Of a stretch of 64,000 bases of DNA, positions 1-64,000 are shown one piece after another; the stretch's first letter is position 1, and each line of letters opens with the position of its first letter. A model generated the notes under the pieces. It was given only the letters and a program-made list of their open reading frames with translations, was not told where the DNA came from and ran no database searches. The stretch is taken from positions 1 through 64,000 of the forward strand of contig NXFV01001816.1 of the NCBI GenBank assembly GCA_002803225.1. Reading direction: 5' to 3'. Both the position numbers and the translations under genes were made by a program. The stretch is from Gamarada debralockiae (lineage: Eukaryota; Ascomycota; Leotiomycetes; Helotiales; Hyphodiscaceae).

Positions 1-575
1 TACGTTTCATCGGTCCAAAAGATCCAAAACCATTGCTCGTCGGTCTAATTTAAGTGATCGTGTGCCCATTGTAATCGGATCTTGGCTTGTTCTTCAGTTA
101 GCTTAGGTTTTTGAAGAGCTGAGTATCTAGAAAAGCCCTCCTTTTTAAACGCTGTAGCAATCGCATATACCTTACAATCCTAGCCAAAGATTTGAGGGAT
201 CTGGTCCCATGGTGTGCGACGATTCTTCTTGTTTGCGCAAACCCACTCGATTAATTGCTTTCTCTCAACTGGCCCAAGTAAAGGACGACGTCCAAAGCGT
301 TGTTTTTGAGGTGTGACGCGGTGACGGAGAGCATATTTGACTTGGTCGAGCGTAAGGTTAAGTTGTAGGGCAATATCTGGTTTTGACCAGCCAGCGTCAA
401 AAAATAAGGTTTGCGCGCGAAGGCGGACGTCTCTTGTAGTGTTTTTGGTAGGTGTTTTTGGCGTAGGAATCTCGTACTTAGAGGTAAACATATTGAAGAA
501 GTTGAAGGAGTAGAGATGGAGAGTAAAAGCAGCGAATAAGGTAATTAAATTGGTTGGTGGGAGGCCCCCTGTCAA
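1..575 (-). pseudogene. Tc1-type DNA transposase remnant, truncated by the window edge
   Basis: The minus strand encodes a helix-turn-helix N-terminus (from about 491 downwards, Met in MFTSKY) typical of fungal Tc1/mariner transposases, with a KPDIALQLNLT recognition-helix region. The same frame continues to the window edge with recognisable catalytic-domain text (LTEEQAKIRLQWA, then a WTDET segment holding the first catalytic Asp region). Two in-frame TAG stops interrupt it, at 180-182 and 45-47. Both stand where related transposases usually have Trp, so each is explained by TGG to TAG, a TpG-to-TpA change as RIP produces. The rest of the catalytic domain lies outside the window. It is almost certainly inactive. 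No terminal inverted repeat could be paired because only one end is visible. Confidence 0.85.
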
Positions 576-1198
576 ATCGAACCTAACCCTTACCCTCAGG
601 GGTGCACTTATTCATCCCTACTACCAAGTAATCATCTGGCTTGGAGCTGGGAATTCGAAGGTTGGAGATTCTTTTAGAGCTCTTGGCACTATGACTAAAG
701 CTTAGAAAGCTGACATCTTTAATACCAGTGACGCTCCCATGACCCGTTTCGCCCCAGAACCCTCCGCAATCCAAAACAACAACCCAGAACTCGCCACACT
801 TTAAGCGCTCATCACTAAGCACTGCTACTGGATCCACGGCTGGATACTGCAAGAAGTGTCTACCCAAACTAAGGCAAATAGAGAGCCGTCGCATTGAAAT
901 CTGTTATTCAAGCATAAATATCCTTTCGTACCACATCGGCCCACTTTACTAGGACAGGGGTCACAGGACCCCCAACTTTCCCCAAAAGTTGACATTAAAC
1001 CATGGTAGAGATAAAATCAACAGAGAAAGAGAAAGAAGAGTTCAGAAATTGGAAAGAGACATTGAGGAAAAGGCGAAGGTTCAACAGACAGTCTTGTTCT
1101 GTGGAGCGCCAAGCTCCCTCCCACCCAGCCGGAACACCCAACTCCTCCATAACCCCAAACCCATTATATCCTTTTGGTTTTCGATGAACCTATTCTCG
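576..1198. other. Intergenic stretch, no supported gene
   Basis: Short open frames occur here but none shows a recognisable motif or splice-consistent extension. A short CCTAACCCTTACCCT-like tract at about 579-597 resembles degenerate telomere repeats, but it is too short to call. Confidence 0.5.
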
Positions 1199-2738
1199 TT
1201 ACTTTTTTGTCAAAAACTCCACAACCCTCTCCACCGCCACGTCTTTATAAATGACACCCTCCCCTAAATCTTGCTCGCCGTCCCTCAATGTGGAATGACT
1301 CTCCCCACTCGCCCTCCCAACCACTGTATGCGCTGTATGCATACTCGTCCCACACCTATCGCACCTCTCCTCAATCTGCGCACATTTTTGACACACTTTC
1401 TTCACTCTGCCCCCCTCAATGACCATCTTAACCCCCGGCCCTAGATCTCCGCTTTCAACGTCAAACTGCTCCATAGGAATCGGGTATCCGACCTCGATAT
1501 CTCGACGACTGGCTGGCATGGAAGTGCGGGCATAAGTTGCCATAGTCTCACCGCTCGATTTAGAACTCTTGCGTGGTGTCACTTGAGTGAGAGATACGAA
1601 GGGGTGGTACTTCGAGAACAAAAGGCGGAAGAGCGGTCTTGTTGCCGCTGCGCTGCCGATGATTATTCCGAGGCCAGGCTCGACTGAAGAGAGGATGGCG
1701 AGCTCTGCTGTTGCATCTAACAAGCGGCGTTAGTTAAAACACTTGAGGGCAAGATGTGGTTGAAGACAGGTGGTGTGAGTGACTTACGAAAGAAGTTGGT
1801 CGTGCTGATTAAGTCCTTGAGATATGGAATCCGCAAGAGCGTGGTGACTCCTGCACTGTATGGAATGAGCATAAGAACAATATTTTGGGCTGGCCAGGAG
1901 CTTACACTGCACCTAGACCCACGAGGTTGCACACTGATATCTTGGTGAAACGATCCATTTGAAGGCGCCAGACCTTGCTATATTAATTTCTTGTTTGCAT
2001 TGAAATATATTTCACAACTTACTACAAAAATGGGCATAAGCGTAAACCCAAAGTCGGATGTTGCAATGACTGTTGAATGGAGATATGCCATCCCAAGCAT
2101 GACCTCAGGTCGAAGGCATGTTCCGGGAGACTCTCGATACCACTACGTGAGTCAGTGGGAATACGGCAGAGAAGAGGGCGGTTGGAGCCATACAAAATGG
2201 TTGATTGGTTTGCATTGAAAGACGCTCATCAAGAAAATCGCGGTAGTAGCAGAAGTAATGATGAATAACATAGCATAGATGATGTAGAGGTGAGTCTTCG
2301 ATCTCATGATTCGCAGCAGAAACGTGCCGATGGACAGCTTCAGAGTACACGCTACGAGGATACTGACATTTCTGTTAGCACGGAGTATGATATGGTCGAG
2401 GCATAACTTACTAGCTGTTTTCACCAAAATAGAATGCTCTGAGGGCCAGTGGAATGTCCGCTTCTGGAATTTCGACTGTGAATTTGCCTTGATCAAGGCT
2501 TCGTCCATAGAAAACCCATGCGCAATAGTGTGCAAACAGAACCTGAGGGGTGTCAGTTTACACACTCGGCTTTACAAAGGGGGCACCTCACAACAGTCGC
2601 AATCATGAAGTAATCATCGGTGCCAAAGGCCTTGACGACATAGATACGGGCGATGCATCTTAGAACGGTGGTGAAAAGCGATAAGAACAAAAGAATACCA
2701 GCCGAAGTAAACAGGCTAAGGCCCAGGTCAACTGCCAT
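1199..2738 (-). CDS. SAT4-family fungal rhodopsin-like integral membrane protein with C-terminal CxxC pair
   Basis: Seven exons join in frame: 2592-2738, 2412-2542, 2194-2362, 2023-2142, 1906-1973, 1788-1855 and 1199-1716, giving 406 aa. Introns are 45-70 nt with GTGAGG, GTAAGT, GTATGG, GTAAGC and similar donors. The protein has the seven-helix plan of the fungal rhodopsin-domain (SAT4/PTH11-related) family: an N-terminal helix, the FGTDDYFM loop, a cysteine pair region (QCKP...GTC), the conserved AYLHSTVIATSDFGF stretch, and a helix near RIPYLKDL. Members sit in the plasma membrane and are thought to act as sensors, but ligands are mostly unknown. The cytoplasmic tail (about 130 residues) carries Cys343, 346, 353 and 356 in a C-x2-C-x6-C-x2-C arrangement, which is not a standard family feature. 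The gene stands alone on this strand. Confidence 0.9.
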
Positions 2739-4997
2739 GAGTTCTGTCTTTCAATCCGGCGTGGAGAAAAATACTAGATGCTGAAGTAAGAAGGCAAGAA
2801 AGAGGAAAAGTCATTAAAGTAATATGAAGAAGCCAGCTTCATAAATCATTGCAGCACTTGTGTGGCAGACTTGGAGGGTGGAGCTAAGATACTCAGATAT
2901 ATGTTCTTCATCTCCGCAGTATTGAATGCATTAGACCTTACCAGAACAGTGTTTGTCCCGCTAATGCTTACTCCACAAGAAGCCTCTGTATCCATGCCGT
3001 CCCGTTCAATGGGAAATGCGGGGAGTTCAAGTGACGAATCCACTTTGATAAAGAAACATGCCACATGGCCGATGTGGCTGCATTTGCCACTATCCGGCCC
3101 AAACACCTTGAAGAATTGAGGGTTTGTACCCGAAACTATGCGGGACAAGGTTACTTGCACCATTTCGCACATGTCAGTCCTTGCATAAACCGTTCGTCGC
3201 ATACAAAACATCCAGGTACCGTCTCAAAAAAAAGTGGGTGACCCTTGAAAGGTGGCCCTTATTGCCTTGTAGAGTTGTCAGGAAGTCTCTAAAGCATGAA
3301 CTTGATACCTTGAGCATTTATTGACAGGACAAAATTAGAACTCTGCTTTTGAAGACTTGCCAAAAATTATTGAACAAAGTTCAACCAAAACCGATTGAAA
3401 TCAGAAGAAAGCGATGCACGACTTTTCGTGCTTCATCGCCGAGACATTTGACTTGGCCCAATCAACCGCACTTCTCGATCGAGTGCAAGTAACCAAATTC
3501 TGGAAAGTAAATACGTTATTGGATCGCCACGATGCAGGAACAGCTTCTTGCGGATAGAGGCAGCGGAAGTTGTCGGTTCTGAGTTCCCGCTCACATCAAT
3601 GTCAACTGGCCCAGCAGGGGTTTGATCGCACAGACCAAAGAAGGCTGATTAGTAGTTCGTCGTACAAATGGCGAATTGCAGAAACCCATTCTTCGAGAAG
3701 AAGCCCTTTTTGCGGATATTGTACAAGGTGGAAACGTGACTGCACGTATCAGAACCGGTTAATTCGGCCTCTTGCTCGGCGGTACACCGGTTCGAGTAAT
3801 TCCCCCGCAAATGCCAAAGGTCAAAAGACGGACCACATCCCTAAACCGTACTGAAGACTTAGAGGTCTGTCTCGTAGTTGTCTGTACCTGGGTCATCTCA
3901 CGCCCAAACAGCCAAAAGCGATATGGCGTGCAGCGGTCAAATCAGGGAGTTCGGTAGATGTTGGCATAGTCTTATGATCGATCTATTTCAAGACAACATA
4001 GGACCCGGGTTGTCGATCATCTTCGCACTCGACTTTTTGTTGCGCAACCGACTCTCCTCAAGTTGTCGAGCGTCAAGCTCGCGATTTTGCAAGATTAGTC
4101 ACTCGCGTTTCGGCTGCAGCCCCCACGTCTCGCTTGAACCTCCGAGTGCGAATGCGAAAGGTACAAGTACAAAATCCTCCATGCCCCCAAGAAGATCACA
4201 CTGTATTGTCGGCGATGGTACTGCCAATTTACCGGCCGGTTCGATGAGACGTCTGTACTTTTGTTCTGTAGTCTGAAGGCGTTCAAGTCTCTACTTGTAC
4301 ATATCAGTAGCATATCGAAAACCCCTTGTTTCACACTCCCACGTCTGCCGTGTTGCTGGCTCAATTCGCTCACTGCAGGCCTGATACACGAACTTGTTGC
4401 TTATGGAAGTTGTCGATCGGGTGGATGTGCCGACGTGGTTCTGGTCGCTTGTCACTGGACTGTCGCCTTAAGACCTCTCTCTATACCCCTCCGGCCCGGA
4501 TTCGGAGATGCAGGACGACATGTGGAGTTTGAATGAAAGTTACAGCTTTCATTGAAGGGTCACACAAGATAATGGAGAATTGAACCTTATCACGGCGCCC
4601 ACAAGCCTCTCGCTGGATTGCTTCGCCGCTTGGCTTTTCAAGTTCGAGGCTTACTGGACAGAGACACGTTGCTGATGGTAATTGCAACTCGTTGAGGCTG
4701 TTGCACCCTGCTCATTGGGCTGCATCGCTTGCAGCATTCCGTTGGAGAGTTCTCGCGGAGTAGAACGCTGTCAGCTTACTTCCACCCTTCGGAATATGAT
4801 GCGTGAAATTCCAGACGGGCAATTGAAAATGCGAGTTCTTGTCCGTTCCCTCGTTCCCCGCGGAGAGATGATAACGAAGATTGAGTCCTGAGAGAGTGGC
4901 AAAGGCAATGGTGCCATGGTAGCATAAAAACTATCAGCAACGACGAAAGACTCAGACAGGAATACTTTTCGACTCAACTCAATCCAAATGCAACACT
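2739..4997. other. Gene-poor interval of about 2.2 kb
   Basis: Only short open frames without recognisable domains are present. A frame at about 3710-3750 reads CGYCTRWKRDC, which matches the second half of a Zn2Cys6 cluster in spacing. No first half or downstream regulator domain was found, so it is at best a relic. Confidence 0.5.
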
Positions 4998-7778
4998 TCA
5001 CCACTGCAAGTCACCCACAAACCCACAACTCTTCTCATCCTTCACCACCTTCCCACTCACCCTTTTCCCCTTCGGCGTCGTTAACACGTCAAACAAGGCC
5101 TTCCCAAATCTGCGAAATGCACTCGTCAGACCTCCAATCTCAATGAGTTCCTTCTCCATACCACTCATCTGAAATGGCCACTCCCCATTTCCCTCTTTAT
5201 CATCGCTCAAGAGCCTCACAACACTCTTACCCAAATCGACCTCAACCTCTCCCGCTTCCCCGATCTTGTCCACAGCAGCATAGAAACTTTCATCCTGAAT
5301 CACAATCCCCAACAATCCCAAATTCGGCGCATTCCTCCCATAAATAAACCCAAAGCTCTTTGCAATGACAGCTTGAATACCACATCCTAGGAGGGCAGAG
5401 ACGGCGTTCTCGCGAGAGGAACCGCAACCGAAGGCTTTTCCAGCTACGACGATGTTGTAGCCATGTACAGCTCGTGAACGGAATTCAGGATGCGTGTGCT
5501 TGAGGCAGTGCTGGCCAAATTCCTCGTTTGTTTTGCAAGTTGTGAGGATTTCGGCAGGTGCAAGCTGTGTCATTGTCAGCATGTGAAGTCAGTTGGAAGA
5601 GGGATACGAACAGCATCAGTGTCGATGAAGTCTCCTAAGATTTGGATCTTGCCACGCTTAATATCTTGAGAAGCGCTCTCGCATTTTGAAGGCTCGATGG
5701 ATGTTGCGTCTTCAGTCATGGCTGTCTCATCTGGCACGCTAGCGGGAGACCCTACGCTATGGCTGCTTGGCTCAACATAAACCGGTCCCTTCCCAGAGCC
5801 ATCTTTCGACTTCTGACCCAGCATCTCCCTTAATCGCACCCGATCAATCGCATCAAGATACCGCTTCGGATCCGTGATTTTCATCTCCAGCGAACTCGCA
5901 GCGACCGTTGCGGCCGAAGCAAGATTGCCAATTGCTCCTATATCACCACTGTCAGCCCAACCCCCACGATCTCCCACAACCAGCAATGAATTACGTACCT
6001 TTTCCCATCCTATTCTCAAAATTTCTGTTCTGACTACTCAACCACACCTCGCCCTCACCAGCTCTATCCGCACCCATGCCCACACAATAACTACACCCCG
6101 GTACACCGACTGTGAATCCCGCTTTCTCGTACACATCTACAAAGCCCAACTCCTTCAGCCGATTCAAAATCGGCAGCGAGCCCGGGACAACCCTCCGCTT
6201 GCCCTCTTTGACTGGCACAATGCCATTCTTTAGACCGATCTCAAGGACCATTGCACCAATAATCAAATCTTCCTCGGCAGTAGTGCATGCCCCGATGAAA
6301 CACCCATCCAAATGCTTCCCCTCAATGTCACCTACAGGGGCAACGTCGTCCGGACTCGGATACAGCGCCACAAACGACTCGACTTTCGAGAGGTCGATTT
6401 CATGTGTCTCAGCATAGACCGCATCATCGTCAGGTCGGAAATACGTCGCATTCTTCTTATTCCGCGAAAGCTTACGGCGATTGATGAAATCATACGTGAT
6501 TTGGTCTGGGACGAAGATACCCGTGATGCCGCCGAATTCAGTCGTCATATTCGCGATAGCGAACCTGGCATCACAACTCAGATGCTGCAATCCTGGGCCG
6601 GTGAACTCCACTATCCTATCCGATGCAATGGTATTACGTTTCAGTTGCTGTAGGATGTAGAGGATGGTGTCTTTCCCGCCGATGCTAGGGGGAGGTATAC
6701 CGACGAAGCGGATGTTGACACTTTCAGGGACTTTGAACCATGTCTCGCCTGTGATGAGCGGCATTGTTACGTCCGAGACGCCCAGACCGATGGAGAGGCA
6801 AGCCAGGGAGCCGGCGGAGCAGGTGTGCGAGTCCGAGCCAATTACTAACATTCCGGGTTGGGCACGGGAGCGGAAGAATTCAGTGTGCATTATTGTGTAC
6901 TGTCAAGCATTAGAACAAGAGAGTTGGGATGGGGACATGACCTTACGTTCATGCCTTGGTACTCAGTCATCTTGAAATTATCTCTTGCCCTCTCACTCGA
7001 CTCAACGAATTCTTTCACCTTGGTATTATCCTTGATCCGTGGATCAACCACATGATCGCCTGCCAACCAGAATCTGTCGTTTCTCCAAATTCCTGGTTTG
7101 CCAAGTGCGTCGTATTCTCTCTCCATGCCCTGCATCCTGAATCAATATTTCCCCTTCACTCAAATCAAAGGGTCACAGAATGACTTACCGCCCAAGAAAT
7201 CTCACTAGCCATAACAAAATCCACATCCACTCTCACCATATCCCCTGGCTTCAGCACACCTCTCCTCTCCACGTCATGGGCGGCAAAGATCTTCTCGCTG
7301 AGCGTCATTCCTCGCCGGCCTTTTGGGCGTGACGTGAGAGGTGGAGGGACGGATTTGGCTCTGTCTTGGGAGTTGAGTGATTCAAGGTAGGCGGAGACGA
7401 GGAAGATGACGGATTTCTCGTCTTCAGGGGTCAGAGAGGAAGCTGATTTGAGACCGAGTCCACCAAAGTCGGGAGAGAGGATGCTGAGTTCGTGGACATC
7501 GTGGAGAGTCTCGGCTTCTCGGGGAAGGTTGGATGATGAGAGGATATTAGAAAGGGTGACGAGTTGGGAGAGTAGGCTTCGGTGGGTTAGGAGGGGTGCT
7601 GTGAATGTTAGTCACTGGGTCAGTGTCAGGGAGATGAGCTGTTAGACGTACCAGATGGTTCGCTGCTTGGGATAATATTAATCTTTCTGATATCTCGGAG
7701 ATAAGTAAAAAGCTGCTCTGTAGCCTTTGAAGATATTTCTTGGAGACGAATAGGAATATCCAAAGCCATAATTACCAT
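4998..7778 (-). CDS. Aconitase/3-isopropylmalate-dehydratase-family hydro-lyase (837 aa)
   Basis: Six exons join in frame: 7652-7778, 7189-7598, 6947-7129, 5999-6899, 5612-5937 and 4998-5564. An in-frame ATG at 7769 is an alternative start. The large subunit part shows the SDSHTC motif and the three expected [4Fe-4S] cysteines: Cys445 (GACTTAEED) and Cys509/Cys512 (GCSYC). The C-terminal swivel domain has [10 protein letters not shown], the GSSRE substrate loop. Large and small domains are fused, as in fungal Leu1 or homoaconitase, with a low-complexity linker rich in Ser/Glu at the end of exon 5. The reaction is a stereospecific dehydration/rehydration of a malate or citrate-like acid; the actual substrate cannot be told. 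It is divergent from the lyase at 8260, which suggests a shared promoter and pathway. It could be a duplicate of housekeeping Leu1 or Lys4, or a methylaconitate- or dimethylmalate-type enzyme. Confidence 0.9.
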
Positions 7779-8259
7779 TGCTAATGCCCTTTCACTCCAG
7801 TAAAGATCCAGTGATAAGAAATTTCATGAAAGGTGCGCCTTCCGATCAAGCCATCATATACATAAATCGTGGATGGAGATATCAGTTGAAAAGGTCCGAA
7901 CAAAGGAATGAGCAATCCTTCCACTTCATTGGATATGCTGCCTTCCACAAAGGTAGCGTGTATTACGCAGCTTGCGAGTTCCGTCCTGCATGATGAGATC
8001 GTTTTTGGGGTCTTCAGCGAAATGCGGGGGTGGAGCAGTACGAGAAAGATGATCGAACCGCCTCGGCGCCGTTGCGGTGCGAAATATGATTGGTTTCACT
8101 TGACTCCGGTGCGGATCACTTTCATGGCCGCATCGCTTTCCCGTTTGAAGATGGGAAGTTACACTGAACCTTTATATAGAGTCTGGAAACTGATCAGAGG
8201 TATATCTTAACTTGCCGATTAACTTGTATTGTAAATAGCTTTTTGTGTTGGCTTTGAAG
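7779..8259. promoter_or_regulatory. Divergent promoter between aconitase-like and lyase genes
   Basis: The 481 bp between the two start codons must hold both promoters. It includes a CGGCGCCG palindrome at 8064-8071, whose CGG/CCG half-sites are of the kind Zn2Cys6 regulators bind. Binding is inference only. Confidence 0.45.
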
Positions 8260-9279
8260 ATGTCAAAATCTGCACTACCAGTTCCAGTTGCGACGAAATT
8301 GCGAGAGCTGCTCGCAGAGAAGGACAAAATTGTGGTATGCCCTGGGGTATATGATGGATTCACAGCCAGGATTGCGTTGGCAACTGGTTTTGATTGTCTC
8401 TACATGGTAGATACCCCATCCCAATAAGAATAGAAAATAAACCTACTAAGCAATCTCGTAGACGGGAGCGGGAACCACAATGTCCATGCTTGGACAGGCA
8501 GATTTGGGGATAGCAACTATGAATGATATGGTGCAGAATGCGGGCATGATCGCAGGTCTTGACCGAAGGGTCCCTCTCATTGCCGATGCTGACACTGGAT
8601 ATGGTGGTGAGTATATCATGCCTTTTTTGCTAGAATGCTTCCTGAATGGTGACCAGGTCCGTTGATGGTAGGACGCACAACAGCTCAGTACATTCAAGCT
8701 GGCGTCGCAGCCTTCCATCTCGAAGATCAAGTCCAAACCAAGCGTTGTGGACATCTCAGGAACAAAGAGCTAGTCGACGAAAACGTCTTCTTATCTCGCA
8801 TCAAAGCAGCCGTGAACATGCGTGTGCAAGCTCCAGGTGATATTCTGATCATTGCCAGAACAGATGCCTTGCAATCACTAGGTTTCGAAGCTGCTCTGAA
8901 CCGTTTGAAGCGAGCAGTTGCCATCGGAGCGGATGTTGCATTTCTAGAAGGCATCGCCAGTCAAGAAGAGGCAAAGCGTGTGTGTGAGGAATTGAGTCCC
9001 ACGCCAGTGCTTCTGAACAATGTTGCTGGTGGTTTAACGCCGAAATGGAGTGTGCAAGAGGCGAAGAAACTGGGATTCAAGATCGTGATATATCCAGGCT
9101 TTGCTCTTGGACCTGTGTATCAAGCGGTGACCGCTGCTGCAAAAGAATTGAAGGAGACGGGCGACCTGCAGGTAGCGCCTGGTGCGAGTCCGAAGGAGAT
9201 TTTTGAGATTTGTGGGTTGAAGGAGGCGGTTCAGTTTGATATTGCTGCCGGAGGAAATTTGTACTCGAACGGTCTTTGA
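8260..9279 (+). CDS. Isocitrate lyase/PEP mutase superfamily C-C lyase
   Basis: Three exons, 8260-8406, 8462-8606 and 8657-9279, give 304 aa. The short length fits the methylisocitrate lyase/PEP mutase branch rather than long glyoxylate-cycle isocitrate lyase. Visible motifs are the metal site ADADTGYGG (residues 90-98) and the flexible active-site loop KRCGH with catalytic Cys128, so it is a lyase or hydrolase and not a PEP mutase, which lacks that Cys. Candidate activities are 2-methylisocitrate lyase, 2,3-dimethylmalate lyase, or oxaloacetate acetylhydrolase (oxalate formation), which shares the loop. Head-to-head placement with an aconitase-family enzyme favours cleavage of a tricarboxylate or substituted malate made by its neighbour. 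No mitochondrial or peroxisomal targeting signal is obvious. Confidence 0.9.
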
Positions 9280-9683
9280 ATAACCTGAAAAGGGCTGCAA
9301 TACTTGCAATTCTGCCAAGATCGGGATACTGGTGACATGTGAGACTGTGAGATGATTAGCGGCGTGCTCCCAGAGCAAGAAAGTGACTTAGCAATATATC
9401 TCTTCTGGGGTCCGGCCGCTCCCATGTAGCGACCACATAACCCCCATTAACTACTCCGCATCACTGGCGTCAGTAGGAATGATTGTGATTAAACCCACCA
9501 GGAGATAAAAGAGCTCACTGAAACAGCCACCAGGTAGAGTCGAAACGTACAAATACATTCCATTGGGTATATCTGCGCCCAAATATATCAAACGCCAACC
9601 ATGATGCCAGATTAGAATGCCGCTCTTTTCGCTCACTGTATGACTCTTCCCAAACTCCCGCGGTGTTTAGTGGACTTTTAATT
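9280..9683. other. Convergent intergenic region
   Basis: This stretch lies between the convergent 3' ends of the lyase and reductase genes. A minus-strand frame at 9451-9636 contains GLITII, loosely like a transporter loop, but nothing else supports a gene. Confidence 0.5.
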
Positions 9684-10979
9684 TCACTGTTTCCAAATCT
9701 TCCAATCTCTTATACCCATCTTGCCGATCAAGCCACCCAGCTCGCCCTGGACTTCTTTTCCGCTCCAATACTTCTTGGGACCTGCGAGGAAATTGACAAA
9801 ACCTTCCGGGCCAGAAACGAAGAGTAATTTGGAGTCGATCCTCGTAGAAACTGCCTGATGCTTCACCTCGGGGTCCCTTTTCGTAACTTGTGATATAGTT
9901 TTTTGATCCACGAACTTGCCTTCCTCATCAACGAAATAAACAACCTTTACATTATCTGGATATCTCTCTTGCAGTTTCCGCAGTGATTGGACTATGGGTC
10001 CTTCTGCTCTATCGGTGCTGCCAGCTCCATGCAAGTCTGTGCCGCCCACGCAATCCTCGCGTCTTCGATTCGCCCATATAATGTGTATATTTGGTAGTTT
10101 TTCAGCGGGCTTCCTGATATCGAGCAAAGTATGAGCTACCTGCAGAGCAGGCGCGATTCCCGTCCCGCCAGCCAGAAACACCACATCTGTGACTTCTTTT
10201 GGCAGTTCCAATTCCGTATGTGGCCCTCGAAGCTCAACCTGTTCTCCAACCGTCAATCGGGCTAGATACCGCGACATCTCCCCATTGGTCTCTCTGCGTA
10301 TGAGGAATCGTAGGTCGCCTGACGTGTCGTTTTCGTTGGGAGGCAGTGGGGTGTATGATCTTGCAATCTGCAGCTGTGGCTGCTTGAACTCCACCGACCA
10401 AGTTCCTTTCTCCCACTCCTTCTCGTACGGATCTTGTTTCGCCAATTTCGGGTTGTCGACGAACGATCGCGGGCGAAGGGTAACGATGAAGCTGGTGGGG
10501 GAAACGTCTTCTTTGCCCACAATAGAAAATGGTGTGAACTTTGGAGAATCGAAGACCAGTGCTTTTGGAAAGAAATAGCGGTAAGCCTTGCCATCGAGAT
10601 CGAATAAAAACACCAGTGAGACGATCAGTACAGATATATAACCTCCAACCTTGTCCGCGCGGCGGTTCTCCTCCCTCTCCTCTTCCGTCGGCGGGGTTTC
10701 GAATGTTCGGATGCGCCACAGAGTCGGACCAATGCCAAAGGGCAGAAGGGTAACAGGTGTGTGCATGGAGTCCAATTCCGCTTTTGTCCACGGTCTTCCT
10801 TCTTTCTCATTCCAATTGCTGAATTTCTTGGGGCTAGGGTTGGTGCTCGAAAATTGGCGACAGCTATGCAGAGGGAAGGCGAGCTGCCTAGGAGGGCTAA
10901 GGTGTGCCAATGGTGGGCATTTTGGACTGACCAAGGAACGTGGCAGCATTTGCCGCGTAGTCAGACGTGCTGCTTGCAT
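9684..10979 (-). CDS. Mitochondrial FAD/NAD-binding reductase, cytochrome b5 reductase / Cyc2-like
   Basis: A single exon encodes 431 aa. The N-terminus is Arg/Ser-rich without acids (mitochondrial presequence type, ending near FSST), followed by one membrane helix (about residues 112-127, GGYISVLIVSLVFLF). The ferredoxin-reductase-like module follows, with FAD-binding RSYTPLP, the GDLRFLIRR...GEMSRYL region, and the nucleotide-binding GGTGIAPALQ. This arrangement matches fungal inner-membrane flavoproteins annotated as Cyc2, which take part in cytochrome c haem attachment, or NADH-cytochrome b5 reductase-like proteins. The C-terminal CGPEGF-type motif appears as SGPEGFV, with Ser in place of the usual Cys, a departure from classic cytochrome b5 reductase. 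The gene looks like ordinary housekeeping and is not obviously tied to its neighbours. Confidence 0.85.
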   Translation of the reverse strand: MQAARLTTRQMLPRSLVSPKCPPLAHLSPPRQLAFPLHSCRQFSSTNPSPKKFSNWNEKEGRPWTKAELDSMHTPVTLLPFGIGPTLWRIRTFETPPTEEEREENRRADKVGGYISVLIVSLVFLFDLDGKAYRYFFPKALVFDSPKFTPFSIVGKEDVSPTSFIVTLRPRSFVDNPKLAKQDPYEKEWEKGTWSVEFKQPQLQIARSYTPLPPNENDTSGDLRFLIRRETNGEMSRYLARLTVGEQVELRGPHTELELPKEVTDVVFLAGGTGIAPALQVAHTLLDIRKPAEKLPNIHIIWANRRREDCVGGTDLHGAGSTDRAEGPIVQSLRKLQERYPDNVKVVYFVDEEGKFVDQKTISQVTKRDPEVKHQAVSTRIDSKLLFVSGPEGFVNFLAGPKKYWSGKEVQGELGGLIGKMGIRDWKIWKQ

Positions 10980-11416
10980 TGATAGGATTGTGATGTACTA
11001 TGTAGGATCAGTGTAAGGTTCGCGGGAAGTTGTGGTTTTCTGCCGGGTGTGGAATTCTAAAGTTGTAGGGTGCGAGTTTAGATGCGGTGAGAGCTTTTCT
11101 CCCGTCACCTTTGACGTATCTCCGTCCGAACCATCAACCTACGCAGAGGCTATAATCAGTTCATGAGTCTTCAAGTTGAGAATGCGCTTATACCAGCCGT
11201 GGCTCAGTCATGCGTGTCTGACACAAAAAATTTTACGTAGCTCTGTGTTTGAAAATTTTTTCCCTCTTTTTTTTTTTTTGGACAACATCGGCGTCAACAG
11301 TTGGATCTCCCTGAACCCAAGCCTCCCAAGATGGGCTCTTGGAGCTGTTTTTCACAACGGAGACAGCGGCGATGTCAACTCTCAAACAGATCCAATCCGC
11401 ATTGATGAAGTATTAA
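10980..11416. other. Intergenic region with T-tract
   Basis: This is the likely promoter of the reductase gene. A run of T residues at about 11266-11279 and no supported gene are seen. Confidence 0.5.
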
Positions 11417-13023
11417 TCAAATAATGCAAGTACTTGACTTTTCCACGTCCTCGAACCATCCGGGACTACAGATATCTCCACCTCCAGGGAATCCTATGCC
11501 AACCCTTTCAAATTGCGGTTCACTATAATTACTACCTGTCTCTTCCAATACCAGAACATTGCAGAGCTGGCGGTGCGGATGTTGCATCGCCACTATATGC
11601 TTGATCAAAGTTGACCTAACCAACACTTTCTTCGTTGTCTCGGATATGGTCCTGACCGCCTGGATCTGCATATCTTTCATACCCAGCAGACCAGGGTCAA
11701 CCCGAGGATCCATCCTCTTCAACTGAGCAGTAATTGTGATGGATCCAGATGCCAACTGACCCTTGAGATCCAGACCCTCTGCTGTTGTTTTGGCCAGAAT
11801 CTGCGATGCCATAAGTTCAGACGGGGAGATTCCTTCAGGGAACGTCCTGTAGGGAATTGTGACGGGTCCATCATATGCGGCCCATGACCATGAAGGGCCA
11901 CTGGTCTGCTACTTGCTTCTTAACATCCCAACATTAAAATGACTCTTCCATAGTCCGGCTACGTACTTCTCTTTCGTTCGACTTTCCATCACACTGGCTA
12001 GGCCCGAGAGTGCGGGTAGCTTGTCGCCCGGATTGGTCAAGCTGCATCGAGTGTAGTGTTTTAGCATCTCGCACCAGTCCCATGCGACCCTGTTGGCCCA
12101 CAGAAGATCACTTGATAATGAATAATCAAGTTTGAATCTACCATTCCATACCGCCAGTTGCACTACATAAGCTTCTGGCAGCACTCCGTCTTGGGTGAAT
12201 CGTTTTTCTCGACATTCTACAAGAGCTGGTCCACATCATAACGTATATTCTCAGGTGACAGAAGCCTTTCCTGAGTGACCTAAGCTCGGTGTTGAAGGGG
12301 CTGCTAGAGAGATCTTCTAACCATTTAAGCCTCTCTCAGAAGAACTTGTCTAGTTTTTCCCTTACTCATTGTGTATCTTACTCGAACGAGGGTGTCAGGT
12401 GAGATCTATGCTCTTGTTGGTTGCTATGGTGATGGTTTATTTACATGTCTGTTGGATTCTGGCAACCCCACGATTCTCCCTCCTTAGATATCAATACATT
12501 CATGATTTTACCTCAATTGATCGTCTGATTTGACAGGGGGCGTCAGCAGGACGGGGTTGGAAGCAACCCCTGCTGCTGTCGTTGGCTGCTGTAGCAGCAA
12601 TTGTCAGATACGACCGAGAATAACATGACATTCGCCTATCACAGCAACTTCTCTTTCCCAATCTTCTGCATCGCCTTGAATGATGCATAACGAACCAATC
12701 CAGAGATACTGTACCCCCATCATTCGTGTGATAGCGATTGCATCTAGGAATGTTTTTGGAAGAGAGGACATTGGAAGTTGACTGATATGTTGAGGTAAAG
12801 TCTCTTTGGTTGTTCGAATGAAGGGTTCCTTTCCCCAACAGTGACTCAATGCCATGTATCGTTCCTTTCGTTCCCAAGCTGTAACTTTGAGACATAGTTC
12901 TTGGATTCCAATTTTCCTAACATCAATCACCTGTGTGGGTAATTTGCCGAGTGGAGGTTGACAGCAGATTGAGCAGCGAAGCTTGGCATGCGATTTTGGA
13001 TTAGTCTCGTGATATAAACAAGG
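11417..13023 (-). pseudogene. Decayed HET-domain (heterokaryon incompatibility) gene
   Basis: The minus strand shows HET family text in order. Near 12850 is the YMALSHCWG motif, then YLWIGSLCIIQGD...DWEREVAVIGE. After a frame change comes TIAATAANDSSRGCF (about 12550-12600), then LLSPENIRYDVDQLL, then YTRCSLTNPGDKLPALSGLA (about 12000) and PSWSWAAYDGP (about 11880). A CSICC pair upstream at about 12960 belongs to the usual N-terminus. Several stops and frameshifts break it. TAG replaces the expected Trp in RAW-VTQE and in the DQLLW motif, and a TAG follows MLRSK near 11908. These are TGG or CAG to TAG changes compatible with RIP. The ancestral protein would have controlled allorecognition cell death; this copy is dead. 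Confidence 0.85.
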
Positions 13024-13139
13024 CTAACTTACAAATATTCTTTACCCGACTGTCTCAGGCTCCGCCAAGGTGGCCATCTCCACTATACTGTTTTCGGAAT
13101 TCCTGTGCACAACTACCTCACGCACCTCTTCTCTTCTTA

Positions 13140-13660
13140 AGATTTAACTCTCTTATTAAATTTAGTAGTACAAGAGGTATAGTAGTGCAAGAAGGATAGT
13201 CAAGTAGAAGAATATATCATATAGTAGAGACAGCTGCATAAAAGGAGTAGCCATATAAGAGGGATACTCTTACTAAGGGTAGATAGTTAGAAAAATGGGT
13301 AGCCATAGGAGGTAGTTATATAAGAGGTAATCATGCAAAAGAGGGAGTCGCGCAAGAGAAATAGTCTCGTTAGAGAAGTAGTTGTAGAGGCTTACATTAC
13401 AAGAGACTAGAATTACAAGTTAAAGGATAAGTTAAATTACAAGTTGGATTACAGATCAAATTTAAAAAGAGTTGGATTATAAGAGCTGTAAATCACAAGA
13501 GGCTCGAATTATTAGAAGGATAAGAATTAAACTATAAAATGCTCGAATTATAAGTAGTAAGAGTCTTGAATTACTAACTCGATTAAAATATGGGTTGAAC
13601 TATAGGAGAGAGTGTGTATGTGTATATGTGTGTGCGTAAGAGATAAATAATATTTATATA
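13140..13660. repeat. AT-rich degenerate tandem tract
   Basis: About 0.5 kb is strongly TA-rich. Imperfect reiterations of units such as TTGGATTACAAG, TTGAATTATAAG and AAGAGGTATAGTAG recur, ending in a TATATGTGTGTG stretch. No coding signal is seen. It could be a decayed minisatellite or a RIP-mutated repeat. Confidence 0.6.
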
Positions 13661-14574
13661 TATTAATTTGGTAGGCAGGGCGGCTTACCGCCTTGGTTGT
13701 TGACGGTGGGAATGGCCGGGCCTGAGACAATCGGATTCTTTACGGCATCAAAACACCAACGAACTTCGGCACAGTGCATGGTGCCTCACCCTTGCTGTGC
13801 CTTCTCCCAGCTAAACCTCAAGTAGAACAATCATTAAGCAGCCTTTCTTTATGAATTTCTCATCACAAGACCAGAGAATGCTTCGTCTTGCCAACACCAC
13901 TGTGATTCCTGAATTCAGGAGTTAAGTCGCGATATTCAGACTCGAGCGCTGGCATTCTGATATATTTATTCCTGCGATGGCTTTGCTTCAAATTTCAATC
14001 GCTCATACGGCGTAGCTATTGCGAGCGGTTCGTCTCAGTGATAGACGTTGAGAATTTCGCAAAGGTGGTGCTGGTCCTTTTAGATGACCCATGCCATTTT
14101 CCAATTCGTCTCAGTCTTTCAGTTCATCAAATCAGTACTCCTTAGTTTTCTTGCCTTCAACGCAGACAGTCAAAAATTTCCTCAAGACCCCAAAATTCTT
14201 TTCTAGTCAGCATCGGCCGTGGCACTTGCCAGCGATTTTGCCACCTTGGTTCTCGCTGCCCCGGAGCCACAATCTCCTTCAGAAGTACCTCCGATTGTCT
14301 ATGTCGCTGGACTAGCATTTGTTTTGACGAAACACAAACACTTGAATGTCCTCCGAAGTATGGATGCTAATGTCACTGTAGTTAAACGTCACAAGCCTTG
14401 GCTGATGTGTCCAGTAAGAACTATCCCTTCTTTAAAAAGACTTTCCTCACCTGAGTCTACCTCTATGCACTCTCTGTGTAGGCTTCCTGCCTGTCCGCTC
14501 ATTTTACTCGAAGATTCCCCACTCATGCCAGATACTAACTCGTATTTCACAGGCTGCTCTCTCAAGTATGTTAA
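13661..14574. other. Non-coding or decayed stretch
   Basis: Short frames at about 14091-14578 show no domain and no convincing splice chain. It lies between two repeat tracts. Confidence 0.4.
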
Positions 14575-14760
14575 ATGAATTGAGTAGTGGCCTCTACTTA
14601 ACTCGACTCAAAGGAAATTTTATAGTACTCAAACTCAATTCAACTCAAAATTACTCTAATTAACTCAGAGTAGTATTGAGTTTTCGAAATATTACTACTC
14701 ATACTCAACTCAACTCAAGTTTGAGTAACTTAACTACTACTTAAGTAGTTGAGTATTTTA
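14575..14760. repeat. TTGAGT/ACTCAA inverted-repeat block
   Basis: Within about 185 bp the hexamer ACTCAA and its complement TTGAGT, with one-base variants, recur more than a dozen times in both orientations. This includes stretches such as CAACTCAACTCAAG followed by TTTGAGTAAC, and a perfect 14 bp palindrome at 14736-14749 (ACTACTTAAGTAGT). The block could fold into alternative hairpins. It may be a MITE-like or satellite sequence. Confidence 0.7.
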
Positions 14761-15461
14761 TAAACACACTGGCTCTCTCAATATCTTCCTTGATATCAAC
14801 CGACGCCGCCTTCATCTGTAGCGTAGTGGATGCCGAGACGTCCTTCATTCGATGTTGTTGAAGCTGGTCAGAGTCCCGCTGCTCCCAACGTCTCCGGACT
14901 TCCAACGCCAGTCCTGTCATTTCTCGAAAGTGTCTATACCGCGGGGGTCTCCATTGTGACTAACAACGGATTTCTCGCCTCCACTATTCAGGGCTCTACC
15001 GGCTCGGCTTCCATGATTAAGACAACTACGAGCGCGTCGATGTCGGCGAAGTCTGCTGGATCCACCATCCTCGTCAAAAGCTGGCGCAGCACCAGCTGGC
15101 TCTGCTCTTGGTGTGGAGTGGGCGAGTTGAGGCAGCAATTTCTTTTCTATATCCGTGATTTGTGGTCAACGAGGTGATTTGCCCCTCACGTACGGCATCA
15201 CGTGTCAAACCAATATGTCGCCCTCTGATTGGTCTGAACACTACTCTATCGGCCCGCTATCGGGTAAAGTCAGCATCTCTTCGGACTTTCGGGCTTCTTT
15301 CTTACCGCGCAAATCTAGACAGCAAATTTGAGAGTACAGAGAGATTGATCAATACACAGCGGCACCAGTGGAGCTACTGCCTTTAGCATCGTTCTCATGC
15401 TGATTGGTTGATCGTTACATCCAAGTCGAACGTGGTAACGGGCTGAAGACGCGACACGGCT
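14761..15461. other. Interval with a possible Ser/Ala-rich relic
   Basis: Between about 14830 and 15130 two frames show low-complexity Ser/Thr/Ala text ending in GSALGVEWAS and a stop. This resembles the C-terminus of fungal secreted or GPI-anchored proteins, but the frame changes midway, so it is likely a relic. Confidence 0.35.
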
Positions 15462-17815
15462 ATGAGTTATCGAGGTGGTCCTTCCGAACGCCCAATAGCC
15501 CCTCTGCAGCCTTCACAAACAGATGTACCTACGTCATCGAACTCACAGCAAGCGAGGGAAACGCCTCACAGGCCTAAACGAGTAGCTTGCAAGGAGTGTC
15601 GACAAGCCAAAGTCAGTGACTTGCCTCACGTGATAAGGCGTGAAAACAGGATGACTGATCTGAACTCTTCTTCCATAGTTACGATGTGATGGCTCAGCCA
15701 CTGGGACTGGGAATCCATGTGCAAGATGTCATAGACTATCACTGGCTTGCCAGATAGACACAAATTACAAGCGAGTCAGCAAACGGGTGTCAGTTCTTCC
15801 CTACCAGAATTACGTGGACTTTCGACTAATATCTTGTCCTAGGAAAATCAATGAACTAGCGGAGGAAGTAGAGAGGCTGCGTTCTGCTGTGGATCGACGT
15901 GGAACAGATACCTCAAACACCTTTGCACCCGGGGGATCATCTGGGCCCCCGTCCAGCCGCCTCGATGGCACTCTTCAACAGGCTCCCAACTTTCACTCAC
16001 AACCAGCACTCTTTCCACAGCAACCAAATGCATCGTCTCAAGGTCAGCCACCTTTTACCCAACTCGTTCCAAGTACACCCGCATCGTTTTCTGCATCTTC
16101 TCCGGCAACCCAATCCCGATCTCTTGAGCACATCGACCTCGACAAAGATCGAATAAATGACTTGTTCCGACTGTAAGTGGACATTCATGCCGCTTCCATC
16201 CTTCCCAATTAATCTAATTTGTACAGGTTTTTCAAACACTATCATCCTTTCTTCGACATTCTTGATACGGCTATCTTACCAGACGAGTATTACTCTCGAT
16301 CGCCTCTGCTCTTCTGGTCAATTATTGCCATCGCTGCACGGCAGTATCAACATGATGCCACATTGTTCTCCCAATTGACTCCATGTGTCAAACGAATGAT
16401 GTGGAGCTCAATCTCGGTGCTCCCACATACTCGATTCATAGTTCAAGCGATTCTTTTGCTTTCGGTATGGTCTTTCCCTACCAATTCAATGTCAACAGAT
16501 CCCTCCTTCGTACTGGTGTCAATTGCCAAAAGTGCTGCGATGCAGCTTGGTCTTCATAGACCAGAAATCATCCAGGATTTCCTAAGGGTAAAGACTCAAC
16601 TGAGTTCAGAGGAATTCCAAGATGCTGTCAAGACCTGGGTAGGGGTTTTCATTGCGTCACAAGGGTTGGTCTCGACTCCGAATTGCGGGCTCATATCTTC
16701 TTACTCTCAATAGTGTAACGGCAGGTATTGGGCAGTCGACATTAATCCACGCTGATTGGGTAATTGAGGCAGCGTGCGAGACGGACTCTAAATATGCCAT
16801 ACCACAAAATCTACGACATCACCTTCTCATTTCGAAATTCATTACACGAATCAACTGCCTAATGGCAGAGGACAAACGATCGGAGACAGGATATCCTTTA
16901 GACCGCGATATCTGCGTTTTGATGAACGTATTAGAACAGGACTTCATCGATCTAGAAGTGCACCTTGGACAAAAGCTCTCCGGTATAATACGAGAACGAC
17001 ATGTTGCTTGCATTAAGTGGACTGACTAAAGCACAGAGATCCATCAAATACTATTGTTAACGGCTTCTTTGCAACTAAGAACCTACTACTTCTTTGTTTC
17101 AATAAATGACGACGTCCGAAGAGAAGGACTCCTTAAAGCTTACACTACATCTTTGGCGCTAATATCGAAAGCGGCCGAGGCAGACGGAAAATATGATTTC
17201 ATCAAATACGCTCCAAAAGCTTACAGCCAATTCCTCGTCATTGCGGCTGTCCTTGTAATGAAGATCATCCATTCCAATTACTCCAAATACATCGATACCG
17301 AAGGCGGCAAACGATCTTTCGACACTCTTCTTTTGATGTTCCGAAAAGCAAGTATCGAAAACGATGATCTTCAGGGGCGAATCGGCAAAATCTTGACGCA
17401 GCTTTGGAGTTTCCATCAGTCTTGCGCTGCAAAGAGTATGCAAGAACCCAAGTTGAATCTCAAGACAAGATTTGGGGCAAGTCTGCTACATGATTCGCTG
17501 TGGACATGGCGGGAAGAGTTTGGTGGACAAAGAGATGCCGTCCGAGCAGCTGTTCCGCACGCTTCTAACCAGGAGTATTCAGAAGGTTCTGAACGTCTGT
17601 CAACAGTCATCAACAGCGTCGGCGATACAGGCCCAGGGAGTGTGGATTCTCAGATGCTTCCACAAGAGAACTTCAATCCAGCCATTCCGACCCTCGAAGA
17701 AACGAATTTCAATTTCGACGTGCAAGATATGGATTGGCTCTGGGGTGTGGGCTTTCCTTCATTTCTACCGATGGACTTCAATTCATATGAGCCTCTGCGG
17801 CCTGGATTTCAATGA
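15462..17815 (+). CDS. Zn2Cys6 transcription factor, WAR1/LEU3-like
   Basis: Six exons join in frame: 15462-15611, 15679-15788, 15843-16172, 16227-16655, 16714-16982 and 17037-17815, giving 688 aa. The zinc cluster starts in exon 1 (ACKECRQAK) and continues in exon 2 (LRCDG...CARCHRLSLAC). It is followed by a basic linker and a short leucine-rich coiled coil (INELAEEVERLRSAV), then the fungal regulatory middle domain (FFKHYHPFFDILD; SIAKSAAMQLGLHRPE; KTW). The C-terminus contains an acidic/aromatic region (DVQDMDWLWGV), a plausible activation patch. Donors GTCAGT, GTAAGT, GTCACA and GTATAA were used; the GTCACA donor of intron 4 is the weakest choice. It is a nuclear regulator. The next gene downstream on the same strand is a cis-aconitate-decarboxylase-like enzyme, a likely target. 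Confidence 0.9.
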
Positions 17816-18318
17816 ACCAGATCCTCGCGCTGTAGCCACACTCTCTAGGCCGCCTCAACAGAGGTACCAACTGGAAGCTTTCGGAGTGTGTGATAGTTAG
17901 AAGGTTACCTGGGGCATCTGAGCTTTGCTCGCAATTTAAGCCCTATCGGAAAAATTCCGAGAGCGGATGCATCCGTCCGCACCAGTACGCAGTCACTGAC
18001 ATCCAATCATTCATCGGTGCGCAATCGGTGCCGCTGACTTCTTGCGCAAAATCTTCCCGGCAAAAAGGCACGAAAATATTTTCGGCGTCGTTTCTAAACT
18101 CCGCCGGCGGTGACGCAAGTGATTCAGAATTGGCTTTGAAGTAGTTTGCGAAGGTGGTATTTTGAGGCAGAAGGTCGCTACCGGTACTGGGCTCTTCGAA
18201 ATATAATACCACGGAATATCTGCTCCCAATGCCGCCATTCAAGTAGCAGGCATCTTACAAAAATCAATTGCATCTTAAATATAATTCACAATTCAATTCC
18301 AAGAGCTGTCTCTGAACC
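17816..18318. promoter_or_regulatory. Promoter region of the MmgE/PrpD gene
   Basis: About 500 bp separate the regulator's stop from the enzyme's start. No coding signal is seen. It presumably holds the enzyme's promoter. Confidence 0.45.
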
Positions 18319-19881
18319 ATGGCATCGACTTCCAGTCAACCAATGGACCCCTCAGGACCCACAGGGAAACTCTGCGTCTGGATTGACTCTCTTTCCATGT
18401 CATCCATACCCGAATCAACCAAAACTCGTGCGAAATATCTCCTCCTCGATGGAGTGGCATGTGCTCTCGTCGGTGCTCATCTTCCTTGGTCTGAGAAAGC
18501 CACCAACGTGATGCTCAACATGGAACCCGCTGGAGATTGTGCCGTCTTTGGCTGGGACAAAGTGAGTTCAGACTTCAATATCCAACCCCATTTTTTCTTG
18601 AACAGGTCCAAAAACGACAGGATGAAATTCTAATGTGCGACCCAGAAACTTTCCCCTTTGTCAGCTGCCCTCATAAACAGCACATTCATCCAAGGCTTCG
18701 AGCTTGACGACTGGCATTCAGAAGCTCCCCTCCACTCAAACTCAATCCTTATCCCCTCGCTCTTCGCCGCCATCCCCGCCCTCACCAAATCATCCACTAC
18801 CCAAACATCCAGCCCAACCACGGCCACCGTATCAGGAGCTTCCTTCCTCCTCGCCTACCTAACAGGCCTCGAGGTTGGCCCCCGCGTCGGCAACGCCCTG
18901 CACGGCGCCGACATCCTAACGCGCGGCTGGCACTCCGGCGCCGTCTTCGGGCCCTCCGCATCCGCTTCTGCTGTCTCAAAACTCTTCTCTCTAAACGCAG
19001 CGCAAATCGAAGACGCGCTCGGCATAGCCTGCACCCAAGCCTGTGGGCTCATGAGCGCGCAGTTCGAAAGCGACGTTAAGAGGATGCAGCATGGATTTGC
19101 TGCGCGGAATGGACTGTTTGCAGCGCTGCTTGCAAGAGGAGGATATGTGGGGATCAAGAAAGTTTATGAGCGGGAATATGGTGGATTTTTGGAGATGTTT
19201 TCAAAAGGCAATGGGCAGGAACCTCAATTCCTCATTGAAGAAGTTACCAAAAATCTTGGGGGCGATTGGAAAACGAATAAAGTGCGCGTGAAGCCGTATG
19301 CAGCGATGGCGGCTACGCATGGCGTTATTGATTGTGTGCGGAAACTGCAGGAGTATTATGAGGAGGAGATGAAGGATTTGGAGGGTATTGAGAAAGTCAC
19401 GTTGACGATGGGGGAAGTGGCGTTTCATCATGGCGGTTTTGATATCAGTCCTCCGATCACGAGTGTTGGCGCGCAGATGAGTGCGAAGTATGTTGCTGCT
19501 ACGCAGATGGTGGATCGAGAGGTGATGCCCAGCGAGTTTAGGCACGATATGCTTAAACGAGATGAGGTTTGGAGGTTGGTGGAGAAGATTACTTGTGTAC
19601 AGAGTAGTGGGAAAGGTGAGGAGCATAAGTGGAAGACGATTGCTGAGGTGAGGTGGAAGGATGGGACAACGGCGAAGGTGGAGGTTATGGCGGCTAGAGG
19701 TATAAAGCCAGAGTTGAGTAATAAGGAGATTGTGGAGAAGTGGGGGGCTATTACGAGGGATGTTATTGATGATGAGAGAAAGGCGAAGATTGAGAAGGCT
19801 TGTTTGGAGATTGAGAAGTTGGATGATGTGATGGAGCTGGGGGAGTTATTGGCGGCTATTACGAAGAATCCGATTGCTTAG
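18319..19881 (+). CDS. MmgE/PrpD-family enzyme, cis-aconitate decarboxylase-like
   Basis: Two exons, 18319-18561 and 18646-19881, give 492 aa; the 84 nt intron runs from GTGAGT to CCCAG. The protein is collinear with fungal cis-aconitate decarboxylase (CadA type, about 490 aa). It has RAKYLLLDGVACA near the start and the active-site segment FELDDWHSEAPLHS at residues 99-112 (Asp102, His105 and His111 in the expected places). It also has ALGIACTQACGLMSAQ, HGFAARNG and YGGFLEMF.KGNG. Known relatives decarboxylate cis-aconitate to itaconate or dehydrate 2-methylcitrate. The strong motif agreement favours the decarboxylase branch, but the substrate is inferred. A Zn2Cys6 regulator lies directly upstream, as in known itaconate clusters. 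No dedicated organic-acid transporter was found in this window. A peroxisomal or mitochondrial signal is not evident. Confidence 0.9.
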
Positions 19882-20214
19882 GGTACCATTGCAAAAGGTG
19901 ATAGAACTGGAAGGAGTCTTAGTATAGACATTGGTACTGAATTGGCCTAATTATGCATGTCTCTTCAGTCCTCCAACTACAACTCTGCACGGAAGTCGAC
20001 AGCCAACTCAACCTTGGGCCTTAGCAAGAAATTCGGCGGAAGGGCCGTGTCGCAGGCGAACCACGCCCCCGAGAAACGTAGTCATCCGGTGTTCATGGGG
20101 CCAATATTTGACCTATAGGGCAGATCTCATTCAATTGCTTAATTCAATCGTTCTACTTCTAGTCTTGTTGCCCACGTGACATTGCGCGAAATAATATAGG
20201 CTTTTTATCTATAA
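19882..20214. other. Intergenic region
   Basis: No supported gene lies between the PrpD-family stop and the left TA flank of the inverted-repeat unit. Confidence 0.5.
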
Positions 20215-20216
20215 TA

Positions 20217-20256
20217 ACGTCCATCCTTGTGTAGCGGAAAACCCTACGTGCCGGAA
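20217..20256 (+). repeat. Left terminal inverted repeat
   Basis: It starts ACGTCCATCC and ends GTGCCGGAA, containing the invariant core GCGGAAAACCCTACG. It pairs with 23422-23461 and is preceded by TA. Confidence 0.85.
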
Positions 20257-20995
20257 AAAATGATAGGTACTTTGACTTTAAGCATGGTAAAATCTGTATA
20301 CACCTTAATTTATCCTATATTTTCTTATAAGTTATATTTCGTAGTCACTCCTAGACACCCTGAACCCCTCCCACTAGAAAATCATGTTCGTATTATCGCC
20401 CTCATGCTTGATTTGTAAAGGGTCTCCTTTTATAGTATAATAGACTTCCTCTACTATAACTCTACCACCCAGCTTATACTATCCCTAATACTTATAAAGG
20501 GGTCTTATCTGAGCTCTAAGGCCTCACTACTATAGGAGAAATCATCATTAGCCTTATGGCTGCTGTGCACGCAAATTCATACACAGTCGCCACGCCGATC
20601 GGTACCTCCAACCGCACGTCCCGATAGCAGCACGTGATCGCGGATGGCCCTGTGGCTGTGCAGAATCTTGGCAAACGTGCCGGCCTCAGCCCCGCAGCCT
20701 TGCAATCCAACTCATCCTTTGGCCATGCCTCTGGTCACCAACTCATCTCTAGAGAATTCGCCACCTCACAACCCTATAACAGGAGCGGGTCGGTCGTCCT
20801 CCTTGCTAGCGTGGTCGAGGCGTTCATCTGCCCCTAACAAGATTCAAGTGGCAAATCTTCAACAACCCAAGACAGCGCTGCAGCAGGTTAGTGAGCGCTC
20901 CATCCCCCGGTGGGGTCCGTGGCAATAAAGATAACGACTAACTTGAGTGAGCTAGAATACTAGACGAATGCGAACATAGTTCGAGATATCACGTT

Positions 20996-22489
20996 ATGCG
21001 TCTCATTCGCACCACGACTCTCCTTATGAAGGAATTTAATGGGGACAAAATCCCGCCCTATGCGATACTCTCCCATACCTGGGAAGAAAGCGAGGTTTCC
21101 TTCCAAGATATGGAAGGCTGCGATGCCAACAGGAAGGCTGGATACCGTAAAATCAAGGATTGCTGCAGAACAGCAGCAGCGGATGGATTCGAATATGTTT
21201 GGGTGGACACCTGCTGCATAGACAAGACAAGTAGCTCAGAGCTCTCAGAAGCTATCAACTCTATGTACCGTTGGTACCAAGAAGCTGAAGTTTGCTATGC
21301 ATACTTGTCAGACGTGTCCAGTGGCGGGGATCCTCGCGCTCCTGAGTCCGAATTCTCGAAAAGCAAGTGGTTTACTAGAGGCTGGACGCTTCAGGAATTG
21401 ATCGCACCTTCCACTGTACTATTTTATGGCAGTGACTGGAAAGAGATTGGCACGAAATCGGGCCTCCAAGATGTCATAACAAATGTCACTAGGATTCACG
21501 TTGCGGCATTCCTAGGCGATGACGACCTCGGAACCTTTAGTGTTGCTCAAAGAATGTCATGGGCTGCGAACCGGAAAACAACGAGAACAGAAGATCTGGC
21601 TTATTGCTTATTAGGCCTGTTTGACATTAGTATGCCAATGCTATATGGCGAAGGAGAGCGTGCATTCATCAGACTACAAGAAGAGATTATAAGGAGGTCT
21701 GATGACCCTACCATTTTTGCATGGAGATCAGATATTGAGTGGGACTTCAAGAGTGGCCTCCTGGCAAGATCTCCTTATTGTTTTCGTGATTCTGGAAGTA
21801 TAATCCGACCTTATGGTTCAAAAAGCACCTCTTTCACCTTAAGCAATAAAGGCGTGCATATTCAGCTCCGGTTATTGCAATTGGACGACCAGCCCGGGGG
21901 ATTTCTAGGCGTCTTGGACTGTCACGATACAGCCCACAGCGACCATCTGCTCGGCATTTTCCTGCAGGGAGATGAGACAAACGAATATGGATATAGAGCT
22001 AGCTGCAATGTACTCGGAGCGATAACCAACTCAGAAGCAAGCGCCCTTGAAACGAAAGCAATCTATATCAAGCAGTGGCCTCCTGTGGACTTTAAGAGAT
22101 TATACAGACATTACAACCATTATTGCATTAGAGCGGCAAATACTCAAGACCATTATCCGCCCGGATTTATCCAATCGGATGGAACGATCAATCAAGAAGC
22201 GGGGCCTCATAAGAACACGATGGGTGCGGTGAAAGTCGCAGTTAATGGGGAGACCCAGGTAGTTGTTCTGATGATAGCCGATGGCGTCCTTTCTGCTAGC
22301 ATTGTAATAAACTTCCAAGGTGAGAGTCTAGAGGAGATTGTTCATTCGTGGGATGCTAAGAAAGGAGTTTGGATAAATAAGCCTGGTCGAATTGTACAGG
22401 AAATCTCTCAAGGGCGTCCTGTATGTATTGAGATGAGAAAAAGAATTGTGTTTGGGAAGCGAACGCTTACAATAGATATATCTACATAA
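20996..22489 (+). CDS. HET-domain protein (HET-E/DUF8212 type), intact
   Basis: A single uninterrupted exon encodes 497 aa. The N-terminus is the standard MRLIRTTTL start, followed by the HET domain: PPYAILSHTWEESEVSFQDM, then GFEYVWVDTCCIDKTSS.ELSEAINSMYRWYQ, and CYAYLSDV. Next comes WFTRGWTLQELIAPSTVLFY. The segment following (AYCLLGLFDISMPMLYGEGERAF.RLQEEIIR and DPTIFAW) is the usual DUF8212 region. No NACHT or WD-repeat module follows, so it is the short architecture. HET proteins trigger cell death on contact between incompatible strains. It is the only undamaged one of three HET loci in the window, and it lies between inverted repeats at 20217-20256 and 23422-23461, implying that it moved with them. 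Introns are absent. Confidence 0.92.
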   Translation: MRLIRTTTLLMKEFNGDKIPPYAILSHTWEESEVSFQDMEGCDANRKAGYRKIKDCCRTAAADGFEYVWVDTCCIDKTSSSELSEAINSMYRWYQEAEVCYAYLSDVSSGGDPRAPESEFSKSKWFTRGWTLQELIAPSTVLFYGSDWKEIGTKSGLQDVITNVTRIHVAAFLGDDDLGTFSVAQRMSWAANRKTTRTEDLAYCLLGLFDISMPMLYGEGERAFIRLQEEIIRRSDDPTIFAWRSDIEWDFKSGLLARSPYCFRDSGSIIRPYGSKSTSFTLSNKGVHIQLRLLQLDDQPGGFLGVLDCHDTAHSDHLLGIFLQGDETNEYGYRASCNVLGAITNSEASALETKAIYIKQWPPVDFKRLYRHYNHYCIRAANTQDHYPPGFIQSDGTINQEAGPHKNTMGAVKVAVNGETQVVVLMIADGVLSASIVINFQGESLEEIVHSWDAKKGVWINKPGRIVQEISQGRPVCIEMRKRIVFGKRTLTIDIST

Positions 22490-23421
22490 TTAAGGAAGGC
22501 ATTTTCCTCCAAAGGGATGGTATTATTGTTGTTTAATCCCCTTGCCTACTGTGAGGGTCTGACTCTTAGAATGCAGTCATTTTCTTTGTATTCCACAAGC
22601 CGCAGATCCGTCGATAGCAGGATTTTATCTTATCTCCGTCCTAATGGGCAGGTAGAGGTGTGTGTGTCTGTGTGTGTGCTCTATTACAGCCATGCACCCT
22701 GAAGGTATAGGCCGTTGCGATGTGCCAGCTATATACACCCTGCTGCACTATACTTTCTCCATTTCAGGAGCCAACCATGAGACCTGCTCCTTGACCTTGA
22801 AAGGCTAATAGTAACTAGATTAGTCTGCTTACATGAATTTAACTGTAGGGAAATATGGCGTAAAGTCGATGCTAGAGCCATACTTTTCTCTTAGTGTTCA
22901 GAGATGGTTGATAAATAGCGTAAATTTTGTTACATGAACGAAGCGAAGGTACATGAAGGGTACTTGAAGAAGACGTAGTCTAGAGTTGATGTGGCGGCGT
23001 CGACCAAGGTGGCATTTTGCCACCAGTAGCAGGGAAGATGGCGGGGCCCGTTACCAAGACTCTGCACAGCCACAAGCCTGACTTAAAGTGTGGCGTTCTT
23101 CTATTATATACCTTCTCCCACTTTGTCCGGATAAATCCGGCATGAAGGTTTCCTTCTGCTCTATGTCATTAAACTTTGGAGCTATATTCTTTCTTAATAG
23201 GAGCTTCATACTACGGTCCCGAAATTTAGAGACAGGCCAATAGTTATAATAGAGCAGGGGGGAACAGCCAAAATGACTTTCAACGCTATTGACCATAACG
23301 ATAGTATTTTCTTACTATAAACTGAACCCTTATAGAGAAATAGCTAAAGAATGATAGCAAACTAATTGTAACTTTATATATTTATGTGGTAGAGATTTAA
23401 GACCCCTAAACTATGAAGTCG

Positions 23422-23461
23422 TTCCGGCACGTAGGGTTTTCCGCCACGCAGGGATAGACGT
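23422..23461 (-). repeat. Right terminal inverted repeat
   Basis: The reverse complement begins ACGTCTATCC and matches the left copy at 36 of 40 positions. TA follows at 23462-23463. Confidence 0.85.
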
Positions 23462-23730
23462 TAGTAATAAGTAGATATAATTTATTTCAGGTTATTACTT
23501 TCAAGGAAGGCTTTAAGTTTCAAAGGAGGCTTTGTTAAGCTACTGCGATATATTTATATTTATCAATAATATGCTCCCGCATTCACGAGACGGATATGGG
23601 AAAACCTGACAGGGAAAAACCATATCCGGAGCAGTCCATCTTGATGATACTAAGAGAATGAAAACCAAACTATGCTCTTCTTCTTCCCCCCCTTTCCACC
23701 GCGCACACTACCATCTTCGAATCTCCATTT

Positions 23731-24131
23731 TTAGAAGCAGAATGCACCAGGAGCGCCCTTGCTAAGACAGCAATTATTGAACGCGCCAGAGTTGATGCAG
23801 TTTGTTCCCTCGGCAGAGCACTATCCAATTTATTACGACTCACATCCAAATTAGTGAGCAGGACGAAGGTAGACGTACCTGATTGTTGGGCCCTGGAAAA
23901 CGGAAACTGCCAAGAGGGCATCCAGTAGTGTCTTGGCTGCAGCAAGCGTTTGTCAAATCATCGAATTGAGGACCAGTACCACTCGGATCTTGGCACTTGC
24001 AGTTCTGTCCAGCAAGGACCCTAAATGGTATCATAAGTTTCGAGATGGATTTTGAGGGTGGAAACTTTGAAGAAGATATACCCATTGATAACTGAGGCCA
24101 AGAAGATGGTGCTGAGAGTGAAAAACCGCAT
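23731..24131 (-). CDS. Small secreted cysteine-rich protein (effector-like)
   Basis: Three exons, 24082-24131, 23879-24020 and 23731-23820, join in frame to give 93 aa. Intron 1 is GTATAT...TTTAG and intron 2 is GTACGT...GATAG. The first 21 or so residues (MRFFTLSTIFLASVINGVLA) form a classic signal peptide. The mature part of about 72 residues has ten cysteines: a CKC pair, an ACC pair, single Cys in TTGCPLG, QCSAE and TNCIN, an NNCC pair, and a final FCF. Even number, spacing and secretion signal indicate a disulfide-stabilised extracellular protein. I do not recognise the family. Its start is about 0.67 kb from the end of the HET-carrying repeat unit, a setting common for fungal effector candidates. 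Function is unknown. Confidence 0.8.
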
Positions 24132-26560
24132 TGTTGAAAGTTAAACTGAAATTTAAGGTTTGTTTGATATTATATTTTTCTCTGATGTTGGATCACTTGT
24201 ATGCTTTCTTCAGAACAGCAGCAGATCCAGTCTTTTATATCAATAGTTTTGTAGTTTCTCTTTTAGTTCCTCGAAGTGATTGAAACATAGAAGTCGATCC
24301 TAATAAGCTCGGTTCCGGGTATGTTGGAAGCAGTCGGAGTATTACTACAGCGCTAGCAGGGCCCTGAACTTTTCAACCCTCGTAATCCAACTACGGAGGA
24401 TGGGAAAGTTCATCGTGAAACAAAGACGCTTATATTCATTATGCGTAATGACGCTATAGTTCTCACTTCAGGATCGCTTCGTTTATAGCCCCAATACGCG
24501 CTTACTTTTCGGACCTAACCAGGAATACTCTGTCACACAAGTAGCCTAGCGAGCGGGTATTACGTTTAGGGCCATAGGGTAGCTGGAAATAAGGTTGAAG
24601 CAGCGGCTTTTTATTGGCTGGTTATCTGGCACTTCATTGCTCTCGAAATATAATCGAGCGGCATAGAAGATCTTAACCCCTTTAAGGGGCTTGTATAGCC
24701 TAGCTAGTCACCGGCTATGATATTGCAGACCGCGGGCATTAAGGAATAAAGTGTCCTCCTTCTGTCATGCCGCTAATTAAAAGAAGGCTAGTTCTGGCTA
24801 CAATAGCATAGAGAGGATCCCTATGGACTAAGAGTCAACCAATACAGATTTCAAGGTTTTACTAGCAGAGCCGGAATCTTAGACTACGTAGTTACCTTTC
24901 AAGCTCCAAATAAAGACATTGTTAGTGTCTATAGTCCCGTAACGTCTTTTACCTTGTTTCAAATCAACCTCAAGAGACGTACTAATATCCGAAACTTATG
25001 CTCCGCTAAATTTATGAGTGCCTATCTTAGAAGAACACCGCCGATCTCTCCTTGCCAAAGCCGGTCAATTATTCATTCGATCTACGCTGACTCGTCCTAT
25101 CGGCTACAAAGGATTCTTCTCGGCGCAATACTTCGGAGCTTTTACGTACATTACTACCAGACGTTTCCAAAAGAGGTCTGTGGTCTGCTGGTACGTCCTC
25201 GAAAAGGGTGGCTGAGCTTCATAAGATCGTTATCTCTTCCTTTAGTGTATGCAATTGTATGCCTCCCGCAATGTAAAATTATCCCCTAATACACGTTTCA
25301 AGAAGGATACGACTACGGCTTCTACTACTCGCAGCCACTTATTTATATGCACCTTGACAAGAAAATATCATTTATCAATACTTTTTAAAAGATAAAACCG
25401 GCCAAGGATCCTAACGGGCTTCTGCAAGTGGTTTGCTTGTAGAAACTAGTATAACGGCATGACTGCGTAGCCTACCCTGCGATCCATATGAAATAGGCCA
25501 TGTCTTTCATTATATTTACCATATTTGCTATTCTTTCAAGGGCGCCCGTAGCCACGTCATCATCTTCGTATTGTGCATCCCACGGAGCTGATAGACCACC
25601 GGCAAGGTTTGGTGGCTGACAGTCCATATCCATACCCAGCATCTGCTAAGCTCTCCTCAAATGAGGTCCTAGCCAATAGTTCCGATGAGTTAAATGTTTC
25701 CCGTAAAGGGAATTTGCAGCCGTTCCACTCGCGGCTCTTCCTAGACTTTGTGGTCTGAAGTGATCCTTGGCCACCTTCTCTGTCCTTTAGGATCCACGAC
25801 GTCAGTATGACGATGGCCTTATTATAAGCCCTCACGACTGGGGGTAATGAGGCCTTCGTACAACTCACATAGGGCAGATGAAAGCTGCTGTTACTGTGTT
25901 TTATCGAAATCATTGAGTTCTCAGAGTGGCTAAAGTCGTAGTTGCGAGCGATATTTGAGCAGACCTCCTTGCGCGTCATTTCAGATGAAATATATTGATT
26001 GGCCTCTTCCTTGAAATAGACGCGCTTCTCTCGCTGTCCACCACAAGGTGTCAGACGCTCAGAAACGACCCGCATCGCGGGGGTTTGGTGCTGCGTTATT
26101 TCTCCTTCTACCTCATGAGGCAGTAAGCAAATCTGACGACAATATTTGGCTGCTACGTAAGGTAGAAAGCATGCCAGAAAGTTTCCTCTCTAACTAATAT
26201 GGCCTAGTCTGCAGGGGACCATATAGGGATGTCACATCGCAATCCTTCAGCCTAGGTAGCGTTAGCAAAGGCATAATAACAATGACTGAAGCTGTTTCTA
26301 GAAGCATACCAATTAATAGACTGCGCAGAAATCTTTCTCAACCCGTTCTTTGTCTTTATCCACGCTCTCGCAGCTTTTTTGTCTTGTACTTTCCTTTTAG
26401 CAAAATTGTTACTTGATTACGCCAGGGCATAGTTCATGAAAATGCTTACCAATTTAGAGTCTCAGCGACATAGTCGTCAACAGGTATTTTGACTTCGTCC
26501 ATGCTCGCCAGGAGGCGTTCTGGAGTCTCACGCTATTCCTGGAAAGACTTATTTCTGCGG
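24132..26560. other. Gene-poor interval
   Basis: Several open frames of 60-171 codons occur (for example minus 25560-26075), but none shows a domain, signal peptide or splice-consistent extension that I recognise. The sequence may include old transposon remains. Confidence 0.45.
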
Positions 26561-27302
26561 CTATATATTCCATGAAAACCAGATATCTTCCTCTTTCCAA
26601 TTGTGAGAGATATAGTCAACATATCGTGATCGTTGGACCGGTATGATGCTATCGTCCTGAGCATACTCAGCGTCTTCGATACGAACTAGAGAGGGCGGGC
26701 TCGAACGTTTCTTCTGTCCGCACTGGACACCTGTGAGGCGATGCGAGCGTCGTTGGTATATTGACGGACTGGGGGTTTCGAGACCAATGATCGGATTATT
26801 GTGTCGTCCGTCGCTACCAACCGGAAGTTCTTCCCTAGTCTCTTCTCCCTCCTCGCCAGACTCTGTCTCTAGCAGCAAGCCCGATATACCTTTGTTGCAC
26901 TTAGCCTTCATATAGGACCTTTGAATCGATCGCAGGGATAGAGAACCAGCGACAGCTGGCATTTGGGAATATGAACTAGAGAGTGCTGGGTTCGTTGAGG
27001 ACGAAGGAGCAAAGGAGACTTCTGTCATTTTTGGTTCTTTGACGAGTAAGAATGTTGTGTTGACAGTGAGATCCAAATTGAAATCCGAGTATCATAGTCC
27101 AAAGACTGCTTTGACTTGTGATGATAATCTTGTTGAACTTCGTATATGGTGCTGCAGACAGCATAATAAGTGGTATCGATAACCCTAGACGAGTGAGCAA
27201 ATGGGATTCCGGAACGAGCAAGCCACAGCCCGGTGTCGATACTAGACATAACCGTTTCCATTTCGGCGGTTTAGTGGGAGAGCAGAGAGGATGCAGCTGC
27301 AA
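26561..27302 (-). CDS. Doubtful hypothetical frames
   Basis: The frame at 26561-27076 (171 codons, Ser/Glu-rich, with EEGEETREE) and an overlapping frame to 27302 lie on the same strand as the acidic frames at 27575-28292. They could be 3' exons of one gene, but no splice chain could be proved. Confidence 0.2.
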
Positions 27303-27574
27303 TTGATCTCAGTAGACAGAAGTGTGAAGGTATTGTATAATTAAGTTTCAAGAGATTGGATAAAAGTTGGGACTTGCAGAAAACTTGATATAGAGCGGGA
27401 GGGGTAGATACACTTATCGGTTCTTGGATATACATTTAAATGGCACATATGATATCTTTTGCAGCGTTGTCCGTATTAACGTGCTGTATGTATTAGTGAA
27501 AGAAGGAACCTATTAGATAACACAACTGATAGAACGGGGCTAGGGATCTATGTGGTAGTACCCCGCCCAGGTTA

Positions 27575-28448
27575 TCAGAGAAAGCATTTAAAAATCGACT
27601 TTGCTGGCGAACAAAAAAGCCACCTTCCTTTCGTGAAGATATCAAAACTTGGATCTTCTACCTCCTTAGCAACACTGAGACGCATAGAGCGCGTGTTTTC
27701 TTGTGTGATGTCGGTATTCACCTGCATTTTACAGACTTCGTGTGCGGCGAAAGACCGGCTAGGGGAGGCTAACCTTAGACGAAGACGGTCAGTAGTAAGT
27801 TGAGGCTTGGCGTTGTCGGCAACGCCGTTGTTATCGCCATTGTCATCTCGGTGATCAGAGACAAAAAGTCCCAAATTCAATGTCGTCCTTGAGCCGAAGC
27901 TGTCACTGTCCACCAGCTTACTGTCCGCAACGCGTGGAGAATCACAATCGCTTTTGGTCATGGGGTCGAGGTCAACCTCACTATAGTTGGTTTTAGAGCT
28001 GGTAACCAGGGGTTTCATCGCCACATAGTATAATTGAATCTGTGATCATATGAGTAAGGAGACCTTTTCCAAATTGGAAAAACAAAATATGCACACCTTG
28101 CGTGCTTCCTACTGTTGAGCGACTAGAACCAAAGGGACTACCACCTCGGGTTCTATTGTTGTCCGTTTTAGCCATGCCACTGGAGTTCGCTCCGATGCTT
28201 TTTGAGATGCTCTCCTCCTCCTTGACTGCCAGAGGCTCATCTATATCAATGGAGTCGTCATCGTCGTCGCTGTTATGGTTCCCGCTTGCCAAGGTGTTCT
28301 TCTGCTGTATGCTTGGTTACGGTACAGCTATATGTAGTGACTTGTTGTTTGGGGAATTTCGTGTTACTGTCAAGCGTTCTCCGCAATATTAGATCTTAAC
28401 AATGGTTATAGCAATCTCGAGACGTACCTTTTCCCCGAATAAGATCAT
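27575..28448 (-). CDS. Acidic hypothetical protein, multi-exon model uncertain
   Basis: A possible start at 28446-28448 (MILFGEK) with a GTACGT donor can join in phase to an acidic exon near 28290. That exon begins QKNTLASGNHNSDDDDDSID and continues VKEEESISKSIGANS. A donor near 28100 may join to a second acidic segment at about 28040 (YSEVDLDPMTKSDCDSPRV) running towards 27575. Asp/Ser richness suggests a disordered or nuclear protein, but no domain is recognised. The intron joining 28100 to 28040 uses a weak GTGCAT donor. It is a tentative gene, not a firm one. Confidence 0.3.
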
Positions 28449-30285
28449 TTCTGCAATGCTGATCTAAAAAGTAACTCTGCGGAGAAAAATTGCTCACATC
28501 TTGGCATTGGGTCGTATGTTTCGTCTACATCTCGTTCTTGTGATTGAGCTGTGAGACAGGTTGGCCAACGGAAAGAGATGCAATGTGTTGTTTAGGTAAA
28601 ATTGAAGCTGTGAGTGCAGCTGGCAATCAAGAAGGCTGGCTAGTAGAAGTCGAGGAAGGTTGGTAAAGCATAACATCATCCATGGTGGGAAAAAGGCCAA
28701 ATGTTCAATTTTGCCGTGAGGGCAGTTCAGAGAAGAAACAATGGGGTTTATATAACAAGCACACCTGTAACGGCGGCTTTCGAACATGGCAAGATACATG
28801 GATACCCCTAGGGAAATTAGCTCCACGCTCCCATCTACGTGTGTATCTCACAGAGATTCATATCCTGAAGATCCTTCGCTACAACCTTTCCTCCAATCGA
28901 CCGCTCTCGTCTAGAGGCCGTTCTCAGCTGTGTATCGCGGCATGTGGGCACAGCAAATCCTCGCCCTTGATCGAGAACAGCTAGCGTTGAGACCGGTGGG
29001 GCAAATGGCCAAGACGAAATAAGAACTCCGGGTAGATCTAACAATTCTCATGCGCCTTGCGATGTTGGCCTGAAATCCACGCCGAGATGACAACGGCCAT
29101 CCTGCTCTACCCAGCCTACTCGAGACGCAGTCGCTCTCATTCTTCCATGGGCGCCGGGCTGCCACGTAATACTCGACGGAGTAAGACAGAAGCCAGCAAT
29201 GTCTTCGTTAGGCATTTCTTCAATTGGCTAGGTAATATTGCACGAAGGCAGACCTAAAGAGCAAGTCTCCACGTCGTAATCACCGAGGAGCACTGCCGTC
29301 AGGATTGGGCTCATGCTTGTATCTCCGCCAATACGGTATTGTCCAGGATGATCGCCGTCTCAAAGACGAAAGTATCGAATCTTGATTCGCAGATCGAGGG
29401 GATAGGGATGGGGCTTCAAACGGGCTGTGCCGTCAAGGCCTTCGGCTGCGGCGAGACCGAGAAAGGAGACATTCTGAGTGGGTCGAGATGAGGGGTTGGC
29501 AGTGTATAACGGAATGGTCGAGAAGTAGGATGTCGCAGATTTAGAGCGGCCCGAAGGCGTTCAGCTTCTTCACCAGCCCATGTTGCCCCCGTTGCGCATA
29601 GCGTAACCCACGGAATCCTCACAAGGCAGACTCATCGAAGGAGATTCGACAAGGAAGGGCAAAGGATCGAAAGTTGGGAGGGGACCACGGAAGGAAAAGG
29701 CTACAACAGGTCGTAAGGTGTTACCAGAAGAGGGATTTAGACTTAGAGGGTTTGAACGTCGCGGAGTTGGGTGAGAGAGCTTGAAACACCGATTCTCTCA
29801 CGATGCCGTCCGGTCCATGGGCTCAATTTGCGCTCATATCCGGGCTGTTATAGCTAGATAGAGGGAGTGGGACAGTCGTTGTGCTGGACTCAAGTAGATG
29901 GAGGCGCGGATGCGATGGGGAAGCTCTATCTCCAATAGAAAATTCGGCATGTAGATGATCTTTAGGCTCCTAGATAAAGCCCAATAGCAAGTTATGAAGG
30001 TCTAGAGGAATTTGTGCAAAAGGGAAATGACATGCTAAAATAAATGAATGATAGAATAATGCGATTGGAATATGTTCTGCGAACAATGACACTTCCCTAA
30101 GTACCGGATGTCAGGGTACTCGAGGACGAAGTAATGTGTACGCGGGATCAAATTAGAGATCATTCTCGAATGCAATCGTAGAACTTTCTATCCCAAACAG
30201 TGTGTATCCAACGCTCAAAATTCATTGCTCATTAACTTCTCTATCCATACATGCCAATGGAGTGGAGATACCTCGTTGAGGTCTA
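28449..30285. other. Interval without supported genes
   Basis: Open frames here are short and featureless. Repetitive text was not evident. Confidence 0.45.
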
Positions 30286-31396
30286 TCAAAGCCGTAATAT
30301 CTCCCCGCCTTGTCTAATACCTCCTCTAAATAAGTCTTCGATCACTTTTCCACTGAGAACTGTCTCTTGGATGATACCCTCAACATGTTTAGGCTCCACT
30401 CTGCCGTACCAGATCCCACATCCAGCTAAGGAGTGAGCTCCTCCGTCCGCTGCCTTCAAACCCGGTGGGAGGTATAGAATGACATTCCCAGCAAACTTGT
30501 GCCCTCCAATATGACTGATCAGTCCCACTCTTGCGGTCCTCAAGGGCTCTTCAGGCCCTGAGCTCGGCAGCAACATCTGATGCCCATCCTGCGCGATCTC
30601 GACAGGCCCTTTCATGACCTCCACGTTCTTCATTGGGAGACACTTCACGAACTCATCCTTCAATATTGGGCCCGCAATACCACATCTCATGTCTCTGGTA
30701 CCGTGGCCGCAGATTAGTACCAGCACATCCTTCACATCTTGTACGCCATATAAGAACTGCTGCTGTTCCTCGCTCCTCAGCAAACGGTCTTTATGTATGG
30801 GTGACAAACTATCGTGGGCAGGATTGAGCGTCATAGGCAGAAGGTATCCTTTCACCAATGCTTGGACAGAATCGAAGGATACGCGGGGTAGAAACGGAAC
30901 ATATTTGAAAGAAGGGACGATGTATGCGGACGTCGTTTGGACTTCTGATCTTTTCGGAACGGAGCTTGGGAAGGAGGAATTCGTGAGGGAGACGTTATGA
31001 TATGGCTAAAAATCCATTAGTAAGGCCCTCATATGTCCAATACAAAGTGAACAGTACGTCAGAATACACCCCTCCCCTCCCCATAAGCTCCTTCAAATCC
31101 GCAGCCAAATTATCTCCGGAATTCTCCTCCTCGATCCTCGACATCCAATCTTCCTTGCCCGTACATATCAACACTTGCTCTGCGTATGCAGGCATAGTAC
31201 CATTGAGGGGTTTCGAATAATCTATCTCGAGTCCCTCAGGCATCGCGGGCGTTTCGGCGCAAGAACATGTTGGAGATGGACAGGATGGGATCGTGGGGAA
31301 GGGGGCGGTTCTATGGCAGATTGGTGACGAGGATATGTATCTTATTGAATGGCGAGAGAGGTGCCATGGTGACCGAGCTGTGGGTCGAAGGAACAT
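30286..31396 (-). CDS. AIM32: AIM32-like mitochondrial thioredoxin-like (sucrase/ferredoxin-like) protein
   Basis: Two exons, 31058-31396 and 30286-31005, separated by a 52 nt intron (GTACTG...TTTTAG with branch-like TTACTAAT), give 352 aa. The Arg/Ser-rich N-terminus suggests mitochondrial import. Family marks are the CSCAETPAMPEGL..D start of the conserved region, ICTGKEDWMSRIEEE, the cysteine/histidine segment CGHGTRDMRCG (a ferredoxin-like ligand region), ISHIGGHKFAGNVILYLP, and WYGRVEPKHVEGII. In yeast Aim32 is a matrix/inner-space redox protein with an iron-sulfur centre that affects protein import and thiol state. The gene is divergent from the MTQ1-like gene with 322 bp between starts. 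Confidence 0.9.
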
Positions 31397-31718
31397 AGAG
31401 AAATAAAGGGGGTGGATGAGAAGTGGTGGTGTTGATGAGGAGTAATTTTGGGGAGCTTTATCTAATCAGATGGCTTCGTCATTGTGCTAAGCGGTTGCCG
31501 GAGAGGAAGAAAAGGGGAGCCGAACAGATTTCAGCATTTTATATTCGGGCACATTCACCACAACCTAGATCAACCGCCATGAATTTAAGTCGAGCTCTTG
31601 TGGGACTGGAGTTGTTTTGATATTTTGCGGGTAAAACCCGACAAAAGCCTGACCTTTCCAGACAAACCGTCGATTCGAGCGCCATTTCGAAGGTCTCTCC
31701 TCCTATTCGACGCGCCAA
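31397..31718. promoter_or_regulatory. Divergent promoter of two mitochondrial genes
   Basis: This 322 bp gap separates the AIM32-like and MTQ1-like start codons and must contain both promoters. No specific element was recognised. Confidence 0.5.
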
Positions 31719-33020
31719 ATGCCACGAATCCCTCATCCAACCCTGTTAAAGGCGTACAGCAAGTCACCCTTATTACCTCTCGTCTTAAGAGGCTCTCGAA
31801 CTCTTCCATCAGCAATCAATGAGCTGAGATGGCTCACCGAACACGTCGAAGAAAGCTCTACCTCGAAATGCTGCAAGCTCAAGCAGCAAAAGCTTCTCTC
31901 TCTATGCAGGAGACGGTCAAAAGGTGAACCGCTGCAATACATACTTGGATCACAACCATTTGGAGATCTGGATATCAAATGTCGTCCGGGAGTTCTCATA
32001 CCAAGGTGCGTCAATCATTTGTAGGACACGTGATTTAAACCTAACTGGCAAACCTATTGCAGACCTGAGACGGAGGCATATACAACCTATCTGGCTCATC
32101 TTATTACTTCCCATCGCCTAGATCAAGTACTTACGCGTACATATGACCACGGAGACAAATTTCTCTCCATTCCAAAACGCAAAACCCCATCTCTCAAAAT
32201 CTTAGATCTCTGTACGGGAAGTGGTTGCATTCCCCTTCTCCTGAATAATCTCATCTCGAAGTCGCACGAAAATCTCGAGATTTATGGATGGGACATATCA
32301 AAACATGCCATCGCCTTGGCCAAGGAGAATTCGAGGCACAATGTTCAACTTGGGCACGTGAAGACCCCCTTCCAGGAGCGCATACTCTTCGAAGTTGTCG
32401 ACATCTTCGACAATTCGTCCGGGCTAACCACTATTCTCAAAAAGCAATCTACTCGGAGAGTGGTTAATGCGAAGGTTGACATCATTATTTCCAATCCACC
32501 GTACATATCGCAGGACGCGTTCAAGAAGGAGACCACACGTTCGGTGCGGAATTGGGAACCCAAGCTGGCCTTGGTCCCTGAAAAGCCTCCACGGCCGAAA
32601 TACCTAAAGAGGGTTGAAGCTGCAGACATCTTTTATCAGCGGTTACTAGTATTGCATACGGATACATTCAGATCCCAGATCTTACTCATGGAGGTTGGAG
32701 ATGAAGCGCAAGCTATCAGAGTCGCCAAAATGGCCATGGATCACTGCGGGATGAGGAACCGTATCGAAATTTGGAGAGACAGCCCCGATTCGGAAAATCT
32801 AGAGAAGGTTCAGTCAGGCAAATTCAAGATACCTGTGAGGGGAAGTGGTGGCTTCAGAGTTGTTGCTCTGTTCAAGTTCCGCAGCACAGCCAAAACCATG
32901 CGAGACGAAAGAAAGCTGAAAAGGCGAAGCATACTGAGGACGAAATCAAACCACCGCGGCGTCGGGCTTCTAGGCACAGAAAAAAACCGAAGAAGCAGAA
33001 ATAGAGATTGCTCGGCTTAA
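31719..33020 (+). CDS. MTQ1: Mitochondrial N5-glutamine methyltransferase (HemK/PrmC family)
   Basis: Two exons, 31719-32005 and 32063-33020, with a 57 nt intron (GTGCGT...TTGCAG) give 414 aa. The N-terminal helical part (LRGSRTLPSAINELRWLTEHV) and GEPLQYILGSQPFGDLDI are typical of the release-factor-binding domain. The methyltransferase follows: LKILDLCTGSGCIPLLL for S-adenosylmethionine and IIISNPPYIS, the NPPY glutamine-binding motif. The enzyme methylates the Gln of the GGQ motif in mitochondrial release factor. The last 40 residues are basic (RRSILRTKSN...) and poorly conserved; a further small intron or an earlier stop cannot be excluded. The start codon fits the usual MPRIP opening of fungal orthologues. 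Confidence 0.92.
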
Positions 33021-33920
33021 GCTTACCCCACAATCGAGGACGTGAGTTGCTTTCGATGGAGAGTCACCCAAAGACATCCGCATATGGACCACTCGACCTA
33101 ATAGTAGTTCATCTAGCCCACACCTCTTATTGTGATGAAAAGTCTCTCGGACTTCACACGGTTCATGATGTACTCATTTTGGTTGGATGAAAAGCATGTG
33201 GTCGTGGGAAAAGACGTGACATTTCCACTACATCAAAGCCACAACCAATTATAGGACTCAAGCACTTCCAAGTTTCACGACGTCACGGATGGCTCGATCA
33301 ACCAGCCATGCACTTTTGAAAGTATATTCTACATATCGCTACTTCCGCTCCCACATGGCAAATCCTTTGACGAGCCACGCCCAAGTATTGGGCCATTGGG
33401 CGGCGTGGTACCCCTGCGATACGTTTGGAGCTGAACCAACAAATTACTGTAGATGAACCATTTGTTACACAACCTAGAAGTGGTGTGTTCCCGAACCAAC
33501 AATGACGTCTTATATTTCTGGAACGCACTGTTCGTTCTGCGGCATCTAGAAGATATGCGGAAGGAGATTGGAAGGAAACTTTGTTCCAGAAATCGGAGAT
33601 GTTATTTCCATTTCGGGAACGCCATTTGGGCTTGATATTGTTCTCGAGTAGATCATATCTCTCAGCATTGAGTCAGGAACTAACGTATCAATTTTATCTG
33701 CACGTTGGATGAAGATAATTCCTTAACCTTCCAGATCGATGTTTGTTTGATTTTACTGGCAGAATGCATGGTTGATACGGCGTTCCTATGCAGCATTCTT
33801 CTAAAAGTCCTTCCCTATTTCATGTAATCTTTCCTCATTCCTTATTTGAGAGAACATATATGGTGCTTCCTTTTTTCCCCTCTCTTTCGAGTTGCATTCC
33901 CAGCTTTCTTGATTCACTCA
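33021..33920. other. Interval without firm genes
   Basis: A minus-strand frame around 33298-33440 reads GYHAAQWPNTWAWL in one frame, suggestive of a coding relic of unknown family. Nothing extends it. Confidence 0.35.
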
Positions 33921-33923
33921 AAA

Positions 33924-36350
33924 ATACACTTCCCAAAATTGCTCGCTGCAGCGGCTGCTGCCTTGTCCTCCTCTACTTCAGACGGGATACCAGTGGAAAT
34001 CACCAATAAAGTCGTCATCCTAGATACACTGCACCATCTTACCAAGCTGCTAGTGATCTTCAGAACGTATCAGCATACCACGCCCTGGCTCGAGTAGGGG
34101 AGGGAGAAGGAGAGAAAAGGGGGGGGGTTCAAATTGGTCAGCAGTTCAAGGAGGCTTACCGCAGATGACATTTCGGGCAGCACGGTCTCAGTCCTACCGC
34201 ATCTATGCAAGGTACGCAGCAAATTCCTCCCTAATATCCTTCACGCTCTAGAACAACTAACATTCTTAGGGCCAAGCCTTCTACACAGGCACTAGCGATA
34301 CGTGGGTTATCGCAGATGTCGCACGCACAATGCCTCGACCAAACTTCCGGAGAGGTCGTTTCTGGGGCAATTTGTCAATTCGGCCTAGAATGAAATTCCA
34401 GTGGTTGTGTTCCCATCCTAGATGAGAATTTCAATATTCCATACGGTGGTGCAAATTACGATCAAGAAACATTCTGTACGATTGATGTGACGCTTAGTGG
34501 GATTACGCGAGCTAGCATACTCTCCCATTCAATTTCAAAACTTAGTTCTAATACCACCCATCAGTGCCAAAATCAACAGGTTGCAGCCGTCACACTAGTT
34601 GTTTTGGAGACACTTTTGTTACGAGCGGTCTCGTAGGTTTTGCATACTCATTGTATGCCTACATTCCGCCGCCCACTCGAAACAGATGCTGATAAACGAG
34701 TAGGGCCTTTGCCTACCATGGTACAAACTTTTCAGCAGACAATCATGGTATCAACTACGGTATGGAATCCGCGACTCTCACCTGTACTCCTCCAAGACCA
34801 TCATATAATTTGTTTCAGCTCCCTACGATCCGCTCTTCAAAACGATGTACAAACAGCACCTATCCCACCCATCTTCAGCATGGACCTCAGCAGAGCAAGC
34901 ACGTATTATGCGGAAGATGGCTTCATTGCTCTTGGTGGACTGCCACTGTGGTCACATACGGCGATTGGGGCAGCGCGCTAATTCAGTACGTGGCATTAAA
35001 CTCCTCAGGAGTGAGGATACATCCCTACCATTCTCCCATACCCACAATACCGTTTGTAGACCCTAACTCTCCAAGAAAAACACTAGATTGGTGTACTATG
35101 TTACCTGACGAGTTTATTCGAGAGCAGTGATGAAATCGTATACAATCGGCTCCTCTACCACTGCCAACCGACAATCTCAGTTATCAAGGACAATACATCG
35201 TTCGTATCACCACCCTACACCCTCACTCCCCAGTCCTTCATCTCCCACTAATCAACTCATCCCAGCTTGACTCCGGCACCACTCAAATCTACCCTGCGCC
35301 CGTTATCGCCGACGCCATCGCAGCAAAGCCTGACCCACCCGCAGTCTATAACGACGCTGGTGGCTTCAATGCTATGACCTGCGGCGCCAAAGCCCCATGG
35401 CTCGCGATTAAGATCGGCGGTGTTATCTTCCCAGTTGATAAGAGAGATATGATTCTCAATGATCCCGACAGGGATGGGTACGTGTATGGCTGGGACTAAT
35501 AATGGGGATATCTATGCACCTTATGCCCTTGGTAATGTGTTTATGAATAATGTTTTGATGGTTTTTGATGTTGAGAGCGTTTCTGTGTGGTTCGCGTGCC
35601 CATTACCGTTTCTGATTTGTCAACATTTTGAGGTCTCCAAACCTCAGTATTTGTCCAAGTCTCCACGAAACTCTTCCTTACTTCTAACGGTCGTCAACTT
35701 TCTCCATCCATCATTTCGGTAACCTATCGAGCCACTGTGAAGGCTTTCACTGAAATTCGATAGTATCTTTCGTTTTGAAGATGATTTTATCCACAGCCTT
35801 GTCTGCCACACCTCGCGGAGTCGATCGCCAAGATGCAACAACGGCAATTCACCTCTTGTCAAGCTTATCTCCGAAGCAATTGCCCAGAGATCTCACCAGT
35901 GGGAAGCATTTGTCCCGAGGCGCAAAGATAGGGTTGATTTGCGCTGGGTCCGTTCTCACTGTACTACTTTGCCTGCTCGTATTGTACCTAGTTTTGTTCA
36001 AGCGCCGCAGAGCCTATAGGCTTCTGGCATCGAGTCATGTCTTCATTAGGGCCATTCAGAGCGCGGTGGCGTCGGACCGTAACTGGAGCACTAGTTACGC
36101 TTCCACCGATTCTCCCCCACGCTCAGCACGCATGCTACATATCCACGAACAGGCTTCCTCCGCTTCGTTCCCCTCTCGTTAGTGAAATTGAAGCAACGAG
36201 CGCTTCAGCTGTCAATCCGCTTGATATTTGGGGCCCCTTCAGCTACGTTGAAATGGGCAATCGGCTTCGATACTCGACCAAAGATGCATTCAGTATGGAA
36301 ATGGGAGTCCCGGGCCTCCCCCCCCCAAAAAAAATATATGTAAAAATATA
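33924..36350 (+). pseudogene. Decayed membrane-anchored aspartic protease (peptidase A1)
   Basis: Family text runs along the plus strand in changing frames. At 33924 is a signal-peptide-like opening HFPKLLAAAAAALSSS whose first codon is ATA instead of ATG. At about 34280 is TGTSDTWVI, the first catalytic motif but with Tyr where the catalytic Asp should be. FSMDLSRA...DGFIALGGLP lies at about 34880, and LDSGTTQIYPAPV with the second catalytic Asp at about 35265. GDIYAPYALGNVFMNNVLMVFD is at about 35510. A hydrophobic segment IGLICAGSVLTVLLCLLVLYLVLF with a basic stop-transfer follows near 35930-36010. Several stops and frame changes separate these pieces. The parent was a secreted or surface protease with a C-terminal membrane anchor; this copy is non-functional. 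Confidence 0.75.
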
Positions 36351-37246
36351 AAAAATTCTAAGCCCTCCAAATGCCGCAGACGAGAATCCGAAAGCAGATA
36401 GAAGTATGGCTTGAGGCATAACAAGAACTTGAACCAGAAATGGAAATCTATCTAACACGTTACCAGGTACAAATGTTCAACTTAATAAACCTGAGGACAA
36501 GCGACCGTGCCCCAAGATTGACTATGATGCTATGAAGATGGCATGAAGGACTAGAGTATGAGAGGGTCTGGTATGATGGAGATAAGGGGCGTCGAGACCA
36601 ACTCGAAGCTTTGGGCTGCGAGCGAACTTTTACTCAACACTATGAACTGAAGTAAGCCCTGTTCATCCGAACTCTATCTTCAGATGACAAAAGTGAAATA
36701 GTAATCGCGATAGTCATCACATGATCAAAGCGGAGAAATGCCACACTTGCGGCAAAAGCTTCGGGACAATTACTCATCTTGAACCGTCATATCAATGATG
36801 TCCACGCGATCACGCAACAGTATAACCGTACTGTGATGGATTGTGAGTACTCAGAGGTTAAATGGATGAAATCTCATTGAATTTCCTGGTGGTGAGGAAT
36901 CACATGAATCGGGTGGGCATCAATGAGGCCTCACTTCCACGTCGCGGTCCCAATTTTTGGGGACATAAATCACGAAACCCTCGTAGTTACCACTAAGATC
37001 TTGTAGAAAACCTGATTTATCTATGTATTACATATTATGATATATCCTCTATTTATTCAGTCCTTCCGCAAAGATTCCTAAATTCGAGTCTCGTCGCCTC
37101 GGCAACCTGATCCGCTCCTGCCCTTCCTGTTTCCTTCTCTCACAACACTCCAGTCGTTATCGTCACGCGACTGAGTTCGACGGTAATTTAGTCGGTTTCC
37201 CACCCTTCATCTCCTCCAGTTTACAGATCAACGCAACATAACTTCA
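36351..37246. other. Interval with a C2H2 zinc-finger relic
   Basis: At 36721-36840 the plus strand reads KCHTCGKSFG and, after a one-base frame change, LNRHINDVHA. Together these are one C2H2 finger split by a frameshift. No other domain is attached. The rest shows no gene; the distal part is probably the promoter of the gene at 37247. Confidence 0.5.
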
Positions 37247-37872
37247 ATGACACCTCCAACCGAGATCGTTCTGCGGAATGCCTACAGGCAAGTTTGGACG
37301 AGCAACGCGTTTTCCAACATGAAAATGCTCAAGGAGATACTGGCTTGCAACGGCCACACGATCGAAAGCTTTCTCCAGCTTGTCAAAGACCACAACGGAG
37401 ATGGATACAGGCTATGTCAGTTGAAAATCGCCAAAATGCCATCTGATGAGGCTATCATGAAAGAAACTTTCGAGACTAGAGGCGGGGATTGCAGCGCCTT
37501 CACAATTTGTGTAATAAATACAGCCGAAATTCCGATAGAGGAGTTTAAACTGGGATCCAATGGATATCACAGAGTTGCCTGGAACGACGCCCTCCTTCTT
37601 GTCGACTCAACCAAGAAGGATATCATAAAGATCAACAAGACAGATCTTGTAATGACCACCAAGGAAGGCAAAACAAAGGAGGCCTTCAAGGACGTAACAC
37701 TGGCAACTGTAAGTTGTACTGAAGCTAGGAACTCTCGCTAAACCTGATAATTATATAGAATCAAACATTCGAGCAACTTGAGGACTGGAAAGTGGCAATG
37801 GACAAGAGTTATGAGCAGATGAAACGCAGACACACCTTCCTCATATATTTCAGGTATGCCTTCAGTCTCTGA
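37247..37872 (+). CDS. Hypothetical protein, possible transglutaminase-like fold
   Basis: Two exons, 37247-37708 and 37759-37872, with a 50 nt intron (GTAAGT...TATATAG) give 191 aa. I do not recognise the family. The middle contains RGGDCSAFTICVINTAEIP, then about 20 residues later GYHRVAWND, then LLLVDSTKK. The order Cys in GGDC-x-A, His followed by an aromatic VAW strand, and Asp in VDST is that of the transglutaminase/papain-like catalytic triad (Cys85, His111 and Asp122 by my count). No signal peptide or membrane segment is seen. Flanking C2H2 relics suggest a decaying neighbourhood, but this frame is open and spliced normally. Fold assignment is inference. Confidence 0.6.
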
Positions 37873-39204
37873 GTTTGATATTTACGAGAATGTCGTTGAC
37901 TGTCATAACATGTGGCCTTGGGTGTGAGGCGACGTCGAGGTTTGTCGCATAACTTGTTTCAATTAGATGATAAGCCCGGCGCGGGCCGCCGGGAAACTGT
38001 TCCTGCGCTGATCCTATACCTGAGGCAGCAAAGCAGTTCCAACTGGACGCAGTTCATGGCATTCATAACATAAGAAATCTATACGAGAGGTTTCTTCTTT
38101 GTAAAATAGCTGGAAGGCTGTGTTGCGGGACAGAGGTTTTGGTTTTGTGTCTGTCGTATTTGGCTGTAGCAGCTGCGGGTAGATGGCGAGCAAGGATAAT
38201 TTGAGAAGACATATGATGAGCGCGCATGATCAGAAGAGCTGGATAGCGCCTTCATGTGCCGCCTCAGAAGGAGTCTCATCCCTCGAAGTAGTCTTGGTGG
38301 TCATCTCGTTGTATTCTTCTTCGTACTTGTTTCTCAGGTGGGACACAGACCTTCGAGATTTCGGAGGGCTTGATGTACGCGGCACCCGGATGTCGTATGA
38401 ACACTTGGGAATCGGTGGTCTGGCCCAAAGACATAGAGTTCATCTAGGTGATCAAATTCAACTATGGTGACATCACTTTCAAATCTCTTCCCCTCTTACG
38501 GTTGCGCGAAGGTTAAAGTAGCGTTGCAGACTTGAAGTGATCGACCGCTATCTTGAGTTATTTACAGGCGATCCGCCCTATAAATATAGTGCATGCTTGG
38601 TAGCAGTAACCTTAAATTTAGCGATCGGACTCCTGAACCGAAGGCTTTCCGAGGGGCCAGGCCCTCAGAGAGACGGCTTTGAGACAAAACAATTCACTCT
38701 CCCTCATCCTTTTTAGTTTCATTGTTATTCCTTTACAATAAGCGACAACGTTTACGAGGTGAAATACGAGTGCTTAGTCAATTCACGTGTGACATTGCTA
38801 AATCAACCTTGTCCGCTGAGAACTTCACGTACAAAATCTAGGCGCGTGCCTGCACATTCCTTCCTCTTGAATCATTTGCGCTCCTACTCGTACAACCAAC
38901 CAGTGACCAAATCCGAGCAGGATATCGGTCTCCCATCTGGCCAATACCCCAAGGATCGATCGGATTTCCGCAACGAAGTGGTTCATCCCTCACGCCGATC
39001 GTTTCTTGAAACGTACAGTACAGGCCCACTCTTCTATGCACGGATATGTCATTTATCACCAACTTTACCTGTTCGCAGGACTCGACCTTGGGGCTGCGTG
39101 ACATGCGCGACCTGATCTGTCTCAAAGACCAAACATATATATGGACGTTACTCCCATCATGGATTCTTTCAGTCTTGGCAAATTCTATTTTTCAGTCCGC
39201 GATC
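37873..39204. other. Interval with a second C2H2 relic
   Basis: At about 38140-38220 the frame reads FGCSSCG, a stop, then ASKDNLRRHMMSAH, the two halves of a C2H2 finger with one in-frame TAG. No other gene is supported. The region just before 39205 is the likely GH76 promoter. Confidence 0.45.
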
Positions 39205-40386
39205 ATGCTGTTTACTTCAGTCCGTTCGCTTTTGTTCATCTCCACAGCAGTGTCTGTGGCTTCTGCTCAAAACTACAAGTCGGATGCGGAGGTAGCACTC
39301 ACCACTCTTCAAAAATGGTACAACAAGACCACGGGAATTTACGATACGACGGGTTGGTGGAACAGTGCCAATTGCATTACCGTTCTTGGAGACCTTGCCG
39401 CTGCCGATCCATCAACGAAGTCAACCGCTACCAGTGTCTTCGCCAACAGTTTGGTGGCGGCGCAAAATTACAATCTCCAGATGAGCAAGGTCGTTCAGGC
39501 AAATTATTTGACACAATCCTATTATGGGCCATCCGCACCACCTGGCGTCACGACAGCTGCCACTCTCAATCCAGCGGGTTTCCTAAATGGCTACTACGAC
39601 GACGAAGGTTGGTGGGCGCTTGGCTGGATTCAAGCGTATGACGTTACGAACGACCAACAGTATCTCACAACCGCCGTCAATATCTTCGAAGATATGAAGA
39701 ACGGATCAACAACTCCTTGCAGCAATGGGACCTCGGGAATCTGGTGGGACAAAGCCAACACATATGTCAATGCCATCGCGAACGAACTGTATCTGAGTGT
39801 TGCATCTCACCTCGCCAATCGGATGAGCAACAAACAATACTATCTCGATATTGCTCTGAACCAATGGGCATGGTTCCAAAAGTCGGGAATGATCAATTCC
39901 CAGAACCTCATTAATGACGGCCTCCAAAATTGCAGCAACAACGGCGGGACAGTGTGGTCCTACAACCAAGGCGTGATTCTCGGCGCCCTTGTCGAACTCA
40001 ATCAAGCATCTCCAAATGCTGCCTATCTCACAACAGCCAAGAACATTGCCACCGCCGCCATCGCGAACCTCTCGGACTCAAGCAATGTCCTTCACGACCC
40101 ATGCGAGCCGAACTGTGGAGGTGATGGTAGCCAGTTCAAGGGTGTTTTCATGCGGAATCTGCAGAAGTTGCAGGGTGCTGCCCCAGAAGCTGCATTTCTG
40201 AAGTCGATTGGTGTTAATGCGGCGAGCATCTGGAGTTATGATCGGAATAGTGCGAATGAGTTGAGTGTGGTTTGGTCAGGCCCGTTTGTTACTCCAGCGA
40301 ATGCATCGACACAGAGTTCGGCGATGGATGCACTGGTTGCTGCTGTTGCTTTTCAGGGGTCGCTTGGAAGTGCTATAGCATCTTGA
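39205..40386 (+). CDS. Secreted GH76 alpha-1,6-mannanase-like glycoside hydrolase
   Basis: A single exon encodes 393 aa from the ATG at 39205, chosen over the in-frame upstream ATG at 39046 because it opens directly with a signal peptide (MLFTSVRSLLFISTAVSVASA). The GH76 mark is the paired catalytic aspartates in YYDDEGWWALGW (Asp132-Asp133). It is followed by IWWDKANTYVNAIANELYLSVA, QWAWFQKSGMIN, VWSYNQGVILGALVEL and GVFMRNLQ. Several N-glycosylation sites are present. These enzymes act on alpha-1,6-mannan in fungal walls or glycans. There is no C-terminal GPI hydrophobic tail, so it is likely released rather than membrane-held as in Dfg5/Dcw1. Confidence 0.93.
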   Translation: MLFTSVRSLLFISTAVSVASAQNYKSDAEVALTTLQKWYNKTTGIYDTTGWWNSANCITVLGDLAAADPSTKSTATSVFANSLVAAQNYNLQMSKVVQANYLTQSYYGPSAPPGVTTAATLNPAGFLNGYYDDEGWWALGWIQAYDVTNDQQYLTTAVNIFEDMKNGSTTPCSNGTSGIWWDKANTYVNAIANELYLSVASHLANRMSNKQYYLDIALNQWAWFQKSGMINSQNLINDGLQNCSNNGGTVWSYNQGVILGALVELNQASPNAAYLTTAKNIATAAIANLSDSSNVLHDPCEPNCGGDGSQFKGVFMRNLQKLQGAAPEAAFLKSIGVNAASIWSYDRNSANELSVVWSGPFVTPANASTQSSAMDALVAAVAFQGSLGSAIAS

Positions 40387-41022
40387 TGCAATGATGTATT
40401 AAAAACTAGTTGAAGTTGGCTCCTGTCTGCTTCTTTCGCCGCCGCCTTCTCTTCTCTTGTCCGAGGGAGCTACCCTTCAGTCGTCGAATTTGGTATAAAG
40501 AACATCACGTTGGGCTTTGGGTCATTTTTGAATACCTCGATTTGAAAGACCTGATCCTTACAGGGAAGGAAGACTAGTCCTTATTTCTAAGGAGAATCAT
40601 GTGTCACGTGATATCATTATCAGATGACAGGTAGGGTATTTCAGAGTGGTCCCTGCAAGAAGGCCCATTGGCTGGACAAGGGAACAATGGCTGCCGCTAA
40701 CCCCTGAGTCGTATTCATCTCGACTCTAATCTCAAATCGTACTCAGGAGGCGCAGGTTTTGCATCATCATTATCTAGGCAGACTTTATTTAGGAACACAG
40801 TTGCTACCAAAGAGCACATCCCCTGCGTCAATGATGGTGGAGATAACGGCACTGAATATATTCTCATGCACCGCGACGCGGAGATACGGTGTTTCCGCCG
40901 ACCGTCTCCTATCGGTTGGAGGAGCGCTGTCTAGCTTTGATTACTTTGAATTTTTTATATCAAGTTGTCTTCAGTTTCAGTTCAAGCCGTTAACTTTTCT
41001 TACACATCTACCTCCACAACAA
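40387..41022. other. Intergenic region
   Basis: No supported gene is seen between the GH76 stop and the decayed reductase. Confidence 0.5.
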
Positions 41023-42265
41023 TGTCAACTATAAACGCCGCAGCATTCCTCCTCGAGGCAGAGGGACCTTGGGTTGTCAAAGAAGCCACTTACTACCCGC
41101 TAGGGCCAGGACGTGATCAAGAATGGTGCCGTTGCGTTAAACCCGAGTTCGTACCCCCGTTCTCCCTTCAAATGGCTCCTTCTGATGTAGAAAAAGTGGA
41201 TTGGAAGATCCAAGCAATGGGCAAGAGGGTTCCATTCCCCAAGAGCTACCCCGCAATTATCGGCGCGGACATCGCGGGGGAGATCTACGACGTAGGTGAG
41301 GGCGTGACGAGTTTCAAAAAGGTGATCGTGTTATTGGGTGAGTCCAATCGTTCAATTCAGAATCTTCTCCAATGTGTGATGGCTAATCGTTCTTCCTCGT
41401 TCAGCAAAGTAAACTGGTTCCTCACAGGCCGTCCTCAAGAAGGCGGGCTCTAGCAATACACCACGTGCATCACCAACCTCGTCTCGCATCTTCCATCCAA
41501 CCTCTCTTTCACAGCCGGCTGTGTCCTTCCTCTGTCCATCAGCACCGCCTCGATGGGTCTCTATCATCCTATCGCTTCGCACTCCAATTCCCTCAATTGA
41601 ATCCAACGCCTTTCAACAAAGTCCTTCTTGTCTGGGGCGGCTCGTCAAGCTATGGGAGTACCACGATGCAACTCGCGATCGCGTCTGGCGCTACGGTCAT
41701 TGCTACAGCTTCCGCAAAGAACCATGCTTTTGTGAAGAGTATTGGTGCGCATGTCGTGCTTGATTATCATGACGAGGCAATTGTTAAGAACTTGGCTGCA
41801 GAGATCAAGAAACTCGCTGCTGGATTTCCGGACGAGTTTAATGGAAACTTCCTTAGTGCGCTGGATACCATTGCTGAGGATAAGACATGGAAGGCCTGTG
41901 CGGAAGTCGTCAAGGCTTTGGGTGGTAGAAAGGTTGTGACGTTTTGGCCGAGACCAAATATGGATGAATGTGCGGAGGGGGTGGAACTCTTGCCTGGTAT
42001 GTGATCCTTCAGCTTCGGAGGAATCTTGGGAGGAGCGTTCAGGCTGACTGCGAATCATATAGTCAACGATACTTCGCAGCTAGGCCAAACTAAGGGAGAT
42101 TGCTGAGCGGTTTGGGGCCGCTATGTTCCAGAAGGTTTGAAAGCTGAGACTCTGAGAACTGTGCCGGAGTCCATTGTTGTTGGGAAAGGCTTGGAAAAGA
42201 TTGCTGACGGGGCTGAAGTGCTTAAGAAAGGCATTTCTGCGGGAAAGGTCGTGGTAGAGCTTTGA
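41023..42265 (+). pseudogene. Decayed zinc-type alcohol dehydrogenase / enoyl reductase (MDR, ToxD-like)
   Basis: The plus strand follows the medium-chain dehydrogenase/reductase plan. It starts with MSTINAAAFLLEAEGPW, then, in another frame, VIKNGAVALNP. A short intron leads to VDWKIQAMGKRVPFPKSYPAIIGADIAGEIYDVG. Later come LYHPIA, LLVWGGSSSYGSTTMQLAIASGATVIATAS (nucleotide-binding domain) and a final YVPEGLK...SIVVGKGLEKIADGAEVL to a stop at 42263-42265. Frameshifts occur after GPG, after TSFKK and again near 41590. A TAG at about 41453 sits where Gln is expected (QYTTC). Relatives include free-standing enoyl reductases of polyketide clusters. Multiple lesions mean it is not functional as read. 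Confidence 0.75.
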
Positions 42266-42543
42266 ACCAACTGTACTGTATGAATCTGCAGTAGTCGCGA
42301 AGATATCATTTTGTGGGCAGGCGCTGATTTGCGTCACGTGTGTTCAGGGTACTGTCAGCCTGTAACACTTCTCCTGCAACTTGGGCGGCTAAGCACCTTA
42401 TCCTCATTCTTCGTCCCTAATCCCTTTTGCCTTTACTACTTTTACAGTAATTTTTACGTTCTATATATGTTGTTACGTCCATAACAGTCAGAGCGGCGAT
42501 AAGCTTTCAGAGTGGTGGCATAACTCAAGCCAGTAATTTCAAA

Positions 42544-44770
42544 ATGAACCGGAGAGGATCGACGACTACGACAGTCATTTGCTCTGCAAATTTTGCAAGA
42601 AGCTTAGAGATATCGATTTGTTGTACTCAAGCAGCTCTCAGAGACCTCTTTGCCATTACGCCAGTTACACTGCGTCGGCTCAATCGGCAAGGGGGATGTG
42701 TCCTATGTAAAGCTTTTCTGCCTGTGTGGAAGACAAACAAACCGGGCTGGTCAAAGAATGTTGAAGGTAAGGGGGATGTGGGAGATCCTGAAGCAGACAA
42801 TATCACGCTCGAAAGATATGGATTGAACTACTTTGTCCTTAGCCAACAGGTGCGGCATCAGGCTCGGGTGGCTTATTAGGATAGCGAGGTCTTCCGCATG
42901 CAGGTGGTGTTTTTCACTAACCGTGGTATGTCAGACAGTATACCCAAGCGAGTCAGAGATGAGTTTCTAATAGATTGCAGAAGGCACAGTATCTTACATT
43001 GTCGAAAGCAGGCCATGTCTCATCCAGTCTGATTCAGATGCTTCGCTTTCATTGCTACTGTAAGGGATGGATGGATGATTGTCGGAACCCACATCAAAAA
43101 TGTTGTTGGGAGCACGACCTTGTCAGTTGAGCTGTATTTTGGGGGCGAAATATAGTAGCATTTCTAGACCTAGCTGATATCTAAGGAGCTGAAATACAAG
43201 GAGGGGAAGAGCTCTCTTATATCACAAAAGAGGGGAAAATACAGGCTATTCCTGATTAGGCAATTCCAACTAACAGACCTGTTGCTTCCATCGAGAGTTA
43301 TTGACGTTGGAACTATATCCGGATTAAGGGATCCATTCTTGTTAATTTCAGATGGTAGGATATGAACGTGAGCTACATTGAGCCATAGTTAGGTGGTCAC
43401 CTACCAATCAACACGACCTTGAAACCCTTAAGAGTGTTGACAAAGGCCATTCCGATGGATGATCTGCCCCCCAACATACTGGGACGCCATAATACTTACA
43501 GGAGGCTTGTACTCCGTTATCTCTGGATCAATTCACTCTGCATCATCCAGGATGGGCGTAAAGACTGGGAATCAGAATCATGAAAGATGCACGAAGTGTA
43601 TTCTGGAGTCACGATCAACATTTTTGCTTTCACAACCCAAACAGCGAAAGACGGAATCTTTAGCAGCTCAAACAGCAATAGGCACTTAAAGCTGTCTCAC
43701 ATTACACTTCCGTGCTACAGCACCAGTCGTTCAGCTCAGGGGAGTGTTTCGATGCGCCGCCCGTCTAAAGGCCACCCCAATGTGCCTGTGTACAACGAAC
43801 CACTGCATAAAAGGGCCTGGGTCTTACAGGAAAGCATTCTGTCGCCAAGACAATAGACTTCATATTTTCGGAGATCTATTGGACATGTCATACCGCTAGT
43901 CCTTCTGAAGAGTCCCCGGAAAGGTTAAGCCAGGGTGGCCCTCTACTTGCCGGCGGGAAAGATCTCTTTCAAATGCTACTCGTAAACATTGAGCCGAATC
44001 CAGTATTGGAACCAAGTGGCCTGTACAGCAAGCCAATGTTTTGGTGGTACAGAGTTTCTATTTGTACGTCGGACGGGGTATCACGAAGAGTAATGATATT
44101 GTAATAGCCATTGCTGGGTAGCAAAGGAGATCGAAAAGAGAACTAGTTACAGTTAACAAAACGGCTTATAGCTGGACTTCTACGAAGCTCCCCTGGTGTG
44201 ATAAATATCTGAATTTGGAGCCCTACAAGCCTGGCTATCGAACAGAAAACCTGGAGATCGACTTGGTTACGAATGGAAATGATCCTTTCAGTCAGATTCA
44301 ATCATAATTGCTAAAATTCAGGGGCGGCTGGCGCTCTCTTGGTTATTGGAGGGAGGAGTCGGTTCCAGTGTACAATAGTGTCAAGGAGGATATGATGCTC
44401 TACAACAGAGGGTTACGACCTCATATTGTGGTTATGATGAGGTAGCAACCCCCGGGAGAGTTTATGCAACCCTTGATGAAAGGCTGGACAATGAGAGTTG
44501 TCATTCGAAACTTGTACGACGCAATGTGATCTGCTTCCAGATTGCAAAGTTCGAGCATCCTGCATCGTGGTCCACCAAGGTTAATGTTACAACTGTCTAT
44601 GCTCTCATGTTGGAACAGACAAACAGGAAAGTCGATGATATAGACGAATTGGCATTGCAGAGATACCACAGGAAGATGGAATGGCTGATGGATGGGATAG
44701 GAAGGTCCTCAGCATTGTCTATAGAAAAAAATGTTTTATATCGACTTCTCAAATTCAACTGTTTGAAGGT
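42544..44770 (+). pseudogene. Second decayed HET-domain gene
   Basis: Plus-strand pieces in different frames follow the HET order. Near 42560 is LLCKFCKKLRDIDLL, a cysteine-pair N-terminus, with CKAFLPVWK downstream. Near 43510 comes LRYLWINSLCIIQDGRKDWESES, a TGA stop, then VYSGVTINIFAFTTQTAKDGIF. HKRAWVLQESILSP is near 43810, TIDFIFSEIYWTCHTA near 43850 and RGITKSNDIVIAIAG near 44075, followed by TAG. The last possible piece ends near 44770. Many stops and frame changes show a dead gene. It differs from the pseudogene at 11.4-13.0 kb in the preserved text, so it is a separate family member. Confidence 0.75.
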
Positions 44771-44774
44771 ATGA

Positions 44775-45305
44775 ATCACTACATCCAGCTATTGACCGTT
44801 TATCTATGATTATTGTCTGCAATTGGCCATGAGTACGGGGAACGTCAACTAGAAAGCGTGATTCGCTACTATGACAGCACTGCCCCAACCAGTGATGCAC
44901 TTCGCCACAATTGATCCTACCCCAACCTCTTCCACTACAATCAGCGTTCGAGACGCAGAAAGAGACTATATAAATCTTCAATCTTTTTTAGGTCATTCTT
45001 GGAAGCCGTGAAATTCACTACAACGACATATCCGAAAATACAGTTCCTTGATTCCCTGTTCAGTGCCGCCTCTACTATCATCCCCTTCAAACCTTCCTCT
45101 AGACCAAAGAAGGTTTGAATTTCCTGCCCGCTACTCTCTCATTGCCCATTCAGGCAGGACTCTCTCGAAACATCTTGCTCCGCCAATTCGATCTTCTCCC
45201 GAAACACAGAGTCACCATCGTTTCCATCATGAATCCGAGGCAAGTCAACACTCCTCAGAAATCGTTACTTCGACTTCTTATAATTTATATAGCAACACCG
45301 GAAAG
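44775..45305. other. Intergenic region
   Basis: No gene was recognised. It includes the likely promoter and 5' leader of the small zinc protein at 45306; an in-frame ATG at 45048 upstream could give a longer N-terminus without recognisable features. Confidence 0.4.
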
Positions 45306-45476
45306 ATGCCCAAATTCAGAAGTGATGACGAGAGTGAACACAAAATGATCCAATGCACCTCCTGCTCAGGTACCGGAAAAGTCAAAACTACTTCAAACGT
45401 TGGCAAAGTTGAAGAGATCAATTGTTTGCTATGCCTTGGAATCGGAAAAATTCTTGTAGATAATGCTCAGAGATAA
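45306..45476 (+). CDS. Mini protein with two DnaJ-type CxxCxGxG repeats
   Basis: A 56-codon open frame starts MPKFRSDDESEHKM and contains CTSCSGTG and, 19 residues later, CLLCLGIG. Two CxxCxGxG repeats make exactly one zinc site of the DnaJ cysteine-rich domain; full DnaJ has four repeats. No J domain or client-binding domain accompanies it. It may be a stand-alone zinc-ribbon protein like those linked to disulfide or zinc handling. The upstream in-frame extension to 45048 is possible but less protein-like. Confidence 0.55.
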   Translation: MPKFRSDDESEHKMIQCTSCSGTGKVKTTSNVGKVEEINCLLCLGIGKILVDNAQR

Positions 45477-45666
45477 TGGAACCCCAATGATCTAATTCAG
45501 ACCTTCGGGTTGAGAACGATTTGAAAGCCATAAGATTGAGGGGAAGGCAAGCGCTTGAAAAGGATGAATTGGAAACTGTCACCTGCACTTTTGCTGGCGA
45601 ACCAAACTTGACTTCTCTACCTTCTCGTTTTGGACGTCGTGATAGGCATAAACACGATGCTCTGGT

Positions 45667-46095
45667 TCACTCAAGACCCCAACATTCGACGAAGACCCTA
45701 ATCGCATGGCCTACGCAAATTGCTGATTTCGCAGTCTTTTCTGGCCATTCCCGAATCCTCGTGACATTCTTTGAGAAGAACGTCTCCTTCTCCTCCGGAT
45801 CATTGAGTGCCTCATATTGCTCTCCCGGCTCAGATTCAACAAGTATCAGATATTCAATCTAGCCAACATTGCGATGAACCCATGCCCCCTTCTGCGGCAT
45901 CATGATTCGACCTCCTACTTCTTTCATCGTCTCCTTCCCATGATCTTTGAGATACCTCATCTTCTCCCCTGCACTTTCCAAATATCGATATTCCCTGTCG
46001 AAATTAGAATCGATGGCGATTTCGAAGAGCTGGGATTCGGACTCGAAGGAGTATACTGTGGGGCATGGCTCGAACAGGGCTGGCTCTTGTTCCAT
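45667..46095 (-). pseudogene. Unknown gene interrupted by one in-frame TAG
   Basis: The minus strand reads MEQEPALFEPCPTVYSFES at 46095 and stays open to a TAG at 45859-45861. It then continues in the same frame for 63 more codons (IEYLILVESEPGEQYEALN, ETFFSKNVTRIREWPEK) to TGA at 45667-45669. Both halves have protein-like composition and the same frame, so one lesion probably split a single gene. The TAG is preceded by Val-Gly and could be a mutated TGG. A following frame (EPEHRVYAYHDVQNEKVEKSS) near 45600-45665 may be a further exon. I do not recognise a domain. Confidence 0.45.
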
Positions 46096-46402
46096 GTTGA
46101 AGAGCGAATGGACTGGTAGCTCTCAGCCTTTGGAGAGGCATTCCAGCCAAAAGAGACCGTTACAAGGACTGAAGAACCAAATAAGGAATCAAGCCTATTT
46201 TGTTATCGGGGGTCTCATCGAGCGATGTCCAACCTATGTTCTGTCTGGAATGCTGCACCCTGAAATGGAACCCGCTAATACATCGTGGCGAATCAACGCC
46301 TGGTGATCAACACAGTGGTGAACATTATTTATGCCCCATGTCCCTTAGGAACGGAATCTGGAGTCGCCTGTTCAAAACTTCTTAACCGTGATGCCGGTGA
46401 GG

Positions 46403-47872
46403 TCATGAAGATCTGAAGGTCCTGGAGGTCGCTGACGAGTTCTCTGACATTGATCCATCTTCGAAATCTTGTTCCGTTTCTCCTTCTTCCTCGACCAAAT
46501 ACCGCTCTGGCCAAAGGAAGCCCTGTGAAGCCTTCAAAATATCACCCTGATTTTCTATCTTTTTCATCAGCAGGATCTTAGAAGCTTGCCGAGCAAAGAA
46601 AGGCTTCCGCTCCGTCTCAGCTACCTGGCCACCCAGGAAGAGAATCCATAGCATGAGCTCTGGAAACGTTGCCAGGAGAACATTCAGATTAGAAGCGCGT
46701 TCCATCTGGTCTTTCATCCTCATTGCAACGAGTTTCAACATTCGCAGCTCGGGTGGGAGTTCTCTTAAGACAGTGTAGATATAGATGAGAGTCGCGGATC
46801 CGAAAAGCTTGAGAATCGTTATCTGAGGATCTTTAGTACTGTCAAACCAGAGCGTATGAGTCGCTCGTTCGAGGACTTCGACGCGGTCTGAGAACTGAAC
46901 ATCTTCTTCATAAGTGTCCACGACCTCCGTACCAGCTTTGTAACCTTCCAATATCTCGGTCAAATTTCTGAGGCCCCAGTAAATATTCACTGCAACATCA
47001 GACAGGTCTTGCGATTCTGTGAAGTTGAAGAGACGTGTGCCGAGAGCTTTGGCGTTTTCCATGGTGCAAGGCGAGGGTTGTTTGAAGTAGACTGAGATGT
47101 CGGGGTTAAGTAGCGTGGGCTCGAGTTGAGGCTCATGCATGAGCACAATAGACGCAGTCAGATCACCTCTAGTGAGAATTGTGAGCTAGAGATATAACAA
47201 AACAGCGAATTTTCGTATAGCTTACAGTAAAACCAGCCTGCGTATGTGAGGACTGAGCACCGGAGAGTTGATCCCTCCAACCAGCTTGACAAGCTGCAGC
47301 ATTCCATTCAAGTGCTGTTTCGAAGCCTGCGTCGCGGCTGCGAGAGCCTGATATGTCGTTACAAATGATTTGTCTGATGAGACTTAGGGTCTTACGTCTT
47401 GTTGTATGAACGCTGCAACTGTTGCAACGACCCCTTCCGTTGCGGCATTCCCATCAGAAATAGCTTTATTAACTAGAGCTATTGCATGACCTCGATGATA
47501 GAAGTAATCAATATTATCTCCATCTTCATTCCGCTTGTAAGCCAGGTGAGAGGCGGTACTGCCCATTACGGCATGGAAAAATGCAGAATTGCGAGCCGCA
47601 AGAGGAAACCATTCTCTGCGCGGCCCAGGAGGCGTGACTGTCTTTTCAGTGACGAATGTGATGTCTACGACAAATTAGCATCAAATCCAAGGGAGATCAG
47701 ATTACTCACAGTAATTAACAAGTTCCTGAAGCGATATATCTTCTGCCTCTGATTTCGGTGTATAGGGCGTCACCGCTTTTGAAGATGGGCTTTGGGGAAT
47801 TGAAATATTATCCTCATCGTAGTTGTCCCGCGAGTTTCCAGGCTGGGAACTGCCAGAGGAGCTTTGCTGCAT
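46403..47872 (-). CDS. Fungal transcription-factor-domain protein lacking a zinc cluster
   Basis: Four exons, 47710-47872, 47396-47664, 47226-47347 and 46403-47168, join in frame with introns of 45, 48 and 57 nt, giving 439 aa. After a Ser-rich start (MQQSSSGSSQPG) the protein has the fungal-specific regulatory domain of the PF11951 type. Marks are NYYITFVTEKTVTPPGP, WFPLAARNSAFFHAVMGSTASHLA, HRGHAIALVNKAI, LNGMLQLVKLVGGI, a DLTASIVLMHEP turn, and a C-terminal helical region with LPPELRMLKLVAMRM. No Zn2Cys6 motif is visible upstream in any frame. It may be a zinc-less regulator-like protein, common in this family, or one whose DNA-binding exon lies beyond my model. Confidence 0.85.
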
Positions 47873-48558
47873 CGCGGCATCGGGCCAAATCCGATATAAT
47901 TGTCAGTACTCTGTCAGGATTTGACGGCTCTGATGATGAAGGTTCTTTGCCGGCGGTCGGGGAAACTTAGCGAAGTATCTTTCAGCTGCCCCGAAAACAG
48001 CCCCCGCTTGGGGGCCAAATGCTGCAGGACGTGCCTGTACGACATTTATCCGGCAGTCCCGCCATTTTTAGCCTATTTCCTGGCCAAGGGATCCTGATGC
48101 CCCTGAAACATTATACTCTGCCCCGCCGAACACTCTCCTCCTGCCCCCATCCCTACCCGTCGAACCCTGCACTGTGGTTACAGAGGCAGTCATATCCTGC
48201 TTACACAGCTTCGTAAGAACTTACAAAGCGTTATGGCTGCTTACAATTGGCATTAAAGAAGCACAATGTATCGGCTTGCAATTCGATTCAGTTTTCAAAA
48301 CAGTGTCCACGTTGAGGCATCTTCGGGGAAGGATGCACTAAAGTTTCGGATACTCCGCCCCTGAAATTTAGCGACTCTGCCACGTGCGCTACAGGCTTTA
48401 TTTTTACATCACTCCTTGAATTAGACTTCAAACCCCACTAAAAACCCTAGATAGCCACCACAAGCATCGAAAGCAACTTTCCAAGCCCTCAAAAAGTGTC
48501 TTCCAGTGTTTACATGAGGCGGATTCTTTAACGGATCAGCTAATGACAACCTAACTGT
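47873..48558. other. Intergenic region
   Basis: No supported gene was found in about 690 bp. It should contain the promoter of the minus-strand regulator-like gene. Confidence 0.5.
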
Positions 48559-49681
48559 TCAGAATCTCGAATTCAGCGCGACTTCTGGAAATGATTGAGA
48601 GTAGCGAAAATGAGTTGGGAGAAGCGAGGATGGGAGGAATTCCTCCTCTCGACTCTTGAACCAGTCTGGAACAGGAAGGAAGAAAGGAAGCCGGGAACAC
48701 GAACCACTTGATGGCACCACGCTACTGTTAATTCCTGCCGCATCGCCCACAGTAAAGTTTTCCGCCGCCACATACTTCGCTGGCGTCCCGAAATGAACAT
48801 CCACAGTCGAGCCGTTCTCCAGTAGAGGAGGGACACTTCGATGGACAGGGGTTCCTAAGGGAAGAGTCATGTACATTTGGGCAACCCCTGTGTCAATGAG
48901 CGTGCTGCCAGCGGTGCAGTTTGCACCATCGACAGCCATGCAACACTCGACTGGAGACCAGTCTCGAGGATCGGTCGCATTTGGCCGTAGGGCAAGCTTG
49001 AAAAAGTTCATCCCAGCGATGCTTGAAGCTGTAAGACCGATTGCGATCCCATCTTTGTGATCACATACCCATTTCGGAGCGGGTTGTCTGCGACAGGACG
49101 ACTGTCAATGGTCCTGCACATTGAGGAATGGGTTCTTGTCTGGGGTACCTTGGGTTTCCGTCAGTCTCGCGTCCAAATCCGACGCCCATGTTTAGGATTC
49201 TAGCGGGAATTGTCGTCACAACAGGAGCAGGGCCGCTGGTGGGCGTGGGGCAAATATGGGTGTCCGTGGTTTCGTTGTAGTTGGGACAAGTCGTCACTGC
49301 TTCCACTGCGAGAATTGGGATTCTTGCTTTGACCTCGACATCAGAGTTGGTGAAGAAGATATCCCTCGGAATCCAATGGCCGGAATACAGCCTTTTGCTG
49401 CTGGAGAGAAATTCCCATCCCAAGGGGTAAGCGGACGCGTCTGATGCGTTCCATTCAGGCAAGCCATTTGCGGAGACGATCAGACCACAGCTTCCTGTGT
49501 CGACTATGGGATGATAGGTATATGCTGTGTCGCCAGTTCCGATTCGGACCGAGGTGCGGACATCTTCTGTGAATGGGATGACAGTATTCAAGGCGGGGTG
49601 ATCGAAAGGGATGTGGACTTCAGTGGTAAAGACGCTGTAAGCCGCGTGGGCAACAGCGGGTTGAGAGAAGAAAGGGTACAT
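48559..49681 (-). CDS. Aspartic-protease-like protein, gene model doubtful
   Basis: Exons 49149-49681 and 48559-49087 join in frame across a 61 nt GTACCC...CGCAG intron, giving 353 aa. The first catalytic motif is VDTGSCGLIVS and the second is LIDTGVAQMYMT; both aspartates are kept. NMTT-like glycosylation sites and paired cysteines (ECCMAVDGANC) suggest secretion, but no clear signal peptide begins at 49681, so a 5' exon may be missing. The proposed intron, read in another frame, encodes KNPFLNVQ, and just after it a shifted frame reads NGYVITK. Both are conserved motifs of the family. Thus either coding sequence has become intronic or the gene is frameshifted. Its status as functional is uncertain. 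Confidence 0.55.
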
Positions 49682-50203
49682 CCTGAACGGTGTTACACAA
49701 TAGGAGTGCTCAATTGCGCAATTTCCAACAGAAAACGATTATTTTTTGGAGGTAGGAAAGAGAAGGAGAAACGTGCTGATGCTGAGCTACCTAACTCTAC
49801 GACACCATCCCATTGTAAGAGCAGAAGTGATCATCAATTGGTTCGACGCGGGAGGCCGTCTGGATCTTGGGATTGAATAAATTTGTCTAGTCATGCAAAA
49901 GCCCTATTGTCGGGTGAAGGCCATTGACTTTCGGCAGAGCACAGACCTCTTGCGACTCCATCGCCTCTTCTCACTTAACACTCGACTGGACTGACGAACT
50001 CAACGAATTCTCCTCAAGGAACTGCAGTCCGACATGAGTATGATAGAATCTCGGACACGTTAAACTTCTGAACCTTCGGCCGGGATGAAATGTTGAGGAT
50101 GCGGCCTCCAGCCACCCGTTCCCAGCCTCTCTCTTGAATTGTCAATCTCGATTTTGAAGGGCCTTCCTTTCAAGACACTCGAAGTCGATGAATATCCGAT
50201 ACA
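49682..50203. other. Intergenic region
   Basis: This is a divergent promoter region between 49681 (minus) and 50204 (plus). No gene or repeat was recognised. Confidence 0.45.
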
Positions 50204-50713
50204 ATGGCAAACCAAGACTCCAAAATCCCTCCCACCGCGATCTCATCGACTTCAGACGAACCTCCTCCACCCTACTCCGATGAATCCTACCTCCCAGTCA
50301 ACCCAGGCTTTTGTGACCTTGCCTGGCGCGAGCGACAAGCAAACCAGAGACCGAAGGAAGGCATGCCGTCGGAGCAATACTACAAGCCGTGCAAAGGCTG
50401 TGGGCTGCTCTGCGGAGACTACATACCGGCATCATACAAAGCAGGCTGGCCACAATGGGTAGATCCGTCTGTGAACTTTCGCTGGGAGTCGCACATTGCG
50501 GCAAATCAGACGGAGCATAGGGAGCTCTTGGGCTGTTGGATATGCTGGGAATACGAACAGACGTGGGTTAAGCCTATGTTGCAGGACGATTGGTATGCGC
50601 ACATGAGGAAACACTTCTTGGTCGATGGGTATCGGGTCTGTAAAGGGAAGACAGGTGCGATGCAGAGGAGGAGAAACTGCGAGGTTGTCAGGTGTCCAAA
50701 GATTCATTCTTAG
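50204..50713 (+). CDS. Cysteine-rich hypothetical protein, possible atypical C2H2 finger
   Basis: A single exon encodes 169 aa. The N-terminal third is Pro/Ser-rich (DEPPPPYSDESYLP, including a PPPY-like sequence). It then has CKGCGL.LCG and, near residue 110-135, CWICWEYEQTW followed by WYAHMRKHF. This puts a CxxC pair about 20 residues ahead of an HxxxH pair, with CEVVRC near the end. The layout suggests a nuclear zinc-binding protein with one long-loop C2H2 finger, though the loop is longer than the usual 12 residues. No signal peptide. I do not recognise a named family. Confidence 0.65.
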   Translation: MANQDSKIPPTAISSTSDEPPPPYSDESYLPVNPGFCDLAWRERQANQRPKEGMPSEQYYKPCKGCGLLCGDYIPASYKAGWPQWVDPSVNFRWESHIAANQTEHRELLGCWICWEYEQTWVKPMLQDDWYAHMRKHFLVDGYRVCKGKTGAMQRRRNCEVVRCPKIHS

Positions 50714-51180
50714 TCCGTACCTCTCAGCAAAAGCAATGCCACTGGCTTTACCACCGTTGGAAAATCCCAGAGTTAGTGAGCTCCAGTCCAGTGTCAATGC
50801 TATTTCAACCTCGTCTGATGCAGTCCCATTGGTTGATGTTTGCGTTTCATCCCTGTAATATCGGTGAGCCGATGCGGTTGGAAATGAAACGACTCTGCAC
50901 CCATATAACGGAACATTCTTCTCCAGCACCACACTTTCGTTGAACTCAACATACGTGCTACTGACGGGACCTGTTGTGTGGACCTCGAAACTGTGTTAAT
51001 CAACTGCGTTGCCCCTGATACGTCGGCTGCTGAAAGGGTTGGCGACAGCATCGTCCACAAGGCTGACGCGCTGGGTGTGGTGTTACGGGCGCTCAACCGC
51101 TGCTTCTCAATCGATAAGGTCTAATGCGGATATCAGAGGTCTCCGAACGACCGGTTCATGGTCGTTGGGTTTCATAGATC
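50714..51180. other. Intergenic region
   Basis: No supported gene; this is the probable promoter of the caspase-like gene. Confidence 0.45.
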
Positions 51181-53273
51181 ATGGCACAGAACTTGGGGAG
51201 CGGGCAGGATGTGGGACTATCGACACAGGGGAAGGACAGTGCGAAGGATGATGCCCTCGAGCATCATATGACATTCTACGGCTCTGAATCTCATTCTCAA
51301 TTACAAGTCACTCCACCACCGTTCCAACCACCACCGACTGCTGAACAACTCGATCGTATATATCGACCCGATAAAGTCCTTCCAGCTCAACCTCTCGATC
51401 GTCGTAGCAACACATACGTTGGAACATTTGTGCTCTTGCTTTCGTGGGAAGACGAGGACCCCCGATTACCCGTCGATTCAGAGATTGATCGCCTGCACGA
51501 TGTCTTTGAGAGACTATACCACTTTAATGTGGAGAGGTGGAAAATACCTAGCAATGACCCACACATACGGTTGAATGAGAAGATTCTGGAACTTGTGAAC
51601 CTTGGAGACGATCGAGAAGACTGCCTGAAGATAGTGTACTACGCAGGACACGGCGTTCTGAGTAGAAATCGTCGCGCTGTGTGGACAGAGTAAGCAAGCA
51701 CCATCCACCTAGAACCTCAACCCAGTAATTCTAATTCACCTGCAGTCACCGTGGACGAACCGTTGTGTGGTCTGGTATACAAAACGCTCTGGAGCAGGCC
51801 AAGGCTGATGCTCTCATACTCCTCGACTCCTGCAACTCAGGTACAGCCAATGCTGATCAAGGTTGCGGCGTTACAGAGCTAGTGGCCGCTGCTGGCTTCA
51901 ATGTTACTGCCAATGGTGTTGGGGCTTGGTCGTTCACCCACGCTCTGGTTACTGAGCTCCGTTTACTGGGCAACAGTGGACGTCCATTTACAGTTGCCAA
52001 GCTACACAACCTAATTGTCAGCAGGATGCAAAATCAAATACCGGCTGGCGAGGAATATCACAACCCTCTTGAGGTTCTCCCTACTGAGCGATTTGTCACA
52101 CCCGTGCACATTGTTCTCACAGAGGACAACGTCAATATGTCTCGCAGGATCCAGATTCGCCGAAACAGCCACAGCTCGACCCCGGTTCTAAACCGGCTTC
52201 AAGGGAACGTGGCAGCTTCACAATTGACACCAACCAAAGATATATCCGTTAGATTGTCGTCTCAACCACCAACACAAACACCCTCACTTACACTTTCACT
52301 CTCAAACCTTATAGCGATTGAAATTGAGCCTTCAGTCTCCAGACCAAGCTCTCCAACTTCTTGGCCCGTGGCGAGAGGCGAATCTCACCAGCCTGACACT
52401 TATCAATCAGGACATGTCGACCAAGACTTTGTCGTATCTGCTCGTTCACTACTTCTTGAGATGGAAGAGAGCATGCATGACTTGGTGAGCCTTTCTCTTC
52501 CCGGGAAGTCAGGAAAGAAACGCCCGGGGAAAGTTCTAAATCTACGAGCGAGTGGCACTTGTGAAGAGGTCCAGCAGATACAGCTGCAAATGCAATTGCA
52601 AATGCGCAGACACAGTAATACATAGCCCTCTCAAAATTCTTACATGTGATTGCTAATGCTATTATAGAGGAAATCTTGCGCCTCACGGAAGAACGGAGAG
52701 CACTGCTCACCGCGCTCGAAGAACGAGCTGCTGCTCGCCAGAATTTGAAATATGAGCTGGATCCTGAGGAGAACAGTTGGGGTGCTCATAGGAGCGACCC
52801 GGAGGATACCATTTTACTCGGACTTGGCAGAGAATGTCTAGATTCAATTGTCAAAAAGATCGTCAGAATACTTGAAAGACGAGTAAGCCATCACGTTTAA
52901 TTTCACTTGCTATCCAGCTGCTGGCCCAACTTCGCTGCCTTTTATCTGCTTATATTCCGTACTGACTCGCACTCAATATCAGTTGCGCCACTCAGCCTAC
53001 ACAACTTTCAGGGAATTTCAGAGCATCCGTAAAAGAGTCGACATTATAGCCTCTCTGATGGTCACCTGCTTGATTAACTCTCTTTTGATAGCGACATACA
53101 TCATTTGGGCTGTCTATACTTCGTCCTCTCTCAATAACAGAATCATTAAGTTCGGCATTTTGTCGAATCAGACGATATTGTGTGGTATAAGCATGTATAT
53201 ATTGAGATCTCTAAGGAAGGAAAGGTGGAGGGTTGCCAGAACCCGAAATATGTGTACACAACTGTTGCCATAG
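51181..53273 (+). CDS. Caspase-like (C14) protein with coiled coil and C-terminal membrane segment
   Basis: Four exons join in frame: 51181-51689, 51746-52614, 52668-52882 and 52983-53273, giving 627 aa. A proline-rich N-terminus precedes a caspase-like domain: TFVLLLSWEDEDPRLPVDSEIDRL, then YYAGHG (His157), then the LLDSCNSG box (Cys199), the expected His/Cys dyad. A Ser/Thr-rich linker (about residues 310-440) follows. Then comes a charged helix (EILRLTEERRALLTALEERAAA, about 461-485) likely to form a coiled coil, and finally a hydrophobic stretch near residues 552-575 and a second near 600. Exons 1-2 alone would end at a stop at 52625; splicing from GTAATA at 52615 avoids it. Membership of the fungal stand-alone caspase family is firm. 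The membrane-anchored tail is a model. Confidence 0.75.
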
Positions 53274-53974
53274 CAACCAGTTCATCTGACACATTCTCCT
53301 ATACTTCACATTGGCTTTCTCGGTGGTTCTATCACTAGCAAGGAGGGCTAAAAAGCACGAGACATTGGGTGCTGCGGGGTAAGTCAAAAATGATTCCTCT
53401 GACTTGACCGGGCGAACGCTGATACAGTGCTCTACTTTTAGTCTTCGTGTCCAATATCACACGACTGCCAATCGAAGGTGGAAGTTCATGAAGTCGAAAA
53501 ACTTGTCAGCCCGATTGGGAAATACTCCAGAATAGAGGAGCGATTCCGGAGAAAATTCTGAGAGAAAAGGGTTGCTTTCGGTAGGCTCTGAACGGCTCTT
53601 CAAGGTTGTCTGAATTATTGTGCTAATGCAGTAATGAGGCCTCAGCCTCGCCTTAATGGAGTCCAACATAGATGACGAGATAGATGTTAGAGTCGTCAGT
53701 TCTATCTAATAGATCTGCTCTGGTATTCCTTGGTAGTTGGGCTTGGGTCGAGAAATAAGACAGTTTAGATGCTATCTTTTTGCACTCTTTGCCACTCACT
53801 TAAAATGACAAGATGCTGGATTCTCCAAGCCAGTAATTTGGTAGAGTTCACCAGTTCTCGGGCGCTCAACCTTTCAAGCATCTGGATCCAAAAATTTGCA
53901 GTAGTACATCAGTCCCTTAAAGTCTTGGCTCGGTAAAGTGTACCGATTAAAAATTTGTCAACTCTTGGCGTGCC
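53274..53974. other. Intergenic region
   Basis: No gene recognised in about 700 bp between the caspase-like and small membrane protein genes. Confidence 0.45.
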
Positions 53975-54594
53975 ATGCTGCTGTTTGGAATTGCGGTTGT
54001 TTATACGATTATTGTTCTTGCATCGAATAAGTTCTCCAGCATACAAGAGGTCATTATCTATGTTGTCGTAACTGGCCTGTTGATGATTCCTGCTTCGCTT
54101 ATCATGGTTCTCACTATCACTCTGGCTGCTGGTACGAAGATAATGGTTAGCGCTGCGTTATCGTTCGCAAGATGGACTCGTTGGAAGCACTTGGTGGAGT
54201 CACAGGTGAGTTCCAAGCTCATTTCAACCAGCCGATAAATTACCAGGTATTTGTTCAGACAAAACATGAACTCTGACGCAAGGCAAATGGTGATCAAGAA
54301 AGCTTGGGTTCCGAGCAGAGGCACATTCTCGGCATATCGGACGATCGGTTCAATCCTACCATCGGCGACCTGTCCCGCCACGAGAACGCACCAAGAGGCG
54401 GCACGGCAAGAGATGATTACACTCCTAGCGACGTTCAACAATTGCTGAAAGAAAGTCTCGACTTGAAACAATTCTTGAACGTCGCTTCCTTCGCAAATCT
54501 CTCACATGTTCACAAAGCCGACGATCAGTGGAAATGTCGGATGGGAGAACTCTCTAGCCTTATTATCCTCGAGTCTATCGAGTTAATCCTATAA
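53975..54594 (+). CDS. Small membrane protein of unknown function
   Basis: Exons 53975-54205 and 54319-54594 can be joined in phase (GTGAGT donor, CGAGCAG acceptor, CTGAC branch-like site), giving 168 aa. The N-terminus has two or three hydrophobic helices (LLFGIAVVYTIIVLA; VIIYVVVTGLLMIPASL; IMVLTITLAAGT) and the C-terminal half is soluble and acidic (DDYTPSDVQQLLKESLD). No family is recognised. It follows the caspase-like gene on the same strand and shares the theme of short membrane segments, so it could be a duplicated and diverged tail, but no clear identity was seen. Confidence 0.45.
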
Positions 54595-55424
54595 ACCACC
54601 GAAGCTATATGAATATTTTGACTTAATTAGAGAGATAAATACTAGTGTGACAGCTCTACGTAATGGAATCTCACGCATTGAAGACTCCATGTCACGAAGG
54701 CAAGAAAACCTCAGGCAAAAAGCTTCGATTCTCTACTAATGTATCGTATAGATGAAGATTCTAAACTACATAAGGAAGGAGAGAAGGTAAAAGGTCAGAG
54801 AAAGAGAATATATAGCTAGGCCTATAGTGCCGCACGTGATATCGGGAAAATCTCGAGTTCACATGATCTAAGCGAGGTTCTACACATTGTTAAAAACTGT
54901 TGACGCGCCTTAGATCTCAGGCAACAATTCCTTCAGGGCCGTCACAGGAGACGCATTTGTTGAGCCAGGCTCAGCATTGGCGTAGTTCCAGGTGCGATCT
55001 TGAACTTGATTAGCTGGAGCTCGTTACCATTCTTGGCAGTGGTTTTGGCGTCGCGCCTTAGTTCTTCAGCGCCGTCACACTCCACGCAAAAGGTGCTGTA
55101 TTTACAAAGACACTTAAGGTAAAGAGAGAAGAGAAAGGTTCTACGAGTACACGACCTGATATCTCTGAAGGGGTCGCTACGCGTCGCTACGCGTCAAGTG
55201 AATCATGTCAAGTGACATTCGCCAGAACTGTCACAACTAGAGGATTAATCGCAATAATTCTTAGTCGCCTAGAGATAGATATTAAAGACTATATTAACGA
55301 ATCCTATTAAATCAGGTAGCTGTTTTGAATAGTATCACTTAAGCTAAGCTAAGTCGGGTGAGAATGCTTTATATTGCGGAAGTGTCGTGAGAAGAGGAAA
55401 AGAAACTACGAATGCTAGCTGCAG
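54595..55424. other. Intergenic region with short repeats
   Basis: Between about 54905 and 55090 a CGCCTTAG...TTC.TCAG.GCCGTCACA pattern occurs twice, about 140 bp apart. A GTCGCTACGC unit is duplicated in tandem at about 55173-55192, followed by TCAAGTGA/TCAAGTGAC. No gene is supported. Confidence 0.45.
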
Positions 55425-57648
55425 TCAGACAGAGTCGCAGAAATATGCTCGAACCTTCGCTAGGTTCGCTGATAATCTCTCTAAATCATCGGCAACAGAA
55501 TGGATGAAACAATCCGGACGAAGAACAATATACTTGTCTCTCGGCTTGAAAGTTTTCTCCAAAGCCTGCTCATTGTACCCTTTGACCGGCTCGATGCCCT
55601 CTCTCAAAAGCTCGTCCTCCTTACAAGGAAAGAAAGTCTGTCGACTGCACACGTTGAGTCCCTTCTTACAGTCCGTGATGTCTAGATACTTAACATCCTG
55701 TGAAGTCAAAATTTGTTTCGGCATGGAAACAGCCTCTAGGATTTCGTCAATCTTGACGGTGTCGATAACCTGATCATCCCTGACGAGGACAAGGAGCGCG
55801 AGGCGAGCCGTATTCCCAAGGAAAACCGTGTCGGAGAGCTGCGGCTTTTGACCGGTTGTTCCGATCCAGATCTGAGGAATCTTTCGGCCGCCGCCAGCAT
55901 GTTCAAGGTAAAAGCCTTCGTTCACGTTCTGGTACCTAAAAGGGGTTTTAAATGCCCATCCAGTATACCAAAGTCCAAATCCTGGAATTGAGTAGAGGAT
56001 TCTCATTAAGTGCCTGTGGAAAAATGCAAGTACTATAGAACGCTGGTTCGTGATGCTGCCATTACGTTTCGTTACGATTGTCGCAGAGTCGCAAGCCTGA
56101 CGCCTCTCTTTGGACCAGCCCGTCAATATCCTCTCCCGCACCTTCTTGTCAACCTCCAATTGAGACATCATAGTAAGGCGCCATGCCAAGCTATGTGCGT
56201 CTCGAATGCCGGTTGCAATGCCTTGGCCGCCGAATGGTGGGAAGACGTGCGCGGCGTCGCCGATGAGTAGAGTCTTGCCCAAATACCACCGATTGACTAC
56301 TTGTGTTGCGAATCTGGTCCAAAAGTGAGTAATTTTAGAATTGCAGAGGGAGGAAGAGACACGCACTTGAAAGGTCGGCAGCGGAGTACCTCAATGCAAT
56401 CGCGCGGGAACTCGATGGTCTGGCCTCGGCACAGTTTTGAGAACCTGGACCCAGGCTGTTTCATCCACGGTCCGAACTGTTTCCAGAAGTCGCCTTGGAC
56501 ATCTTCCAGGGTGTCTTCTGGCTCAACAGAGAACTCGTGTCTAGTTTGAAGTCAGCATTAAGCAGGCATAGAGGCATTGAGAGGACACACCTCCAAAGAA
56601 AGGATCCTTCTGGGCCAAATCTGCCGCTAACAGCCGGTCTCCGAATGTCATTACAGAAGCTACCAGTAGTGACCGCTATCAGTATTCAGCCCTTCAAACG
56701 GATAAGGGAGCCATACTGGAACCCGCTAGGCCAGAAGAGGTTGTATACCTCTTCCGGTGTGTAACCGAACTTCCAAAGTGGGAATTCGGGATGCGTCTTC
56801 GGTGTTGGGGGTGTAACCTTGAGGTTGACGGCCACCCATGTTCCTACATAATCGTACCTGCAAAGAGCAACAATGAGAACAATATTTTCAACAGTAAAAC
56901 CACAGGTAAACTCACAACCCCAGCTCTTGCTTTATCCCCTCAGGCTCAAGAAACTTTTTCCTTACGATCCCACGCTTTCCGTCGGCGCCAATAAGCCACG
57001 ATGTCCTCACTAATTTGGAGACGCCTTTCTCATCGAGATATTCAACGACCGTAGAGCCGTCATCTTCAGTGCGCCCTACCACCTCGCAGCCTGCTCTAAG
57101 CTCGCAGTTCGGCAGACTCGAAATTACCGTTCTTAGTTCGCGTTCTAGAATAAACCTCATTAGGCAGACGATATAACCTGTCAGTTAGAGGTCCTACTTA
57201 CCGTAGTAAGGCTGGAACTGCACAATCTCGGGGGAAACCGCCTGTGACGCCCAATCCCATGTCAAGTCGAAGTTCATAAAAGCAGGCCTCCTGAAATCCT
57301 GGCTATGGAAATGAACGATTCCTATACCTAGGATATTGTTAGACTACGCCAATGAGCCTTTTGAGATGTGACTCGCCCGTGCCAATCTTGGTAGTTAACG
57401 CCTCGCCAATGCCCAGTGAATAGGAGATGCGGACGGCATCGCCGCTGATGACAATCCCGCGCGGGTCCTCGTCGACTTCGACAGCCTTTTCTATGATGAC
57501 CACCTGTTCAGAGTTAGATGTTTCAATTTTTATTTTTATATTATTGCAATACAGGGTGGCCTACTTTCATATCCATACGGCCAAGCAGGGCTGCCAGCGC
57601 AAGGCCGCTTGGTCCAGCTCCGACGATCAGTACTGTTGTTTCTTCCAT
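55425..57648 (-). CDS. FAD-dependent aromatic hydroxylase (PheA/TfdB/MhpA type)
   Basis: Eight exons join in frame: 57565-57648, 57377-57503, 57202-57327, 56916-57144, 56717-56857, 56591-56659, 56367-56540 and 55425-56313, giving 612 aa. Intron 2 (57328-57376) uses a GC donor (GCGAGT). Motifs: the nucleotide-binding GAGPSG at residues 10-15; TSWLIGADGKRGIVR, the DG motif; and LLIGDAAHVFPPFGGQGIATGIRDA (Asp336 contacting FAD). The C-terminal thioredoxin-like domain contains YIVLRPDCFI. Such single-component flavoprotein hydroxylases add OH to a phenol ring using NAD(P)H and oxygen, giving a catechol or hydroquinone. It is divergent from an extradiol dioxygenase, which would open that ring. The exact phenolic substrate cannot be read from sequence. 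Confidence 0.93.
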
Positions 57649-58219
57649 TACTGAATGACACTTTTTGGAGAAATGCAAGAGACATAATAAAATGCAGATA
57701 AGACTCTAATAAATGGAGCACTGGGTTTCAATCTTGCGACAACGCATGGGGCGGAGAAACACAATCACCAAGTGGAACATCAACATCGTACGTTTGCGTA
57801 TACTAAAGGTCATCACGAGCTCACAGCAATAAATCTCGCAGGCCGAAGCTGCAACGCGGCTACTGCTGCAAGACATGCCGAGGCGGCGGAATAACCAAAG
57901 ATAACCCGCCCCGCTGCGCTTAATAATGCTTCTTTTGACCGATTTGCCCTGACATAACCGAGTTCGGAATACGGGGATGACTTTTGATACAATTTGTGCT
58001 CTGATGCACGGAACGGAGTTAAATCTGCGAGAATTCATATTGCTTTATCATGGACTCATATTATAAAGCCCTGTCAAGGTCATGCCACGGTCCCGGTGGT
58101 CTCCCTCCGTGCCGTGACTGAGGTAATTCCATAAATTTGTCCTCAGACCGTATGAAACTGCACACCTCGAAATATTGACTTCTAGATTCATCAGTTATTA
58201 CATTTCACGTCCGTTCAGC
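57649..58219. promoter_or_regulatory. Divergent promoter of hydroxylase and dioxygenase genes
   Basis: This 571 bp gap lies between the two start codons. CACGG at 58086-58090 is followed by CCGTG at 58107-58111 and again at 58112-58116, giving inverted CGG/CCG half-sites of the kind Zn2Cys6 proteins use. The cluster's own regulator at 61490 is a candidate binder. Functional role is inferred. Confidence 0.5.
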
Positions 58220-59297
58220 ATGCAACCAGGTGTCATCCCACCCATCGTCAATTCGCCGGAGAAAATCCAACTGGCACGAGTTAGTCGTGTGTACCTCGCA
58301 CACCCAGACCTGGACAAGTTCCACGAATTTGCAGGCGATTTTGGACTCGTGGAGGCGGGAAGACGAGAAGATGTTATCTATTACCGTGGTTTTGGAAAAG
58401 ACCCTTGCGTCTATGTAGCTTCGAAAAGTCGAAGTGGAGAGAAAGAATTCGGAGGTGGTGTATTTGTTGCAAGGACAGAAGAGGATTTTGTCAAGGCTTC
58501 GAAATTGCAAGCCGCGTCGGTACCAGAGTCGAATCCAGCACCTGGAGGCGGCAAGATTGTCACCATATCATCCCCTTCTGGAACCAAGATTCATATTCTA
58601 TGGGGTCAGGAAGAATCCACAGAGCCGGAAAAAGCTTCTACTGCTACGGAAATCAGCAAAGGAGAATACAACACTAGTCTCAAGAAACTCAGAAAGGGTA
58701 CGGTACAGACAGTGCCCTCTAATTTCTGATGACTTGCTAATGGATGATGAAGGCACATTCCAGCGGTTCAAAGTTGGCCCTGCAATGATCCACAAATTGG
58801 GCCACTACGGCTATATCACAAAATACTTCGATGAAGACGTAAAATTCTACACCTCAAACTTCAACTTGGTCCCCTCAGATATCCTCTTCGAGAAAATCAA
58901 TGGCCAAGAGGTAGACAGCCTGACATTCATGCATCTGGATCTAGGCAAGGAATACTCGGACCATCACACACTATTCCTTGCGCGAGCCCCACCCTCCTTC
59001 CCAGAGGCTCAGCAAATGCACCATTGCTCATTCGAGGTCGAAGACTTCGACACGCAGCTCCTCGGCCACGAACATCTCCTCCGCAAATCTTATACGCCGG
59101 TTTGGGGCGTTGGTCGCCATATTTTGGGCTCCCAGATTTTTGACTATTGGAAGGATCCAAGTGGCTTTACGGTCGAGCATTATGCGGATGGGGATCTGGT
59201 TAATGTGGATAATGGGACGGCGAGGGCGCAGAGTGAGGGCCCGGCTTCGATGTATATTTGGGGACCAGAGAGACCAGAGGAGGGTGTGGCTTCGTAA
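58220..59297 (+). CDS. Type I extradiol ring-cleavage dioxygenase (VOC fold)
   Basis: Exons 58220-58697 and 58753-59297 with a 55 nt intron (GTACGG...GAAG) give 340 aa; an in-frame ATG at 58175 could add 15 residues. Two vicinal-oxygen-chelate modules are present: an N-terminal one (ARVSRVYLAHPDLDKFHEFAGDF) and a catalytic one. The three iron ligands are His177 (KLGHYGY), His249 or 250 (QMHHCSFEV) and Glu301 (FTVEHYADGD). This is the 2-His-1-carboxylate triad of catechol 2,3-dioxygenase and 2,3-dihydroxybiphenyl dioxygenase types. It would cleave a catechol next to its hydroxyls using Fe(II) and oxygen. The gene is coupled with a hydroxylase (divergent) and a downstream FAH-family hydrolase. 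Meta-cleavage enzymes of this class are uncommon in well-studied fungal pathways. Confidence 0.9.
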
Positions 59298-59899
59298 TTG
59301 AGACTAGTTATTACGCGCAGTTTCCAACACAAAACTTGAATTCAACTGTATAAAATTAGGAAGCTTCGTGATTTTATGGAATTTTGCCGGATGTCGTGTT
59401 TTACTGTGACCTCTCTAGCTGATCGAGGTGCGAGAACTCCCATTTCTGTTGTCCAGGTTTCAAACACCGCGCAATTACTGAATACAAAAACTTTCCAGCT
59501 ACAGAAGATGTGTCAGAAGCTTGATGGACAAAACCATATTACTGGCTAATCTTGATTCCTTTGCCACCAATACAACTCTCTTAATTTTGCGTTGCTTCCT
59601 TGTGCTGGGCTGCCGACGACTGCTCGCGTAACAGAGTTGCGGAACATCTATACGCTCCGCACTCCCCGCGCTCCCAGAACAGGGCCCCCGACCCAACGTT
59701 CCACGGATGCCGAGACGGAAACAACGGGTGCGAAAACGAAAGACCCCTGTAATATAGGCGTAGAATGGATAATTTTCTCTTCCCTATATTGTTCTACAAT
59801 TCCTCTAGAGTTGGGTCAAATTTCAAAGTCAGTTGGCCGTTTCTCACTTATATTTCTCCCCAAGCCAGCCTCAGAGACATATATTTAAAACTCATCGTC
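59298..59899. other. Intergenic region
   Basis: No supported gene; this is the likely terminator of the dioxygenase and promoter of the FAH-family gene. Confidence 0.45.
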
Positions 59900-61022
59900 A
59901 TGGTTCAGTGGCAGAGCCTCATTAAATTTGAGGCCGAATATGGCGCTGAATATTGGGCTTCGATTCCTCTAGAGACGAAACCGGAGCCCGGATTGGCAGT
60001 TGAAGGCTACTTGAGCATTGAAAGTCTCGAGTCGGATGGGAAATCAATGGCAGTGAAAGTCAAGAAGGTTGGATTACCTACCAACCATCCATTATATATC
60101 CAAGGCTGCTGCTGACTTTCCTGGGCGTATATAGCTTTTGGCACCTGTTCCGGCTACCAACATTCCCATCATTTGTATAGGTCTGAACTACAGGAACCAT
60201 GCCGCCGAAGCATCGGTATGTTCTTGAGTCGCTCAATACTTCGCTCTGTTGATTGGAACTGCCAGATACCAGTGCCACAGGATCCCCCGATGTGGTACAA
60301 GCCAGCTGCAGCACTTGCAAACCCAGATGTGGTGGTTCATGTTCCGGCTCAACTTCAAGAGCGCTTTCCGGATTTTGAAGTATGTGAGAAAATGCGCCCT
60401 TCTTTACTTCTATTTCTTGCTCTTTCGTAGGATGCAATCAGGCAGCTTTATTTGCCAGGAAAGATGCTGATTCGATGGTGCGACAGGGCGAGCTAACTGT
60501 TGTTGTGCGCGATACCGTGAAGGATATCTCTGCCTCCGATTCACAATCACATATACTCGGCTACACGATCGGAAACGACCTCACTGCACGATTGTTCCAA
60601 CGATCAGGAGCAGGGCAGTTCACGTACGCTAAGGGATTCGATGACTTTGCTCCTCTAGGTCCTCGACTTGTTCACCCGTCTGTGTTCACACCCGAGTCTT
60701 CTAAGATAAAGACGCGTGTGAATGGCAGGGTGGTTCAGGATAGCCCTTTTGACTTCATCTTCCCAATAGATGAGCTTCTGAGCTTTTTATCGCAAGGTAC
60801 ACGATTGCCACTATCTCACAGAGGAAGTAAATCTGAGCGTTGGCTGACTTCGGCTGGTTTACAGGAACAACGATCCCTGCTGGCACTGCAATCATGACTG
60901 GAACACCGGCTGGTGTTGGCTGGTTCCAAGATCCAAAAAGTCCGCTGAAGCATAACGACATTGTGGAAGTGGAGGTGCAACCGATTGGAGTTCTAAAAAC
61001 GGAAATAACGTTTGAAAAATAG
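59900..61022 (+). CDS. Fumarylacetoacetate-hydrolase-family enzyme
   Basis: Five exons join in frame: 59900-60067, 60135-60215, 60266-60379, 60487-60796 and 60865-61022, giving 276 aa. Motifs of the FAH fold are visible in order: LLAPVPATNIPIICIGLNYRNHAAEA, PQDPPMWYKP, the metal-binding PDFEGELTVVV made across intron 3, ILGYTIGNDLTAR, KGFDDFAPLGP, VNGRVVQDSP and TIMTGTPAGVG-like IMTGTPAGVGWF. Family members hydrolyse or hydrate the products of ring cleavage (fumarylpyruvate, acylpyruvates, 2-oxopent-4-enoate types) in a Mg2+-dependent way. Here it most likely acts on the ring-opened product of the extradiol dioxygenase. Intron 3 (107 nt) is longer than most; the first donor (GTTGGA) is weak. 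Confidence 0.9.
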
Positions 61023-61489
61023 ATAGAATGAGGACTGATGAATTTGGTGGCGGGATAGTAAGATTAACATGACGGGGCAGTTAAGGCTCAGTATTGAAGA
61101 GCAAGAGACAAGAATATAGAGATTACTGCAGTAGGAAGTAAAGAAGGTAATCATGTGACCCTGACACGCTTTGTTAATGTTTGGAACACTCTGTGATTGA
61201 AGACAACAAAGATTGATGTCTTACCCTAATCAGGCTAGAGCGTTCCCCCGAACCCCGCAGTTCCGAGATACCCTGGCTCGCCTAGACTGCAAGGGTCTGG
61301 GGTGTAATCAGGAGGTAAGGTTAGGCCCGAGGTCCAACCTCAACCTGCTCAGAGTCATCCGCAACCGCTCAAACTCCAACATCAATCTCATCGTTCTGCT
61401 TCAACGCCCACGATATGCAGACAATCAGTCGCAGTGGATCAATCCCTTTGTCTTAGGTAACATTATTGTAATTCCCATCGTGTACAGCC
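61023..61489. other. Intergenic region
   Basis: No supported gene; this is the probable promoter of the regulator. Confidence 0.45.
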
Positions 61490-63802
61490 ATGTCAGATCA
61501 CGATCTCCCGGCAGGAGAACTGCGTGGAGAAGAAGACGACGGGGGTGAAGAACGAAAGAATGTTTCTAAATATCAAGTATGCAGTAACTGTAAGAGGTAG
61601 TGAACCACTGACTGTCCTCGGTCGGGGAAGCTTGCTAACATGTCCTGGCGCCCCCCAGACTGAAGAGAAAATGTTCAAACAATCCCTTCCGTGCAGCCAA
61701 CAATTATAATGCTAATGATGTACTAGGCAATCTCGAGAGGCCCACCTGCGCACGATGTCGAAAGAGCGGCGACACTTGCGAATATCCTTGGAAGAGGAAG
61801 AAACCAGGACCAGCCAAAGGATGTGTAGGGCCAAAGAACAAAAGTCTTGCTTCGAAGTTGAGTGAGTTGTGCGCCTCATCTATCACTGAGTTTTGAGCTT
61901 CTCAAATTTCTAATGGTACGTCATTTTGCTGACTAAACCACACATGCAAGACTATCTTGAAGGGATGCTCCAGGTCCTCCAAACTCAGACTCCGCTGGTT
62001 CAAACGCCTTCTCCCACCGACCTCACTCCGCAAGTCGCTGCAATACAGAGTCAAATAAGCGATAATCTACTTCAAGATCTGCAGAGCATGCCGTTCTCCT
62101 TCCAAAACCAACCATTTGGAACTCCAAGTTTTCATAGTACCACAGATTACGACCCTATGCGTTCTAGCGCCTATTCGCCCACCCAGACGCAAGTGCTAGA
62201 AAGTATTGACAGCCCTCCTGGCAGCATAATCGATCCCAAACTCCAGGAGCTTCTGTAAGTCACAGCCTCTTTTATTGAAATATTTATTAATGCAGCACAG
62301 TGTCTCTTTATACTTTGACCACATCCAGCCTATATTTCCCATGTTCCAGCGGCCCATATTTGAGCACAATCTACATTGCAACCAAATCCCCGAAAGCTTG
62401 CTTAATGCCATGTTCGCGGTATCCTGTAATTTTATCCCCGCAGCTGACCATGGCCGCCTGTTTGGACCAATGTCAAATCCGTTGGAAGACTTCGCTCGAT
62501 CTGCAGAAATTCAGCATCTTAAATCCATAGAAGGGAATGGCGCTTTCACTCTCAATGACATCAAGACCGCCTGCTTGCTGACTCTTTATGAGTATACGAC
62601 TTACCCTGGGCGTAAGGCGTGGGTGTGTGTAGGAAACCTAGTGCGCTTAGCTTTAGGTCTTCGCCTCCATCAGGTCGATTGCCATAGCTCAAGTATTCCA
62701 GAAGCAGAGCGAGAAGAATGGCGCTTTGTATGGTGGACGGTCTACAGGCTCGATACGACGATCAATGTTATTGCCGCTACACCGTTCGGGGTCGACTTGC
62801 AGAGCATTAGTACCGCCTTGGTATCAACATCTGTCGTGGACTTCACCAGAGGAATTGTCAACAAATCGAGCCAGGCTTTCCTCCAGACAGACTCGGTGAG
62901 AGGATGGGAATCTGTGCAAGAAATGTTATTATTGGACCCTGGTGATGGTTCACATATCTATCTCCTTGCCGTTTCACTGCTACGCGGAGTATCGCTTTGC
63001 ACGCAACGCCTTAACACCAATCCCACATCAGAACTACTCGGGCACATGGTCTGTCTAAAAAATTCCTTTTCACATCTGCGCGCAGCTTTACCAAGTTGGT
63101 ATTTCGATGCCTCTAAACAGTCCGCTGAGGATTTTGATTCTCATCAACGAAGGCTAGAAACACTCATCATGCTATTCACGTAGGTACCATCGAGAAATTT
63201 GTAACAAAAGGGGGCTAACTCGAGACAAAAGTTCGCAACTGATAATTAATGAGCCTGTTCAAAGTCTTAAATTCGATAACCCTTGCGCTTCGAAGCGGAA
63301 TTGCCTCAAGAGCTGGCAAGGCAGCATCACCTTCGCTGAGGACCTTGCGCGAGTATTTCACGACTGGCGGTCGGAATATTTTTCCATGGCCGACCCTTTA
63401 ATAAGCTGCGCGATCTGGCACGCATATTGCGGGTTAACTATCTTACGAATGTCAGGCTTGGATAGGGGCTGTCCGACAGATACTTGCCATGGCAACACTC
63501 TTGACCTGCTGAGCATTTCGTTGGGAAACTTCGCGTGGCGATGGAAGATCGCCCGCATCCTGCAAGGTAAGCAACCTCAAGGATAATTGGAAGGGCATTT
63601 TAGTGACATGATGATAGATTCGCTGAAGGTGTTTGAGAAGTGGAACTGGGTGGATTTAAGCAGCTTGAGCTTGGACGCCATCGTCCGCGTACTTGGCCAA
63701 TTACGTCAAGCGATTAATCCCTCCGTACCGGTACCTGGGTCCATTGACATGTGGTCAATATGTGGTGATTTGATAGAGGGTTGTGCGAACGGAGTTATAT
63801 AA
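61490..63802 (+). CDS. Zn2Cys6 transcription factor, presumed regulator of the aromatic cluster
   Basis: Six exons join in frame: 61490-61596, 61659-61861, 61951-62254, 62301-63179, 63232-63566 and 63618-63802, giving 670 aa. The zinc cluster spans exons 1-2: VCSNCKRLKRKC, then after a long gap CARCRKSGDTC, followed by a basic WKRKKPGPAKG linker. The spacing between the third and fourth cysteines is 24 residues, or 12 if a 36 nt GTGCAG...ACTAG segment at about 61692-61727, with GCTAAT inside, is spliced. The middle homology domain (VSLYFDHIQPIFPMFQRPIF; LLTLYEYTTYPGRKAWVCVGNLVRLALGLRLHQVD; WWTVYRLDT) is typical. It lies on the same strand as, and just after, the ring-cleavage genes. A TAA at 63584-63586 is removed by the last 51 nt intron. 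Confidence 0.9.
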
Positions 63803-64000
63803 GCTATGGAGATGCGCCGTAATAGGCGTATGTACTTTACGATTGCCAAATAAACAGCAGCGTCTCGGTGTATCAAAGTCAGGAATAGTCTGGATATCAC
63901 TTTCGCTATACAACTACATACTTTAGTTAAACGGCTTCGTTAGCAATTTATCCCGGTTCCATATGAATTTCTCCAGATACCCCGGAAAGGCGCCACTCCA
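63803..64000. other. Window end, no gene seen
   Basis: The sequence after the regulator's stop shows nothing recognisable before the window edge. Confidence 0.5.

Follow-up and report, generated by a model that had tools for sequence, protein, structure and literature searches.

A probable non-autonomous pogo/Fot1-type element with an intact HET gene as cargo, and its relatives in the genome of Gamarada debralockiae

Results

The window, that is, the whole stretch of 64,000 nucleotides analysed here, contains a 3.2-kb unit (20217..23461, + strand, flanking TA excluded) composed of a left arm, one recognised gene (HET), and a right arm. This unit is very probably a non-autonomous element of the pogo/Fot1 type (Tc1/mariner superfamily) in which a complete HET-lectin gene has taken the place of the interior. 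At many loci of the host genome, these arms surround other, unrelated genes, which we read as a transposon family with repeated uptake of allorecognition genes. We infer that the window copy has moved and that its gene plays a role in incompatibility. The original prediction, a non-autonomous Tc1/mariner-type element with a HET gene as cargo, was supported by the occurrence of its termini throughout the genome and by DDE_1 transposases located just inward of the same right arm.

The borders predicted for the unit were recomputed with the same result. The 40-bp terminal inverted repeats at 20217..20256 (+) and 23422..23461 (-) were identical at 36 of 40 positions, the four differences being transitions only, and TA was present outside both ends (20215..20216 and 23462..23463). 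Over the slightly longer terminal arms (20212-20256 and 23422-23466), 45 nt were 89% complementary. No dinucleotide shuffle of the window gave such terminus matches; a terminus search of the window returned two matches, a number reached by 0 of 100 shuffles, and no further terminus was found in the window. TA was observed at both ends in all eight elements having both ends in hand, and it represents either a target duplication or the final bases of the terminus. A further inverted repeat, subterminal and 24 nt long (92%), was located within the element at 20651..20674 (+) and 23051..23074 (-), and related inner repeats were present in the elements on C129 and C552/C553 (C numbers denote contigs of the host genome). 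The left arm (20215..20771, +) was common over its whole length to the C129 element with 85% identity, and the right arm (23041..23463, +) was common to the C129 and C553 elements with 89-91% identity.

The cargo is an intact single-exon HET gene at 20996..22489 (+) encoding 497 aa. Since the protein aligned end to end with proteins of 496 aa (68%) and 503 aa (67%), and the M-R-L start was near-invariant across 34 aligned sequences, the open reading frame (ORF) was judged to be full length and intron-less, as originally predicted. Pfam placed a HET domain (PF06985, 4.1e-15) at residues 22-109, inside a region with a weakly TIR-like fold (21050..21517, +; residues 19-174 of the model). The C-terminal part (22112..22486, +; residues 373-497) models as a fruit-body-lectin fold, as in Podospora het-B; this call rests on a second structural look and on the relatives, as Foldseek alone gave no match with E below 0.001. 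Two other ORFs of at least 80 aa lie between the termini, one of 94 aa (20644-20928, +) with no Pfam match and one of 81 aa inside the right arm (23051-23296, -); the HET gene was the only ORF with a Pfam match, the 81-aa ORF being outside the Pfam scan. No transposase was found between the termini, in agreement with the prediction, which makes this a non-autonomous copy.

The best genome match to the cargo was 72% (C82:5008-5541), located 170 kb away from the element on C82. Accordingly, the cargo is single copy and has not been multiplied along with the element, unlike transduplicated cargo. Comparison with the C82 and C552 paralogues gave pN/pS values of 0.45 and 0.51, which indicate purifying selection on the HET sequence, its strength being imprecise because synonymous sites are saturated. 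Two other HET-like stretches occur in the window, at 11921-12891 (-) and 43428-43850 (+).

The terminal 19-mer had 167 matches in the host genome (54 Mb) and a 23-mer of the left terminus had 40, with no match for either control; the termini thus recur elsewhere as predicted, and the opposite case, termini confined to this locus, does not hold. The exact 19-mer was absent from a viral contig collection. The core of the left arm (20215-20608) was found in at least 40 other places with 74-89% identity, and the last 350 bp of the right arm, whole or in part, also in at least 40. Behind the terminal 19-mer stood two distinct arm types, left and right, which in the elements compared had the terminus in common and differed in the rest of the arm; in the C935/C129/C552 group, the two arms additionally had short inner inverted repeats in common.

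A census of ends was built from the 19-mer matches listed, which are the first part of the 167, the 40 candidates scored for each arm, and two further pattern searches, which contributed 12 of 38 and 14 of 44 rows, the remainder duplicating ends already entered; the partial rows C390 and C397 were left out. It comprised 136 ends, 58 of which were paired and 78 unpaired, giving 29 inward-facing pairs on single contigs. The left plus right combination was observed in 21 of the 23 pairs typed at both ends (binomial 3e-5), the others being C433 and C512. Because the left-specific pattern also matched two right arms (C3 and C655), ends typed by that pattern alone are weak; without such ends (C108, and C512 at 45-58 kb), the combination was left plus right in 20 of 21 pairs. 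The 21 typed left plus right elements were 2.4-11 kb long. Five further pairs were inferred across contig breaks on the assumption that contig numbers follow the order along scaffolds; of these, one (C786/C787) had left-like patterns at both ends.

A HET domain or an NLR nucleotide-binding domain was present in 12 of the 21 typed elements (12 of 20 without the weakly typed ends), with C108 unread, C82 read over the first 1.5 kb inward from its left terminus, and C335 over 2 kb of its 6.8 kb. Among the pairs across contig breaks, four of five carried HET or NLR and the fifth a HET-S (HeLo) homologue. The non-immune cargo comprised a transporter-like gene (C1065), the N-terminus of a chitin synthase (C1085, truncated at its left terminus where the contig stops), a kinase (C662), and DUF6579 (C181); the proteins in C769a, C419, and C335 had no recognised identity. 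Of the approximately 300 HET and NPHP3_N matches listed, eight lay inside the 29 pairs, where 0.82 would be expected (P 2.5e-6); this expectation considers area only and leaves local clustering of HET and NLR genes uncorrected, so that it serves as a first test. For MFS_1, taken as the control family, none of the nine matches listed was inside an element, a number too small for a control.

The search for a transposase with the same ends, proposed along with the prediction, gave DDE_1, a marker of the pogo/Fot1 family. DDE_1 transposases lay 0.75-1.2 kb inside five right ends; counting those within 1.5 kb of typed right ends and pointing away from the end, five were observed against 0.045 expected. 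Four of the five contained stops and one was a fragment, and an intact transposase was not found behind ends of this family. Inside the 29 pairs, only one of 79 DDE_1 matches was present (expected 0.22), because the other transposase-bearing right ends were without a partner end in the census. Two transposase-bearing elements also held allorecognition cargo. In the element on C769, a left and a right arm flanked both DDE_1 (1.2e-12) and HET (2.8e-14). On C345, a broken transposase (DDE_1, 9.6e-21), 76% identical to its best relative, was accompanied by a HET-S homologue (HeLo, 1.7e-43; PDB 2wvo, 1.2e-42), and a WD40 end lay across the contig break on C346, with a nested transposon and the contig end between the WD40 end and the HET-S homologue. 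Pfam detected no CENP-B-type HTH in the broken C345 transposase; that domain (PF03221) was present in transposase relatives such as P0122 (75% identical).

Repeat-induced point mutation (RIP) marks the arms of the window element and not its cargo. C-to-T changes before A were found at 168 of 628 sites in left arms versus 57 of 965 before C, and the two arms of the window element had TpA/ApT ratios of 1.31 and 1.29, compared with 0.69 for the HET ORF. Empty TA sites, also anticipated in the prediction, were not found in the host genome for the three flank pairs searched out of four joined (the C95/C96 pair was outside the search). The matches obtained were the flanks themselves, a repeat whose start lies approximately 130 bp past the C553 junction, and one weak match in the C552 flank; none spanned a junction.

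Discussion

These findings suggest the following course of events. Autonomous relatives would once have carried both transposase and cargo, a state to which the elements on C769 and C345/C346 still point, and loss of the transposase would have left arms and cargo open to mobilisation in trans. RIP would have struck the repeated arms and transposases while mostly sparing the single-copy cargo, and therefore cargo genes could stay alive while the elements decay. By analogy with Podospora het-B, the lectin-fold end of the window protein may recognise a partner that varies, and cell death in fused cells may be set off by the HET end.

It is very improbable that the two termini come from separate small elements (MITEs) that merely happen to flank the HET gene. 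Although one small inverted pair (C597, 883 bp), left arms in tandem at C1090, and the 78 unpaired ends would fit such elements, left and right arms in the elements compared differ apart from the terminus and the short inner repeats mentioned above, no pair among the 29 other than C597 falls below 2.4 kb, and typed pairs are nearly always left plus right; chance MITEs were rejected on this pairing and on the pair lengths. Somewhat less remote, yet still improbable, is that an old transposon supplied the arms as its outer ends and only later received the recognition genes by insertion or conversion, the unit never having moved with its cargo. The single-copy cargo, the diverged and RIP-marked arms, and the lack of an empty site for the three flank pairs in the host genome agree with this explanation. 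The same arms, however, surround unrelated genes at many loci in both orientations (nine along the left-to-right direction and eleven against), and elements with similar left arms tend to have similar right arms as well (Mantel r 0.54, p 0.003, nine elements), as for units that diverged as wholes.

A stronger contender, which we hold to be clearly possible and still short of even, is unselective capture of any neighbouring gene, HET and NLR genes dominating only through their high number and their location in repeat-rich regions. Both families are indeed large (770 HET and 358 NLR first-look candidates), and the transporter-like, chitin synthase, kinase, and unrecognised cargo fits; against this stand the share of typed elements with HET or NLR and the excess over the area-based expectation, in which local clustering is uncorrected. 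Under our main reading, repeated uptake of allorecognition genes, capture itself was probably fairly unselective, because the transporter-like gene and the chitin synthase fragment are also among the cargo, and selective retention probably accounts for the excess of recognition genes. More speculatively, and with somewhat less likelihood than unselective capture, the lineage may have specialised in circulating an allorecognition and cell-death repertoire: a pogo-type transposase with HET, NLR, or HET-S as selfish cargo would kill fusion partners or spores without the matching element, and transposase-less descendants would have supplied much of the host's HET and NLR diversity, with RIP eroding mainly the arms.

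For the origin and spread of the very large, fast-changing HET and NLR repertoires of fungi, a family of small transposons that have their ends in common and differ in the recognition gene carried offers a concrete, testable route that could explain gene shuffling, and since the ends are searchable in any strain, presence/absence and empty-site tests are simple. Such elements would connect transposon biology with fungal immunity and, via the HET-S homologue in one of them, with prion-like death signalling.

In TA borders and short inverted termini, the family resembles pogo/Fot1 as described in the available text of PMC7325037. A DDE_1 transposase, whose close relatives also have the CENP-B-type HTH (PF03221), is a further resemblance to pogo/Fot1. 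The window copy differs in having no transposase, a host-type gene, and long, distinct left and right arms of about 400-570 bp. The nearest published kind is the fungal transduplicating TIR elements. Those of Pyrenophora tritici-repentis carry a non-transposon gene between inverted termini and occur in autonomous and shortened forms, one being Tc1/Mariner; in the accessible part of that report, each family has one cargo gene in many near-identical copies (PMC3538342), whereas here one family of ends encloses many genes, over half of the typed pairs holding HET or NLR. Starships likewise move genes of their fungal hosts, in some cases those for NLR or HET proteins, and are, from the available text, giant (up to about 700 kb), with many genes and a tyrosine recombinase (PMC12134995, PMC9594970), in contrast to 2.4-11 kb and DDE_1 in the 21 typed pairs here. 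A Starship was rejected for the window element on its size and gene content (3.2 kb with one recognised gene, HET, in place of a large element with a tyrosine-recombinase captain). In Pyrenochaeta lycopersici, whose genome is rich in Tc1-Mariner, 42 HET genes are reported to lie near repeats, and the accessible text gives proximity only, with no shared ends or element structure (PMC6034849). No report of small TIR elements with varied HET and NLR genes was found in the part of the open-access PMC literature that was searched, subscription papers and preprints being outside it.

The window protein shares with BH of Podospora anserina (het-B) the HET domain and the predicted C-terminal fruit-body-lectin fold, and BH acts with a PII-like partner according to the available text (PMC10890737). 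The HET-S homologue and WD40 end at C345/C346 are reminiscent of the Podospora HET-S/NWD2 pair, as far as the accessible text describes it (PMC3321046), and would likewise form a pair.

The window element and the family of its ends

The inverted termini, the TA borders, and the single intact HET gene of the original prediction were all found as described. The element proper covers 20217-23461 of the window and has TA directly outside its termini (20215-20216 and 23462-23463). Its 40-bp termini differ by four mismatches, which are transitions only, and a further inverted repeat lies 0.4 kb inward of either end. The host is a fungus, by the names of relatives probably a leotiomycete, with 54.3 Mb of sequence in 1112 contigs. 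A search of this genome gave 40 matches with a 23-mer of the terminus (up to 3 mismatches) and 167 with the terminal 19-mer (up to 2 mismatches; 84 forward and 83 reverse), whereas a control pattern gave none. TA was present at both outer ends in all eight elements with both ends in hand.

Two different conserved arms follow the terminus across the family. The left-arm core (394 bp) occurs in at least 41 copies including that of the window, with an identity of 74% or higher, and the right arm (350 bp) in at least 41 copies, two of them as pieces; the mean identity of the aligned arms was 80% for the left (n = 29) and 76% for the right (n = 12). Where left arms were compared with right arms, the terminus was the shared part, to which the group of C935 (the contig of the window), C129, and C552 adds short inner inverted repeats only.

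Merging of the listed matches gave at least 136 ends, 58 of which form 29 inward-facing pairs on single contigs, together 148 kb. Among the 23 pairs typed by their arms at both ends, 21 consisted of one left and one right arm; C433 instead pairs two right ends, and C512 (at 45-58 kb) two left-like ends; the proportion was 20/21 once ends typed by a weaker left pattern were dropped. Five more pairs bridge consecutively numbered contigs (C95/96, C179/180, C345/346, C552/553, and C786/787, the last with left-like patterns at both ends), and their fitting facing directions suggest that contig numbering follows scaffold order. Composite or nested arrangements were also observed, with left arms in tandem at C1090:35681 and 35990 and a right end adjoining a left end at C433:114279-120217. 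The window unit is well supported as a real element of a transposon family with allorecognition cargo.

Cargo of the elements

A HET domain or an NLR nucleotide-binding domain was found inside 12 of the 21 typed left-right pairs. HET is the cargo on C935, C105, C770, C302, and C1103, and is accompanied by a transposase remnant on C769 at 185 kb, by a NACHT-type domain (Pfam NPHP3_N) on C657, and by NB-ARC and TPR on C786 at 175 kb. The remaining pairs carry a phosphorylase-NACHT-ANK gene (C129), NACHT-type genes with stop codons (C89 and, together with WD40, C1062), and an NB-ARC domain lacking a long frame around it (C59). The cross-contig elements contain HET plus NACHT-type (C95/96 and C786/787), HET-ANK (C552/553), NACHT-type with stops plus WD40 (C179/180), and, in C345/346, a HET-S homologue accompanied by a WD40 end and a broken transposase. 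The 29 pairs enclose 8 of approximately 300 listed HET or NPHP3_N matches versus 0.82 expected by area alone, an expectation uncorrected for gene clustering.

In the other nine typed pairs no HET/NLR domain was seen, C108 and C82 being not or hardly read. Their cargo is a kinase (C662), DUF6579 (C181), a chitin synthase N-terminus (C1085), or lacks an identification (C769 at 24 kb, C419, and C335). The element at C1065:30424-33868 (extracted stretches L059/L026) has non-immune cargo between the same arms, namely a transporter-like gene present as several open segments, which matches EamA only weakly and which we take to be GDP-mannose-transporter-like. The protein of C769 at 24 kb (L030 2-946, minus strand) resembles one of C508 (L034 3-734, minus strand) with 30% identity over 132 residues, possibly representing a recurrent cargo; each lies beside a left arm, belongs to no Pfam family, and looks rich in hydrophobic spans by eye.

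Among elements with named cargo, gene direction, by our reading, was from left to right arm in nine (C935, C552, C89, C657, C105, C662, C181, C1065, and C1085) and the opposite in eleven (C129, C96, C1062, C346 by its WD40 end, C179/180, C770, C1103, C786 at 175 kb, C302, C769 at 185 kb, and C59).

Transposase and decay of the arms

The genome contains 79 DDE_1 matches. Six of them sit 0.75-1.5 kb inward of five typed right ends (C133, C345, C724 in two pieces, C769, and C849; 0.045 such ends expected), their transcription leading away from the respective end; a seventh, on C87, lies inside an untyped terminus. Stop codons interrupt four of the five right-end loci and the fifth, C769, is a fragment. 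Among these copies, only that on C769 falls within a census pair (one of the 29); for the remaining right ends the census lists no partner. In the C769 element (C769:185200-189600, L056), the transposase remnant and HET are enclosed by one left and one right arm. With stops read as X, the C345 transposase matched DDE_1 at 9.6e-21; its best-matching relative is 76% identical, and the named relatives are fungal, several with a CENP-B-type HTH.

In the C345 stretch L057 (C345:126400-130500), a HeLo protein (3273-4100, minus strand; HeLo, 1.7e-43) lies past the broken transposase and matches PDB entry 2wvo (1.2e-42), the structure of a "small s protein". It is followed by a nested transposon, recognised by eye as Tc1-like and without a Pfam match, and by the contig end. 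Across the break, on C346 (L058), a WD40 end adjoins the left arm, an arrangement reminiscent of the HET-S/NWD2 pair.

In the left arms, C-to-T changes were found in 168/628 CpA, 102/508 CpG, 88/1023 CpT, and 57/965 CpC cells, and the right arms showed the same CpA bias (54/200 versus 24/266 for CpC). TpA/ApT was 1.31 and 1.29 in the window arms versus 0.69 in the window HET ORF. Such a pattern is characteristic of repeat-induced point mutation (RIP), described in PMC1805685, and agrees with the all-transition differences of the window termini. The arms have decayed more than the cargo; some cargo of other elements is affected as well (TpA/ApT 1.07 in the C769 HET; stops in C89, C1062, and C179).

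Proposed origin and relation to known elements

Most likely, autonomous pogo/Fot1-type elements would have borne a transposase and a captured gene, loss of the internal part would have left arms plus cargo, such copies would have been mobilised in trans, and RIP would later have damaged arms and transposases. Left- and right-arm similarities between elements agree (Mantel r 0.54, p 0.003; 9 elements, of which 3 are cross-contig pairs), which fits units diverging as wholes. The arms of C935 and C129 are 90% (left) and 95% (right) alike while their cargo is unrelated, which fits replacement of the interior. Recognition genes may prevail through selection keeping new specificities, or through a selfish gain from cargo killing non-carriers.

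Captured genes in fungal TIR elements appear as transduplication in Pyrenophora tritici-repentis in PMC3538342, HET genes close to repeats in Pyrenochaeta lycopersici in PMC6034849, and NLR/HET cargo of Starships in PMC12134995 and PMC9594970. Among the open-access papers searched, none was found to describe a single family of small transposons that carries many different HET/NLR genes. We regard this family as a variant on already known fungal gene-carrying TIR elements, differing in its varied HET/NLR cargo.

Other features of the arms and the window

Right arms repeatedly contain open frames of 80-125 codons (window 23051-23296, minus; L056 127-501, plus; L057 279-578, plus), and left arms also have open frames (e.g. 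L047 999-1283). To the left of the window element, aconitase-family and MmgE/PrpD ORFs (5991-6890 and 18658-19881) may belong to a metabolic gene cluster that the element borders. TpA/ApT was 0.99 in the right flank (23464-26000) versus 0.56 in the left (17001-20214), perhaps reflecting older repeat remains. Two more HET-like stretches, at 11921-12891 (minus) and 43428-43850 (plus), lack these termini, and a pair of inverted 120-bp copies, 72% identical (12418-12535 and 53161-53279), is unrelated to the element.
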